Assembly (NCBI RefSeq): GCF_028864145.1
Contig: NZ_JARBHJ010000011.1
Location: 1 to 52,058 of the forward strand
Direction: 5' to 3'
From: Actinotignum schaalii
GTDB lineage: Bacteria > Actinomycetota > Actinomycetes > Actinomycetales > Actinomycetaceae
DNA length: 52,058 nucleotides
Position 1 is the first letter of the stretch. Every line of letters starts with the position of its first letter. Both the position numbers and the translations under genes were made by a program. The notes beneath the pieces are model-generated. The model was given only the letters and a program-made list of their open reading frames with translations. It searched no databases and was not told the DNA's origin. Shown here piece by piece: positions 1 through 52,058 of the stretch.

Positions 1-1314
1 AGGAACGTTGATACCGACCATGCCAGCTTCAACTTCCAGCTCGAAACGACGTGCCAGGCCACCATCGTTGGTGAAGATCGCTGCTCCGTTACCGTAAGGC
101 GAGGAATTAACGAGAGCGATTGCTTCTTCGTAGGTGTCTACCTCGACGATTGCCAGGACAGGACCGAAAGTTTCTTCTCTGTACAAGACGGAATCACGCG
201 AGACGTGCGTGCAGATGGTTGGGCCAAGGAAATACCCGTTCTCGCGCCCGCTCACTTTGAGAGTGCGCCCATCGAGGATAACTTTCGCGCCCTTGTTTTC
301 CGCATCAGTGATCGCGTTAATGATTCGTTCTTTAGCGTGGGCGTTAATAACCGGGCCCATCTGTACGCCGTCGTCCAGACCGTAACCTACTCGGATAAGC
401 TCGGCATGTTCTTTGACGGCTTTCGCTAGTTTTTCACCAACACCGCCCACGGCCACAGCAACAGGTAATGCCATGCAGCGTTCACCAGCAGCTCCGAAAG
501 CCGCAGCCGAGAGGTGTTTGCCGGCAAAGTCGATATCAGCATCGGGCATAACAATCGCGTGATTATTAGCCCCACCCAACGCTTGGACACGCTTTCCTGC
601 CCTTACCGCACGTTCCTGAATCAGTTTCGCCACAGGCGTTGAGCCCACGAAAGAAACAGCCTTGATATCCGGATGGTCAATCACGGCCATCGTGAAATCA
701 TTCGACCCGGAAATAACCTGGAAAATCCCGTCCGGCAGGCCGGCTTCCTTATATAAACGCGCGATCAAAAGAGAAGCAGACGGTGTGGCCGGTGCCGGTT
801 TCAAAATGAAAGCATTGCCGGTAGCAATCGCGATGGGGTGCATCCACATAGGCACCATAACTGGGAAATTAAACGGGCAAATCCCAGCGACAACACCGAG
901 AGGCTGGCGTAGCGTGTGAATATCTACCCCGGTGGAAATATTCGAGGATGTTTCACCTTTCAGGGCAACATTAATCCCGCAAGCAAAATCAAGGGTCTCC
1001 CGCCCCCGCTGGATCTCCCCAATAGCATCCGAATAATCCTTCCCATGCTCGGCCACAATCGCTTTCGCGATCTCGTCTTGATGGTCAAGGACAAGCTGAC
1101 GTATCCGATACATAATCTCAGTACGCTTCGCCAGGGAAGTACGAGCCCAAGCCTTTTGAGCCTTAACGGCAATCCCCACGGCGTAGTCAAGATCTTCACG
1201 GCTTGCCTGCAACAGATACCCGCGTGTCTGCCCACTAGCAGGGTCGTCAACCTCGATCTTTCCCTCTGGCTGGCCCGTGTATAGGCTGCCATTAATCCAA
1301 TGAGGTATATCCAT
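1..1314 (-). CDS. mmsA: Methylmalonate-semialdehyde dehydrogenase, partial (3' end off the window)
   Basis: CoA-acylating aldehyde dehydrogenase converting (methyl)malonate semialdehyde to propionyl- or acetyl-CoA in valine or myo-inositol breakdown (MmsA/IolA). Translating the minus strand from the ATG at 1312-1314 gives 438 open codons to the window edge; the family is about 490-500 aa, so the C-terminus is missing. Visible motifs: the MMSDH-type CPFNFPVMVPMWM segment near residue 146, the FVGSTPVA cofactor loop near 222, and GAAGERCMA with the catalytic Cys at about 280. The start is set by AAAGGAG about 8 nt upstream. It is divergent from a GntR regulator. IolA and MmsA cannot be separated without the rest of the locus. 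Confidence 0.93.
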   Translation of the reverse strand, partial: MDIPHWINGSLYTGQPEGKIEVDDPASGQTRGYLLQASREDLDYAVGIAVKAQKAWARTSLAKRTEIMYRIRQLVLDHQDEIAKAIVAEHGKDYSDAIGEIQRGRETLDFACGINVALKGETSSNISTGVDIHTLRQPLGVVAGICPFNFPVMVPMWMHPIAIATGNAFILKPAPATPSASLLIARLYKEAGLPDGIFQVISGSNDFTMAVIDHPDIKAVSFVGSTPVAKLIQERAVRAGKRVQALGGANNHAIVMPDADIDFAGKHLSAAAFGAAGERCMALPVAVAVGGVGEKLAKAVKEHAELIRVGYGLDDGVQMGPVINAHAKERIINAITDAENKGAKVILDGRTLKVSGRENGYFLGPTICTHVSRDSVLYREETFGPVLAIVEVDTYEEAIALVNSSPYGNGAAIFTNDGGLARRFELEVEAGMVGINVP

Positions 1315-1518
1315 TCGTTAACACTCCTTTGTGAGTCCAAACCAGCAACCCCACCAGCGGGGCGCCTCATTTGTTCCCAAAATAACCCCAGACCTCTCAC
1401 TTGTAAATACAAAGGATAAGTAGGGGAGGGTGAGAAACTTGAATGAAGGTGACCATAAAGGCCGCTATTGAAGCGCTAAAAGGCCGTAAACGCTAGCCAA
1501 ACATACGATTATCAGCTA

Positions 1519-1538
1519 TGTTTACAATTAGGTGAACA
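1519..1538. promoter_or_regulatory. Candidate GntR operator (imperfect dyad)
   Basis: TGTTTAC and GTGAACA form an inverted repeat (6 of 7 matching) with a 6-nt spacer, 24 nt before the GntR start and inside the 248-bp divergent mmsA/gntR intergenic region. The position fits autoregulation or control of mmsA. The assignment is inference from position and symmetry only. Confidence 0.4.
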
Positions 1539-1562
1539 AATAAGGGTGAGAGGGTCACGTTA

Positions 1563-2345
1563 ATGTCAACACCCCGTGGAAAAGAGAATGTAGATCAGCT
1601 GGACGTTCCAGTTGCGCCCCGGATTGTTTTTGATTCTCGGTCTTCTACTCCTTTACATCAACAAATCACGCAATCATTAGCGAGTCTTATCGACTCTGGG
1701 ACTCTCTTGCCCGGCCAGCTCCTCGAAGATGAAGTGTCCATGTCACGCAGGTTGGGAGTTTCGCGTCCCACGCTACGGCGGGCGTTACAAGTGCTGACCG
1801 ATGAAGGGAAACTCTCGCGGCGTCCGCGTGTCGGTACCAGAGTGATGCCACGGGTTTTTCAACGTGATCCTTCCCTGGCAAGCCTCTCCGATGATCTACG
1901 GGCTTCGGGCCGTGAACCGCGCACGGATGTTCTCCAATATCGGGTGGTGTTTGCTGATAGTGGTCTGGCGACTGATATGCATTGCCCGGAAGATAAAGAA
2001 ATTGTGGCTTTAGAGCGTTTGCGGTGGGCAGAGGGAAACCGTATGGGGATTATGCGTAACTGGATCCCAGCCGATCTGGCTCCCTCGCTTACCGCTATAT
2101 CATCAGGAGGTCTCTACGCTTTCTTCAGAAGCCACGGGATTATGTTACGGGGCGGGGTCCAGCGTATTAGCGCGCGCAGTGCGTCGGCCACGGAAGCAGA
2201 ACTCTTACACGTGGCATCCGGAGCCCCGCTCTTACGAGTGAGGCGTAGCGCTTATGATGAGTCCGGGCGAATCGTGGATCTAGCCGATCACTTGTATGAC
2301 GCGGAACAATACGACCTGACCCTGCCACTCAACTTCCCCGCATGA
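1563..2345 (+). CDS. GntR family transcriptional regulator (HTH + UTRA domain)
   Basis: Predicted cytoplasmic one-component repressor of 260 aa. The N-terminal winged HTH spans roughly residues 22-90 and carries the family pattern PLHQQI...LLPGQ...SRRLGVSRPTLRRAL...GKLSRRPRVGTRV. The C-terminal half looks like a UTRA ligand-binding domain of the HutC subfamily (LERLRWAEGNRMGIMRNWIP, then LLRVRRSAYDESGRIVDLAD). The gene is divergent from mmsA, so semialdehyde or inositol catabolism is the natural target, comparable to the GntR-type IolR of Corynebacterium, but the ligand is not visible. It ends convergently with the 444-aa gene, with a strong hairpin between them. Confidence 0.88.
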   Translation: MSTPRGKENVDQLDVPVAPRIVFDSRSSTPLHQQITQSLASLIDSGTLLPGQLLEDEVSMSRRLGVSRPTLRRALQVLTDEGKLSRRPRVGTRVMPRVFQRDPSLASLSDDLRASGREPRTDVLQYRVVFADSGLATDMHCPEDKEIVALERLRWAEGNRMGIMRNWIPADLAPSLTAISSGGLYAFFRSHGIMLRGGVQRISARSASATEAELLHVASGAPLLRVRRSAYDESGRIVDLADHLYDAEQYDLTLPLNFPA

Positions 2346-2381
2346 GCCACATATGTCAGCATTGGCATCTAGATACAATAG

Positions 2382-2422
2382 AGCTGGGTGGCTTACATGA
2401 TGATCGTGTAAGCCACCCAGCT
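2382..2422. terminator. Bidirectional hairpin terminator
   Basis: A perfect 16-bp stem (AGCTGGGTGGCTTACA and its complement) with a 9-nt loop lies between the convergent ends of the GntR gene and the 444-aa gene. There is no U-tract on either side, as with other hairpins in this window. Confidence 0.75.
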
Positions 2423-2497
2423 TCGTATACGGTAATCGTGCCGCCCTACTCTGGGATATGTAGAAACCCGGCAACCGGCATGTGGGAATCTGAGGTT

Positions 2498-3832
2498 CTA
2501 AAGCACTTCCGGAGGAGTTTCTAGCTGGTCGGCTATCTCTTCCCAATTAGATGCAAATTTGCCATATGCCGTTTTGATATCGACACCCACGGGGAGTTCA
2601 GGGCACTCGTTTTCAAGGTTGGTACCCCAGTTTCCCCACCCCGACTGTTTGCGCTGCACGATCTGGAAGCCTCCTGATGGCTTTGACGTATACCAGATCA
2701 TCGCGCGACCAGTAGTTGTGTCGTATTCGACGGTCTTACCGGCAGCTCCGGGGAAGATCGTTTCGTGCTCCTCCTTTTGGACATCGATAGGTTTAGATTC
2801 GATTCGCCAATCGCGCCGCTCCGCATCAACAAAAGATTTCTCGCGAACAATTGCCAGTCGGTTGCGGATTGTCTCATCCGTCAAAGCGCCTTCGAAAGTT
2901 GAGAATAGGCGCCAATACAAATCCCAATGAGCGTTCTCAATATCATCCGTCAAGGCGGCCTTAAATTCTTCAAGTTTCTTGCGTTTAGGTAATGTCTCGT
3001 CAGAGATTGTTTGTTCAACCATCTCGGCTAGGTGACCAGCGTAAGGATCACCGCTGCGATATCGGGAGCCTCCGTAGCACGCGAACCGATCAAAGAGTAA
3101 TTTGCCTTGTCCGGCCTCGAATTCATCCCCAACAGTGATCTTGTTAGTTATCGACCGTCCGTTGATCACAGTTTGGAAATCATCAACGTGATAGCGCCGA
3201 CTGAACCAGGGTGTTTTGTAGGTAAAAGACCACTCGATTGAGAAATTTTTGCCCTTGAGCTCTGGGAGGAGTCCATCTGGAATGACCCCAAACATCTTGA
3301 AAGAAAGCAAGACTGGCCCGTCTTCAAGAATCTCAATCGCTACCTTTGTATGCTCGGGTGGATTGATCAAACCGTTTTCAGGAGTGAAGAACGGGCCGTA
3401 GAATCCACCAATCGCGTTGTTTCCAGATGGGAGGAGATCGATATTCTCGTCTAGTGTACGGAAATGCTTGAGCCCCCACTTCGAGGCGCCGGTTCCCTCT
3501 GCGGTACCCGTACACACATCAATATCGAAATAACCTGTGTTAACGCGGGCCCACGAGTCGGTTTCGGTACCAGATCCTCTTGTGATTCCTTCGCCGGATT
3601 CGACAGATCTATCCAGTGTAAAACTTGCCTCACCCTCAAAACTGAGCGTGGTGACGAATCTGGTGACCTCTTGCGGAGCTGGCTGATCAGTCAATCGCTG
3701 GCAAAGGATCTGCTCTCCAGTATTGGTCCGTGCTAACCATAAAGGGTCTGTGAGAACTTGTGGTTCATCGAAGTAGATCGGCTCGAACGCCCGCTTTCCT
3801 TCTATATTACTTATTACTTTATGGATCTTCAT
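2498..3832 (-). CDS. Uncharacterised 444-aa protein of the sugar ABC transporter operon
   Basis: I do not recognise the family. The protein is soluble-looking with no signal peptide or membrane segment, rich in Trp, Tyr and Phe, and has many alternating hydrophobic stretches (e.g. FSIEWSFTYKTPWFSRRYHV near residue 206), suggesting a beta-rich fold of a kind common in carbohydrate-active proteins. Its ATG directly follows the TAG stop of the permease gene, so the two are translationally coupled; it is the last gene of the lacI-SBP-ATPase-permease cluster and ends at a strong hairpin. A role in processing or isomerising the imported substrate is plausible inference. No catalytic motif was identified. 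Confidence 0.7.
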   Translation of the reverse strand: MKIHKVISNIEGKRAFEPIYFDEPQVLTDPLWLARTNTGEQILCQRLTDQPAPQEVTRFVTTLSFEGEASFTLDRSVESGEGITRGSGTETDSWARVNTGYFDIDVCTGTAEGTGASKWGLKHFRTLDENIDLLPSGNNAIGGFYGPFFTPENGLINPPEHTKVAIEILEDGPVLLSFKMFGVIPDGLLPELKGKNFSIEWSFTYKTPWFSRRYHVDDFQTVINGRSITNKITVGDEFEAGQGKLLFDRFACYGGSRYRSGDPYAGHLAEMVEQTISDETLPKRKKLEEFKAALTDDIENAHWDLYWRLFSTFEGALTDETIRNRLAIVREKSFVDAERRDWRIESKPIDVQKEEHETIFPGAAGKTVEYDTTTGRAMIWYTSKPSGGFQIVQRKQSGWGNWGTNLENECPELPVGVDIKTAYGKFASNWEEIADQLETPPEVL

Positions 3833-4807
3833 CTACTTTCCTGCCTTGGTGCTCTTCTGCTTGAGGGAGTCAATGGCGACGGCGAGAATAATGACGACGC
3901 CCTTAATCAGTAGCTGGGTGAAGAATTGGACATTCATGAGAATCATGCCGGTCGAGAGCACTCCGAGAATGATCGCACCGATGAGGGTCCCAATGATCTT
4001 CCCCTTACCACCGGCAAGAGACGTTCCACCCAGAACAACTGCAGCGATTGCATCAAGTTCGTATCCGGTGCCGGCCGTCGGTTGCGCGGAAACGACGCGC
4101 GCAGCGAAAATGACTCCTGCAAGCCCTGATAGTGCTCCCGCAATGACGTAAACGGAGGTAAGCACTCGCTTGACGTTGATTCCAGCAAGGCGTGCTGCCT
4201 CGGGATTACCGCCGACTGCGTAAACGTGCCTTCCGTACTTCGTTCGTTCCAGGACAAACCAGCAGATGATGTACACAATGATCATCACAATAACGGGAGC
4301 TGGAATTCCAGCAATGTACCCGTTTCCGAGGTCCCTGAAAGCTAGTTTATTGTCCACGATGGGTTGGCCCCCAGTGAGCGTGTATCCAAGGCCGCGGAGG
4401 AATGTCATCATGCCGAGCGTCACAATAAAGGGCGCGAGGGCTAGGTATGCTGATAAAGCACCATTCACCCATCCTGCAACTGCACCGGCAAGAATCCCAG
4501 CGATTATCCCTACGATAGCTGGAGCGCCGGAGATACAGGCCAGTACTGCGGTTACGCCGGATACGGCAACGATTGACCCGACCGAGAGATCAATGCCGGC
4601 GGTGATAATAACGAAGGTCATGCCGGCCGCAATGATCGCGTTGATAGAGATCGAACGGGCGATATTCATGAGGTTGTTCATCGACATGAAGTTCGGGGCT
4701 ATGAGCGCCATAATCACAACGAGAAGGACAAGGACCGCGAGAATCCCGACCTTATCCCACCACGCAGCGAAGTTCATTTTCCGTCGAGGTGCAGCTTCTA
4801 TAGTCAT
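3833..4807 (-). CDS. Sugar ABC transporter permease (RbsC-like, BPD_transp_2)
   Basis: Integral membrane subunit (324 aa) of a ribose/inositol/xylose-type importer. Several hydrophobic segments are visible, with family motifs AGIDLSVGSIVAVSGV (about residues 70-85), GGNPEAARLAGIN (near 200) and the conserved late stretch DAIAAVVLGGTSLAGGKG (near 252). The N-terminus is short and cytoplasmic. The start overlaps the ATPase stop by 4 nt (ATGA) and the stop abuts the 444-aa gene. RbsC homologues work as dimers with one double-NBD ATPase. Substrate is not determinable; the nearby mmsA makes inositol attractive but unproven. Confidence 0.92.
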   Translation of the reverse strand: MTIEAAPRRKMNFAAWWDKVGILAVLVLLVVIMALIAPNFMSMNNLMNIARSISINAIIAAGMTFVIITAGIDLSVGSIVAVSGVTAVLACISGAPAIVGIIAGILAGAVAGWVNGALSAYLALAPFIVTLGMMTFLRGLGYTLTGGQPIVDNKLAFRDLGNGYIAGIPAPVIVMIIVYIICWFVLERTKYGRHVYAVGGNPEAARLAGINVKRVLTSVYVIAGALSGLAGVIFAARVVSAQPTAGTGYELDAIAAVVLGGTSLAGGKGKIIGTLIGAIILGVLSTGMILMNVQFFTQLLIKGVVIILAVAIDSLKQKSTKAGK

Positions 4808-6303
4808 GCTTGTTCCTTTGTTGCTCCGGTCGCGAGGCTCATGACCGATTCTTCCGTGGCGTCTCGTGCATCGAGTTCTCCCACGACTTTTCCTTTTCGC
4901 ATAACGATGATGCGATCAGACATTCCCAGGACTTCGGGAAGGTCAGAGGAAACCATGATGATGGTTTTTCCTTCTTTAGCCAGATCATTCATGATTTCGT
5001 AGATCTCCCTTTTCGCCCCGATGTCAACACCGCGCGTAGGCTCGTCAAAAATCAAGAGATCGGCGCCCGCCATGAGAGTGCGGCCGAGAAGTGCCTTTTG
5101 TTGGTTCCCTCCAGATAGAGCCCGTACGGGGAGATTCGTGGAGGTCTTTCTAATATTGAGCACCTCCATGATCTGGCGAACTTTCTTTCGAATTGCGCCT
5201 CGTGCGAGCACACCGAGTTTGGTGAAGTTCCCCAAAGAGGCAATTGAGATATTCGATGCCGTTGTGTGATCCAAAAACAGCCCCTGTTCTTTTCTGGATT
5301 CTGGCACCATAGCGATACCAGCTTCTAGGGCTTCCTTGGGGCTTTTAGGATGATAGCTTTTACCCTTGAGTAGCAACGTTCCGCTATTTATCGGATCCGC
5401 TCCCATAAGTAGCCTGACGGTTTCCGAACGTCCGGCACCAACCAAGCCTGCGAACCCAAGAATTTGCCCGGCTCGAGCCTTGAAGGAAACATCCTCAACG
5501 CCAGGCGCTTTGAGATCTTTCGCCTCAAGTACTATTTCTCCTGATGAACGGTCTGCATGTTCGTATAGATCGCCGATTTTTCTTCCGACCATCATCCTCA
5601 CGATTTCGTCAGGTGTTAAGTCGGCTAGGGACTGTGTCCCGACGGATGTTCCGTCCCGAAGAACGGAGACTCTATCAGCCAGCTTCCACACTTCTTCCAT
5701 GCGGTGAGTGATGTAGATAAGACCAACACCGTTCTGCTGCTGCTCCCGAATAATTCTGAAAAGGTCTTCTGTCTCAGCGCGGGAAAGCGCGGCAGTTGGC
5801 TCGTCGAGAACGAGAATGCGAGCATTCTCGGCAGCCGCACGGGCAATTTCTACCATCTGTTGCATGCCGATGGAGAACGAACCGAGTGGCCTGTTCACAT
5901 CGATGTCCACTCCAATGGCAGATAATTTGGCACGTGCATCAGAACGCATCTTGTCGCGATCAAGAATCCCGTGTTTGAGTGGTTCAACGCCAAGACAGAG
6001 GTTTTCGGCCACGGTCAGATTTGGGACGGTGTTGATTTCTTGATGGATGATCGCGATGCCGTGTTTACGGGCATCGTTAGGAGAAGAGATACGGGCTTCT
6101 TGCCCATCAACGAAGATCTTTCCACTGTCGGCAGCCAAGTTCCCCGCCAGGATCTTCATCAAGGTTGACTTGCCGGCACCGTTTTCTCCCATGAGCGCAT
6201 GAATCTCTCCGGCGTGCAGATCAAAGGAAACTCCTCCGAGTGCTTGTGTGGCACCGAATCTTTTCCTGATTCCTTCGAGCTTGAGAAGTGTCATCTCTAC
6301 CAT
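4804..6303 (-). CDS. Sugar ABC transporter ATPase with two NBDs (RbsA/MglA-like)
   Basis: 499 aa, the usual length for a fused double-NBD sugar importer ATPase. NBD1 has Walker A GENGAGKST (about 38-46), signature SIGMQQMVEIARA and Walker B LVLDEPTAAL. NBD2 has the degenerate Walker A GLVGAGRSE typical of the family, signature LSGGNQQKALLGRTL and Walker B LIFDEPTRGVD. It overlaps the binding-protein gene upstream by 7 nt and the permease gene by 4 nt, so the three are one operon. It powers uptake of a monosaccharide or polyol at the membrane; substrate unknown. Confidence 0.94.
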   Translation of the reverse strand: MVEMTLLKLEGIRKRFGATQALGGVSFDLHAGEIHALMGENGAGKSTLMKILAGNLAADSGKIFVDGQEARISSPNDARKHGIAIIHQEINTVPNLTVAENLCLGVEPLKHGILDRDKMRSDARAKLSAIGVDIDVNRPLGSFSIGMQQMVEIARAAAENARILVLDEPTAALSRAETEDLFRIIREQQQNGVGLIYITHRMEEVWKLADRVSVLRDGTSVGTQSLADLTPDEIVRMMVGRKIGDLYEHADRSSGEIVLEAKDLKAPGVEDVSFKARAGQILGFAGLVGAGRSETVRLLMGADPINSGTLLLKGKSYHPKSPKEALEAGIAMVPESRKEQGLFLDHTTASNISIASLGNFTKLGVLARGAIRKKVRQIMEVLNIRKTSTNLPVRALSGGNQQKALLGRTLMAGADLLIFDEPTRGVDIGAKREIYEIMNDLAKEGKTIIMVSSDLPEVLGMSDRIIVMRKGKVVGELDARDATEESVMSLATGATKEQA

Positions 6304-7253
6304 CCCGGGTATTCGTCGACCGCATCACGAGTAATGATTTGCGAAGGAATAAGGATAGTGGTTTCTGTGAGCGATTCTCCACGAGCAAGTTGCTGTCCAA
6401 CCTCGATTGCCTTCTCTACCATCTTTGCGGGCTCTTGGGTGGCAGTACCGACAAAAGGAGAACCTGCGGTTCGGAGCTCCTGAAGTCCTTCAGGGGAAGC
6501 GTCGATTCCCACCACTTTAATTTCACTCGTACGCCCCGCTTGCTGGACAGCAAGCGTCGCACCAAGCGCGGATGGATCATTCATGCCAAAGATGCCCTGG
6601 ACATCGCTGGCTGCGGTAAGCATGTCGGTAGTCACGGAGAGGCCGGTAGCACGGTCGTTTTGCGAGTTCTGATGTCCGACTTCCTTAATGCCAGGGAAAT
6701 TTCTCATAGCTTGATTGCAGCCCTTGATACGATCTGTGATCGTTTGGATAGGCGTACCATCAACAACCAAAATGTTCCCCTTACCACCCATTTGTTCGAA
6801 CAGATAGGTGCATGCAATTTCACCAGCCTGGACGGCATCGGTCATTACAATGGCATCCGCTCCCTTTGCGGGAGTATCAACAGCTACCACGAAGATTCCT
6901 GCCTGTCGGGCACGTTCGATGGCGGGTTGTAGGCCGGACTCGTCCACAGCGGAGACAACGATAAGGTCCACGCCTTGCTGAATGAATGTATCGATCTGAG
7001 TATTCTGATTCGCCAGATCAAGTTTGGCGTCTTGGACGTTGAGGGTCGCACCAATCTTTTCGGCGGCTTCTTTCGCGCCCTTATCCATAGCGGAGAAGAA
7101 AGGATTTGACATGTCCTGAACCATCAAGCCGATTTTCTCGATTTTGTCCGGTTTGGGTGCTTCCGTAGCGGAGTCGCCTGAAGTGCAACCCGAGAAAGTT
7201 GTGGCTAGCAAGATGCTGGTAGCGAAGGCGAGTACCTTTTTTACTGTTCTCAT
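6297..7253 (-). CDS. Sugar-binding lipoprotein (RbsB-like, Peripla_BP_4)
   Basis: 318-aa substrate-binding subunit. The signal peptide MRTVKKVLAFATSILLATTF is followed by SGC, a lipobox that would anchor the protein to the outer face of the membrane. The fold signature is clear: KIGLMVQDMSNPFF near residue 40, QQGVDLIVVSAVDESGLQPA near 92, GIFVVAVDTP near 118, and IFGMNDPSALGATLAV in the C-terminal lobe. Its 3' end overlaps the ATPase gene. The 58-bp gap to lacI holds a GGAG-type RBS and a weak TTTGG-N-CCAAA dyad at 7285-7295. Ligand unknown (RbsB/inositol/xylose type). Confidence 0.92.
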   Translation of the reverse strand: MRTVKKVLAFATSILLATTFSGCTSGDSATEAPKPDKIEKIGLMVQDMSNPFFSAMDKGAKEAAEKIGATLNVQDAKLDLANQNTQIDTFIQQGVDLIVVSAVDESGLQPAIERARQAGIFVVAVDTPAKGADAIVMTDAVQAGEIACTYLFEQMGGKGNILVVDGTPIQTITDRIKGCNQAMRNFPGIKEVGHQNSQNDRATGLSVTTDMLTAASDVQGIFGMNDPSALGATLAVQQAGRTSEIKVVGIDASPEGLQELRTAGSPFVGTATQEPAKMVEKAIEVGQQLARGESLTETTILIPSQIITRDAVDEYPGW

Positions 7254-7311
7254 CGTTGAGATCTCCTTTTGGTTAGATAGACCGTTTGGTCCAAATTGTT
7301 TTCAAATTCTT

Positions 7312-8340
7312 TTAGCATCCGCAGGAACCGCGAATTCTGAGTTTGACATTCACCTCCTCAGACTCCTGGTTGTGGTAGCGGATCGCTCCTTGTGGATGCT
7401 CTTGCATGATGTGAATGAGTTTCAGAGCGGCTTTTGCGCCGATATCCCGAGAATCTTCGTCAATTAACGTCACTGGAGGATCGACAAAAGTTGACCAAGT
7501 AAATTCGTCAAATGCGACTAACGCGACTTGATCAGGAACATGAAGGTCGCATGCTTGGAGTGCGTGCATAGTTCCGAGGAGAAGTGGATTGTTACCGGCA
7601 ATGACCGCGAGCCCCTCTGTCTTCCTATCCCTGAGATACTCCTCTAATACGGTTGCACTTGATTGTGAGTCATTAGCGCATTCGAGAATCGAAAGAGTTG
7701 CTCCGAACTTCTCGGCGGCGTTTTCCATACCTTTAATTCGAGTTTGCCTCGTGGACCACCGCTCGGGATAGATCAATAAAAGCCACTTGTCGAGTCGGTG
7801 GTAATTGAGATGTTCACCGATTTGATACGCTGCTTGTTCGTTATTTGAGGTTACAGACACCGAACCGGAAGGTGCGGTTGGTCCCTGCGAGTCGACATAG
7901 ACAATGGGGATTCCCCACTCGCAGAGCTTCTCATGGTTGTCTACAGATAGAGTAAGAGTGCTAATAACTCCAGCTGCCCGCGATTGTATTGCCTCGATAA
8001 CAACCAGATCTTCAGTTTTCTGGTCAAACCTGCCTTCGGGAGCGAGGTCAGCTGTGCGTACGCCATGGGAGGATGTACGTAGCATTTCGTGAATGCCGTC
8101 GAGCATATCTACGTAGTAGGCATTGGATGTCGATGCTGTCATTACAACGATTGGGCCGGGAGTTTCACGGCGCAGAGCGCGTGCCGTTTGGTTAGGGATA
8201 TAACGGAGTGTTTTGGCCGCTTCCAATACCCGGGTTTTGGTTGATTGCGTTACGGGAGCTTTACCGGAAAACGTATTGGAGACAGTCCAAATGGACACAC
8301 CGGCGGCCCTAGCCACGTCTTTGAGAGTTGCCGGTTTCAT
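7312..8340 (-). CDS. LacI family transcriptional repressor
   Basis: I choose the ATG at 8338-8340 (342 aa, MKPATLKDVARAAGVS) because AAAGGAG lies 7 nt upstream and this is where LacI proteins normally begin; an upstream frame extends 13 codons without a comparable RBS. N-terminal HTH residues 1-24 and hinge-helix region PNQTARALRRETPGPIVV are typical, followed by a periplasmic-binding-protein-like effector domain. It heads the sugar ABC operon in the same direction. A perfect 14-bp palindrome with central CG lies 48 bp upstream, as expected for a LacI-type operator, suggesting autoregulated, substrate-induced control. Confidence 0.93.
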   Translation of the reverse strand: MKPATLKDVARAAGVSIWTVSNTFSGKAPVTQSTKTRVLEAAKTLRYIPNQTARALRRETPGPIVVMTASTSNAYYVDMLDGIHEMLRTSSHGVRTADLAPEGRFDQKTEDLVVIEAIQSRAAGVISTLTLSVDNHEKLCEWGIPIVYVDSQGPTAPSGSVSVTSNNEQAAYQIGEHLNYHRLDKWLLLIYPERWSTRQTRIKGMENAAEKFGATLSILECANDSQSSATVLEEYLRDRKTEGLAVIAGNNPLLLGTMHALQACDLHVPDQVALVAFDEFTWSTFVDPPVTLIDEDSRDIGAKAALKLIHIMQEHPQGAIRYHNQESEEVNVKLRIRGSCGC

Positions 8341-8636
8341 TAGGGTCTCCTTTGTCCCAATTAGTTGCGTTGAGGTCAAGCTATGCCACCTAAACGTTTA
8401 GGGCAAGGATGCATATCGGTTCAAAGTGTTGTGGGGTGCGACACATGAGTCTGTATTACGTGCATTTTAAGACACTTATCCGCATAGGTTTTGTGTTTCT
8501 CTGTAATGGTTGATTGGCGTTTGTCTAATGATTAGCTTTCGCGTAGTAATTATTCGGTTTTTGAAGTGATGGAAGTTGTGTGTGGAAACTGTGAAATACC
8601 CTTTTCTCAACAGCCGCGCGGGATTAAAGTGAATCC
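8341..8636. other. AT-rich intergenic region between lacI and the methyltransferase gene
   Basis: A 296-bp divergent spacer, clearly more AT-rich than its surroundings. Apart from the LacI-type palindrome at 8389-8402 I see no gene or RNA. Confidence 0.6.
8389..8402. promoter_or_regulatory. LacI-type operator palindrome
   Basis: CCTAAACGTTTAGG is a perfect 14-bp palindrome with the central CG step characteristic of LacI/GalR family operators, upstream of the lacI start. It is the best candidate site for the neighbouring regulator. Confidence 0.65.
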
Positions 8637-9461
8637 ATGATCGATGACAATGCTCCGCTTCCACAATCTGATCGTCCTACCGCTACCGCCGCCGGGCACT
8701 GGGTGCTCGCCCGCGCGGGGAAGCGGGTATTGCGCCCCGGTGGCCTGCATTTGACGATGGCCATGCTTGAACACGCCCAGCTGGCCAATGCGGACGTGGT
8801 GGAATTCGCCCCCGGCCTGGGCCGAACCGCGGAACTCATTATCGCCCAGCCCATTCACTCCTATACCGGAGTCGATCAGGACAAGAATGCGGTGACCCGC
8901 GTCAGGGGGATCGTTGAAAAAGTGGGCGGCGTCGTCGTTAATTCCACCGCGCAGAAATCTGGACTTCCCGAGGCAAGTGCGGATGTGGTCGTGGGTGAAG
9001 CGATGCTCACCATGCAGGGCGCCAATTCGAAAGCCGCGATTGTGAGCGAAGCTTTCCGGTTGCTGCGCCCGGGCGGGCGCTACGCCATCCACGAGCTGAG
9101 CCTCACCCCGGATAGTATCGATCCAAGCATTGCCGATACCCTGCGCAAGGGCCTGGCCCAGACGATTCGCGTCAACGCGCGTCCGCTCACCCAGGCTGAA
9201 TGGCGCCAGGTGCTCACCGACGCCGGTTTCGACGTGGAATGGGTGGGGGAGGCTCCTATGGCGCTGCTGTCCCTCCGCCGTAATCTGGCCGACGAAGGCC
9301 TGCGCGGGGTGGCACGTATCCTCCGAAATGTGCTGCGCGATAAAGAGCTACGGGCGCGGGTGCTGGCCATGCGTGCCCTCTTCCGCAAGTACCGCCACCA
9401 CCTGGCCGGTGTGGCCATGGTGGCTCGTAAACCCGCCGAATCCGCCACTACCTCGAACTGA
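8637..9461 (+). CDS. Class I SAM-dependent methyltransferase
   Basis: 274 aa. The SAM-binding motif I reads VVEFAPGLGRTAELI (about residues 52-66), followed by YTGVDQDKNAV (motif II acidic residue) and LRPGGRYAIHELSL (motif post-III), the Methyltransf_11/25 arrangement. The C-terminal third is basic and Arg/Leu-rich. A cupin gene follows after 11 nt with its own AAAGGA site, so the two are likely co-transcribed. No substrate can be inferred; small molecule or lipid is most usual for this type. Confidence 0.85.
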   Translation: MIDDNAPLPQSDRPTATAAGHWVLARAGKRVLRPGGLHLTMAMLEHAQLANADVVEFAPGLGRTAELIIAQPIHSYTGVDQDKNAVTRVRGIVEKVGGVVVNSTAQKSGLPEASADVVVGEAMLTMQGANSKAAIVSEAFRLLRPGGRYAIHELSLTPDSIDPSIADTLRKGLAQTIRVNARPLTQAEWRQVLTDAGFDVEWVGEAPMALLSLRRNLADEGLRGVARILRNVLRDKELRARVLAMRALFRKYRHHLAGVAMVARKPAESATTSN

Positions 9462-9472
9462 AAGGACAACCG

Positions 9473-9814
9473 ATGAGTGACACTACCCCGCAGCTTTCCT
9501 ACCTGGAAGATCTTGGCGCCACGGTGGATTACGCCGCCGCCTCGACCGTTTCCACCACCGCGCTGCGCGCTGAAGGTGTGAATGTGGTGGTCTTCTCCTT
9601 CGATACCGGGGAGGAACTTTCCGAGCACACCGCCGCCGTTCCCGTACTCATCCAGGTACTAGAAGGTGAGGTGGAAATGCGCACTGAGGGACGCACTGTG
9701 CAGCTGCGCCCCGGCGGCCTCGTGCACCTGCCCACCCGTCTCCCGCACGCGGTGCGCGCCCTGGCTCCCACCAAGATGGTGCTGTTCATGCTCACCGGGC
9801 AGCGTGTGGGCTAG
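9473..9814 (+). CDS. Small cupin-domain protein
   Basis: 113 aa, a single cupin beta-barrel. The core pattern is seen as SEHTAAVPVLIQVLEGEVEM (cupin motif 1 with its conserved GE) and RPGGLVHLPTRLPHAV (motif 2 with PxxxPH). Potential metal ligands are the His in SEHTA and the His in LPHAV. It lies 11 nt after the methyltransferase gene with AAAGGA before the ATG. Function unknown; such proteins act as small dioxygenases, isomerases or sensors. Confidence 0.82.
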   Translation: MSDTTPQLSYLEDLGATVDYAAASTVSTTALRAEGVNVVVFSFDTGEELSEHTAAVPVLIQVLEGEVEMRTEGRTVQLRPGGLVHLPTRLPHAVRALAPTKMVLFMLTGQRVG

Positions 9815-9823
9815 AGTAGCCCC

Positions 9824-10120
9824 ATGTCAACATCCGAGAAACCGCAGCTGCCCGCGAAACCCGAGCTGCCAGAAGCGCAGCAGCTATCGGAAGCGCAGGA
9901 GCTGCCGGAGAAGCTGGAAACTCCCGCTTCCCTCGATGCCGCCCAGGCGGAGGAGATTCAGCGCATCGCGCGCCGGCGCATGATTGCGGCCGCGATTGTA
10001 GGAGTCATTCTGCTGATCGTCATGTTCTTCGCCGGGCGCGCCCTGCGCCAGCACCTGAGTGCACCCTCGGCTGGCGTGGGGGATCCGGTAGCCGCGGTGA
10101 TGGCTAATCCGCCGTGGTGA
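9824..10120 (+). CDS. Small single-pass membrane protein
   Basis: 98 aa. The N-terminal half is hydrophilic and repetitive (Pro/Glu/Gln-rich: PQLPAKPELPEAQQLSEAQE), followed by basic RRRM and one membrane helix at about residues 53-69 (IAAAIVGVILLIVMFFAG). Orientation is probably N-in by the positive-inside rule. It starts 9 nt after the cupin stop. Family not recognised; a real gene is supported by codon pattern and tight spacing, but function is unknown. Confidence 0.65.
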   Translation: MSTSEKPQLPAKPELPEAQQLSEAQELPEKLETPASLDAAQAEEIQRIARRRMIAAAIVGVILLIVMFFAGRALRQHLSAPSAGVGDPVAAVMANPPW

Positions 10121-10253
10121 AGCAGCCGGTAGCCGCGGTGGCGGCGGGCCCTTTCGCGGTGGCGAGCGGCACTGACGCCTGGGAGTGGCAGAGCACACAC
10201 CTCTGAAGTTGCTTCGCGTCCCGCCATTGACTATTATCTTTTCTGTTGCAAAT

Positions 10254-10325
10254 TCCCGCATAGCTCAATGGCAGAGCATTCGACTGTTAATCGAACGGTT
10301 GCTGGTTCGAGTCCAGCTGCGGGAG
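10254..10325 (+). tRNA. tRNA-Asn (GTT)
   Basis: A complete cloverleaf: acceptor TCCCGCA / TGCGGGA plus discriminator G, D-arm GCTC...GAGC, anticodon stem TTCGA / TCGAA around loop CTGTTAA (anticodon GTT at 10286-10288), T-arm CTGGTTCGAGTCCAG. No CCA is encoded. Its 3' half is the left attachment site of the prophage and remains intact in the lysogen. Confidence 0.97.
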
Positions 10326-10604
10326 CGAACGAACGGCGGTGAGCGTAGGCTTGCCGCCGCTTTCGTATACGGGGTTAGTCAAATCCCACGGCGCGCAGCG
10401 CAGCGCGGCCGCAACCTCGTCCAGCTCCTCGAGCTTCCACGTCCGGCCACCCATCCACCGCTTATTGATAGTGGAGTGTGTCACATTAAGTGCGCGGGCT
10501 AAATCCCTTTGGCTCATGCCTAGGCGCCCGGCGCGCGCCCGAATGTTGCCGGCAACAATATCGGCAAGTGTAGGCGTTTCGTGTTGAATCTCTTGCGTGC
10601 TCAT
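10287..10604 (-). CDS. Phage immunity repressor (XRE HTH), prophage form truncated at attL
   Basis: 105 aa from the ATG at 10602-10604; a TTG 12 codons upstream lies inside the promoter and is not used. HTH: SQRDLARALNVTHSTINKRW at residues 31-50. The last ~21 residues (LTAVRSLPQLDSNQQPFD and neighbours) are encoded by the att core, i.e. the complement of the tRNA. The TAA stop at 10289-10287 is completed by host base T10287. In a reconstructed attP the frame continues 45 codons (27532 down to 27395), giving 150 aa ending ELRGAA and overlapping int by 38 nt. It is divergent from a Cro-like gene. This matches mycobacteriophage repressors whose C-terminal degradation tag is removed by integration. 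Confidence 0.88.
   Translation of the reverse strand: MSTQEIQHETPTLADIVAGNIRARAGRLGMSQRDLARALNVTHSTINKRWMGGRTWKLEELDEVAAALRCAPWDLTNPVYESGGKPTLTAVRSLPQLDSNQQPFD
10288..10352. repeat. attL (65-bp core, copy 1)
   Basis: Identical over 65 bp to 27531-27595; the first difference after it is G10353 against A27596. The core runs from the third anticodon base of tRNA-Asn through the tRNA 3' end and into its downstream hairpin. On the minus strand the same bases encode about the last 21 residues of the repressor. Confidence 0.97.
10335..10358. terminator. Hairpin downstream of tRNA-Asn, partly within attL
   Basis: GGCGGTGAGC - GTAG - GCTTGCCGCC folds into a 10-bp stem with two wobble pairs. The copy at attR (27578-27601) differs by the one G-to-A change at the core edge. 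Probably the tRNA terminator, carried by both phage and host versions. Confidence 0.6.
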
Positions 10605-10640
10605 GTGGTAATGATAATTCCAATATGGAACATTTTGCAA
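10605..10640 (-). promoter_or_regulatory. Repressor promoter, apparently leaderless, with embedded operator
   Basis: On the minus strand: -35 TTGCAA (10640-10635), 17-nt spacer, -10 TTATCA/TATCAT (10617-10611), then 6 nt to the ATG. The predicted +1 coincides with the start codon. The operator TTCCA-N3-TGGAA at 10618-10630 fills most of the spacer, so binding would block this promoter (autorepression). Confidence 0.65.
10618..10630. promoter_or_regulatory. Phage operator O1 (TTCCA-N3-TGGAA)
   Basis: TTCCAATATGGAA, perfect 5-bp arms with a 3-bp spacer, in the repressor/cro intergenic region. The same arms and spacing recur at 26608-26620. A degenerate half-site (TGGAA at 10682-10686) overlaps the cro promoter. 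Confidence 0.7.
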
Positions 10641-10661
10641 GCGAAGCGGAGCTAATGCCGC

Positions 10662-10691
10662 TTGACAGGGTGTAACCGAAATGGAACTATA
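10662..10691 (+). promoter_or_regulatory. Early rightward promoter of the cro-like gene, apparently leaderless
   Basis: Consensus -35 TTGACA (10662-10667) and a -10 of type ACTATA (10686-10691), 18-nt spacing. The expected +1 falls at the ATG at 10698, leaving no room for an RBS. Likely drives the early block. Confidence 0.65.
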
Positions 10692-10697
10692 TGAGCC

Positions 10698-10931
10698 ATG
10701 GAGAGCTACACCGATACAGTTCGCGGAAACATCCGCAATTACTTAGACGCAAATCACATGACCCAGCGCGATCTAGCGAAGAAGCTAGGTTATTACCCGA
10801 ATTGCGTTTCACGCTGGCTCAACGGCACCCGTGGTATTACTCTGCGTGACCTCCAGCGGCTCGCGCGGCTGGGTGTTGAAATTCCGCCCCTTGATGGCGA
10901 TTCGTTCAAGCTCGAGGAGCGGGCAGCATGA
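10698..10931 (+). CDS. Cro-like XRE family regulator
   Basis: 77 aa, one HTH domain: MTQRDLAKKLGYYPNCVSRW (residues 21-40), followed by LNGTRGITLRDLQRLARLGVEIPPL. Divergent from the repressor across a 93-bp control region, the standard place for Cro. The start is fixed by the promoter position (leaderless). The C-terminus ends EERAA; a terminal Ala-Ala can act as a weak Clp recognition element, though this is inference. Overlaps the next gene by 4 nt (ATGA). Confidence 0.82.
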   Translation: MESYTDTVRGNIRNYLDANHMTQRDLAKKLGYYPNCVSRWLNGTRGITLRDLQRLARLGVEIPPLDGDSFKLEERAA

Positions 10932-11218
10932 TCACCCCGGAGATTAAGCAGCAGATCGAGGAAAGCTTGAAACGGGTCGCCCGCGCATCCCGCGCCGGTG
11001 GCCGCAATTGCCGCAAGCGTATGGCGCTGCGCCGTGAGCGTGACCGGCTCATCCAGCTTTTCGACCACACCCCCCGCCCGGCGCGGCCCGATGAAAAACA
11101 GGAAACCGAGCAGCGCGCGCAGTCTTTGGCTCGCTCTCTTTATATCTCTCGTCAAGCGCTGCGCCGCGCTAAAGAAATCGATGCAGCACGGCGCAACGCT
11201 GACGACGCTAACAACTAG
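10928..11218 (+). CDS. Small basic early phage protein
   Basis: 96 aa, Arg-rich and mainly helical (GGRNCRKRMALRRERDRLIQ, residues about 24-43), no known motif seen. It overlaps the cro-like gene by ATGA, so it is co-translated. The charge would suit nucleic-acid binding; an excisionase/RDF is one possibility because no other candidate is obvious, but there is no positive evidence. Confidence 0.6.
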   Translation: MITPEIKQQIEESLKRVARASRAGGRNCRKRMALRRERDRLIQLFDHTPRPARPDEKQETEQRAQSLARSLYISRQALRRAKEIDAARRNADDANN

Positions 11219-11361
11219 CCGCCTTTGCGAAGCAACGCCGTTTTGAGCGTTGTATTCAACTCTTGCAGCTCGAAAAAGATAGCCGTCAAAATCTCCTCGA
11301 CACTATCCGGGCTGGTATTCGAATCGTCCATAATCTCACCTCCTCACAGAAAGAAAGCCTA

Positions 11362-11748
11362 ATGAATGAGAGCGAAGCCCGCGCAGCGCACCCCGCAGCG
11401 CCTACCCCGGCCCGGCTTTCCGATCTTAATATCGATCTCTTGCTGCATCAGATGGATAACCACCTTATTGAAATCGGCCTGCGCGCCGGTTGTGTGCGCG
11501 ATTGCTACGCAGATTCGAGGAAGCCAGAGTACGTAACCGAAGTCCTGCTACTTGACACGGTAGCGGAGCTGGACTCCCTGCGTGCCCTCGCCGAAAAGCT
11601 GTATGTAGCGTGCTGCGCGGTGCGTAGTGAGTTGAAGATGCGCATCAAAGAAGAGCGCGAAAAGACCGAAGCCGGCTTATCGCAAGTTATTAGGGCCTGG
11701 ATCGCAAACGCGGACAAGCGCACCGGCGAAGCGGGGAATAATGGCTAG
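11362..11748 (+). CDS. Early phage protein of unknown function
   Basis: I start at the ATG at 11362 (128 aa), preceded by AGAAAG; the open frame extends upstream to a TTG at 11263 but through sequence with poor coding character and a small dyad (AACGC...GCGTT, 11225-11244). Predicted mostly helical with a Leu-rich central part (LDTVAELDSLRALAEKLYVA) and charged C-terminus. No family recognised. Overlaps the putative initiator gene by 8 nt. Confidence 0.55.
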   Translation: MNESEARAAHPAAPTPARLSDLNIDLLLHQMDNHLIEIGLRAGCVRDCYADSRKPEYVTEVLLLDTVAELDSLRALAEKLYVACCAVRSELKMRIKEEREKTEAGLSQVIRAWIANADKRTGEAGNNG

Positions 11749-12685
11749 GATTCCTACCGCTCACGCGGAGACCCGCGCCCTGCTTACCTCCCTTGCCCGC
11801 CGTGGCTGGGGAGAGTTACGCGATGAGAAGAAGGGCACGCGCTGCGTGCTGGAAGCCCTCGTCAAGCTCTTGCCATATAAAAGCGGGCAAGGCGCCGTAA
11901 CACAATTCCAGCTAGGACAAGCCACCGGATACAGCCGGCGGTGGATTAGCGTCTGCCTGCAGCGCCTTGAAGCCATGGGAATTATCACTTACGCGCGCGG
12001 CGGCGTGATGAACGGGAAGAAGCATCCCGGCTTTATCCGCATCATTAAGAAAAAGCTCGTGGAGCTTATCAAAGGCGCACGCCGCCGCCATGACGACGAC
12101 ACCCGCGCACACAACGCCCGCACGGATGCCGCCATCGCCGAATCACGCTCCAATGGGCAGTACCTCGTTAGTGTGCCCGTAATCCAAGAGCCGGAGAAAG
12201 AAAAAGATGAGGCGCCCGCATCGGATCCACCCTTATGGGAAGTAGATGCCCCTCTCCTCACCTCTAGGGAGGGAGTGCCCCTACCGGGGCACACTCTCTC
12301 TCATGATGAAAATGGAGCCGGGCTAGCGCCCGGCACGCCCTCCCATGTGTTAGCTACCCGCGCCACGCCCTCGACAGGGCAAGCTACCCGCCCGGCGCGG
12401 TTAGCTAACCTGCCACTCCAACCCGTGCAGCGGCGGGCTATCTCGAAGGAAGAGCAATACCGGCGGGCTAATGCGCCCCTGCTGCGTGAAGCGGCGGTAA
12501 ATGCACGCGAAGCAGTGAGCAGGGAAAGGGTGACGCCGCCGCCCGCCCTTGCATCGGAAACGAATAATTATGCACAATACGCGGCTAACGCAATGGCAAA
12601 GATAAAGGCACAGCTCACCGCACACCTAAACCCTGCGCAGCGCAGAGCGCGCGAAATGCTGCGTGAAAGGAAAGAGAAGAAATGA
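11741..12685 (+). CDS. Putative phage replication initiator (winged-helix DNA-binding)
   Basis: 314 aa. Residues about 1-110 look like a winged helix-turn-helix (ALVKLLPYKSGQGAVTQFQL, then GQATGYSRRWISVCLQRLEA, then a GIITYARGG wing). The middle, about 165-230, is low-complexity and encoded by DNA carrying three hairpins and 30-bp-spaced repeats; the C-terminus is basic and helical. This layout, a DNA-binding N-terminus with the origin inside the gene, is that of lambda O-type initiators. No helicase or polymerase gene is present, so the phage would rely on host enzymes. A transcriptional regulator is the alternative. Confidence 0.5.
   Translation: MARIPTAHAETRALLTSLARRGWGELRDEKKGTRCVLEALVKLLPYKSGQGAVTQFQLGQATGYSRRWISVCLQRLEAMGIITYARGGVMNGKKHPGFIRIIKKKLVELIKGARRRHDDDTRAHNARTDAAIAESRSNGQYLVSVPVIQEPEKEKDEAPASDPPLWEVDAPLLTSREGVPLPGHTLSHDENGAGLAPGTPSHVLATRATPSTGQATRPARLANLPLQPVQRRAISKEEQYRRANAPLLREAAVNAREAVSRERVTPPPALASETNNYAQYAANAMAKIKAQLTAHLNPAQRRAREMLRERKEKK
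12275..12411. other. Candidate phage replication origin: hairpins and 30-bp iterons inside the initiator gene
   Basis: Three stem-loops in 106 bp: GTGCCCC-TACC-GGGGCAC (12275-12292), GCCGGGC-TAGC-GCCCGGC (12317-12334), GCCCT-CGAC-AGGGC (12367-12380). Two 30-bp-spaced direct repeats share CACGCCCTC (12334 and 12364) and AGCTACCCGC (12352 and 12382). GTTAGCTA occurs at both ends. Confidence 0.45.
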
Positions 12686-12933
12686 TGATTACAGACGCAG
12701 ACCGGGCACGCGCCCGGACAACACACCGCGCCGGTGAAATGTGGACACCACGCGGGCGCGCCATCCAGACCAGCGCCGCACTCATACGCGCAAGCCTGGG
12801 CAGCATTGAAGCCACCGCCGGGGCTATCACCTCAAGCGCCGCGCGGGCTAGCTGTTATGACAGCGTGGCCGCTATCCGCCGCCACCTCGCCGCTATCCTG
12901 GAGGACGCACAAGGCCTGGAGCTGGCGCTATGA
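12682..12933 (+). CDS. Small phage protein, unknown
   Basis: 83 aa, start overlapping the initiator stop (ATGATG). Ala/Arg-rich, predicted helical, no motif recognised. It overlaps the next HTH gene by 4 nt, so it sits inside a translationally coupled early block, which is the main support for its being real. Confidence 0.55.
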   Translation: MMITDADRARARTTHRAGEMWTPRGRAIQTSAALIRASLGSIEATAGAITSSAARASCYDSVAAIRRHLAAILEDAQGLELAL

Positions 12934-13172
12934 GTGATAGCCCGCTGAAAAGCATCTACCCGCTGGTAGCTAGCGCGTGCGTGCGTCGCTATATGAAAGA
13001 AAACGGCGTGAGCGTAGACCGGCTCGCGCGTGAAGTAGGACTCACACGCGGCACGTTCTACCACCGTCTACAAGGTAACCGGCCGTGGCGCGTGGAAGAG
13101 CTAGACGCCCTCGCATCCTTTGGCGTGCCGTTCCCGGCCCTCGGATTGAAGAAAGGAAAGCCCAATGAATAA
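12930..13172 (+). CDS. XRE-like HTH phage protein
   Basis: 80 aa. HTH segment VDRLAREVGLTRGTFYHRLQ (residues 29-48), followed by GNRPWRVEELDALASFGVPF. The C-terminal pattern resembles both the prophage repressor (RTWKLEELDEVAAAL) and the Cro-like protein (LRDLQRLARLGVEIPPL), suggesting descent from one phage HTH ancestor. Its position between early genes and the packaging module would suit a middle/late regulator. Target unknown. Confidence 0.7.
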   Translation: MSDSPLKSIYPLVASACVRRYMKENGVSVDRLAREVGLTRGTFYHRLQGNRPWRVEELDALASFGVPFPALGLKKGKPNE

Positions 13173-13353
13173 CCGCTACCGGGTAGTGTGGCCTGTGATC
13201 ATGGCCTATCTCTTCACCCTCGCAAGCCTGGCCGTGGCCGTGTTCGCCCCTCTCGTGCCAGTGCGTGCCCTGGCCTGCGCTATGGCAGTAGGCACCGCCC
13301 TCATGCTCGGTGTGTATATCGGCAGCAGGGAGGGGGGTGGCCGGCGTGATTAG
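13165..13353 (+). CDS. Small two-helix membrane protein of the prophage
   Basis: 62 aa with two hydrophobic helices (about residues 8-30 and 33-53) and a basic, Gly-rich tail (SREGGGRRD). Preceded by a GAAAGGAAA Shine-Dalgarno inside the previous gene. Could be an early superinfection-exclusion or membrane-perturbing protein, but nothing in the sequence fixes this. Overlaps the HNH gene by 8 nt. Confidence 0.6.
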   Translation: MNNRYRVVWPVIMAYLFTLASLAVAVFAPLVPVRALACAMAVGTALMLGVYIGSREGGGRRD

Positions 13354-13627
13354 GGGCAGGAAGATACGCAAGACCGCCCTCGCCCTCGTCTCTATCTATG
13401 GCGACCGCTGCGCTAAGTGTGGGCAGCGCATCGACCTCACACTGCGCCACCCCGCACCCGGTAGCCTGAGCATCGGCCACCAGCTACCCCGCGCCCGTGG
13501 TGGTAGCGATGCGATAGAGAACCTCCGCCCGGAGCATCTGCATTGCAACACGGCGGCCGGCGCCAGAATCACACGCGCCCCGCGCCAGCCTGACGTGACG
13601 CCGGGCTACTTTGGCCCGGCAGAATGA
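13346..13627 (+). CDS. HNH endonuclease (packaging-associated)
   Basis: 93 aa from the GTG at 13346, chosen because it overlaps the previous stop with a G-rich RBS 12 nt upstream; an upstream GTG at 13310 would only add residues from the membrane-protein frame. Core: CAKCGQ zinc-knuckle-like pair, then IGHQLPRARGGSDAIENLRP and EHLHCN, the HNH pattern (H...GG...N...H..CN). Small HNH proteins next to terminases assist cos cleavage and packaging in HK97-like phages; this one is just upstream of terS. Confidence 0.85.
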   Translation: MIRGRKIRKTALALVSIYGDRCAKCGQRIDLTLRHPAPGSLSIGHQLPRARGGSDAIENLRPEHLHCNTAAGARITRAPRQPDVTPGYFGPAE

Positions 13628-13757
13628 CGCCGTTTTTCTGAACGTTCAACCACGGGAACTCGCGCCCCCTCCCTCCATTTTTCCCCAAACGCTGAGGAAA
13701 AACGGCGGGAAACCGGGCAAAGGTAAGCGATTCGTAGAAAAAAATTAGGAAAAGGAA
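13628..13757. other. Non-coding gap before terS; candidate cos/packaging site
   Basis: The largest gap in the plus-strand phage block (130 bp). It has a palindrome TGAACGTTCA (13639-13648), a 10-bp inverted repeat GCCGTTTTTC (13629-13638) / GAAAAACGGC (13697-13706) and several A/T tracts, flanked by HNH and terS. Position is the usual place for cos; no cleavage site can be read directly. Confidence 0.35.
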
Positions 13758-14111
13758 ATGAACCAAGCGCAGCTATTCGCCATGCCTGAGCCAGCCACCC
13801 CCGCCGGGCCTAATGAAGCCGCGGTAGATGCCCTATGCGAAGAACTCGAGGGGCAAGGCCTGCTAACCGGCAAGTGGCGCGCCCTCTCCGTGTCGCTGCG
13901 CTCCACCGCCAAAGCAGTAGATACCGGCATCCAGCAGTCCAAGATCAGCGTAGCCACTTCAAAGCTAATGGCGCTCTTGCAGGAAGGTCTACAGGCTATG
14001 CCGGAGCCACGCGCGAAAACCTCTGACGCTTACGACACGCTCGCCAGCGTTATTGATCTGATGACCCGGGAAGCGATCACCGGGGAAAAGGCCGGCGACC
14101 ATGCCAAATGA
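13758..14111 (+). CDS. Terminase small subunit (putative)
   Basis: 117 aa, ATG preceded by AAAAGGAAA. The protein is mainly helical with no strong motif, but length, a conserved-looking segment (WRALSVSLRSTAKAVDTGIQ, about residues 41-60) and position directly before and overlapping the large terminase by 11 nt match the small subunits of actinophages. It would recognise the packaging site and recruit TerL. Confidence 0.68.
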   Translation: MNQAQLFAMPEPATPAGPNEAAVDALCEELEGQGLLTGKWRALSVSLRSTAKAVDTGIQQSKISVATSKLMALLQEGLQAMPEPRAKTSDAYDTLASVIDLMTREAITGEKAGDHAK

Positions 14112-15564
14112 GAATCGCCCCGGGTGGCCGAAGTACGCCACCGCCCGCAATCCCGCCCGGCCTACCCTCGGCCCGCTCGTTGCAAAGATCGATGAGATCA
14201 TCACCGGCGATAAATTCATGCCGTGGCAGCGATGGGTTACAGATGTGGCCTGGGAGCTTGACCCGGAGCACCCCGGGGAGCTGTATTACACCGAGGGAGA
14301 TATCACCGTGCCGCGGCAGGCCGGGAAATCCAAGCTATTGGAAGCATGGCACCGCGCCGGCGCCGTCATGTTCAATGGGTGGCAGTCGTATATGACCGCG
14401 CAGACCGGCAAAGACGCGGGCAAGCGATGGCGTTCCCTCGTTGATGGGCTTGATCTTGCGAAAGGTAATCGCGGGCTGGATTGGAAAATCTTGCGCGGCA
14501 AAGGGCAGGAAAGCGCGGAATATCTGCCGCAAGGCTCGCGTATAATGCCATTCCCACCAACCGACGACGCCCTGCACGGCGACCACAATAACCTAGTAAG
14601 CATTGATGAGATGTGGGCCTTTTCAATTGATGAGGGCATCGCGTTAGAGACCGCGGCAAAGCCCGGATTCCTGACCGTCCCGCTGATCATGCTCGTTAGG
14701 TGCTCCACTATGGGCACCGCAAATAGCGCTTATATGAATCAAGCGCTCGAGCTAGGACGCCGCGCCGTCAAAGACCCGCAAGCGCGCCGGTTCTATTTTG
14801 AGTGGAGCGCGCCGGATGAGATCGCCGCGGCTGACCCCTACTCTGATGAGGCCCTCGCATTCCACCCGGCTATAGGGCATACGCAAACCGCCCGCCGCAT
14901 TCGAGACCTCGGCCGGGGAATGCCCGTAGGCGAATGGCGCCGCTCATTCCTCAACCTGCTAACACAATCGAAAGAGACGGTTATTGACCTCGCGGCGTTT
15001 GATGCGCGGCGATGGAATTACGACCCGGACACCGCCCCCGCGGAGCGCTATAAACCCGCCGCGCCGAATGATATCGTGATCGCTTTCGATATCGCCCCCG
15101 GTGGCACCTCGGCGACGATCTACGCGGGCTGGCTCGACCCTGCCGGGTTCATGCCGTGCGTGGAGCAGGTAGCAACCGCGCCCGGCACGGAATGGCTTAC
15201 CGGCGCCCTGCGCAACCTCGCGCGCAGGGGATACCGCCGCATCCTCACCGACGATTCCGGCCCTAACCGCACCATTTTGCAAGATCTGCCCGACCTCGAG
15301 ATGCCTATCACCACGCTTTCATTTAAGGAATACGCGACCGCCTGCCAATCCTTGCTAGATCGCATCCGCTCCGGTGAGATCGAGCATGACGGCGCACCCG
15401 CCCTCATCGAAGCCATCGAAAACGCCGCGCTGAAAGACACCTCCTCGGCGCTCTCTTTCGACCCCAAAAAGAGCGCCGGGGCTATCGATGCGCTGCGGGC
15501 GATGGCTATCGCGCAGGACGGCGCCGCCCGTTTCTTGAAAGAATCTCCGTTTGTGCTCGTGTAG
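14101..15564 (+). CDS. terL: Terminase large subunit
   Basis: 487 aa packaging motor and nuclease. Walker A-like PRQAGKS at 71-77, Walker B LVSIDE at 165-170 followed by MWAF, coupling motif region VRCSTMGTANS near 200. The C-terminal RNase H-like nuclease starts at IAFDIAPGGTSATI (first catalytic Asp) with a second acidic site in ILTDDSG. It translocates DNA into the prohead using ATP and cuts at the packaging site. It overlaps terS. Its stop codon lies in the stem of a strong hairpin. Confidence 0.94.
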   Translation: MPNENRPGWPKYATARNPARPTLGPLVAKIDEIITGDKFMPWQRWVTDVAWELDPEHPGELYYTEGDITVPRQAGKSKLLEAWHRAGAVMFNGWQSYMTAQTGKDAGKRWRSLVDGLDLAKGNRGLDWKILRGKGQESAEYLPQGSRIMPFPPTDDALHGDHNNLVSIDEMWAFSIDEGIALETAAKPGFLTVPLIMLVRCSTMGTANSAYMNQALELGRRAVKDPQARRFYFEWSAPDEIAAADPYSDEALAFHPAIGHTQTARRIRDLGRGMPVGEWRRSFLNLLTQSKETVIDLAAFDARRWNYDPDTAPAERYKPAAPNDIVIAFDIAPGGTSATIYAGWLDPAGFMPCVEQVATAPGTEWLTGALRNLARRGYRRILTDDSGPNRTILQDLPDLEMPITTLSFKEYATACQSLLDRIRSGEIEHDGAPALIEAIENAALKDTSSALSFDPKKSAGAIDALRAMAIAQDGAARFLKESPFVLV

Positions 15565-15594
15565 CGTAGCGTTCTATTTTCTAGCGCTACGCTA
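15562..15594. terminator. Hairpin spanning the terL stop codon
   Basis: TAGCGTAGCG - 13-nt loop - CGCTACGCTA, a perfect 10-bp stem whose first three bases are the TAG stop. Located in the 61-bp terL-portal gap. No U-tract follows. May attenuate transcription or protect the mRNA end. Confidence 0.5.
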
Positions 15595-15625
15595 GAAAAC
15601 CACACGCGCGCCCGAAGAAGCGTTC

Positions 15626-16786
15626 ATGATGGTGGCCATGAAGCACACGGCGCTACTCTCAAGGATGGGCATTCTCACCCGCTCCACCACCGAGCCGGAA
15701 ACCACGGCCGGCCCGGTGGTGCCCGCCCGCCCCGCCGCCCCGCTCTACAATGACGCGCGCGGGCTGGTAGCCGTTTATCGCGCTCTGCAAATCCTCGAAA
15801 CCTCAGCCCGGCAGCTCACTATCGATGTGTGGCGCGGTGGCCACCGGCTCGACCGCGCACAGCGGGCTAGCTTCCTCAACCGCCCCGACCTCACTCTGCT
15901 TTCATTCGGTGCTTTCACCGCCGAAACGGTCTCGAGCATGGCGCAGCGCGGTAATGCCTATTGGCTCGTGAAGCGCGCCGGGTATGAAATCGTAGACGTA
16001 ACCATCCTTGACCCGCTGCATGTGGGAGTGGCCGCGAATGAGCGCGGCATCCCGGCGTATTCGTATAAGGGGAAGCCGGTGCCGCTCTCCGATATCCGGC
16101 ACTTGCGCCTGACACACACACCCGGCGAACTGTTAGGGCTGTCGCCCTTGCAGGCGTGCATGGCCACCGTCCAAGGCGCACTAGCAACACAACATTACGC
16201 GGATAACTGGACGACCGCGGGGGGAGTGCCTACCGGCATCCTCACCACCGATCAACCGATCACGGCGCAGCAAGCAAAGGATTATAAGCAACACGCTAAT
16301 AAAACATTGCAATACGAATCCGGCATTGCGGTCATGGGCAACGGCCTGAAATATTCGCCGCTCAAGCTCACCCCCGCGGAGCTGCAATTCATCGAATCGC
16401 GCCGCGAAGATGTGGTACAGGTGGCGCGAATGTTCGGGATTCCGGCACGGCTCATGCTTGCCACCATCGAGGGAGGAGCGCAAACCTACGCGAATCTCGA
16501 GAGCGAAAATCAGCAATTCGTCCGGCAAACCCTCATGACGTATCTCGCGGAGATCGAGGACGCTTTAACTGATCTCGCACCTGCCGGGCAGACGGTGCGC
16601 TTCAACCTTGACGGCTTCCTCCGGCCGGATACTCTCACCCGCTACCAAGCGCACGAAATCGCCCTGCGCGCGGGATTCCTCACCCCCGGCGAAGTGAGAG
16701 AGATCGAGGGGCTAGACCCGCTCGAAGAAACCCCCGCGGTTGTTGAAATTGAAGAAAAGGATTCCGAGAATGTCGAAGCCGAATAA
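15626..16786 (+). CDS. Portal protein (HK97-like, phage_portal)
   Basis: 386 aa. The dodecameric portal is the DNA entry vertex of the head. Family features: AVYRALQILETSARQLTIDV in the N-terminal wing, GNAYWLVKRAGYEIVDV near residue 110, DIRHLRLTHTPGELLGLSPL in the middle, and the helix ARMFGIPARLMLATIEGGAQ near 270. Three in-frame ATGs (15626, 15629, 15638) are possible; the first has GAAGAAG upstream. Overlaps the capsid fusion gene by 17 nt. Confidence 0.9.
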   Translation: MMVAMKHTALLSRMGILTRSTTEPETTAGPVVPARPAAPLYNDARGLVAVYRALQILETSARQLTIDVWRGGHRLDRAQRASFLNRPDLTLLSFGAFTAETVSSMAQRGNAYWLVKRAGYEIVDVTILDPLHVGVAANERGIPAYSYKGKPVPLSDIRHLRLTHTPGELLGLSPLQACMATVQGALATQHYADNWTTAGGVPTGILTTDQPITAQQAKDYKQHANKTLQYESGIAVMGNGLKYSPLKLTPAELQFIESRREDVVQVARMFGIPARLMLATIEGGAQTYANLESENQQFVRQTLMTYLAEIEDALTDLAPAGQTVRFNLDGFLRPDTLTRYQAHEIALRAGFLTPGEVREIEGLDPLEETPAVVEIEEKDSENVEAE

Positions 16787-18320
16787 TCCGATTACCGGCC
16801 TGCAATACCGCGAAACACCCGCCGCGGCGCCGGAAGTCACCGAGGAACGCACTTTCACCGCTCTTGCCGTGCCCTGGGAAACTGAAACCGAGCTGTGGCC
16901 GGGCATTGCTGAGAAATTCCAGCGCGGCGCACTCACCGGCGAAGCCGTGAAGCTCCGCCTCGAGCACCGCGAAACAATCGGCGTAGTAACTGCGCTCGAG
17001 GATACCGAGGCGGGCCTTATGATCACAGGCCGCATTAGCCATACCCGCGCGGGGGATGATGCTTATACCCTCGCAAAAGACGGCGCGCTCAGTGCCGTGT
17101 CTGTGGGCTTTGAGCCGCAAGAATACGACATTACCGAGCGCGACGAAGACACTTTATACACGCATACCCGCGCGCAATTATTGGAAGTTTCGCTCGTGAG
17201 CTTTCCGGCTTATGAGGACGCAAAAGTTAGTGAAGTAAGAAACCGAAAGGAAACCCCCGCAATGGATACCGAAAATACTGAGGTGGTGGAGCTGCGCGCA
17301 GGTCTCGAAGAGCTGCGCCGCACCCTCGAAACTGTCCGAGACAACACCGCCGGAGGAGCGGCCGCGCCGGCGTGCGTATTCCGCTCAGCCGGCGAATATA
17401 TTAAGGCCGCGGCGAATGGTGACCCGCGCGCCCTCGAGCTACGCGAAGCCACAGAAACCGCCGTACTAGCGGATACCGCGCAGAAGCCGGTATGGGTGAA
17501 TAAAACGCTCCGGCTCATGGAAGCGAAGCAGAAGATTACTAACATCTTCACGCACTCGTACACCTTGCCCGCGGCCGGTATGAGCTATGAGTACCCGGAA
17601 ATTGCCACGAATACGGTTAAGGTCAGTGAACAGGCGAATGAGACGGACGATCTGCCGTTCGGTAAGATCACGCTCGAAACCGCATCGGCTGCGGTCAAGA
17701 CTTACGGCGGCTGGAGCGAAGTCTCTAAGCAGGTGGTGCAGCGTGCAAGCGTGAATTACCTCGATGCCCTGCACCGCGCGCAGGCCATCGCCTACGCGAA
17801 TGAGATCGAGCGCGCAACCCGCATCCTCGTCACCGAAACGATCAAGACCAATCTCACCACGACGCCGGTGGAAGCCGCTACCACCGCGGCCGCACTCACC
17901 GTGAACGGGCTTATTGATCTCTTGCTGGCTCTCACTGATCATTTTGATAATAAAGTGATCTTCCCGCTCGAGGGCATCGCCGTGTCGCCGGACGTATTCG
18001 GGATTCTTGCGAAATTGCCGGAGCAGCGCAAGGCGCTCCAATTCACGCCGGCCCCGGATTCCAAGCAAGGCACCCTATCCGTAACCGCGGCATCTGCGAA
18101 TCTTGCCGGCCTGCCCGTGGTCTCCCTCGGCTCCGGTACCGGCATTTTCGCCGGTTACTCGAGCGCCGCTATTGAGGTGCTGGAATCGCCCGGCGCACCG
18201 CTCCGGCTCAATGACCAAAACATCCGCAACCTCACCGAGCAGTACTCGGTCTACGGTTACGCCGCGCATTCCGCTCCGGCCCCGGCCGCACTCGTGCCGG
18301 TCAAGTTCAAGGCCGCGTAA
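16770..18320 (+). CDS. Prohead protease-major capsid protein fusion
   Basis: 516 aa from the ATG at 16770 (AAAGGA 8 nt upstream; an in-frame TTG at 16740 lies in the portal gene). Residues about 1-165 are a U35/S78-type prohead protease: LRLEHRETIGVV holds the catalytic His and GALSAVSVGFEP the catalytic Ser. After a charged linker/scaffold (about 170-210, ELRAGLEELRRTLETVRDN) comes an HK97-fold capsid protein, with YTLPAAGMSYEYP and GGWSEVSKQVVQRASVNYLD. In most HK97-like phages these are two genes; the fusion saves space and couples protease to shell. Self-cleavage between the parts is expected. Confidence 0.92.
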   Translation: MSKPNNPITGLQYRETPAAAPEVTEERTFTALAVPWETETELWPGIAEKFQRGALTGEAVKLRLEHRETIGVVTALEDTEAGLMITGRISHTRAGDDAYTLAKDGALSAVSVGFEPQEYDITERDEDTLYTHTRAQLLEVSLVSFPAYEDAKVSEVRNRKETPAMDTENTEVVELRAGLEELRRTLETVRDNTAGGAAAPACVFRSAGEYIKAAANGDPRALELREATETAVLADTAQKPVWVNKTLRLMEAKQKITNIFTHSYTLPAAGMSYEYPEIATNTVKVSEQANETDDLPFGKITLETASAAVKTYGGWSEVSKQVVQRASVNYLDALHRAQAIAYANEIERATRILVTETIKTNLTTTPVEAATTAAALTVNGLIDLLLALTDHFDNKVIFPLEGIAVSPDVFGILAKLPEQRKALQFTPAPDSKQGTLSVTAASANLAGLPVVSLGSGTGIFAGYSSAAIEVLESPGAPLRLNDQNIRNLTEQYSVYGYAAHSAPAPAALVPVKFKAA

Positions 18321-18628
18321 TGAGCGCGCTAAGGGAGCGGCTGCGTGAGCATCTGAAGCTACCGGCCGGGAATAACGCGGAGCTAGATGCGCTCCTCGAG
18401 CAAGGCACCGCGCTCGTAGATCAGCTGATCGGCTCGGCTAGCGTGCCGGATGTGATTCGGGAAGCCGCGATCTTGACCGCCGCGCGGGAGCTAGAAACCC
18501 GCGTTAAATCGCCCGGTGGTATTTTCGCGGCATTCGGCGACCAAGACGGCGCTATCCGGCTCGCCCGCGACCCGCTCGGCCCCGTCCGGCCCTTGCTCGC
18601 CCCATATCTGCCGGGAGGATTCGCATGA
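18320..18628 (+). CDS. Head-tail connector protein (gp6-like)
   Basis: 102 aa. Helical start (RERLREHLKLPAGNNAELDA), then DVIREAAILTAARELETRVK and a terminal DPLGPVRPLLAPYLPGGFA, the pattern of phage gp6-like head completion proteins that bind under the portal. Start overlaps the capsid stop (TAATG) and the end overlaps the next gene by 4 nt. Confidence 0.78.
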   Translation: MSALRERLREHLKLPAGNNAELDALLEQGTALVDQLIGSASVPDVIREAAILTAARELETRVKSPGGIFAAFGDQDGAIRLARDPLGPVRPLLAPYLPGGFA

Positions 18629-18999
18629 ATCCACTCAACCGATACGCCGCGCACTTAGTGGATGCCCTCGCAGTAACCGGCTATACAGTGCGCGCTGATC
18701 AGCCCGAGATCATCCACGGAAAGCATATTTTGCTGGAAGCCCCGAGCTATACGCCCGGCGAAACATTCGGCAGCTTGAAAGCCGAATACAAGGCGCTGTG
18801 TATCCTCGAAGCCCGGGACGCCGCCGGCGCGGTAGCCGAAGCGAACGCTCTTGTGTGGGAGGTCTACGCGGCGCTGATCAACAGCGAAGCCGGATACCTC
18901 ACCCGCGCGGGGAGTCTCTACAACCTGCGCGATGGCTCCGGCAATATTTTCGCCGCCCTAGATATCACCATTGAAAACGAAATCACAGAAAGAGACTAA
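18625..18999 (+). CDS. Tail terminator / minor tail protein (putative)
   Basis: 124 aa. Position between the head-tail connector and the tail tube gene, length, and an alpha/beta pattern (LVDALAVTGYTVRADQPEII ... NIFAALDITIENE) agree with tail-completion or terminator proteins that cap the tail tube. No diagnostic motif. Overlaps the upstream gene by ATGA. Confidence 0.6.
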   Translation: MNPLNRYAAHLVDALAVTGYTVRADQPEIIHGKHILLEAPSYTPGETFGSLKAEYKALCILEARDAAGAVAEANALVWEVYAALINSEAGYLTRAGSLYNLRDGSGNIFAALDITIENEITERD

Positions 19000-19001
19000 T
19001 C

Positions 19002-19415
19002 ATGGGTTCGACTCGCATTAAAGGTAATGCCCTGATTCTTGAGATCGACGGGACGGAATACCGCGGCGATCTCACCGAATACCACATTAAGAATGAAGAA
19101 AAAGATAGCGACGTAACCACATTCGAGGACGCCGCGCAGGGTAACACCCGCAAGTACATCCTCGAAGCGGGCTTTGTCCAGTCCACGGCGTCGCAGTCTC
19201 TTTGGCGTAAGCTCTGGGATAACGCCGGCCGGAAGAACGTGCCTTATAAGATCGCCCCGCACGGCAATAAAACCGCTACCGCTGATCAGCCGCATTTTAC
19301 CGGCACGCTCACCCTGCCCGCACCCGGCGAACTCGGCGGGGAAGCCGGCCCCGGCGAATTCACCACTAGCGCTGAATTCGAGCTTGACGGCAAGCCGAAA
19401 CTCGTGACCGCCTAG
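19002..19415 (+). CDS. Major tail (tube) protein
   Basis: 137 aa. Beta-rich: IKGNALILEIDGTEYRGDLT, then NEEKDSDVTTFEDA and LWRKLWDNAGRKNVPYKIAP, with FTGTLTLPAPGELGGEAGPG near the end. This matches the immunoglobulin-like tail tube subunit of siphophages, here at the short end of the size range. It polymerises around the tape measure. It lies 2 nt after the preceding gene. Confidence 0.82.
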   Translation: MGSTRIKGNALILEIDGTEYRGDLTEYHIKNEEKDSDVTTFEDAAQGNTRKYILEAGFVQSTASQSLWRKLWDNAGRKNVPYKIAPHGNKTATADQPHFTGTLTLPAPGELGGEAGPGEFTTSAEFELDGKPKLVTA

Positions 19416-19417
19416 TC

Positions 19418-19858
19418 ATGGAATCAAAGAGTATTGATCTTGATATCCGCTCCGGCCCGATGCGTCTCAAGGTCATGGGGTATCGCGATCTCATGCGCGC
19501 TCTCTCCAAGAGCGGCGCAGACACCGAGGACATGCGCGACCTCGTGCATGATCTCGGTGAGATCGTGGCAAAGGACGCGCGCCGCCGCGCTAAAAATAGC
19601 GCGGTGGCCGCTACCATCCGAGCCGGCCGCGGCAAAACCAAAGCAGTAGTACGCGCCGGCCGGAAGCGCGTACCTTACGCCGGCGTGCAGGAATACGGCA
19701 CCGACGGCCGCGGCCGGTCTTTCAAGAAGCACGGCTACCCCCGCATGAGCTACATGCGCCCCGCACTCAAAGCCACACAACCCCAAGTGTATGACCGGCT
19801 AGTGCGCGGCTTGCGTGATCTCCTCGAGGCGAATCGCCTAGAAGTGAAAGGAAACTAA
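19418..19858 (+). CDS. HK97 gp10-like tail component
   Basis: 146 aa. Contains GYRDLMRALSKSGADTEDMR, then EIVAKDARRRAKN and RVPYAGVQEYGT, with YPRMSYMRPALKATQPQVYD near the end; the pattern V.YA...E.GT...AqPFlrPAl is characteristic of HK97 gp10-like proteins. In other phages this gene precedes the tail tube gene, so the order is slightly unusual. Starts 2 nt after the tail tube stop. Confidence 0.8.
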   Translation: MESKSIDLDIRSGPMRLKVMGYRDLMRALSKSGADTEDMRDLVHDLGEIVAKDARRRAKNSAVAATIRAGRGKTKAVVRAGRKRVPYAGVQEYGTDGRGRSFKKHGYPRMSYMRPALKATQPQVYDRLVRGLRDLLEANRLEVKGN

Positions 19859-19862
19859 CCCT

Positions 19863-20171
19863 ATGGCTATCATCATGGATAATATTACTATCGCTGAATT
19901 CGATCTGATGGAGCGCGCCCTCGGCCGGCCTATCGGCGAAGAATCGGAGGAGTCCGGCAAAGCGGATTATGTGGCCGCTATTACCATCATCGCCGCGCAT
20001 CGCCTGGGTAAAGAGCTTTCCCTCGAGGAAGCCCGCGGCCTATCCATGCCGCAAGCTCAAGCAATCCAGCAAGCCGGAGCCAAAGCCAAAGCAGAAACCC
20101 GCACCCCCGCGGCCGTCGCTGATCTCCTCGAAGCCATCGGCTACACCGAGGAGGGCGAAGCGGGGGAATGA
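19863..20171 (+). CDS. Tail assembly chaperone (G-like)
   Basis: 102 aa, Ala/Glu-rich, between the tail tube region and the tape measure gene, the invariant place of tail assembly chaperones. It ends with G-rich GGGGGAA (20162-20168) immediately before the TGA, and the -1 frame is open across this point into the next small ORF. It would chaperone the tape measure protein during tail assembly. Confidence 0.78.
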   Translation: MAIIMDNITIAEFDLMERALGRPIGEESEESGKADYVAAITIIAAHRLGKELSLEEARGLSMPQAQAIQQAGAKAKAETRTPAAVADLLEAIGYTEEGEAGE

Positions 20172-20326
20172 TGCGCGCCCGCGCAGACAAACGCCTGCGC
20201 GAAATGGCGCAATTCGCATTAGAAGCACACATACCCCCGCGCGATTACTGGGCCTTAACCATCCATGAGCGGGCCGCAATCGTAAGGGAGCAGCGCGCCC
20301 GCGTGAATCGCGCGCGCCGCCGCTAA
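20171..20326 (+). CDS. Tail assembly chaperone T-like ORF, probably expressed by -1 frameshift
   Basis: 51 aa, read directly from the sequence (ATG at 20168 or 20171, TAA at 20324-20326). Basic, with the segment PPRDYWALTIHERAAIVREQ, matching the 'DyW.lt..Er.ai' motif of the downstream half of siphophage chaperone fusions. It is in the -1 frame relative to the G-like gene and overlaps its stop. A slip at G-GGG-GAA would give a G-T fusion of about 154 aa; independent start at the overlapping ATG is also possible. Confidence 0.7.
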   Translation: MRARADKRLREMAQFALEAHIPPRDYWALTIHERAAIVREQRARVNRARRR

Positions 20327-20347
20327 GCAAGAAGAGGAGGGCAGGAA

Positions 20348-22207
20348 ATGGCCGGAAATGTCGTTAATATTAGCGTGCTTGCTAATACCGGGCAGGCGCG
20401 TAAAGAGCTGGAGAAATTCGGTAAAACCACCGGTAGTTTCTCCGGCATCCGCAAAGAAATCGACACGCTCGGTAATTCCCTTTCCTCGATGGCGAAGAAG
20501 ATCGGCGCGCTCGGAGGAGCATGGGCCGCCTATGGAATCAAAGCAGCTAGTGATCTCGAGCAATCCACCGGCACCATTGATGATATTTTCAAAGATCACG
20601 CCGCCACGGTGCATAAGCTCGCTGATGAAGCCGCCACCGCCGTAGGATTGAGCGCGAATTCTTATAATGAGCTGGCCGCTATCATCGCCACACAGTTAAA
20701 AAATGGTGGCACATCCGTGGATGAACTGGCCGGCAAGACTGATAATCTTATCCGGCTGGGTGCTGATCTTGCCGCGGGCTTTGGTGGCTCTACCGCTGAC
20801 GCCGTGAATGCGCTCTCCTCAGCTCTCAAGGGGGAGCGTGACCCTATCGAAAGATACGGCGTGAGCTTGCGTCAGGTGGATATCGATGCGCGCGCCGCGG
20901 CGATGGGATTCCAGAAGCTAGGCGGCAGCTTTGACGCTCAAGCGCAGCAAGCCGCCACGCTCTCGCTGATCATGGACCAAACCGCGGATATGACCGGCAA
21001 ATTCGGCCGCGAAACCGATACCGTGGCGCACCAGACTGAGGTAGCGAAAGCGAATTTTGAGAATCTGAGCGCGGAGCTAGGCGAAAAGCTCCTGCCGTAT
21101 ATCAATCAGCTAGTGACCTGGCTCAATGGGAATCTCTTGCCGGGCTTGAAGAAAGCGAAGCCGTATCTGATTGCTTTGGCGGCGGTGGCCGCGCCTATCA
21201 TGGCCGGAGCCATCGCATTCAAAGTAGCAACTGCGGCGCTGAATGCTTGGAAAGTGGCCGTAGCTCTTGCCACTGCCGCTCAGTGGCTCTGGAATGCCGC
21301 CATGAGCGCTAACCCGCTCACCTGGATTACTCTTGCGATCATTGCACTAGTGGCCGGGATTATCTTGCTCTGGCAGCGCTGCGAGGGATTCCGCAATGCG
21401 GTAGCCGTCATCTGGGAGAACATTAAGAGCGCTATAGATTCGGTGGTGCAATGGTTCACGGTGACCGTGCCGGAGTGGATTAGCAACGCCGTTGAAACCG
21501 TCAAGACATTCTTCTCCGATCTGTGGACGAAAGTTCAAGAGATATGGGACGGGATTAAGGAAACCATCTCAGATGTGATCGAGTGGATTAAGACGGCGCC
21601 GGGGGAAGCAGCAGATCAAGCCGCCGAATGGCTCTCCAACGCATTCCAAACCGCCAAAGAATGGGTTGTCGAAAAGCTCACCGCGCTTAAAGATGGTGCC
21701 GTGGAGAAATTTAACGCGCTCGTGGATTGGGTGAAAGGGTTGCCGGATAAAATCCTCGGCGCCCTCGGCGATCTCGGTTCGCTCTTGTGGGATGCGGGCC
21801 GGGCTATCCTGCAAGGCCTGCTAGATGGCTTGCAAAGCATGTGGGAGGGCGTTAAGGGATTCTTTAGCGGCCTTACCGATTGGATTCCGGACTGGAAAGG
21901 CCCCGCCCCGCGCGATGCGAAGCTCCTCACGGAAAATGGCCGGCTGATCATGCGCGGGTTCCTGCGCGGCCTTGAATCCTCATATGGCTCAGTTCGGCGC
22001 TCTCTGCAAGGCTTTACGGGTGACCTGCCCGGCATGGTGGAAGCAAAAGCCGGCATGAGCTTATCCCTCGAGCCGGCCGGTGCCGGCCCCGTCCCTACCG
22101 GCGTGACCTATATCATCAACGTTTCTGCGCTTGCGCCTAGCGCGGAGATAGGGCAGCGCGTCGTCGCCGCGATCAAAGAATACGAAACCACAGCCGGAAG
22201 GAGGTAA
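20348..22207 (+). CDS. Tape measure protein
   Basis: 619 aa, the longest phage gene. N-terminal helical part (ISVLANTGQARKELEKFGKT), a TP901-like core (LADEAATAVGLSANSYNELA and QLKNGGTSVDELAGKTDNLI), hydrophobic helices around residues 275-350 (e.g. ANPLTWITLAIIALVAGIIL), then Trp-rich helical repeats. At about 1.5 angstrom per residue the tail would be roughly 90 nm. RBS GAGGAGGG upstream. It sets tail length and may assist DNA entry. Confidence 0.93.
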   Translation: MAGNVVNISVLANTGQARKELEKFGKTTGSFSGIRKEIDTLGNSLSSMAKKIGALGGAWAAYGIKAASDLEQSTGTIDDIFKDHAATVHKLADEAATAVGLSANSYNELAAIIATQLKNGGTSVDELAGKTDNLIRLGADLAAGFGGSTADAVNALSSALKGERDPIERYGVSLRQVDIDARAAAMGFQKLGGSFDAQAQQAATLSLIMDQTADMTGKFGRETDTVAHQTEVAKANFENLSAELGEKLLPYINQLVTWLNGNLLPGLKKAKPYLIALAAVAAPIMAGAIAFKVATAALNAWKVAVALATAAQWLWNAAMSANPLTWITLAIIALVAGIILLWQRCEGFRNAVAVIWENIKSAIDSVVQWFTVTVPEWISNAVETVKTFFSDLWTKVQEIWDGIKETISDVIEWIKTAPGEAADQAAEWLSNAFQTAKEWVVEKLTALKDGAVEKFNALVDWVKGLPDKILGALGDLGSLLWDAGRAILQGLLDGLQSMWEGVKGFFSGLTDWIPDWKGPAPRDAKLLTENGRLIMRGFLRGLESSYGSVRRSLQGFTGDLPGMVEAKAGMSLSLEPAGAGPVPTGVTYIINVSALAPSAEIGQRVVAAIKEYETTAGRR

Positions 22208-22210
22208 CCC

Positions 22211-23764
22211 GTGAGTGCTTTGCTAGATCATGAGATCGTGCGCGGCGCCTACCTGAGCATGGATGGACAGCTGATGCTGCAAGAGCCTAGCGCGGAAATC
22301 CACCTCGACCCGCTACCGGCCGGCGACACGTGGCAGATCAAGATCGACCCGTATATCGTGCCGCCCGCCGGCGCGCGCGTAGGGGTACAGGGTGCCGTGC
22401 ATCCTTTCACCAGCCCCCGCGCGCAAACTTTCACGCTTGACCCGCTCTTGCCGGTGGTCGTGCGTTTCGAGGGATGGCGCGCTTATTCCCGCTTCAAAAT
22501 CACCATTATCACCGATTCGGACACGCCCGGCCCGGGCCGCGCCGCCCTCATGGCCTACCTACCGCGCCGGGATTACGTAAGCGCGATTCTAGGCAAGGCC
22601 ATCCTCGGTAGCTTCACCCTGCCCGACCCGGAGCGGGTCAAGCCGTGGTTCATCCTCGGCATTAGCCGGGTAGGCTACGGGACACTATCGGCGGCGCCGG
22701 AGCGCAGCGCCTGGTATGAAATCCAAGGCGCCGCCACCTCAATCACCACCACCCGCGGCGTCACCTATACGGGCGTGAGCGGGCAGGCCATGCTAGGCAC
22801 GCTCGAAGCCCGGATTATAAACAGCCTTGACCCTCGGGCTAGCGGGCTGATCAAAGGCACCCCGCTCCGGCTGATCGATCGCGCAACCCGCGCCGCGATC
22901 TTCACCGGCCGGCTCGAGAAAACCATCTCCACCCCCGAGCCGCGCGGCGGCTACACCCTCACCATTACCGCACATGATGCCGTGGCCATTACCGGGGCTA
23001 AAACTAAATGGCAGGAGACCCGCGCCCGCCCGGTGACGTGGCAGGCGGGATTCCGCCAGCTCCTCGAGCAGCTCCACCTGCCCGCCGGCTACCAGATCAC
23101 CGGCACCGCCACCCGCCCGCGCCTCGGCGATATGGTCAAGGAATCCCCTTATACCACATGGCTCGACATTTTCGCCGCCACATGTGGCGTCACCTGGTAT
23201 GTGGATGCGCGCGGCGTGCTGCGCGTCATCGATGCGCCGCCCGCCACCCTGCGCGGTGAGATCGTATTCACGAAGCCGGAAACCGGCCTGCCGGCAATCA
23301 CCCCTACCAGCGCGGCCGCGCAGATCGACACCTCGACCATTTTCACCGGCATCACCGCCACGAATAACGCCGCGGAGCGCGGGGAAGATGGCCGCTTTCA
23401 AGGCACCACTACCACGCTGCGCACCGATTCGGCAACGCTTGCCGGAGCTTATGGCACGAATACGGCGCAGATCGAAACCTGCGCCGCGTCCATCCCGGAG
23501 CTTTCCGAGCATCTGCGCGGCCTGATGCGCTCATATCAGCCAGAGCAAGCCCTCACAGCAGTAGAAGCTACCCCATGGAATGATGATATGAATCACCGCG
23601 ATAACGCCGCGCTTTCACGCCTGCTCGCCCTCGAAATCCTCGACGCCTTGACGGCGAACTACCGCGGCACCCGCGCGGTCACTCATATCACGGGGATACG
23701 ACACGAAATTACCCCGAAACGCTGGCACACCGCCCTAACCCTGAAAGAATGGAGGAGCGCATGA
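22211..23764 (+). CDS. Minor tail / tail-tip protein
   Basis: 517 aa from GTG at 22211, 5 nt after a perfect AAGGAGGT. Beta-rich; the middle (ARIINSLDPRASGLIKGTPL, then GRLEKTISTP, then YTLTITAHDAVAITGAKTKW) has the look of a gp27-like tail-hub domain. It is the only large protein between tape measure and lysis genes, so it probably combines distal tail and tail-associated functions normally split between two or three genes. Overlaps the next gene by 4 nt. Confidence 0.75.
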   Translation: MSALLDHEIVRGAYLSMDGQLMLQEPSAEIHLDPLPAGDTWQIKIDPYIVPPAGARVGVQGAVHPFTSPRAQTFTLDPLLPVVVRFEGWRAYSRFKITIITDSDTPGPGRAALMAYLPRRDYVSAILGKAILGSFTLPDPERVKPWFILGISRVGYGTLSAAPERSAWYEIQGAATSITTTRGVTYTGVSGQAMLGTLEARIINSLDPRASGLIKGTPLRLIDRATRAAIFTGRLEKTISTPEPRGGYTLTITAHDAVAITGAKTKWQETRARPVTWQAGFRQLLEQLHLPAGYQITGTATRPRLGDMVKESPYTTWLDIFAATCGVTWYVDARGVLRVIDAPPATLRGEIVFTKPETGLPAITPTSAAAQIDTSTIFTGITATNNAAERGEDGRFQGTTTTLRTDSATLAGAYGTNTAQIETCAASIPELSEHLRGLMRSYQPEQALTAVEATPWNDDMNHRDNAALSRLLALEILDALTANYRGTRAVTHITGIRHEITPKRWHTALTLKEWRSA

Positions 23765-24087
23765 TCACGCCTTTTAAAGATGGCGAATTACTCACCGCGC
23801 AGCGCCTAAATGACGCTTTCGCCACTATGCCGGAAATGGAAGTAGGCAGCTATCAATACGCAAACGCCACAATTAGCTCCGGGCAGAAAGTAGGGTGGTA
23901 TCCCCAAACTTTCACCCGCTCGCATGACCGCGCCCCGGATATCGTGATCATCTCACCGATGACAGACCCGGGAGTTAGCGGCGCGGCCGCGGATTATTCG
24001 GCTAGTGGCTTCAAATTCTGCCTACGCAACACCACCAATGGGAGCTTTTACGCCCCCTGGGTGAAATGGCTCGCAATCTGGCTATAA
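23761..24087 (+). CDS. Small tail protein with H-type-lectin-like C-terminal domain (putative receptor binding)
   Basis: 108 aa from the ATG at 23761 (overlaps upstream stop; GGAGGAG just before). A short N-terminal attachment helix (DGELLTAQRLNDAFATMPEM) precedes a compact beta domain: VGSYQYANATISSGQKVGWY ... APDIVIISPMTDPGVSG ... FKFCLRNTTNGSFYAPWVKW. The spacing resembles H-type lectin or phage fibre knob domains. It is the best candidate for host recognition; the family call is tentative. Confidence 0.55.
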   Translation: MITPFKDGELLTAQRLNDAFATMPEMEVGSYQYANATISSGQKVGWYPQTFTRSHDRAPDIVIISPMTDPGVSGAAADYSASGFKFCLRNTTNGSFYAPWVKWLAIWL

Positions 24088-24098
24088 GAGAAAGGAAA

Positions 24099-24986
24099 AT
24101 GATGGCGCTCTGCCCTTTCGCTCATCACGCGATCTACTACGAAGCTGGCCGCGAACACACCCCTGTTCGCATGACCTTGCATACGGCGTGGCCTGGCCCG
24201 GCTCATGGCCCGCTCTACCACGGCGCCCCCGCACCTAACGGCACCTATGCACACTTCTATATTGATGCGGACGGTGTGCTCTATCAAACCGCGGACACCG
24301 CGCAGGCAGCGCGCGCTGATCTCGAGGGAAATTACGGAACTATCTCGGTGGAAACCTGGGACGGTGCCCGCGAACAGCCCTTGAACGCGGCGCAGCTAGC
24401 CACCGCCCGCCGGCTGTGGGCATGGGTGCGTGATAATCATCCGAGCGTGCCGAATCGCATCGCATCGGTAGCATCTACCGCCGGCCTGGCCTGGCACCGA
24501 CTCGGATGCGAGGGCAATTTTGGCGCTTTCAATCCCGAAGATATGGCCACCTGGAGCGCTGACCAGACCGGGGAGCGCTGGAGCGGCGCTTACGGGAAAA
24601 TCTGCCCGGGTAGCCCGAAAATTTATCAAATTCCCGCTATCTTTGCGGGCGAAGAACAAGGAGATGAAGATATGCCTACTGCTCAAGAAATTGCTAACGC
24701 GATTATGGATATGCCTATCGAGCGGCGCGGCCCTCACTCAAGCGGGCACACGACGCTACGCGCTACGGTGGCCTGGCTCGATGAGAATCTGAATAACATT
24801 CCCGGGAACACCCGCGATGCAGTGATGAATATGAAGCTCACGCGCAAGGGAAACCAGCGCGGGGAAACCACCCCCGGCGCAACGGTAGCCTGGCTCGATG
24901 AGAATTTCGCAAAAGTTAAGGAAGAGATCGCGGCGCTAGGCGCGAAGATCGCGAAGCTCGAAGAAAATGAAAAGGAGTGCGCCTAA
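24099..24986 (+). CDS. Endolysin: N-acetylmuramoyl-L-alanine amidase with C-terminal repeats
   Basis: 295 aa from ATG 24099 (AAAGGA just upstream; the frame extends to 24066 inside the tail gene). Residues about 1-190 form an amidase_2-like domain: LHTAW (zinc His), YAHFYIDADGVLYQT, ISVETWDG and AWHRLGCEGNFG. The C-terminal part has two similar units ending TTLRATVAWLDEN and TTPGATVAWLDEN, probably for wall binding or oligomerisation, then a short coiled coil. It cleaves host peptidoglycan at lysis. The stop overlaps the holin start. Confidence 0.88.
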   Translation: MMALCPFAHHAIYYEAGREHTPVRMTLHTAWPGPAHGPLYHGAPAPNGTYAHFYIDADGVLYQTADTAQAARADLEGNYGTISVETWDGAREQPLNAAQLATARRLWAWVRDNHPSVPNRIASVASTAGLAWHRLGCEGNFGAFNPEDMATWSADQTGERWSGAYGKICPGSPKIYQIPAIFAGEEQGDEDMPTAQEIANAIMDMPIERRGPHSSGHTTLRATVAWLDENLNNIPGNTRDAVMNMKLTRKGNQRGETTPGATVAWLDENFAKVKEEIAALGAKIAKLEENEKECA

Positions 24987-25270
24987 TGGAAACCGCCCTC
25001 ACGCTAGCTAGCGTCCCTGCTATCCTCGCCCTCGTCAATCTGCTAAAAAGCATCGGATTAGCGGGGAAGTGGAGCGCGGCCGCAGCCGTCGCCCTCGCCG
25101 TTATTCTCAATCTTGCCGCCTATCTGCTTGCTGATAGCGGGGCATGGCAGGCGATTAGCTCCGGCATCCTGCTAGGCCTTGCCGCCGCCGGCCTATATGA
25201 CATTACACCCGGCCCGCGCCCGGTGCCCGGTGGCCGCCACTCCCTCGAGGAGGGAAGCACCCGCGCATGA
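24986..25270 (+). CDS. Holin
   Basis: 94 aa from ATG at 24986, overlapping the endolysin stop (TAATG) with AAGGAG 8 nt upstream. Hydrophobic segments at about residues 4-22, 29-49 and 53-73, with a hydrophilic C-terminal tail (GPRPVPGGRHSLEEGSTRA). Position and topology fit a class I/II holin forming the lysis pore in the membrane. Overlaps the next gene by 4 nt. Confidence 0.8.
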   Translation: METALTLASVPAILALVNLLKSIGLAGKWSAAAAVALAVILNLAAYLLADSGAWQAISSGILLGLAAAGLYDITPGPRPVPGGRHSLEEGSTRA

Positions 25271-25599
25271 GCGAATTTATTGCAATCCTCGGCGGCGGCG
25301 CCGGTATCGCCGCTATCCTCGCCGCCCTGCCGCCGCTGATGCGCAGTTTTAGATCGATGAAATCCGATCTTGCTACCGCGGCCGCGGAGCTTTCACCGAA
25401 TCACGGGGGGAGCATGAAAGATGGCGTGACCGCTACCCGGCAGGAGGTCGCCGTAGTGAGTGAAAAGCTAGATCTGCTGATCTCCTCGAGCAGTGATACG
25501 CATAAGCTTATGCTCGATCATTTGCGCGCGAATGATCGTGATATCGCGGCTATTAGAAAGGAGCTGAAAAGCATCCCGCGCGGCAAAGGTGGCTTATGA
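25267..25599 (+). CDS. Second holin-like / lysis accessory membrane protein (DUF2746-like)
   Basis: 110 aa. A single N-terminal membrane helix (about residues 3-24, FIAILGGGAGIAAILAALPP) followed by a long charged helical region (LDLLISSSSDTHKLMLDHLR). Many actinophages carry such a one-helix protein next to the holin, annotated as holin-like or DUF2746. It may be a holin regulator. It converges with and overlaps by 6 nt the minus-strand HTH gene. Confidence 0.7.
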   Translation: MSEFIAILGGGAGIAAILAALPPLMRSFRSMKSDLATAAAELSPNHGGSMKDGVTATRQEVAVVSEKLDLLISSSSDTHKLMLDHLRANDRDIAAIRKELKSIPRGKGGL

Positions 25600-25911
25600 T
25601 TCCCATGCGGTGCTGATCTGCGGGTTATGCTCGAGCGCGCGCCCGAGGGCCGCCATGTAAAACCCGCGGGGATAGCCATGCCCGCCGGTGCGCGGCATAA
25701 TCACGGTGCCATTATGGCTAGCCATCTTTCCGGCTAGATCGCCTTGCGCGGCTATCATTTTCTCTACTTTATTGGCGATCTCATCCGGTATGGGGGAGCG
25801 TTCGCTCTCCCATGCCCGGATGCTCCTCTCTCCAACGCGCAGTAGCTCTGCAAGCTCTGCGCGTTGGAGCCCGAGGAGGGTTCTATAAGCCGCGAATACT
25901 GGGCCTTGCAT
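25594..25911 (-). CDS. HTH protein resembling Aca2/DUF1870 family
   Basis: 105 aa. The HTH region YRTLLGLQRAELAELLRVGE then RSIRAWESERSPIPDEIANK follows the pattern of Aca2 proteins (R.LL.L...EAAE.....RSW..WES.RS.vPD), which autorepress anti-CRISPR operons. It is the second gene of a minus-strand pair and touches the upstream 203-aa gene (shared base at 25911), the usual acr-then-aca order. It ends convergently with the lysis module. Similarity is from memory of the motif; another XRE subfamily is possible. Confidence 0.65.
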   Translation of the reverse strand: MQGPVFAAYRTLLGLQRAELAELLRVGERSIRAWESERSPIPDEIANKVEKMIAAQGDLAGKMASHNGTVIMPRTGGHGYPRGFYMAALGRALEHNPQISTAWES

Positions 25912-26522
25912 TAGCGCCCGGTGCGCTCATGCCAGCGCTCGAGAAATGCCGCCTTGACCTCGCGATCTTTGACGCGCTCATCGAGGGGGATTCCCGCATA
26001 AATCCGGCGGGCTTCCCACGCGTAGATAGGGAACTCGGCGGCCGCCATGATCGCGGCGCGCTCGGTCTCAGCCGCGTCTACCGCGGCGGTAATATCATCC
26101 CCTAGGCTCTCGATGGCTTCATCGAGATCAAATTCATCCAGCCAATCGAGGATGAGCTCGAGCTCGTGGAGGGTATTGCGCGGTTCGCGCAGCACACGGC
26201 GATGCGGTTCGGCCGCCAGTTCCTCGGCCGTCATACCCTCGCGCCCTTGGTTTACTAGATTCTGGTAGGATTGCGTGATCAGCTGGTATTCTGCGCCGTC
26301 GCCGCGAATAATGTATGAGCCGTATTCGCGGCGGGAGCCTAGGAAGCCGAAAGAAATCGAATCGCCGATATGCCCGGCTTGCAGGTTAAGATGCTTGCCA
26401 ATGGTGATCATGAAACGATAGATGTCGTCTTTGTCTAGCGTCTCGTCGAATTTTTCTTCAATATCGGCGATGAGCTCATCGCGGTGATCTTTGACGGGCT
26501 GTGCATCGAAAATACCGTACAT
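25911..26522 (-). CDS. Acidic 203-aa phage protein, unknown; anti-defence candidate
   Basis: I do not recognise the family. Strongly acidic overall, especially WLDEFDLDEAIESLGDDITA near residue 127; predicted mixed alpha/beta N-terminus and helical C-terminus; no signal or membrane segment. ATG with AGGA about 9 nt upstream. It forms an operon with the Aca2-like gene and lies in the accessory spot between lysis genes and integrase. Its promoter carries a perfect phage operator. This suggests early or lytic expression and an anti-defence role, including anti-CRISPR; toxin or superinfection immunity are alternatives. Confidence 0.6.
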   Translation of the reverse strand: MYGIFDAQPVKDHRDELIADIEEKFDETLDKDDIYRFMITIGKHLNLQAGHIGDSISFGFLGSRREYGSYIIRGDGAEYQLITQSYQNLVNQGREGMTAEELAAEPHRRVLREPRNTLHELELILDWLDEFDLDEAIESLGDDITAAVDAAETERAAIMAAAEFPIYAWEARRIYAGIPLDERVKDREVKAAFLERWHERTGR

Positions 26523-26538
26523 TTTAGTATTCCTATCT

Positions 26539-26552
26539 GGAGCTTATCTCCA
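26539..26552. promoter_or_regulatory. Dyad before the 203-aa gene (possible Aca-like autoregulatory site)
   Basis: GGAG-CTTAT-CTCC inverted repeat (26539-26551), extended by one pair on the + strand (T26538, A26552), 17 nt upstream of the start codon. An adjacent TCCATTATGG resembles a degenerate phage operator. Confidence 0.35.
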
Positions 26553-26586
26553 TTATGGCCGGGCCTTTCCCTTGCCTTGTGCTTAT

Positions 26587-26620
26587 ATTCTATATTCCAG
26601 CCCGGTATTCCACAATGGAA
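26587..26620 (-). promoter_or_regulatory. Promoter of the 203-aa/Aca2-like operon with phage operator O2
   Basis: Minus strand -35 TTGTGG (26615-26610), 17-nt spacer, -10 TAGAAT (26592-26587). The operator TTCCACAATGGAA (26608-26620, perfect arms, same 3-bp spacing as at 10618) covers the -35, so the phage repressor or Cro should silence this operon. Confidence 0.6.
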
Positions 26621-26637
26621 TTATGGTGTGTGATGGG

Positions 26638-27432
26638 TCACGCGGCCGCGCGCGCCACCTCGCGCAAGCGGCGGTAATCATTCGCCACATAACGCTGTGT
26701 CGTCTTTGTGCTCGCATGACCCAAAAGCTGTGAAACGCTCAATAAATCGTGTGTTTCGCTCCAGCATCGCGTAGCGAATCGATGGCGCAGGGAATGCATA
26801 GACCACCCCGGAGGGAGCGCCCGCGCTACCAGCTTGCCTACGTAATCTGCGCTCAAGTGTACGCCGCGCTCTGATGGGAAAGCGTAGCCGCCGCCTTTCA
26901 TGCAAGCTATTCGAATCTCGCGCGCTAGCCCGGCGCTTAGCGGGATGATGCGGTCTTTACCACCTTTACCATGCACGCACAATAACGCGCTGTAGGCATC
27001 CTGACTTAAATCCTGAATGTGCACTTGCGCCACTTCGGCCCGTCTCATGCCTAGCTCGCCGGCTAGCCGGAGCATAAGCCGCACCCGCGGCAGCGATGCC
27101 TTAAGTGCAACCGCATACGCGTCCTCCGGCGTAGGATGCGGGCAAGGCGGCGTCTCTCCAATCTCCGGCAGACCGTGCGCCGGGTTATCTGCGCGCCGCC
27201 CGCTCTCATAACACCACTTGAAGAAAAGGACTAGGGCCGTGCGCGCGCTGCGCGCCGTCGCCTTACTCCACCCGGGATTAGCAAGCCACGCCACTAGCTC
27301 ATCATGGGTAACCGCCAGTAACTCTGCCCGCGCCGCGATGCGCCGGAGGTAGTAAAGCCTGAGCCGAATCGTATTAGGGGAGCGCCGCGCGGCTTTAAGC
27401 TGCTCCTCGAAGCTCTCTAGCAATTTTTCCAT
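26638..27432 (-). CDS. int: Tyrosine integrase
   Basis: 264 aa from the ATG at 27430-27432. Core-binding SAM-like domain about 1-85, catalytic domain from about 95. Catalytic set: R130 (GMRRAE), Lys in HGKGGKD, H213 and R216 (HSLRHRFA), H239 (LLGHAS), Y248 (TQRYV). No separate arm-binding domain. It recombines attP with the tRNA-Asn 3' half. C-terminus ends EVARAAA, a possible ssrA-like tag. In the prophage it is cut off from the repressor promoter; in reconstructed phage DNA it lies directly downstream of, and overlaps, the long repressor frame. Confidence 0.94.
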   Translation of the reverse strand: MEKLLESFEEQLKAARRSPNTIRLRLYYLRRIAARAELLAVTHDELVAWLANPGWSKATARSARTALVLFFKWCYESGRRADNPAHGLPEIGETPPCPHPTPEDAYAVALKASLPRVRLMLRLAGELGMRRAEVAQVHIQDLSQDAYSALLCVHGKGGKDRIIPLSAGLAREIRIACMKGGGYAFPSERGVHLSADYVGKLVARALPPGWSMHSLRHRFATRCWSETHDLLSVSQLLGHASTKTTQRYVANDYRRLREVARAAA

Positions 27433-27530
27433 GCTGATATTTTGCAATATCAATAACCACGGCTTTCACATCTGCATCATTATTAGCTGTTTCATCGGCT
27501 ATACTGGGCACCGCTCGCAAAATTCGCCGG

Positions 27531-27595
27531 TAATCGAACGGTTGCTGGTTCGAGTCCAGCTGCGGGAGCGAACGAACGGCGGTGAGCGTAGGCTT
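27531..27595. repeat. attR (65-bp core, copy 2)
   Basis: Identical to 10288-10352. Holds the displaced host 3' half of tRNA-Asn (T-arm, acceptor 3' strand) and its hairpin (27578-27601). The left flank differs from the tRNA (G27530 where the tRNA has T10287), so no functional tRNA here. Confidence 0.97.
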
Positions 27596-27680
27596 ACCGC
27601 CGTTCTGCTCTGTCCGGCACCCGCGGCCACCCGCGCCGCGGGGTGAGTAAATGTGAAGAATCTTACCAAAGGAGTTCGCT

Positions 27681-28193
27681 ATGGCATACCGGGAGATTCG
27701 CGTGGTGGGAGACCCGGTCCTGCGCACCCCCTGCGATCCGATTCGGGACATCACCCCGGGCATTGTGCGCCTGGTAGAAGACCTGCTCGAGAACGTGAAC
27801 GACGACGCCCGGGCGGGCCTGGCAGCCAACCAAATCGGGGTCTCCCTGCGCGCCTTCTCCTGGCACATCGACGGCGAGATCGATTACATTCTCAACCCCG
27901 TGATCGTGGCGCTCTCCGAAGATGAATACCAGGACGGTGACGAAGGCTGCCTATCCGTCCCGGATCTGTACTATCCGACTAAGCGGGCCTGGTATGCCCG
28001 CGCTGAAGGTATTGACCTGGACGGTAAGAAGAAAATTGTGGAAGGGGAGGGCCTCCTCGGGCGCTGCATCCAGCACGAATGTGATCACCTGGACGGCCAC
28101 CTCTACCTCGACCGCCTGGAACGGGACGTACGCAAACAAGCGATGCGCGATATTCGCCAGCTGCGCGTCTCTTCTGCGCTACAATCGCTCTAG
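27681..28193 (+). CDS. def: Peptide deformylase
   Basis: 170 aa cytosolic metalloenzyme removing N-formyl groups from nascent proteins. The three family motifs are present: GLAANQIG (usual GLAAPQ(V/I)G, with Asn for Pro), EGCLSVP (metal Cys) and QHECDHLDG (two metal His and catalytic Glu). RBS AAAGGAG 7 nt before the ATG. First host gene after attR; the phage did not disturb it. DUF3145 follows after 55 nt. Confidence 0.95.
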
Positions 28194-28248
28194 TAGCCCC
28201 TCCGCGTGGGTAGCACGGGGAAAGCCACCCAAGCGCAGGAGGAATGCT

Positions 28249-28755
28249 ATGGCACATAAATACGCCACTCGCGGCGTCATATTCATTCACTCTGTCATGC
28301 CGGCCGTTCAACCCCACGTTGAATGGGCGGTTACAAGTGTGCTCGGATACGAACCGCATTTTGAGTGGACCAAACAACCTGCCGCCCCGCATATGAACCG
28401 GGCAGAAGCCTCGTGGACGGGAGAAGTGGGAACCGGTGCCATGCTCGCTTCCGCGCTCAACGGCTGGGAACACTTACGTTTTGAAATCACCGAGGATGCT
28501 AGCCCGGTATCCGAAGGAGGCCGCTGGTCCGCCACCCCCGGCCTCGGTATTTTCTACGCCCAAACAGATCTGACCGGCAATGTGGTGATCCCCGAAAACC
28601 GGGTGCGGGCCGCGCTGGAAAACGCCGGGAACGACGCCGCAGAAATGCGCCGGCTTCTCGATATTGCCCTCGGCCAAGCCTGGGATGATGAACTCGAACC
28701 CTTCCGCTACGCCGGCGCGGGCGCCCCGGTGCGTTGGCTGCACCGGGTGGGGTAA
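28249..28755 (+). CDS. DUF3145 family actinobacterial protein
   Basis: 168 aa. Start ATG at 28249 follows GCAGGAGGAATGCT; the open frame further upstream is a shadow of def. Recognisable as DUF3145, an actinobacteria-specific family of unknown function: TRGVIFIHSVMPAVQPHVEW, FRYAGAGAPVRWLHRVG at the C-terminus. Cytosolic by composition. Confidence 0.85.
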   Translation: MAHKYATRGVIFIHSVMPAVQPHVEWAVTSVLGYEPHFEWTKQPAAPHMNRAEASWTGEVGTGAMLASALNGWEHLRFEITEDASPVSEGGRWSATPGLGIFYAQTDLTGNVVIPENRVRAALENAGNDAAEMRRLLDIALGQAWDDELEPFRYAGAGAPVRWLHRVG

Positions 28756-28768
28756 AGCCCGGGGGGGG

Positions 28769-29158
28769 CTAAAGCCCGAGGGCAGCCCGCAAATCCGCCG
28801 CGGAAAGCGGAGCATCTTCAGCGGGCCTCTCCGGCTTCTCCGGGCTAAGCCCCGCGGCATCCGCCGCTGTGGTAGTAGGCATGGGGCGGGTGGCAGCGGC
28901 GCCGTCGTTCCTAGAAGCGGACGGGGTGATGCTGAATTCCGCGCCCGGGCAGCTGAGCCGCACCAGATCCCCGAGAGTATTCGCCGCGCAAATCTCGCTA
29001 TCGGGTACCACCACGCCGCTGGCATCCTCCAGCGCCACTGCAACAGCCCAGCGTGTCACGCTATCCACGCGGCTCAGCTCGAAACTCTCGGTGGCATCCG
29101 GGTAGCCTTCCCGCTCCAGGATATCCGCGCCCAGCGACATGAGTTGCGCTACCTCCAT
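28769..29158 (-). CDS. Stand-alone acyl-carrier-protein-like protein with C-terminal extension
   Basis: 129 aa. Residues about 1-70 look like an ACP/PP-binding fold: FELSRVDSVTRWAVAVALED then VVVPDSEICAANTLGDLVRL, with the DS of VDSV at the phosphopantetheine site. A Pro/Ala/Thr-rich, disordered-looking tail of about 55 residues ends in PLSAADLRAALGL. Divergent from the TPR-like gene by 34 bp. It is not next to fatty-acid or polyketide genes. ACP identity is a motif-level call. Confidence 0.55.
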   Translation of the reverse strand: MEVAQLMSLGADILEREGYPDATESFELSRVDSVTRWAVAVALEDASGVVVPDSEICAANTLGDLVRLSCPGAEFSITPSASRNDGAAATRPMPTTTAADAAGLSPEKPERPAEDAPLSAADLRAALGL

Positions 29159-29192
29159 CGCACGACCTCCCTATTTTCGGTACGCTCGCATC

Positions 29193-29801
29193 ATGGCATT
29201 CCTCGATTTGATGCAGCAACTCTTCCAGCATACTCGGGCCCCGGAAGCCGATACCGCCACCGCGCAGGCGCTGCGTGATCGGCTTGCTGAAGATCCCAAC
29301 GACGTCGAGGCTTTCACCCAGCTTGTCACCCTGGCACGCGACGCCGAAAACGAACTCCCGCCCGTGGATCCGCTTACCGCGGAGGTGACCGGAAGCCTTC
29401 TTTCCGCGGATCTGGCGATCTACGCTCTCGCGGAAGAGCTCTCCAGCTCCCCGGCTTCCTGGTACCCGCAGCTGCATATGGCTCGCCTCGCGGTGAGCTC
29501 CGATCCGGAGCGAGCGCTGCGGCTCCTCACCACCGCCACGGACCGCAATGCGGACGGGCACATCCTCGCCCGCGCCATGGCTATTCTGCGCGAGGCCGGC
29601 CACCCGGATCAGGCCCTCAGCTTAGGTCTGGCGCACTGGGATCCGGCCACCCATAGTTTCGAGGCTGGGGAAGCGCTGGTACGTACCGCGCTGGCAGCCG
29701 GACGCGCCAGCGAAGCCCGCGCGTACCTGCGGGAAATGGAGCCTTATACCAGTGCGGCGCAGCTCGCGGAGCTGCGCGAGGCGGCGCGCGCGGCGGAGTA
29801 G
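29193..29801 (+). CDS. TPR-like helical repeat protein
   Basis: 202 aa from the ATG at 29193. Helical pairs with tetratricopeptide character (ALRDRLAEDPNDVEAFTQLV; QALSLGLAHWDPATHSFEAG; ALAAGRASEARAYLREMEPY). No signal or membrane segment. Function unknown, presumably protein-protein contact. Its stop codon lies within a 13-bp tandem duplication (29792-29817). Confidence 0.7.
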   Translation: MAFLDLMQQLFQHTRAPEADTATAQALRDRLAEDPNDVEAFTQLVTLARDAENELPPVDPLTAEVTGSLLSADLAIYALAEELSSSPASWYPQLHMARLAVSSDPERALRLLTTATDRNADGHILARAMAILREAGHPDQALSLGLAHWDPATHSFEAGEALVRTALAAGRASEARAYLREMEPYTSAAQLAELREAARAAE

Positions 29802-29918
29802 GGCGGCGGAGTAGGGCGACGCGTGCAACGGAGTCAGAGTAAGTCAGAGTAAAGCGGAGTGCGGCGGAGTAAAGCTGCGCGGCTTCCTCGTGTCGCGCCC
29901 TCGACTAGACTAGTGGCC

Positions 29919-30533
29919 ATGGCTACCTTCATTGATATTCATCCTGAGGATCCGCAACCGCGGCTCGTCACCAAAGTGGTGGATCGGCTCCGGCGCGGTG
30001 AGGTGGTGGCCCTGCCCACTGATTCCGGTTACGCCATTGTGTGCCAGATGGGCAATAAAGAGGGCCTGGAACGGATTCGCACCATCCGGCAGGTGGGTGA
30101 TAAACACCATTTCACCCTGCTCTGCCATGATTTCGCGCAGCTCGGGCAGCTTGTGATCGTAGATAATCCAGATTTTCGGCTCATCAAAAGCCTCACGCCC
30201 GGGCCCTACACGTTCATTCTCAAGGGCACTAAAGAAGTGCCGCGCATGACCCTCAACCCGAAGAAACACACGGTGGGCGTGCGTATCCCGGATCACCGCA
30301 TCACCCAGGCTGTGGTTACGGAGATGGGCGAACCCTTGCTCTCCTCCACCCTTATTCTTCCCGGCGCGGAAGAACCCCTTGAAGAAGGCTGGATTGTGGA
30401 AGATGAACTGGGCCATGCCCTGGATGTGGTGGTGAACGGACCCGTGGGGCGCGGCCCCACCACCGTACTTGACCTAGTAACTAACGAAATCGCGAGACAA
30501 GGAGCAGGCGATACCGCCGGACTTGACCTGTGA
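29919..30533 (+). CDS. YrdC/Sua5/YciO family protein (L-threonylcarbamoyladenylate synthase-like)
   Basis: 204 aa from the ATG at 29919 (upstream frame passes through repeats). Motifs: RGEVVALPTDSGYAIVCQMG (Thr/ATP-binding P-T-D-S/T-Y), KHHFTLLCHDFAQL, TPGPYTFILKGT and GVRIPDHRITQAVV, closest to the YciO branch. True Sua5/TsaC makes the threonylcarbamoyl-AMP for t6A in tRNA; YciO paralogues are less active. Overlaps the HAD gene by 4 nt. Confidence 0.88.
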   Translation: MATFIDIHPEDPQPRLVTKVVDRLRRGEVVALPTDSGYAIVCQMGNKEGLERIRTIRQVGDKHHFTLLCHDFAQLGQLVIVDNPDFRLIKSLTPGPYTFILKGTKEVPRMTLNPKKHTVGVRIPDHRITQAVVTEMGEPLLSSTLILPGAEEPLEEGWIVEDELGHALDVVVNGPVGRGPTTVLDLVTNEIARQGAGDTAGLDL

Positions 30534-31192
30534 ACCCTATCCTTATTGATCTGGACGGAACTTTCCACGATTCCGCCGCTATCGTCAAAAAAACTTTCCG
30601 GGCCACTCTGCGTGAAGAAATGGGGGAGGATCACCCCGAAGAATTCTTCGTGCAGTTCATTGGCCCGCCGCTTATCGATACCTTCACGAAGCTCGGCGCG
30701 GCCGACCCGGTGGAGATGGTGCGCCGCTACCGGGTGCGCTACGAACAGCGCATGCTCGACACCCCGATTTTCCCGGGGATGCGTGAATTGGTGGAGGAGC
30801 TGGACGCAGCCTGGGTGCCGCTTGCTATTGCGACGTCGAAAAACGAAAAGAATGCCCGCGCGATTCTGGAACACCAGGGCGTAGCACAGCACTTCCGCTA
30901 CATTGCCGGGGATCCTGAAGATATCCCCGGGTACGGGAAAGCTGAAGTGGTGGGGGCGGCGCTGCGCGAATTGCGGGCGCAGGGCGTCGATACCTCACGG
31001 GCTCTTATGGTGGGGGATCGTATTCACGACGTCGAAGGCGCAGGCCAGCATGGCCTGCCCACGGTGCTTGTGGAGTGGGGGACCGCCCCGCGTAGCGAAT
31101 GGGAGCTAGCTTGGCGGCACGTGGGAACCGCGGCTGAGCTCGGTGAAATTCTGCGGGATTTTGCCGAGGTGGAACAGTCACAATCCCATTAA
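30530..31192 (+). CDS. HAD family hydrolase (phosphoglycolate-phosphatase-like)
   Basis: 220 aa from GTG at 30530, coupled to the preceding gene by a 4-nt overlap. HAD motifs: I LIDLDGTF (residues 5-12), II IATSKNEK, III Lys region, IV LMVGDRIHDVEGA. The cap between motifs I and II is helical (C1), as in Gph/PpaX. Acts on a small phosphorylated metabolite; substrate not determinable. Confidence 0.9.
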   Translation: MNPILIDLDGTFHDSAAIVKKTFRATLREEMGEDHPEEFFVQFIGPPLIDTFTKLGAADPVEMVRRYRVRYEQRMLDTPIFPGMRELVEELDAAWVPLAIATSKNEKNARAILEHQGVAQHFRYIAGDPEDIPGYGKAEVVGAALRELRAQGVDTSRALMVGDRIHDVEGAGQHGLPTVLVEWGTAPRSEWELAWRHVGTAAELGEILRDFAEVEQSQSH

Positions 31193-31365
31193 CACCGGCC
31201 ACGGTTATATTAACAAGGCTTACAGTAGCATTACCCCGGGATACAATTTGATTAAGATGCTATTGGTGTGGCCCGTGGCCGTATCCATCCACCCGAGGCA
31301 TCGTTAGACTCAAAAATAAGGTCGTCACCGCGGCGGTTGATTATATAACTCAACGGAAGGATCTT

Positions 31366-31803
31366 ATGATGAATGCCTACATGTCTGGAAAGATTGCGGC
31401 GGGAGCGGCGATCCTGGGTGCTTTCCTTGGCTATCCGCTTCTCTATATTAACTCCATGGATATGGCGCAAGGGGCCCCGGAATTTAGCCTTGCTATCTGG
31501 ACCTGTACGTGCTTTGGCATGCTCTGGGTTGCGCTCGGCCAGGTTTATCTCCTGGGGGTCTACCAATGGTTCACGTTGCTGGAACAACCCCGGCGCCCCG
31601 CTCCCGCATGGCTGCGCCCCACGATGCAGGCGATCCCGGTGGGCGCTGCTGCGCTGGGAGCTATTCTCTTGGTCTTCCTCATTATTAAAAATGCCGGGCA
31701 CCCGAGCGTTCTGATTCTCATAGCTGCCCTGTGGGTTCTCAGCCTGGGTGCCAGTGCGGTAGCACGGCTCATGTCCGGCTACCTTACGCGCCGCACGGCC
31801 TAG
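31366..31803 (+). CDS. Four-helix membrane protein, unknown
   Basis: 145 aa with four predicted membrane helices (about residues 8-28, 44-65, 85-105, 112-135) and basic termini. Possibly DUF2975-like by topology, but I cannot confirm. ACGGAAGG precedes the ATG. It ends 4 nt into the convergent ABC exporter gene. The 173-bp gap upstream has a 9-bp inverted repeat CGGCCACGG (31196) / CCGTGGCCG (31272). Confidence 0.65.
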   Translation: MMNAYMSGKIAAGAAILGAFLGYPLLYINSMDMAQGAPEFSLAIWTCTCFGMLWVALGQVYLLGVYQWFTLLEQPRRPAPAWLRPTMQAIPVGAAALGAILLVFLIIKNAGHPSVLILIAALWVLSLGASAVARLMSGYLTRRTA

Positions 31804-33587
31804 GCCCACTGGCTTTCGTAGAGGCGGGCATAGGCGCCGCCGGCTGCCAGCAATTCCTCATGGCTACCACTTTCCACCACGTCTCCGGCTTCCATGACCA
31901 GGATCGTGGTGGCATTGCGGACGGTGGAGAGGCGGTGGGCAATAATGAAAGAGGTACGCCCTTCGCGCAGCCGCTCCATGGCATCCTGGATAAGCGCCTC
32001 GGTGCGGGTATCCACCGAACTGGTGGCCTCATCCAGAATCAGCACATCGGGATTGGCTAGGTACGCTCGCGCAATGGTGATGAGCTGCTTCTCCCCGGCG
32101 GATACATTCTCGCCCTCATCGCCAATATGGGTATCGAAACCGTGGGGGAGAGTCTCGAGAAGATCATCGATACCCAGGGCGGCCGCGGCGGCAATGGCGT
32201 CGTCGCGCGTCGCCTTTTCCTTTCCGAAAGCAATATTTTCCCAGACAGTGCCGTCAAACAGCCAGGTGTCTTGCAGGACCATCCCGAAATGTTCCCGCAG
32301 AGATTCCTTGGTAAAAGAATCGATGGGCGCACCGTCCACGGTAATCGCCCCGCCATCTACCTCGTAAAAACGCATAAGCAAATTGACGAGCGTGGTTTTC
32401 CCGGCGCCGGTGGGCCCCACAATCGCCACCGAATGCCCCGGCTCCACCCGCAGCGAGAGGTCACGGATCACCGGGGTATCCGGTTCGTAAGCAAAACGCA
32501 CATGCGAAAACTCGATAGTGCCACGCCGCGCTTCGGGAGCCACCACCTCGCGATAGCTCGAACTCGCATCCGGCTCCATTTCTTCCTGGGCGAGGTAATC
32601 GAAAATCCGCTCCGCGGAGGCCGCCGCGGATTGGATGAGATTCGCGGTAGATGCTAGGGACTGGAGCGGGTGGGAAAGCTGGCGGGTGTATTGCATCATC
32701 GCCTGGAGTCCACCAATGGTCATCGTGCCGGTCATCGCCTGGATACTCCCCAGGAGCGTGACGATAGCGAAGGAACCGTTCTGTACCAGCATCATGAGCG
32801 GCTGGGACATTTGCGCAATCGCCTGAGCACGGAAGGAAGCATCGTAAAGCTCTCCATTCGCGGCATCAAACTGGCGCTGGAATTCATCTTCCAGCCCGTA
32901 GGCAGCCACCACATCCAGCCCGGTGAAGCTCTCCTCCACCACGGCGGATACCTCACCTGTGAGCCGCCACTGGTCGCGGAAATACGGGCGGGAGCGACGC
33001 AGGAGAAGCAGAATGCCGATAATCCCCACCGGGATCACCACAAGCGAGGCAAGGGCTACCGACCAGGACAAATAGACCATGACCGCCACGATCCCGATGA
33101 TCTGGTATATCGCGGAGAGCACTTCGGACAGGGTTTGCAGCAGGGACTGGGTCACGTTATCGACGTCGTTCGTGACCCGCGAGAGCACGTCCCCGCGCTG
33201 CTGTTTATCCAGCACGGACAGCGGCATCCGATCAATTTTCTGCTGGCAATCCCGCCGCATCTCATAGCCGAGATCCTGAATAATGAGGCGAATGATATAG
33301 CCGAACCAGAAACGCAGCAGCGCCGAGAGAATATAACATCCGGCCGCCAGGCTCAGCACCCGCGCCAGCTCCGGGAAATCCACCCCGCCCGCGCGAATCC
33401 CGTCGACCACCACGTTGGTGCCCTGCCCGAGGAGGAAGGGCGCGGCCACCACCGCCGCGGTCGCGATAAGCGAGAGCAGCAGCACCGCCAGGATCCGCCC
33501 CACATAATGGCGCAGGTAGTGGCGAATAAGGGTGAGGAGCGCCCCGCGGATATCACGAGCTTCGTCAATATTTCCGGCACCTCTCAT
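31800..33587 (-). CDS. ABC exporter half-transporter with canonical catalytic Glu (subunit B)
   Basis: 595 aa: six-helix exporter domain to about residue 330, then NBD with Walker A GPTGAGKTT, Q-loop VLQDTW, signature VSAGEKQ (degenerate LSGGQ), Walker B LILDEATSSVD with the catalytic Glu, and H-loop IIAHRLST. Its start overlaps the partner gene by 4 nt. With the partner's degenerate Walker B this gives one active and one impaired ATP site, as in TmrAB, TM287/288 or BmrCD. Substrate could be a drug, peptide or lipid. Confidence 0.93.
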   Translation of the reverse strand: MRGAGNIDEARDIRGALLTLIRHYLRHYVGRILAVLLLSLIATAAVVAAPFLLGQGTNVVVDGIRAGGVDFPELARVLSLAAGCYILSALLRFWFGYIIRLIIQDLGYEMRRDCQQKIDRMPLSVLDKQQRGDVLSRVTNDVDNVTQSLLQTLSEVLSAIYQIIGIVAVMVYLSWSVALASLVVIPVGIIGILLLLRRSRPYFRDQWRLTGEVSAVVEESFTGLDVVAAYGLEDEFQRQFDAANGELYDASFRAQAIAQMSQPLMMLVQNGSFAIVTLLGSIQAMTGTMTIGGLQAMMQYTRQLSHPLQSLASTANLIQSAAASAERIFDYLAQEEMEPDASSSYREVVAPEARRGTIEFSHVRFAYEPDTPVIRDLSLRVEPGHSVAIVGPTGAGKTTLVNLLMRFYEVDGGAITVDGAPIDSFTKESLREHFGMVLQDTWLFDGTVWENIAFGKEKATRDDAIAAAAALGIDDLLETLPHGFDTHIGDEGENVSAGEKQLITIARAYLANPDVLILDEATSSVDTRTEALIQDAMERLREGRTSFIIAHRLSTVRNATTILVMEAGDVVESGSHEELLAAGGAYARLYESQWA

Positions 33588-35437
33588 GCTCGCGCCTCCT
33601 CATTCGTTGCGGCCGCGGTGCCGTTCGTTTCCGCGCTGTCCGCTTCTGTATCGCGTACCGCGTCGCCTTCCGGCTCGCGCTCCTGGGAGCGCACAATGGA
33701 GCGGTACATCTCATTTGTTTCCATAAGTTCGGTGTGCGTTCCGCAACCCACCACCTCGCCGCAATCCAGAACGACGACGCAATCGGCGCTGCGGGTGGTC
33801 GAAATACGTTGGGCGATAATGACCACCGCCGCATCTCGGACCCGCTCCTTGAGATTCGCCCGTACCCGCGCATCGGTGGCGTAGTCGAGGGCGGAGAAAG
33901 AATCATCAAAAACCACCAGGTCCGCTCCGGCCCGCCCGGAGTTATCGGGGAGGGCACGGTAAAGAGCCCGCGCGATGGTCAGGCGCTGGCGCTGCCCGCC
34001 GGAAAGATTGGTTCCCCCGGTTTCTACCGGCATCTCCAGCCCGCCCCCGGCTTGCACAAAATCCCAGGCCTGGGCGCAGCGCAGTGCATTGATCACCCGC
34101 TCCTGATCAATATCGCGGGTGGATCCAGCAACATTGCTGGCCACGGTTCCGCTGAACAGGAAAGCACGCTGGGGCACAATGGCTACCCGGCGGCGGAAAT
34201 CAGCGAGTCGAATATCACGCACATCTACGTCGCCGGCCCCGGTGCTAGCTTCCACGGTGTAGCGCCCCGTGCTCACATCCACGAGGCGGGGCAGTATTTT
34301 GACCAGCGATGATTTGCCTGAGCCCGAGGCGCCGATAATCGCCGTCGTCGTTCCAGGTCTGAACGTTATAGAAATGCCGCGCAAGGCCGGTTCGTCCGCA
34401 TCCGCGTAGGTGAGGGAAATATCGCGCAAGCTGAAAGTGAGCGGCCCGGGCGGCATCTCCCGCGCATTCGGCGCGTCCGCAATGGAGGGGACGGTGCTAT
34501 TGACCTCGATCACACGCTCGGCGGACACATTACCGCGCGGAACCACCATAATAATCATGCCGAGCATCATGACCGCGCCCAGAATCATCATGAGGTAGGT
34601 AATAAAAGCCGCCAGCGCCCCCACCGGCATGGAACCTCCGACAATTCGATGCCCGCCAATCCAGACGATAAGCGCGGAGGCCAGCCCGATGACCGCGCTC
34701 ATAGCCGGCAGCAGCGCGGACCAAATCGTGCCGATCTGGAGCATAATCGAACGGAAATTACGATTGTGGCCCTCGAATTCCCCCGCCATCGCATCTTCGC
34801 GACGGAAAGCCCGAATCACCCGCGCCCCGGACAGCTGCGAGCGCAGCGCATCGTTAATCGCATCCACACGCCGCTGCAGGGTTTCGTAGCGTTTGGCGAG
34901 CATCGCGGTACACACCAGAATAATTGCGGTGAGCACCGGAATAATCACAAGAAGGGTGAGAGAAAGTACCACATCCTGCCCGATGGCCATGAGCACCCCG
35001 CCCACTCCCATAATCGGGGCCGTCACCATAATAGTGAGGGACATGAGGGTGACCATTTGGATTTGATTGACGTCGTTCGTGGTACGAGTCACGAGGGTGG
35101 AGGCCCCAAAGCGCTGCTGGTCCGCGGGGGAGAAGCGCTGCACGTGCGCGAAAGTTTCGCGGCGCAGCTCCCGGCCCAGATGGGTGGACACCAGCGCCCC
35201 GTAATAGATCGCCCCGATAGCGCAGAGCACCTGCGCGAGGGTAAAGAGGAGCATGAGTAGCCCGCGCGACCAGATATAGGAGCTATTGCCTTCCAGGATG
35301 CCGTAATCGATAACGTTCGCGCCCAGCGCGGGGAGGGTGAGCCCGAGGAGCACCTGCGCGATCTGTAACACAGCAATCGCGAAGAGCTGGAATTTGCGGT
35401 CGCGTAGATGCCTCCACGCCAGTCGATAAACGGTCAA
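33584..35437 (-). CDS. ABC exporter half-transporter with degenerate Walker B (subunit A)
   Basis: 617 aa. Exporter membrane domain (residues about 1-310), NBD with Walker A GASGSGKSS, signature NLSGGQRQRLTIARAL (canonical) and Walker B LVVFDDSFSALD in which the catalytic Glu is Asp. H-loop region IIAQRISTT has Gln instead of His. These changes are the hallmark of the non-catalytic half of heterodimeric exporters. First gene of the two-gene operon; GTG/ATG region preceded by a nested hairpin at 35456-35518. The C-terminal tail is Glu/Ala-rich. Confidence 0.93.
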   Translation of the reverse strand: MTVYRLAWRHLRDRKFQLFAIAVLQIAQVLLGLTLPALGANVIDYGILEGNSSYIWSRGLLMLLFTLAQVLCAIGAIYYGALVSTHLGRELRRETFAHVQRFSPADQQRFGASTLVTRTTNDVNQIQMVTLMSLTIMVTAPIMGVGGVLMAIGQDVVLSLTLLVIIPVLTAIILVCTAMLAKRYETLQRRVDAINDALRSQLSGARVIRAFRREDAMAGEFEGHNRNFRSIMLQIGTIWSALLPAMSAVIGLASALIVWIGGHRIVGGSMPVGALAAFITYLMMILGAVMMLGMIIMVVPRGNVSAERVIEVNSTVPSIADAPNAREMPPGPLTFSLRDISLTYADADEPALRGISITFRPGTTTAIIGASGSGKSSLVKILPRLVDVSTGRYTVEASTGAGDVDVRDIRLADFRRRVAIVPQRAFLFSGTVASNVAGSTRDIDQERVINALRCAQAWDFVQAGGGLEMPVETGGTNLSGGQRQRLTIARALYRALPDNSGRAGADLVVFDDSFSALDYATDARVRANLKERVRDAAVVIIAQRISTTRSADCVVVLDCGEVVGCGTHTELMETNEMYRSIVRSQEREPEGDAVRDTEADSAETNGTAAATNEEARA

Positions 35438-35681
35438 TCACTCGCCTCCATATAGGTGTGGCGGCCCGAAAGCTCACTGTGCGAAAATAGCTCGCCGCGT
35501 GAGAAGGGACCGCCACACTATGCTACGTGTGAGAGCACAGATGCTCAAACACTATTCAATTAGTTACGACGACGCCGGGCCTGCACCGCTGCCAGTGCAG
35601 CGCCCGAGCGCCGTAGCTTGGCGCGCCGGGGATACTGGCTATGCCAGCGATGCAGGCCCGCCCGGGTAGCTTTACTCCGGT
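35438..35681. other. Intergenic region with long inverted repeats
   Basis: 244 bp between aceE (3' end) and the ABC operon. Two structures: GTGTGGCGG (35456-35464) / CCGCCACAC (35510-35518) with an inner CTCAC/GTGAG pair, and CGGGCCTGCA (35576-35585) / TGCAGGCCCG (35651-35660) with an inner CTGCAC/GTGCAG hairpin. Probably aceE terminator and 5' leader of the exporter mRNA. Confidence 0.45.
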
Positions 35682-38444
35682 TTACTCCGGATCGTTATCG
35701 GGCACCGGTTCGGCTGCGGCCGGGTTATGCAGATCGTACTTCTCGATTGCCTGGCGGACAACCGAGCGGTCGATCTTGCCGGCCTTGGCCAGCGCGTACA
35801 GGGCCCGCACCACCATCGTGGCATCATCGATCTTGAAGTAACGCCGGGCGGCCGGGCGGGTATCGGAAATACCAATCCCGTTGGCGCCGAGCGTCTCATA
35901 ATCACCCGGGATCCATTCGCGGATGGAATCTTGAACCTGGTGCTCGAAATCGGAGGTGGCGATGAAGGGGCCTTCTTCGCCTTCCAGCTTCGCGGTCACA
36001 TAGGCCTTGCGCGGTTCTTCCTCCGGGTGGAGGTAGTTGTATTCATTGGTGGCCAAGCCATCCTTGCGCAGCTCATACCAGGAAGTCACGGAGTAGACGG
36101 TGGCATCCACGCCCCAGTCATCGCGCAGCATACGTTTGGCTTCGCGAGCCCAGCGCACCCCCACGCCCGAGGAAAGCAGGTTGACGCGCGGGCCGCCCAG
36201 GCCATCGGCTTCATCGAGCTTGTAGATACCGCGGATAATGCCATCCACATCCACATTCTCCGGTTCGGCCGGCTGGTGGATGGGTTCGTTGTAGACCGTG
36301 AGGTAGTACATGACGTTCTGCTCACGCCCGTCCGAGCCATCCCCGTACATACGCGTGAGGCCATCCTTGAAAATATGGCCGAGTTCGTAAGCGTAGGCCG
36401 CATCGTAAATAACCATGCCCGGGTTGGTGGAGGCGAGCACGGGGGAGTGCCCGTCCATATGCTGAGAGCCTTCACCCGTGAGGGTGGTGCGCCCGGCGGT
36501 GCCACCAATAATGAAACCGCGTGCCAGCTGATCGTAGGCCGCCCAGAACTGATCCCCGGTGCGCTGGAATCCAAACATCGAGTAGAAGATGTAGAAAGGC
36601 ACCATCGGGGTGTTATGGGTGGCATACGAGGTTCCGGCCGCCACGAAAGCGGAGAGGGAACCGGCTTCGGTAATACCGGTGTGGAGCAGCTGGCCCTGGG
36701 TGGATTCCTTGTAGGAGAGCAGCATATCGTGATCCACCGCGGTGTACTGCTGGCCCTGGGTATTGAAGATCTTGGCCGAGGGGAACATGGAATCCATGCC
36801 GAAGGTACGCGCTTCGTCCGGGACGATAGGTACCATGCGGAAGCCGAATTCCTTATCGCGCATAATGTCCTTGAGCAGGCGCACCAGGGCCATAGTGGTG
36901 GCCACCTTCTGCTTGCCCGAGCCCTTCTTCATGGACTGGAAAGGCTTATCGGCCGGCAGGGCGATCCCACCCTGGTGGGTGCGGCGCTGGGGCAGGTAGC
37001 CACCCAGAGCTTCGCGCCGTTCACGCATATGCTTCATCGCCGGGTGATCTTCAGCAGGCTTGTAGTAGGGCGCGTTATAGGGATCTTCCAGCTGGGAATC
37101 ATCAATGGGGATGCGCAGGGTATCGCGCAGCAGCTTGAGATCGTTGCTGTTGAGCTTCTTCATCTGGTGGGTGGCATTGCGCCCGGCGAAATTGGAGCCG
37201 AGGTCATAACCCTTGACCGTTTGCGCCAGAATCACGGTGGGCTGGCCCTTATGGGCGAGGGCAGCCCGGTAGGCGGCGTAAATCTTGTGATGATCATGGC
37301 CGCCGCGGCGCAACGCCCAAATCTCATCATCGGACCAATCTTCCACCATGGCCTTTGTGCGCGGGTCACGCCCGAAGAAGTTATTGCGCACATAAGAACC
37401 ATCGTTTGCCTTGAAGCCCTGGTAGTCCCCATCCGGGGTGGACGTCATGAGATCCACGAGGGCGTGGTCCTTATCCTGGGCGAGGAGCTTATCCCAGCCC
37501 GAGCCCCACAGCACCTTAATGACATTCCAGCCCGCGCCCTTAAAGAAAGACTCGAGTTCCTGAACGATATTGCCGTTGCCGCGCACCGGCCCGTCCAGGC
37601 GCTGGAGGTTGCAATTGACCACCCAGGTGAGATTATCGAGCTTCTGGGAGGCGGCCAGCTGGAGCATCCCGCGCGATTCGGGTTCGTCCATTTCGCCATC
37701 GCCCAGGAAGGCCCAGACGTGCGAATCAGAGGTGTCCTTAATGCCGCGTTCGCTCAGGTAGCGATTGAACCATGCCTGGTAGATGGAATTCGTGGCACCG
37801 ATACCCAGGGACACGGTGGGGAACTGCCAGAAGTCCGGCATCTGGTGGGGATGCGGGTAGGAAGGGAGACCGCGCCCGCCGGAAATGCGGGAGGCTTCCT
37901 GGCGGAAAGAATCCAGGTCAGCTTCCGTCAGGCGCCCTTCCAGATAGGCGCGGGCGTAATTACCGGGGGAGGAGTGGCCCTGGAAGAAGATTTGATCCCC
38001 GCCGCCGGGAGCATCCGGACCGCGGAAGAAGTGGTTGAAGCCCACTTCATAGAGGGTGGCTTGGGCGGCGTAGGAAGAAATATGCCCCCCAACCCCCACG
38101 CCGGGGCGCTGGGCGCGCGTTACCATCACGGCCGCGTTCCACCGGGTCCAGCTGCGGAACTGATGTTCGAGTTCCTCTTCTTCCGCGGTGCCCGGGTAGG
38201 GAGGTTCTTCTTCAGCCGGAATCGTATTGATATAGGGCGTGACGAGATCAGGGGAGACCGAAACTCCCTTGGTGCGCGCGTGTTCGTCCACGCTGGCGAG
38301 GATAAACCGCGCCCGATCCGCACCATTTGTTTCAATCAGATCATCCACGGACGCTAGCCATTCGCGGGTTTCTTCCGGATCAACATCCGGGATCTGGCTG
38401 AGCTGGCCGGATACCATGCGAGCATCAGAATCTTGTGAAGCCAC
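35682..38444 (-). CDS. aceE: Pyruvate dehydrogenase E1 component (homodimeric type)
   Basis: 920 aa from a GTG preceded by GGAGGAG. Decarboxylates pyruvate with TPP and transfers acetyl to the E2 lipoyl domain. TPP/Mg motif [10 protein letters not shown] ... [10 protein letters not shown] (about residues 248-285); N-terminal [20 protein letters not shown]; central [15 protein letters not shown]-terminal [19 protein letters not shown]. Length is as usual for AceE. E2/E3 are not in the window. The stop codon region has a 10-bp tandem repeat (CCGGAGTAAA twice on the coding strand). Confidence 0.97.
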
Positions 38445-38754
38445 GGAATCTCCTCCATTGCTTGAGTGGTCATGTTTCTTAGGGACGTGTCAAGGCTACC
38501 CGTTCGCGGCTTTAGTCCCAGAGCGGCTGTGGTGCCTCTTACACATGCACTCTTATAGTACCGCGTTGTTGAGAGCCATCGCACAGGCATGAGGGGAATT
38601 AAGCTGAGCGGTGGACGGGGCGCGCGGCGGGTGGGTTTCGCGGCGCCCGGATACCGGGCGGCGCGCGTCGTCGTACCGGAATGATCACCAAAATCACGAG
38701 GCACGCGGCTGAGATTAACTTGAAAAAACGGCGGCGATCAGATGAGCTTAAGCC
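38445..38754. other. Divergent aceE/DUF3052 promoter region
   Basis: 310 bp without a supported gene. A 31-codon ORF from ATG 38589 exists but lacks an RBS and conserved features. A TACTATAAG element on the minus strand near 38550-38560 could be the aceE -10. Confidence 0.4.
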
Positions 38755-39153
38755 ATGAGTTCGTTTGGTTTCCAGAAAGGGAACATCATCCAAGAATTTG
38801 GCTACGACGACGACGTAGCCACCCAGGTCCGCGCGCAGATCGAAGAAACTATCGGAAGCGAGCTGCTGGACGAAGATTCGCGCGATATCGTGGACGGCGC
38901 CATCGCCTGGTGGCGTGCAGACGATGGCAACGTCGATGACCTCGCCGATTTGCTCCTGGATATCAAGGCTAATTTCGACGACGAAAATGCTATCTGCTGG
39001 CTCTTCGTGCCCACCGGGCGGGTGTCGAATGCGGTACCGCATAACGATATTGAAGAGGCTGCCGATACCGCGGGGATGCAACCAACCACATCCGTGGCCC
39101 TCGGTGAATCCTGGACGGGCGTGCGCCTGACCAATAAGGGCCTGCGCTACTAG
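38755..39153 (+). CDS. DUF3052 family actinobacterial protein
   Basis: 132 aa, acidic, cytosolic. Recognised as DUF3052: FGFQKGNIIQEFGYDDDVAT, IAWWRADDGNVDDLADLLLD, ICWLFVPTGR and a C-terminal SWTGVRLTNKG. Homologues commonly neighbour aceE in actinobacteria (Rv2239c near Rv2241 in M. tuberculosis). Function unknown; divergent from aceE here. Confidence 0.88.
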   Translation: MSSFGFQKGNIIQEFGYDDDVATQVRAQIEETIGSELLDEDSRDIVDGAIAWWRADDGNVDDLADLLLDIKANFDDENAICWLFVPTGRVSNAVPHNDIEEAADTAGMQPTTSVALGESWTGVRLTNKGLRY

Positions 39154-39252
39154 GCTCCTCACCTCGCCCAAGGATGTGGGCGGTAGGTATTTTCGGTGAG
39201 AAGGTGCGCGCGGGCCGCGCATCGGGTAGGATCATCCGAGTGCGCAGCGCGC

Positions 39253-39326
39253 GGGCCCGTAGCTCAGTTGGTCAGAGCACCTGGTTTACACCCAGGGTGT
39301 CATCGGTTCGAATCCGGTCGGGCCCA
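39253..39326 (+). tRNA. tRNA-Val (TAC)
   Basis: Acceptor GGGCCCG / CGGGCCC with discriminator A, D-arm GCTC...GAGC, anticodon stem CCTGG / CCAGG with loop TTTACAC (anticodon TAC), T-arm TCGGTTCGAATCCGG. No encoded CCA. No att duplication was seen beside it. Confidence 0.96.
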
Positions 39327-39383
39327 CTCTTTATACCGCCTATGCGCTTATACCGCTATGCGCTTCATCGCGCGCCGGTGGTG

Positions 39384-40235
39384 CTACCACTCTTCATGCG
39401 TACGCGCATCCCAAACGTGCAGGTCACCGGTATCCAATGCGGCTAAATCCCGCATATCTGATTCATCCAGGGTGAAGCTGAAGAGATCAGCATTCGCCCG
39501 CCAGCGCTCGCGGCGGGACGACGACGGAATCACCACAATGCCCTGCTGGACACACCAGCGCAGCACAATCTGGCCCGCACTTACCCCGTGCTTGGCAGCC
39601 AGGCGCCCCACCACAATCTGATCCAGCAGCTTCTCCGGGCCGCCCAGCGGGCGCCACGCTTGGGTGACAATGCCGTGGCGCTCATGGAAGGCGCGCAGAT
39701 CGGTGCGCGGGAGGGCAACCGAGAGCTGGATCTGGTTGAGTACCGGCCACACCCCGGTGGCCTCATGCAGGCGCGTGAGATGTTCCGGCAAGAAATTAGA
39801 GACTCCCACGTGGCGCACCACGCCCTCGGCCTGGGCGGCGAGCATTTCTTCCCAGGTTTCCACGTACAGGCCGCGGGAAGGATTGGGCCAGTGGATGAGG
39901 AGGGCATCGAGGTAATCAGTATCGAGGCGGCGCAAGGAATCTTCGATGCTGCGCCGGGTATAGCGTTTGCCCTGTTCCGCGCCGGCCACTTTCGAAGTGA
40001 TAAACACCTCCGAGCGCGCCACCCCGGAGCGTTTCACCGCTTCCCCCACGGCTGTTTCATTGGCGTACTGCTGGGCGGTATCGACGAGGCGGTAGCCATC
40101 GGCGATGATGTGGCCCAGGATGGTGGCAAGTTCGTTTCCCTTGGCTAGCAGAGAGCCGATCCCGACGAGGGGAATCTGCCCGCCATCGGCAAGGGGAACG
40201 GTGGGAATAACGGTGGGAATATCGGATGCGGTCAT
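39384..40235 (-). CDS. Aldo/keto reductase
   Basis: 283 aa NADPH-dependent oxidoreductase of the 2,5-diketo-gluconate reductase type. Catalytic tetrad: Asp in LVDTAQQYANE, Tyr in the same segment, Lys in FITSKV, His in LLIHWPNP. Cofactor end: WCVQQGIVVIPSSSRRERWR (the usual 'G.V.IPKS...R..EN' with Ser for Lys and a lost EN). Monocistronic, converging with tRNA-Val. Substrate unknown. Confidence 0.93.
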   Translation of the reverse strand: MTASDIPTVIPTVPLADGGQIPLVGIGSLLAKGNELATILGHIIADGYRLVDTAQQYANETAVGEAVKRSGVARSEVFITSKVAGAEQGKRYTRRSIEDSLRRLDTDYLDALLIHWPNPSRGLYVETWEEMLAAQAEGVVRHVGVSNFLPEHLTRLHEATGVWPVLNQIQLSVALPRTDLRAFHERHGIVTQAWRPLGGPEKLLDQIVVGRLAAKHGVSAGQIVLRWCVQQGIVVIPSSSRRERWRANADLFSFTLDESDMRDLAALDTGDLHVWDARTHEEW

Positions 40236-40360
40236 GCCCCTCAGCCTATCAATGTGACAGATATCATGTCTATCTAGTGTTTTCCTGGCGGAATTAGGCG
40301 CCGTACTTGAGAATGAACGCGCATTTTCAGTTCCGTAGGCGCCCCGGGTAGGGTGGATTC

Positions 40361-41146
40361 ATGACATATACAGTGGCGGATATCACCGCGGTTATGGACG
40401 AATTATTCCCACCCGCGTGCGCGGAAAGCTGGGATCGGGTCGGCCTGGTGGCAGGCCTGCCCAGCGATGAGGTGCGCAGCGTCGCTTTCGCCGTCGACCC
40501 GTGTGAAGCAACCGTGCAAGAAGCCTGCGAACGCGGTGCTGACCTCCTCATCACCCACCACCCGCTCTTTTTGCGCGGAACTTCCACCGTGGCGGGAACT
40601 TTCGCCAAGGGGCGGTGGATAACGCAGTTGGTGCGCGGGCGAGTCGCGCTTTTCAGTGCCCATACCAATGCGGACGTGGTGGCCTCCACCGTTGCGCTCG
40701 CGCGGCTTCTGGGCGTGGAGATCGAGAGGCCGCTGGATCCCGAATCCGGAATCGGCGGGGTGGGGAGCATTGCGCCCGTGCCCTTCGGGAAACTGGTGGA
40801 GAAGGTAGCTCAGGTATTACCGCATACCCCGGCCGGGGTGCTCGGGGCGGGTGATCCCGAGCGGGAAGTGCGGCGCCTGGCTATCTGCTCCGGTTCGGGA
40901 GATTCACTCTTAGCGGCCGCGAAAGCCGCGGGCGCGGATGCCTATCTCACCGCGGATTTACGCCACCACCCGGCCACCGACCATATCTGGGACGGTGGCT
41001 GCGCGCTCATCTGCGCCACCCACTGGGCCAGTGAATGGCCGGTGCTCGGTGAGATGGAGGAGCGCCTGCGTGAACATTTCCCGCAGCTGAATACGTATAT
41101 CTCCGCGATTCCCACGGATGCGTGGAATATCGCGGTGCGTGGCTGA
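40361..41146 (+). CDS. Nif3-like dinuclear metal centre protein
   Basis: 261 aa (compact version without the inserted PII-like domain). Metal ligands: ADLLITHHPLFL (two His), ALFSAHTNADV (His/Asp), and CATHWASEWPVL (His and Glu). N-terminal PPACAESWDRVGLVAGLP is typical. Members form hexameric toroids; proposed activity GTP cyclohydrolase I-like or unspecified hydrolase. Followed 107 nt later by a CT398-like coiled-coil gene, the conserved actinobacterial pair. Confidence 0.92.
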   Translation: MTYTVADITAVMDELFPPACAESWDRVGLVAGLPSDEVRSVAFAVDPCEATVQEACERGADLLITHHPLFLRGTSTVAGTFAKGRWITQLVRGRVALFSAHTNADVVASTVALARLLGVEIERPLDPESGIGGVGSIAPVPFGKLVEKVAQVLPHTPAGVLGAGDPEREVRRLAICSGSGDSLLAAAKAAGADAYLTADLRHHPATDHIWDGGCALICATHWASEWPVLGEMEERLREHFPQLNTYISAIPTDAWNIAVRG

Positions 41147-41253
41147 GGCGACCGCGGCTGCGGTGGCGGTACCCTGCGCGGGGCGGGCTCTCCCACATAG
41201 AATAGGGGAGGCGCGCCGCGCGCCTTTCGTGCGAGTCGAAGGAGATCCACCCG

Positions 41254-41994
41254 ATGAAAGCACCCCGTGCCGATCAACTTATCCTGCTTCAAGTTGCTGA
41301 TTTGGATGCGCAGCTCAACCGCCTCGAGCGGGAGAATACTCAGCATCCGCTGCGGGTATCCCTGGGGAAACTCCTCAATGCGATTGCCGCGCGCGGGCGG
41401 GAAAAAGCCGCGGCGGAAACGCAGCTGGAGCAGGCACGGGCAGACTTGGCAGATATTGAAAAAACCAGCGCGGAATTAGCGCGCCAGGTTGCGGACAAAG
41501 AAGAAGAATATAATGCCGGAACCGGGCTGACATCCCGCGATCTGCTTGTTTTGGAAGACGAAATGGCGGCTTTGCGGGCTACCCTCGAGGAAACTTCGGA
41601 CAGAGAATTCACCGCGCTTGAAGCGGTTGAAGGCGGCGAGGAACGGGTGCGGGAACTGGGCGCAGCTATTGATGCACTCCAAGAAAAAGTACTGGCGCAG
41701 CGTTCCGAATTGGAAGATGTGGTTGCCGAGCTTACCGCCTCTCAAGAAAAAATCCGCGCCCACCGCGAGGAGCTTTATGCACCGCTGGCGGCGTCGCTCA
41801 AAAAAGTGTACGAACACTCGGTTGCCACCGGTGGCTACGCGGTCATGACCATGACTCCCAACGGTGCCACCGGCGCTGGAATCACACTCTCCCCGGTAGA
41901 AGTAGCACAAATCAAGTCCACCCCGGAAGATGATATTTATCTTTCCGAGGATTACGACTGCATTATCGTTCCGGTGGATTACGACGAAGCCTAG
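41254..41994 (+). CDS. CT398-like coiled-coil protein with degenerate C4 zinc ribbon
   Basis: 246 aa, GAAGGAGAT before the ATG. Residues about 15-185 are a long coiled coil (LNRLERENTQHPLRVSLGKL onwards). The C-terminal domain keeps the family frame (TLSPVEVAQIKSTPEDDIYL ... DYDCIIVPVD) but three of the four zinc-binding Cys are gone, leaving only DYDC. Homologues carry two CxxC pairs here. The protein may have lost zinc and nucleic-acid binding while keeping the scaffold. Usually precedes an RNase HI gene, absent here. Confidence 0.85.
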   Translation: MKAPRADQLILLQVADLDAQLNRLERENTQHPLRVSLGKLLNAIAARGREKAAAETQLEQARADLADIEKTSAELARQVADKEEEYNAGTGLTSRDLLVLEDEMAALRATLEETSDREFTALEAVEGGEERVRELGAAIDALQEKVLAQRSELEDVVAELTASQEKIRAHREELYAPLAASLKKVYEHSVATGGYAVMTMTPNGATGAGITLSPVEVAQIKSTPEDDIYLSEDYDCIIVPVDYDEA

Positions 41995-42196
41995 GTGATT
42001 GCCCGGGTGCGCGGGGCGCGGAGAACATTTTTCCTTGCCCGAGCATTAGCCAGGCCCGGGAGCGAGGCTCGCGTTGAGCCAGGTGAGCCATCAGAGTGGT
42101 ACCCGAGAACATCGGGCCGCACGTAGTGGTACTTCCCGACAAGAAAATGGGCTCTTGCTGTAGCTCCAGTACCACTTCAGCTCTGGCACACATATA

Positions 42197-42233
42197 GGTG
42201 GCCGGAAAGACCATAAAGATCTTCCCGGCCACC
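42197..42233. terminator. Strong hairpin, probable terminator
   Basis: GGTGGCCGGAAAGA pairs with TCTTCCCGGCCACC over 14 bp with one mismatch, 9-nt loop. No U-tract. Serves the convergent CT398-like and LPXTG genes. Confidence 0.6.
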
Positions 42234-42267
42234 ATCCGAATGCGCTTCTTGGGGCTATGTTCCCAGC

Positions 42268-42348
42268 TGCCCGTGCCGGCTAGGCCCGCGGCTGTGCCCG
42301 TGCCGGCTAGGCCCGCGGCTGTGCCCGTGCCGGCTAGGCCCGCGGCTG
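42268..42348. repeat. Three perfect 27-bp tandem repeats
   Basis: Unit TGCCCGTGCCGGCTAGGCCC plus GCGGCTG, at 42268, 42295 and 42322, without mismatch. Lies just beyond the 3' end of the LPXTG protein gene. Each unit contains a partial palindrome. Confidence 0.92.
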
Positions 42349-42373
42349 GTAGGGAACGCTAGCCATGCGGTTT

Positions 42374-44761
42374 CTAGCGCGCGGCACGCTTGCGGGAGGC
42401 ATACGCCACCGCGCCCGTTCCAGCCAGCATAAGCAGCAGAGCCGCACCGGCCACACCGGTACTTTCCGCACCGGTGTTCGGCAGCTGCGCCGCGGCCGCG
42501 GCGTGCTTGGCAACCGACTGCTTAGCGCGGGCTGCCGGGGCTACCGGAGCGGCAGGATCGGCGTGCTTGCCGCCCGGTGCCGGGGCATTCGGTGCAGGCG
42601 TTTCCGGTGCCGGCGCGCTCGGAGTAGCAGCCCCGGTGCCGGGTTGCTCACCCGCACCCGGCGTCTCTCCCGCACCAGGAGTTTCCGGCTGCTCTGCCGC
42701 ACATTTCTCCAGGAAGGTACGCAATGCCGCGATACGGGCATCGACCGCCGCTAGATCATCCGTGAGCTGTTTCGCCGCAGCATCCGCCGCCGCGACCTTC
42801 TGCGTCGCTTCGGCAAGGGTGGCGCTCGCAGCCGTATCGTGCTCACGGGCCGCCGCGGCATCAGCCTCCGGCTGGGTAGCCGCCGCTGCCAACTTGTCAT
42901 ATTCGGCCTGCAAGCCGTCCAGCTTCGCCGCGGCTGCTTCCAGATCCGCAACCTGCTGGCGGGCCTTATCGCGTGCCCCCTCGGCGGCCGTCAGCGCGGT
43001 GGAACTCTTGTCCGCCGCCGCCTTCGCCTTCTCAAGTTCCTGGTCGGCAGCGCCCTTCGCGGTCTCGGCCTCCGTCAGGGCTGTTGCCGCTTGGGTGTGC
43101 TCCTGCTGGGCTTCTTCGCGCTTAGCCTTGAGGTCATTGAGCTTCGGCACGAACTCATTGATAATCTTCGCGGAGAGGTCTTCCAGCTCCTTGTTCGCCT
43201 GCGTGGCTTTCTCCTGTGCGGCGGTGGTTTCCTGCTGGGCTGCCGTTAGCGCCTCATCGGCGGGGCGGGTTGCTTCCGTCGCGGCGGTCTCCGCGGCGGC
43301 GAGGGCTGCCTTCGTGGTTTCTACCTGCTGCTGAGCCGCGGTGAGAGCCGCGTCTTTCTCGGCAACAGCAGCGCGCTTCGCCTTCTCGCTTTCCACCGCG
43401 GCCGTCAGCTGCGCGGCGCTTTCCTGCGCGGCCTGCTGATTCGCGGCGTGGGTGGCCTCCAGGCCAGTCTTCTCGGTCTGCGCCGCATCACGCTCCGCTT
43501 CTTTGGCGGGAATCTGGGTGGCGAGCTCATTCTTTTCCGCAACCTTGGCGGTATACGCCTCATTCGCCTGCGTGAATGCAGCCTTCTTCGGGGCGGTTTC
43601 AGCCTTCTTCGCTTCCCATTCCTGCCGGAACTGCTCCACTTCCTCGTTACTGTAATTCTTCTTGTCCCCGGCGGCGGCTTCGTACATCTCCTTCGCCTCG
43701 TCCTCGGCCGCTTGGGCCTCGTTGTAGGCGGCTTCGGCATCATTCTTGGCCTGTTCCAGTCCCGGCAGTGCGGCCTGCACCTCGGCCTGGCGGTTCTTGA
43801 GTCCGGTAAGCGCATTCTCAAGATCGCCGAGTTTTTGCGTGGCCTGCGCCAGCTTCGCTTCCGAATCCTTGACATTACGCTGGGCAGTTTCATCATCAGC
43901 GCGCTTGAGCGTCACATCGTTAGCTGCCGCGGTGGCCGCCTGCTGCGCTTCATCTTTCGCGCTCTGGGCGGCGGGAACGGCAGCGACGGCGTCGTCGTGC
44001 GCCCGCTGCGCCGCGGCAACCTTTTCCGCTTCCCGCGCGGCAACCTGGTCGCGGGTATCCTGAGCCGCGCGTTCCTTGGCCCGTGCAGTCTGCAAATCCG
44101 CGTCCGCCTGATTCTTCTTCGCGGTTACCTCACGCAGCTGCGCGGCGAGCTTCTCGCGTTCAGCATTTCCGGCAGCCTCGGCCTCCTGCGCCGCCTCCAG
44201 CTTTGCGCGGGCATCTTTCTCCACCTGCGTCTTCGCGGCGAGCTGCGCAGTCTTCTCGTCAAGAACGCGTTGTGCGTCGGCCGCTGCTGCGGCGTCTTTC
44301 TCCTTTTGGGCCGACGCCGCCACTACCTGGCTCTCCGCCGCTTCCAGAGCGGTGCGCGCCGCGGGAATCGCATCTTTCGCCGCCTGCCCTTCCGCCTGGA
44401 ACGCATCCAGCGCAGCCTTGGCCGCATCGCGGGCCTGTACGGCAGCCTGGGCGGCCTTCTCCGCGGCGTTCAGTTTCGCGGTAGCCGAATCTTTCGCGGC
44501 TTGTGCCTCCGTTGCGGCAGCCTGGGCGGCTGTGAGATCTTGCTGTGCAGTTTCCGATTTCTGGAGCAGCGCGTCCCGTTCGGAATTCGCTTGGGCGACC
44601 GCGGCCGTTGCTTTCGGGGAATCCGTGCAGGAGCTAAAGGAAGCGCCCGGAGCGGGGGAGTCGGCGGTCGGTTGGGCCTGGGCGGCCACGGTACCCGCCA
44701 TTGTGAGGGCGAGGGTGGTCACGGTGAGAGTACTGGCGATTCGGGAGATACGCTGCCTCAT
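42374..44761 (-). CDS. LPXTG-anchored Ala/Glu-rich coiled-coil surface protein
   Basis: 795 aa. Signal peptide MRQRISRIASTLTVTTLALT then MAGTVAAQAQ; a helical Ala/Glu/Lys/Gln-rich region of about 650 residues with heptad character (AQAAATEAQAAKDSATAKLN style); Pro/Gly spacer (ETPGAGETPGAGEQPGTGAA); sorting signal LPNTG about 33 residues from the C-terminus, hydrophobic helix and basic tail SRKRAAR. Sortase would couple it to peptidoglycan. GAAGGATTCCC is the RBS. Coiled-coil wall proteins often act in adhesion or cell-surface spacing. It occupies the space between the CT398-like gene and rnpB. Confidence 0.92.
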   Translation of the reverse strand: MRQRISRIASTLTVTTLALTMAGTVAAQAQPTADSPAPGASFSSCTDSPKATAAVAQANSERDALLQKSETAQQDLTAAQAAATEAQAAKDSATAKLNAAEKAAQAAVQARDAAKAALDAFQAEGQAAKDAIPAARTALEAAESQVVAASAQKEKDAAAAADAQRVLDEKTAQLAAKTQVEKDARAKLEAAQEAEAAGNAEREKLAAQLREVTAKKNQADADLQTARAKERAAQDTRDQVAAREAEKVAAAQRAHDDAVAAVPAAQSAKDEAQQAATAAANDVTLKRADDETAQRNVKDSEAKLAQATQKLGDLENALTGLKNRQAEVQAALPGLEQAKNDAEAAYNEAQAAEDEAKEMYEAAAGDKKNYSNEEVEQFRQEWEAKKAETAPKKAAFTQANEAYTAKVAEKNELATQIPAKEAERDAAQTEKTGLEATHAANQQAAQESAAQLTAAVESEKAKRAAVAEKDAALTAAQQQVETTKAALAAAETAATEATRPADEALTAAQQETTAAQEKATQANKELEDLSAKIINEFVPKLNDLKAKREEAQQEHTQAATALTEAETAKGAADQELEKAKAAADKSSTALTAAEGARDKARQQVADLEAAAAKLDGLQAEYDKLAAAATQPEADAAAAREHDTAASATLAEATQKVAAADAAAKQLTDDLAAVDARIAALRTFLEKCAAEQPETPGAGETPGAGEQPGTGAATPSAPAPETPAPNAPAPGGKHADPAAPVAPAARAKQSVAKHAAAAAQLPNTGAESTGVAGAALLLMLAGTGAVAYASRKRAAR

Positions 44762-45305
44762 GGGAATCCTTCGCGAAAGACATTGCAGTACTATCCTGAG
44801 CGGCTAATCTGCAATTTTGAGTGTTTAATGAAACATCCAAAGTCTACGGGCCGTGCGGTGTATCCGTATATGACCTTTGGTTAAATGTGGTGAGCGTCTA
44901 CGGCGGTGTATATATGCAGCTCGTGGCGTGTGCGTAGCCGTCTGTGTTGCGGTGCGGGGGCCGACCCTCACGCAAAGTCGGCCCCCGCATCCATTACCTA
45001 CTAACAGAGAAAACTTGCGAAACGTCGCTGTTTTGACTGTTGATCGGATTCTAAGCAGGTTTAATATTTAGGGGCAAGGGATCCTCAAACACTTAATAAT
45101 TGCGGTAGTTCGAGTAGGAACGGCCTGCCTTACTTTCCCAGCCTTTCGCGCTTTCGTATATGAGCAAAGTAACAATCCGGCAATATTACTCGCGGTAATT
45201 GATGCGGTATATACATTCAGAAAAGGCATTCTTGTATCGTTTCGAATCCGGGTAATAATCGCGGGGATGGCTGCCGTGCACCCGTCAGACTGGTAGCATA
45301 AACGG
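44762..45305. other. 544-bp intergenic region upstream of rnpB
   Basis: Holds the promoters of the LPXTG gene and rnpB, AT-rich at 45000-45300. A strong hairpin (44953-44989) sits in the middle with no annotated gene before it on the plus strand. No supported ORF. Confidence 0.55.
44953..44989. terminator. Orphan terminator-like hairpin
   Basis: TGCGGGGGCCGAC - 11-nt loop - GTCGGCCCCCGCA, perfect 13-bp stem. No gene ends here on either strand, so it may close an unannotated small RNA transcribed between 44800 and 44950. Confidence 0.5.
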
Positions 45306-45650
45306 GTCATGTTGGCCGGGCGGCCGCGCGGCGCGTATGCGCCTCGAGGAACGTCCGGGCTCCGTAGAGGACGGTGGTGGGTAACGCCCACCCGGGGTGA
45401 CCCGCGGGAAAGCGCAACAGAAAGTAAACCGCCGCAAGGTAAGGGTGAAAGGGTGGTGTAAGAGACCACCGCGTGCCGGGTGACCGGCATGGCACGGCAA
45501 GCCCCACCGGGAGCAAGATCAGACAGTGCCCCGTCAGGCTCCTCGTCTAGGGCACGGGTGGATTGCTAGAGTGCGTCAGCAATGGCGCACGTAGATGGAT
45601 GGTCGCCGCCGCGCGAGCGGTACAGAACCCGGCGTATAGGCCAAGATGAC
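45306..45650 (+). ncRNA. rnpB: RNase P RNA (type A)
   Basis: Catalytic RNA for tRNA 5' processing. Conserved elements in order: GAGGAACGTCCGGGCTCC (P3/P4 5' strand), GAAAGTAAACCGCC, GGTAAGGGTGAAAGGGTGGT and GTAAGAGACCACCGC, CCCCACCGGGAGCAAG, AGATGGATGGTCGCC and ACAGAACCCGGCGTATAGG. Ends were set by the P1 pairing GTCATGTTGGCC with GGCCAAGATGAC (one mismatch). About 345 nt. Confidence 0.96.
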
Positions 45651-45651
45651 A

Positions 45652-45681
45652 GTGGGGGCGGATTTTCGAATCCGCCCCCAC
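45652..45681. terminator. rnpB terminator, shared with convergent map
   Basis: GTGGGGGCGGATT - TTCG - AATCCGCCCCCAC, perfect 13-bp stem with a tetraloop directly after rnpB; 30 nt beyond the 3' end of map on the other strand. No U-tract. Confidence 0.8.
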
Positions 45682-45711
45682 GTGCATATCTGCCCCAGCG
45701 TGCATATCCGC

Positions 45712-46623
45712 CTAGAGCCGCAGCCCGAGTTTCGGATCGGAGGGCAGCGTCAAAATCTCTGGCCCGCTTTCCCGCACCACGATGGTGTGCTCAAATTGGG
45801 CGGTGCGCCCGCGGTCCTTGGTCACGACCGTCCAGTCATCATCCCAGATCTCATAGTCGATAGTTCCCAGCGTCACCATGGGCTCCACCGTAAAGACCAT
45901 ATTCTCTTCGATGGTTTCCCCGTGCAAAGGTGCGGCGTCGTAATGCGGAATAATGAGGCCGGAATGGAAAGCCTCTCCCACGCCGTGCCCGGTGAAATCA
46001 CGCACGTCCCCGTAATCGAAACGCTTGGTATACGACTCAATCACTCGGCCGATCACGTTGACCTGGCGCCCGGGGCGCGCCGCCTTAATCCCGCGCAGGG
46101 TGGCGGTGGCGGTGCGTTCAATAAGCAGGCGGGATTCTTCGTCGATCTCACCCACACCGAAAGTGGCATTGGTATCCCCGTGCACGCCGTCCTTATAGGC
46201 CGTCACGTCCAGGTTGATAATGTCACCTTCGCGTAGCACCTGGTCATCAGGGATACCGTGGCAGATAACTTCGTTGACGGAAGTGCAGATCGACTTGGGG
46301 AAACCCATATAGCCCAGGCACGAGGGGTAGGCGCCGTTATCGATCATGTACTCGTGGGCGATGCGGTCTAGTTCATCGGTGCTCACGCCCGGGCGGATCG
46401 CTTTGGCGGCCTCGTACATGGCATCCGCGGCAATGGTTCCCGCCACCCGAATCCGCTCAATCGTTTCCTCAGTTTTCACATCCGAGGCGGTGATCACTTC
46501 CGGCCCGTCATGAAACATGTATTCGGGGCGTTCAATATGGGCCGGAACTTTACGGCGCGGCGAAATCTTTCCGGGACGCGCCGAACCGAGCGGCGCACGT
46601 GCTGCAAGACTCATAGCCACCAT
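45712..46623 (-). CDS. map: Methionine aminopeptidase, type I
   Basis: 303 aa from ATG 46623 (an ATG three codons later is also possible). Removes N-terminal Met from nascent proteins. Metal ligands: [17 protein letters not shown] (two Asp), [12 protein letters not shown] (His), FTVEPM (Glu) and AQFEHTIVV (Glu). The N-terminal extension with [14 protein letters not shown] is typical of the long actinobacterial type. Follows panB by 9 nt in the same direction. Confidence 0.95.
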
Positions 46624-46632
46624 TGTAGTGGC

Positions 46633-47439
46633 TTAGAAACTGTGCTCCTTATCCGGGAATTCCCGGCTCTTGACGGCCGTGCGGAAAGCCGTGACCGCGT
46701 TGCTGAGCGCGCTACCCACCTCACCAAAACGCTTGGCGTAGGAGGGCTGCCATTCATTCATTCCGGCCATATCCGGCCATACGAGTAGCTGCCCGGACGT
46801 GCGGTAGCCGGCCCCGATCCCGAGGGTGGGAACTGAGAGAATTTCGGTAATTTTCGCTCCGAGTTTCCCGGGTACCATTTCGACGACGACGGCAATAGCG
46901 CCCGCCTTCTCCAGCGAGACCGCATCGTCGATAATGGCCTCACTTTCTTCTTCATCCCGGCCTTGCACCCGGGGGCCACCCAAGGCAGCGTCGGCGTGGG
47001 GCCGGTAGCCGACGTGGGCCACCACGTTAATCCCGGCGTGGGTGAGGGCTTCGACGATGGGTGCGAAAGCTTCCCCGCCTTCTAATTTCACCGCATCGGC
47101 GCCCGCCCGCACCAGGCGGATAGCGGTGCGGATAGCTTGCGCAGGGCCTTCTTCATAGGTGCCCATCGGCATATCGGCAATGATGAAAGCCCGGGTGGTG
47201 CCGCGCATAACGGCGCTGGTGGCGCGCTCAATATCTTCCAGGGTGACCTGGATTGTGGAGGAGAATCCCATGGCGGTATTGCCGATGGAATCACCCACCA
47301 CCAAAATATCGATTCCGGCCGCGTCCAAAATGCGCGCTGTGAGAGCGTCATAGCAGGTCAGTGCCGTGAGCACCTCTCCGTTAGCGACCATTTCATTCAG
47401 GTGCTGCACCCGAATTCGTGCCGGTGAGAACTCCGTCAT
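46633..47439 (-). CDS. panB: 3-methyl-2-oxobutanoate hydroxymethyltransferase
   Basis: 268 aa, first step of pantothenate synthesis using methylene-tetrahydrofolate. Motifs: TALTCYDALTARILDAAGID, VVGDSIGNTAMGFSST, MGTYEEGPAQAIR (Mg-site region), AVKLEGGEAFAPIV and PTLGIGAGYRTSGQLLVWPD. The segment usually read as GHLGLTPQ is AHVGYRPHADAA here, an uncommon variant. RBS GGGAGGT 6 nt before the ATG. Forms an operon with map. Confidence 0.94.
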   Translation of the reverse strand: MTEFSPARIRVQHLNEMVANGEVLTALTCYDALTARILDAAGIDILVVGDSIGNTAMGFSSTIQVTLEDIERATSAVMRGTTRAFIIADMPMGTYEEGPAQAIRTAIRLVRAGADAVKLEGGEAFAPIVEALTHAGINVVAHVGYRPHADAALGGPRVQGRDEEESEAIIDDAVSLEKAGAIAVVVEMVPGKLGAKITEILSVPTLGIGAGYRTSGQLLVWPDMAGMNEWQPSYAKRFGEVGSALSNAVTAFRTAVKSREFPDKEHSF

Positions 47440-47529
47440 GATTACCTCCCGATATCTATGGCTTAGAGTACTAGGTCACGCGCGCCGGTGCATCATCGGG
47501 CACGGTACGCTAGGTGCGAGGAGGTGACT

Positions 47530-48729
47530 GTGGAACCCTTGCTTGAGCTGGTGTCCATGAACGCACTGGAATTCTGGTTAGCCTTAGGGATCGGGGTGAC
47601 TGCCCTGGTCATTATGTGCCTGGCGCTTATCCCCAGTAGGGAATATGCCGATCTGCCGCGCGGGGTGTATCCGCGTGAACCTGCCGGGGTAACCGGCCAT
47701 AATTACCGGCGCCGCCGCCGGCATACCCGCCCGCCGGTGCGCACCATCCCTCCGGAGATGCCGGCCGCCCTCGGGGCTTTTATGCACCGCCACTACGCCG
47801 CGGACGACGCCGCCATCACCACCCTCCTCGACCTGGCCGCCCGCGGGTTCCTCACCATTGACTTCTTCCGCGATCCGGCCTTACGTGGCCAGATGATCAC
47901 AATTTCGCTCACCGAGGCGGATACCTCCACCCTCGAACCTTTTGAGATGCGGGTTCTGGCGGCCCTCGCCTCCCCGCAGAGCGCCGAATCGGCAGCATTC
48001 CGTGAATCTGAGCCATTCGATGATCGCTCGTATCGCACCGCGATGGAAAACGCCGGGCTGCCCGCCGCCTCCCGCCCGGTGCTACGCGTGCAGGGCTTCT
48101 CCACCCGCCTCGCCCTCGCCATCGCGCGCGATAGCAAAGCGGAAGTGGTATCGCGGCGGGGCTGGTACCACCACGGGCGCGAATTAGTGGGGTCGCTGGC
48201 AGCCGTACTCTTCTTCGGTGGTATCGCCCTGACGGGATTGGCCTTTATCGGGGCCCTGGCTTTTGAACTGTCCTGGTATTGGCTCATCGTGGGCGGCTGG
48301 CTGGTGTTCTGCGGATTCGTGGGGCTCCTCAATTTTTCTTCTCTCACTCCGAACGGGGTGGTGGCCAGCGACCAAGTGGAAGGTTTCCGGCGTTTCCTCA
48401 CCGCGGCTCCCCGTTTCGCTGGGGTGAGCGCGGACGTCCTCGCTTCTTATGTGGGCTGGGCTTATGCCCTGGAATGCGCGGATGAATGGGTCCGTTCCCT
48501 CGAGCGAATTAACTCGCGGGATATGCGCGACGTCGGCGCGGCCCTCCCGTGGCTGCATTTTGCCGGCGAAGACATCACAAATTGGTACCAGCTGCGCGAG
48601 GCCCTGAGCGTATTGGAAACCCGCTTCCGTTCCCACCCGCTCGCCCACGATCTCCCGCACGCGCGGCGCCGCCACCTGCGGCGCTTCGTGCGCGGATTAC
48701 TACCCGCCGCAATTCGCACCCACACCTAA
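47530..48729 (+). CDS. DUF2207-like membrane protein (C-terminal part only)
   Basis: 399 aa from the GTG at 47530, placed by GAGGAGG 5 nt upstream. One N-terminal membrane helix (about residues 12-34), a soluble stretch with winged-helix-like DAAITTLLDLAARGFLTIDF, two central helices (about 220-270), then a soluble C-terminal domain. This matches the YciQ/DUF2207 C-terminal half; the usual extracellular N-terminal domain is missing. Function unknown. Sits between panB and glnA2. Confidence 0.65.
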   Translation: MEPLLELVSMNALEFWLALGIGVTALVIMCLALIPSREYADLPRGVYPREPAGVTGHNYRRRRRHTRPPVRTIPPEMPAALGAFMHRHYAADDAAITTLLDLAARGFLTIDFFRDPALRGQMITISLTEADTSTLEPFEMRVLAALASPQSAESAAFRESEPFDDRSYRTAMENAGLPAASRPVLRVQGFSTRLALAIARDSKAEVVSRRGWYHHGRELVGSLAAVLFFGGIALTGLAFIGALAFELSWYWLIVGGWLVFCGFVGLLNFSSLTPNGVVASDQVEGFRRFLTAAPRFAGVSADVLASYVGWAYALECADEWVRSLERINSRDMRDVGAALPWLHFAGEDITNWYQLREALSVLETRFRSHPLAHDLPHARRRHLRRFVRGLLPAAIRTHT

Positions 48730-48780
48730 TGGACCACGCCCGCAACACCCCACGGATACAGAACGGAAAGATGAAGCGCC

Positions 48781-50118
48781 ATGGATGACCAGCAAGAACA
48801 CGTCCTTCGCACCATAACCGACCGGGGCATCCGCTACGTGCGGTTGTGGTTCACCGATATCGTCGGCACCCTCAAATCCGTGGCGGTAGCCCCCGTGGAG
48901 CTCGATAATGCTTTCGCGGAGGGCGTCGGTTTTGACGGCTCGGCCATTCAAGGGCTCACGCGCGTTTATGAGTCAGATATGATTGCGCGCCCGGATGCTT
49001 CTACCTTTGCGGTATTGCGTGGCGTGGATGGGAGCGACGACGCCGCTTTCATGTTCTGCGATATCCTCACCCGCGAAGGTGAACCAGCCCGCTCCGACCC
49101 CCGGGCCATTCTGCAACGTACCCTGCGGCGCTGCGAGGATCTGGGCTTCACCGCCTACGCCCACCCGGAAGTCGAGTTCTACCTGTTCCAGCCCGGGGCG
49201 AGCGATGATGAAGAGCCCACCCCGATCGATTCGGCCTCCTATTTTGATTACGTTACCCGCTCGGTGGCTCATAATTTCCGCAGGGATGTGATCCTCTCCC
49301 TGGAGGACGTGGGCATCAGCGTGGAATTTTCCCACCACGAAATTGGCCCGGGCCAGCAAGAAGTAGATCTGCGCTACGCCGATTGCCTAACGATGGCCGA
49401 TAGCATTATGGCCGCCCGCGTCATCATTAAAGAAGTGGCACTGCGTCACGGGGTGGAAGCATCCTTCATGCCCAAGCCCTTGGCGCACTGGCCCGGATCG
49501 GCCATGCACACCCATTTCTCGCTTTTCGAAGGCGAAACAAATGCCTTCCACGATCAACGCGGCCAGTTCGGAATGTCGGTGACGGCGCGGCGTTTCCTCG
49601 CCGGCCTCATGCGCCACGCCCGCGAAATTACCGCTGTCACCAACCAGCACGTCAATTCCTATAAGCGACTGTGGGGCGGCGGGGAAGCCCCACCCTATGT
49701 GTGCTGGGGGCCGCGCAATCAATCCGCCCTCGTGCGGGTACCCGAATATAAACCCACGAAACCGCAATCAGCACGCCTGGAATACCGCGCCCTGGACACG
49801 GCCGCCAATCCCTACCTAGCTTTTGCTGCGGTACTCGGCGCTGGCCTGGCCGGAATCGAAGGGAAATACGATCTTTCCGATCCGGCCGATACGGACGTTC
49901 TCCTCCTCACCGATATGGAACGCTCGGTACTCGGCATCGAATCCCTACCCGGGAGCCTGGACTCCGCCCTCAAGCTCATGGAGGGCTCCGATCTGGTTGC
50001 CGAGATTCTGGGCGAAGATGCCTTCGATTACTTCCTGCGTGATAAACGCGCCGAATGGGCCGAATACCGCGCCCAGGTTACCCCGCTGGAACGCGCACGT
50101 TTCCGCGCGGATCGCTAG
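48781..50118 (+). CDS. glnA2: Glutamine synthetase, GlnA2 type
   Basis: 445 aa, ATP-dependent ligase family (GS-I fold). Motifs: GIRYVRLWFTDIVGTLKSV (beta-grasp), EVEFYLF and GPGQQEVDLRY (metal Glu), PGSAMHTHFSL (catalytic His loop), NSYKRLWGGGEAPPYVCWGP and RLEYRALDTAANPYLAFAA. The adenylylation-loop Tyr motif (NLYDLP) is absent, as in actinobacterial GlnA2 (446 aa in M. tuberculosis). It precedes glnE as there. Some GlnA2-type enzymes use other amines, so glutamine synthesis is not certain. Confidence 0.92.
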   Translation: MDDQQEHVLRTITDRGIRYVRLWFTDIVGTLKSVAVAPVELDNAFAEGVGFDGSAIQGLTRVYESDMIARPDASTFAVLRGVDGSDDAAFMFCDILTREGEPARSDPRAILQRTLRRCEDLGFTAYAHPEVEFYLFQPGASDDEEPTPIDSASYFDYVTRSVAHNFRRDVILSLEDVGISVEFSHHEIGPGQQEVDLRYADCLTMADSIMAARVIIKEVALRHGVEASFMPKPLAHWPGSAMHTHFSLFEGETNAFHDQRGQFGMSVTARRFLAGLMRHAREITAVTNQHVNSYKRLWGGGEAPPYVCWGPRNQSALVRVPEYKPTKPQSARLEYRALDTAANPYLAFAAVLGAGLAGIEGKYDLSDPADTDVLLLTDMERSVLGIESLPGSLDSALKLMEGSDLVAEILGEDAFDYFLRDKRAEWAEYRAQVTPLERARFRADR

Positions 50119-50135
50119 GGTAGCGGGGAACGGGT

Positions 50136-52058
<1,923 letters not shown>

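Follow-up and report, generated by a model that had tools for sequence, protein, structure and literature searches.

A prophage of Actinotignum schaalii with its attachment core inside the repressor gene, a probable integration-dependent immunity switch

Results

The prophage, its ends and its target

The window, by which we mean the whole 52,058-nucleotide stretch of Actinotignum schaalii DNA that was analysed, contains a 17.24-kb prophage that sits in a tRNA-Asn gene. The features discussed below are collected in Table 1. The prophage is flanked by a 72-bp direct repeat of 99% identity, in which 65 exact bases are followed by a single mismatch (G10353/A27596) and then by 6 further bases; the 65-bp att core reported in a first-pass annotation of this DNA is exact at that length and can be extended to 72 bp. 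The attB site overlaps the host tRNA gene, which is kept in the lysogen. Beyond the tRNA, the att repeat runs over a terminator-like hairpin (10327-10359 / 27570-27602). Because the repeat in the window spans this hairpin, and in 11 of the 15 further elements whose two ends were located (see below) the shared att length is 38-43 bp, the comparison suggests that the window phage picked up host sequence recently.

Table 1. Positions of features in the window
Feature	Position	Strand	Remarks
tRNA-Asn(GTT), attB gene	10254..10326	+	from U36 onward within the shared core
Repressor, prophage form, 105 aa, HTH_3	10287..10604	-	ATG at 10604, TAA at 10289-10287
attL core, 72 bp	10288..10359		tRNA 3' half and terminator-like hairpin 10334-10359
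Prophage body	10360..27530		replication-initiation-like protein, HNH, terminase, portal, capsid/protease, connector, tail, tape measure, amidase, holin
Candidate repressor promoter TTGCAA-18-TATCAT	10611..10640	-	1 found in 10230-10760, mean 0.5 in shuffles
Candidate operator TTCCA-NNN-TGGAA	10618..10630		inside candidate repressor promoter
Divergent Cro-like HTH protein, 77 aa	10698..10931	+	
Second exact copy of candidate operator	26608..26620		between int and leftward gene pair 26522-25594
Tyrosine integrase, 264 aa, ends -ARAAA	26638..27432	-	start overlaps rep tail
Severed 3' end of viral repressor frame	27395..27532	-	45 codons from Tyr, ending -RGAA, then TAA
attR core, 72 bp	27531..27602		1 mismatch, synonymous in rep frame

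Since genes for packaging, head, connector, tail, tape measure, holin and amidase are present, the prophage looks complete. No excisionase was named among the prophage proteins scanned, which cover part of its frames and several of which had no match.

When the own genome was searched at the DNA level with the stretch spanning tRNA and rep, three places matched: the tRNA, the copy in attR and, weakly, a tRNA-Lys. For this reason we count no second tRNA-Asn as found in that search. Five other genomes of the genus were compared with the same query. Four of them match by its antisense-tRNA part alone, that is, they have a tRNA-Asn core without a repressor, and the fifth gave no match. The core differs from attL by 0 or 1 mismatch in all four loci. 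Three (L012, L013, L014) are empty sites in which both window flanks align around an undivided core; at the fourth (L017) the left flank aligns, together with 97 bp on the right.

The repressor frame and its created stop

The attP core falls within the repressor reading frame. In the prophage, the frame closes on a TAA that is the antisense of U35-U36-A37 in the tRNA anticodon loop: two of its bases lie in the repeat, while the third, T10287, is host DNA, corresponding to U35 of the anticodon in antisense. The base adjoining the repeat at the right end is G27530, from the phage, and the codon there is TAC, encoding Tyr. TAA thus becomes TAC because base 10287 is a host T and base 27530 a phage G. 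Read in the corresponding phase, the attR copy continues as ...SNQQPFD-YRRILRAVPSIADETANNDADVKAVVIDIAKYQHGKIARELRGAA to a stop at 27395, for a total of 150 aa. These results agree with the earlier description of a 105-aa prophage form stopping at 10287 and of an unbroken frame across the rejoined ends, with 45 more codons and 150 aa in all; the coordinates were correct, and phase and lengths hold at attR. The mismatch at 10353 is synonymous in the rep frame (GGC vs GGT). To judge by sequence ends, the -RGAA with which the viral form finishes is an ssrA-like -AA C-terminus.

We asked how much weight the open tail can bear. Under a first-order Markov model of the local DNA, 45 codons stay open in 8.5% of trials; the other two phases beyond attR close after 10 and 12 codons. 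Codon usage in the part of the tail outside the int overlap gives +7.7 bits in the tail phase vs -1.0 and -9.8, and over all 45 codons the phases are not separated (4.3 bits vs 5.4 and -15.6). Openness as proof of coding was rejected as too weak. Since an open frame expected by chance at this rate is suggestive only, the case rests on homologues and tail ends. No close homologue of the 45-aa tail itself was found.

Integrase, Cro-like gene and control region

The rep and int genes are adjacent and co-oriented and overlap at 27395-27432. Together with the divergent Cro-like gene, this bears out the gene order given in the first-pass annotation, with int overlapping the long rep frame. The -10 element of the candidate repressor promoter lies very close to the ATG, and for that reason the rep message may be leaderless, with its start at or near the ATG. 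The spacer of this promoter holds the palindrome TTCCAATATGGAA at 10618-10630. Exact matches to TTCCA-N3-TGGAA occur at 6 places in the 2.2-Mb genome, 2 of which are in the prophage (P 9e-4, for a pattern chosen after the first site was seen), and the reversed control pattern occurs at 2 places in the same genome. The half-site pattern showed no excess (4 found vs 4.6 expected). We read 10618-10630 and 26608-26620 as candidate operators; BPs also has several operators, according to the part of PMC4557955 available to us.

The gene pair downstream of int (25594-26522, minus strand) lies behind the second candidate operator. It encodes a 203-aa protein without a Pfam or PHROG match and a 105-aa HTH protein with a weak Aca2/YdiL match, and may be a prophage-controlled accessory operon.

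Homologues among phages

A tblastn search with the 105-aa repressor (limit E 0.01) matched 92 phage records, from 45 Arthrobacter, 44 Mycobacterium, 2 Gordonia and 1 other phage. Charlie-type repressors align over residues 1-105 at 31.5%, with E 1e-3 in the phage collection; as a single comparison, window Rep against Charlie Rep gives E 6e-11. The Charlie frame has TAC (Tyr) where the window has its Tyr codon, and ends -DSAA; Charlie Int does not end in AA. Window Rep finds its best family in phrog_4583 (6e-16), above phrog_2328 (1e-9, over residues 5-105), a family that is also matched by Charlie Rep (2e-35) and Phlop Rep (2e-42).

Among 504 records, the nearest relatives of int, over residues 41-264, are the integrases of JustASigh, a phage of Mycobacterium (47%), and of the Gordonia Wizardvirus Phlop (46%). 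Both phages carry a gene annotated as immunity repressor directly upstream of int. Rep and Int end -PAAA and -NSAA in Phlop, -KIPA and -GAAA in JustASigh. The terminase is nearest to those of 15-kb Arthrobacter phages, at about 34%.

No near-identical phage records were found, and scans with rep, int and terminase matched no viral contig that would represent a free viral form with its natural attP. An alignment-based search gave two viral contigs, one of them matching the G079 element, whose genome falls in the same family as that of the window; both loci end at the rep stop, and therefore neither displays the attP junction.

Related elements in actinobacterial genomes

A repressor match was obtained in 18 of 149 genomes, the own genome included. 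A second att copy was present in 9 of the 10 regions searched for it (window included), at tRNA-Asn, -Lys and -Arg, and all nine have a repressor frame that stops within the tRNA and a continued frame at the other att end. Related elements with the same rep-att anatomy measure 13-18 kb and lie at tRNA-Asn, -Lys, -Arg and -Met. Motif scans placed an integrase-like frame next to attR in six of these elements (window, G023, G024, G071, G076 and G079) and a broken one in G053; in G022 and G040 none was recognised by these scans, which are not family searches. G022, G053 and G040 are short remnants, with 1.2, 2.1 and 3.4 kb between att copies, in which the repressor is kept at the tRNA and most phage genes are lost.

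Across the order, phrog_4583 was matched in 118 of 396 genomes and in 0 of 14 controls, and two further searches gave matches in 8 and 5 of the 396. When phrog_2328 was searched over the phylum, it matched in 9 of the 14 control genomes as well, and none of its loci ended in a tRNA among the 8 scored of 30. An 8-sequence alignment was too diverse for scans. The phrog_4583 rows used were the 30 loci given plus picked listed matches with open frames under 200 aa; listed matches of at least 200 aa without a locus were left out, as were unlisted matches. Scoring of 42 + 80 rows, some of which represent the same place twice, yielded 39 distinct elements in which the repressor frame terminates within a tRNA gene, on its antisense strand. 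A second att copy was sought in 38 of these (G444, at a contig end, was left out) and found in 16, the 22 elements without one being explained in part by contig ends. As in the window, the stop straddles the core edge, with the host supplying the third base only, in 9 of the 16.

Two repressor-like frames elsewhere in the own genome end antisense in tRNA genes: G000:C26:23443-23652 (L170, L219) in tRNA-Thr(CGT) and G000:C38:13437-13628 (L114, L220) in tRNA-Lys(TTT). No second att copy was found for either before the contig ends. More such elements may thus be present in the own genome. An HTH frame directly downstream of the tmRNA gene (G000:C18:1695-2364; L165, L222) is possibly another integrated element, at tmRNA.

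Position of the truncating stop in the tRNA

Of the 39 elements, 23 have their truncating stop in the anticodon loop and 16 have it elsewhere. Stops in the loop occupy positions 35-37 of tRNA-Asn (7), -Lys (2), -Arg-TCT (2) and -Arg-CCT (1), positions 33-35 of tRNA-Met-CAT (10) and positions 32-34 of tRNA-Arg-ACG (1). Outside the loop, stops were found at 29-31 (5) and 12-14 (1) of tRNA-Thr-CGT, 19-21 of tRNA-Met (3), 12-14 of tRNA-Phe (1), 13-15 (2), 20-22 (1) and 39-41 (1) of tRNA-Lys, and 39-41 of tRNA-Arg-ACG (2). The tRNA-Lys(TTT) numbering may be one too high, owing to a T run, and one loop case printed as 36-38 is counted as 35-37. In the loops of Thr(CGT) and Phe(GAA) no antisense stop is available. 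Where the tRNA offers one, it serves as the truncating stop in 23 of 32 elements (P 9e-6 vs one third, shared descent ignored); when elements are grouped by tRNA and phase, it does so in 6 of 11 classes (P 0.12). We rejected a strict rule that would place every truncating stop in the anticodon loop, as 16 of the 39 elements do not fit. Placement in the loop is a tendency, which shared descent could explain.

We offer tentatively, and with some doubt, the idea that the arming stop is drawn from the antisense of the anticodon loop as the least changeable host DNA, and that phages using different tRNAs have shifted the phase of rep accordingly. If true, the switch would be host-proof, with usable tRNAs restricted to those whose anticodon loops hold an antisense stop. 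PMC8092301, in the portion available to us, describes several M. abscessus prophage clusters in which the first bacterial base creates the stop, and gives seven extra residues for MabB. The terms 'integration-dependent immunity' and 'anticodon' co-occur in PMC9262239 and PMC10865867; within the accessible text of PMC9262239, 'anticodon' appears once, in a figure legend.

Tag-like protein ends

Tails ending in AA or VA were found in 5 of the 16 elements with both ends: the window (-RGAA), G023 (-RLAA), G079 (-TLAA), G076 (-VLVA) and G083 (-GLVA). The 11 others include the full-size close relatives G024 (-RHEK) and G071 (-NTFF), and comprise also the short remnants G022, G040 and G053, G294, three tRNA-Thr elements with 64-107-aa tails, G272 (one-residue tail) and G027, in which the frame continues across an integrase. 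As background, taken from the DNA of 7 of the 16, 119 of 10,895 frames of at least 12 codons end in AA or VA (1.1%); for the window's part of this DNA the figure rises to 2.9% (20 of 699 frames). Against 1.1%, the P value is 6e-7 for 5 of 16 AA/VA ends and 1e-4 for AA alone in 3 of 16, values that are guides only because VA was added after the tails had been seen and the elements are not independent. The host tmRNA tag, AKNKSTDFALAA, ends -LAA, whereas the window tail ends -RGAA, not -LAA. Among 12 motif-bearing frames beside attR, the window's is the sole one ending in AA, and that of G023 ends -ASA. An integrase-like frame of G071, found by a looser motif, ends -MAAA. Most integrase-like frames in the 16 related elements have no -AA-type end.

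Discussion

Integration-dependent immunity in mycobacteriophages BPs and relatives was reportedly described by Broussard et al. in 2013. The first-pass annotation took the present locus for a switch of this kind, and its reading gains support: testable sequence features are present, the directionality factor aside. The anatomy, the phase, the creation of the stop, the homology and the empty sites can be read directly from the DNA. We consider the arrangement very probably an integration-dependent immunity switch.

For the operation of such a switch, we infer co-transcription, proteolysis, repression and operator use, and an immunity that requires integration. The rep and int genes of the free phage would be transcribed leftward as one unit, and the 150-aa Rep, with last residues -RGAA resembling an ssrA tag, would be kept low by ClpXP-type proteolysis, leading to lytic growth; we propose the proteolysis step because of the -AA type of the protein ends. 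Int, which ends -AAA, is probably unstable too. Recombination by Int between the core inside rep and the tRNA-Asn gene would remove the last 45 codons and assemble a stop codon out of two bases of the core and a single one of the host (U35, antisense). The 105-aa repressor left by this event would be stable, bind TTCCA-NNN-TGGAA in the rep-cro region and keep the prophage silent.

Integration could instead switch the repressor without a protease tag, if the 45-aa tail blocked oligomerisation or DNA binding and its loss activated the protein. The wide variation of family tails in length and sequence would suit such a block, as would the two full-size close relatives without an AA/VA end. We nevertheless regard it as improbable: the available text of PMC4557955 has the long and short forms of the BPs repressor binding DNA similarly, AA/VA ends occur in 5 of 16 tails vs 1.1% of background frames, and the host tag also ends AA. 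That the arrangement is a passive by-product, in which integrases of this type recombine at the anticodon loop, rep merely extends into the att sequence and the frame stays open by chance, with no bearing on regulation, would accord with the 8.5% of random trials in which 45 codons stay open and with the 11 of 16 related tails that have no tag-like end. It is very unlikely in view of the 39 elements with rep ending antisense in tRNAs of several types and in different phases, the homology to an experimentally supported system, the enrichment of tag-like ends, and a sole core mismatch that is synonymous in the rep frame.

A decaying remnant, in which the prophage is defective and the truncated repressor a damaged gene, is barely credible. 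Open frames remain for packaging, head, tail and lysis functions as well as for int, rep and cro, and the two core copies share 99% identity. Nothing direct speaks for decay; three relatives (G022, G040, G053) are short remnants. Judged on sequence, the published mechanism of integration-dependent immunity is the best reading of the locus, which would make it a known type of switch in a further host family.

The likeness to BPs and its relatives, for which this type of immunity is described in the accessible parts of PMC4557955 and PMC9262239, extends to attP inside rep, the rep-int order, AA-type Rep and Int ends, a tRNA attB and a divergent Cro. The first-pass annotation had given 103 and 136 aa for the two BPs repressor forms, and these lengths are correct. 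As far as the published descriptions available to us go, the window differs in its target (tRNA-Asn vs tRNA-Arg in BPs) and host family, in the length of the tail (45 vs 33 aa) and of the repeat (72 bp including the terminator-like hairpin vs 35 bp), in the operator (candidate TTCCA-N3-TGGAA vs CGACATATGTCG in BPs), and in the junction codon, which is Tyr here and Cys in the published mechanism. Like the window, the Bifidobacterium prophages Bb423phi2 and 689b-1 are about 18 kb in size, carry int and rep at opposite att ends, and encode a longer viral Rep with an ssrA-like end; unlike it, they use tRNA-Met, an 18-residue tail and a 39-bp core (excerpts of PMC6109161). Integration-dependent immunity is also given for Gordonia phages, namely Jeanie, McGonagall, GMA5 and GRU3, which have small genomes, and Wizard, the small group differing from the window in its tRNA-Lys target and all of these phages in their hosts (PMC5559632, in the part accessible).

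A further likeness to the Gordonia phages is the nearness of the window int to that of Wizardvirus Phlop. The 15-kb Arthrobacter phages Decurro and KylieMac, which we take to be members of cluster AN, share with the window a Rep-like protein (34-39%) and a terminase (about 34% identical). Unlike the window prophage, cluster AN is called lytic in the accessible text of PMC6109161.

Within the portions of the literature available to us, integration-dependent immunity is already in print for phages or prophages of Mycobacterium, Gordonia and Bifidobacterium, and we found no report of it for Actinomyces or Actinomycetaceae in a coverage that excludes most subscription journals. The present analysis places the switch, read as above, in the Actinomycetaceae. 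Among the genomes searched, related actinobacteria repeatedly have repressor frames that terminate antisense within tRNA genes, and the tendency of the stop to fall in the anticodon loop offers a simple reason why it works in many hosts. The prophage described here is a compact 17-kb example, with a single tRNA target found, a candidate operator, and a junction that is precise and open to test.
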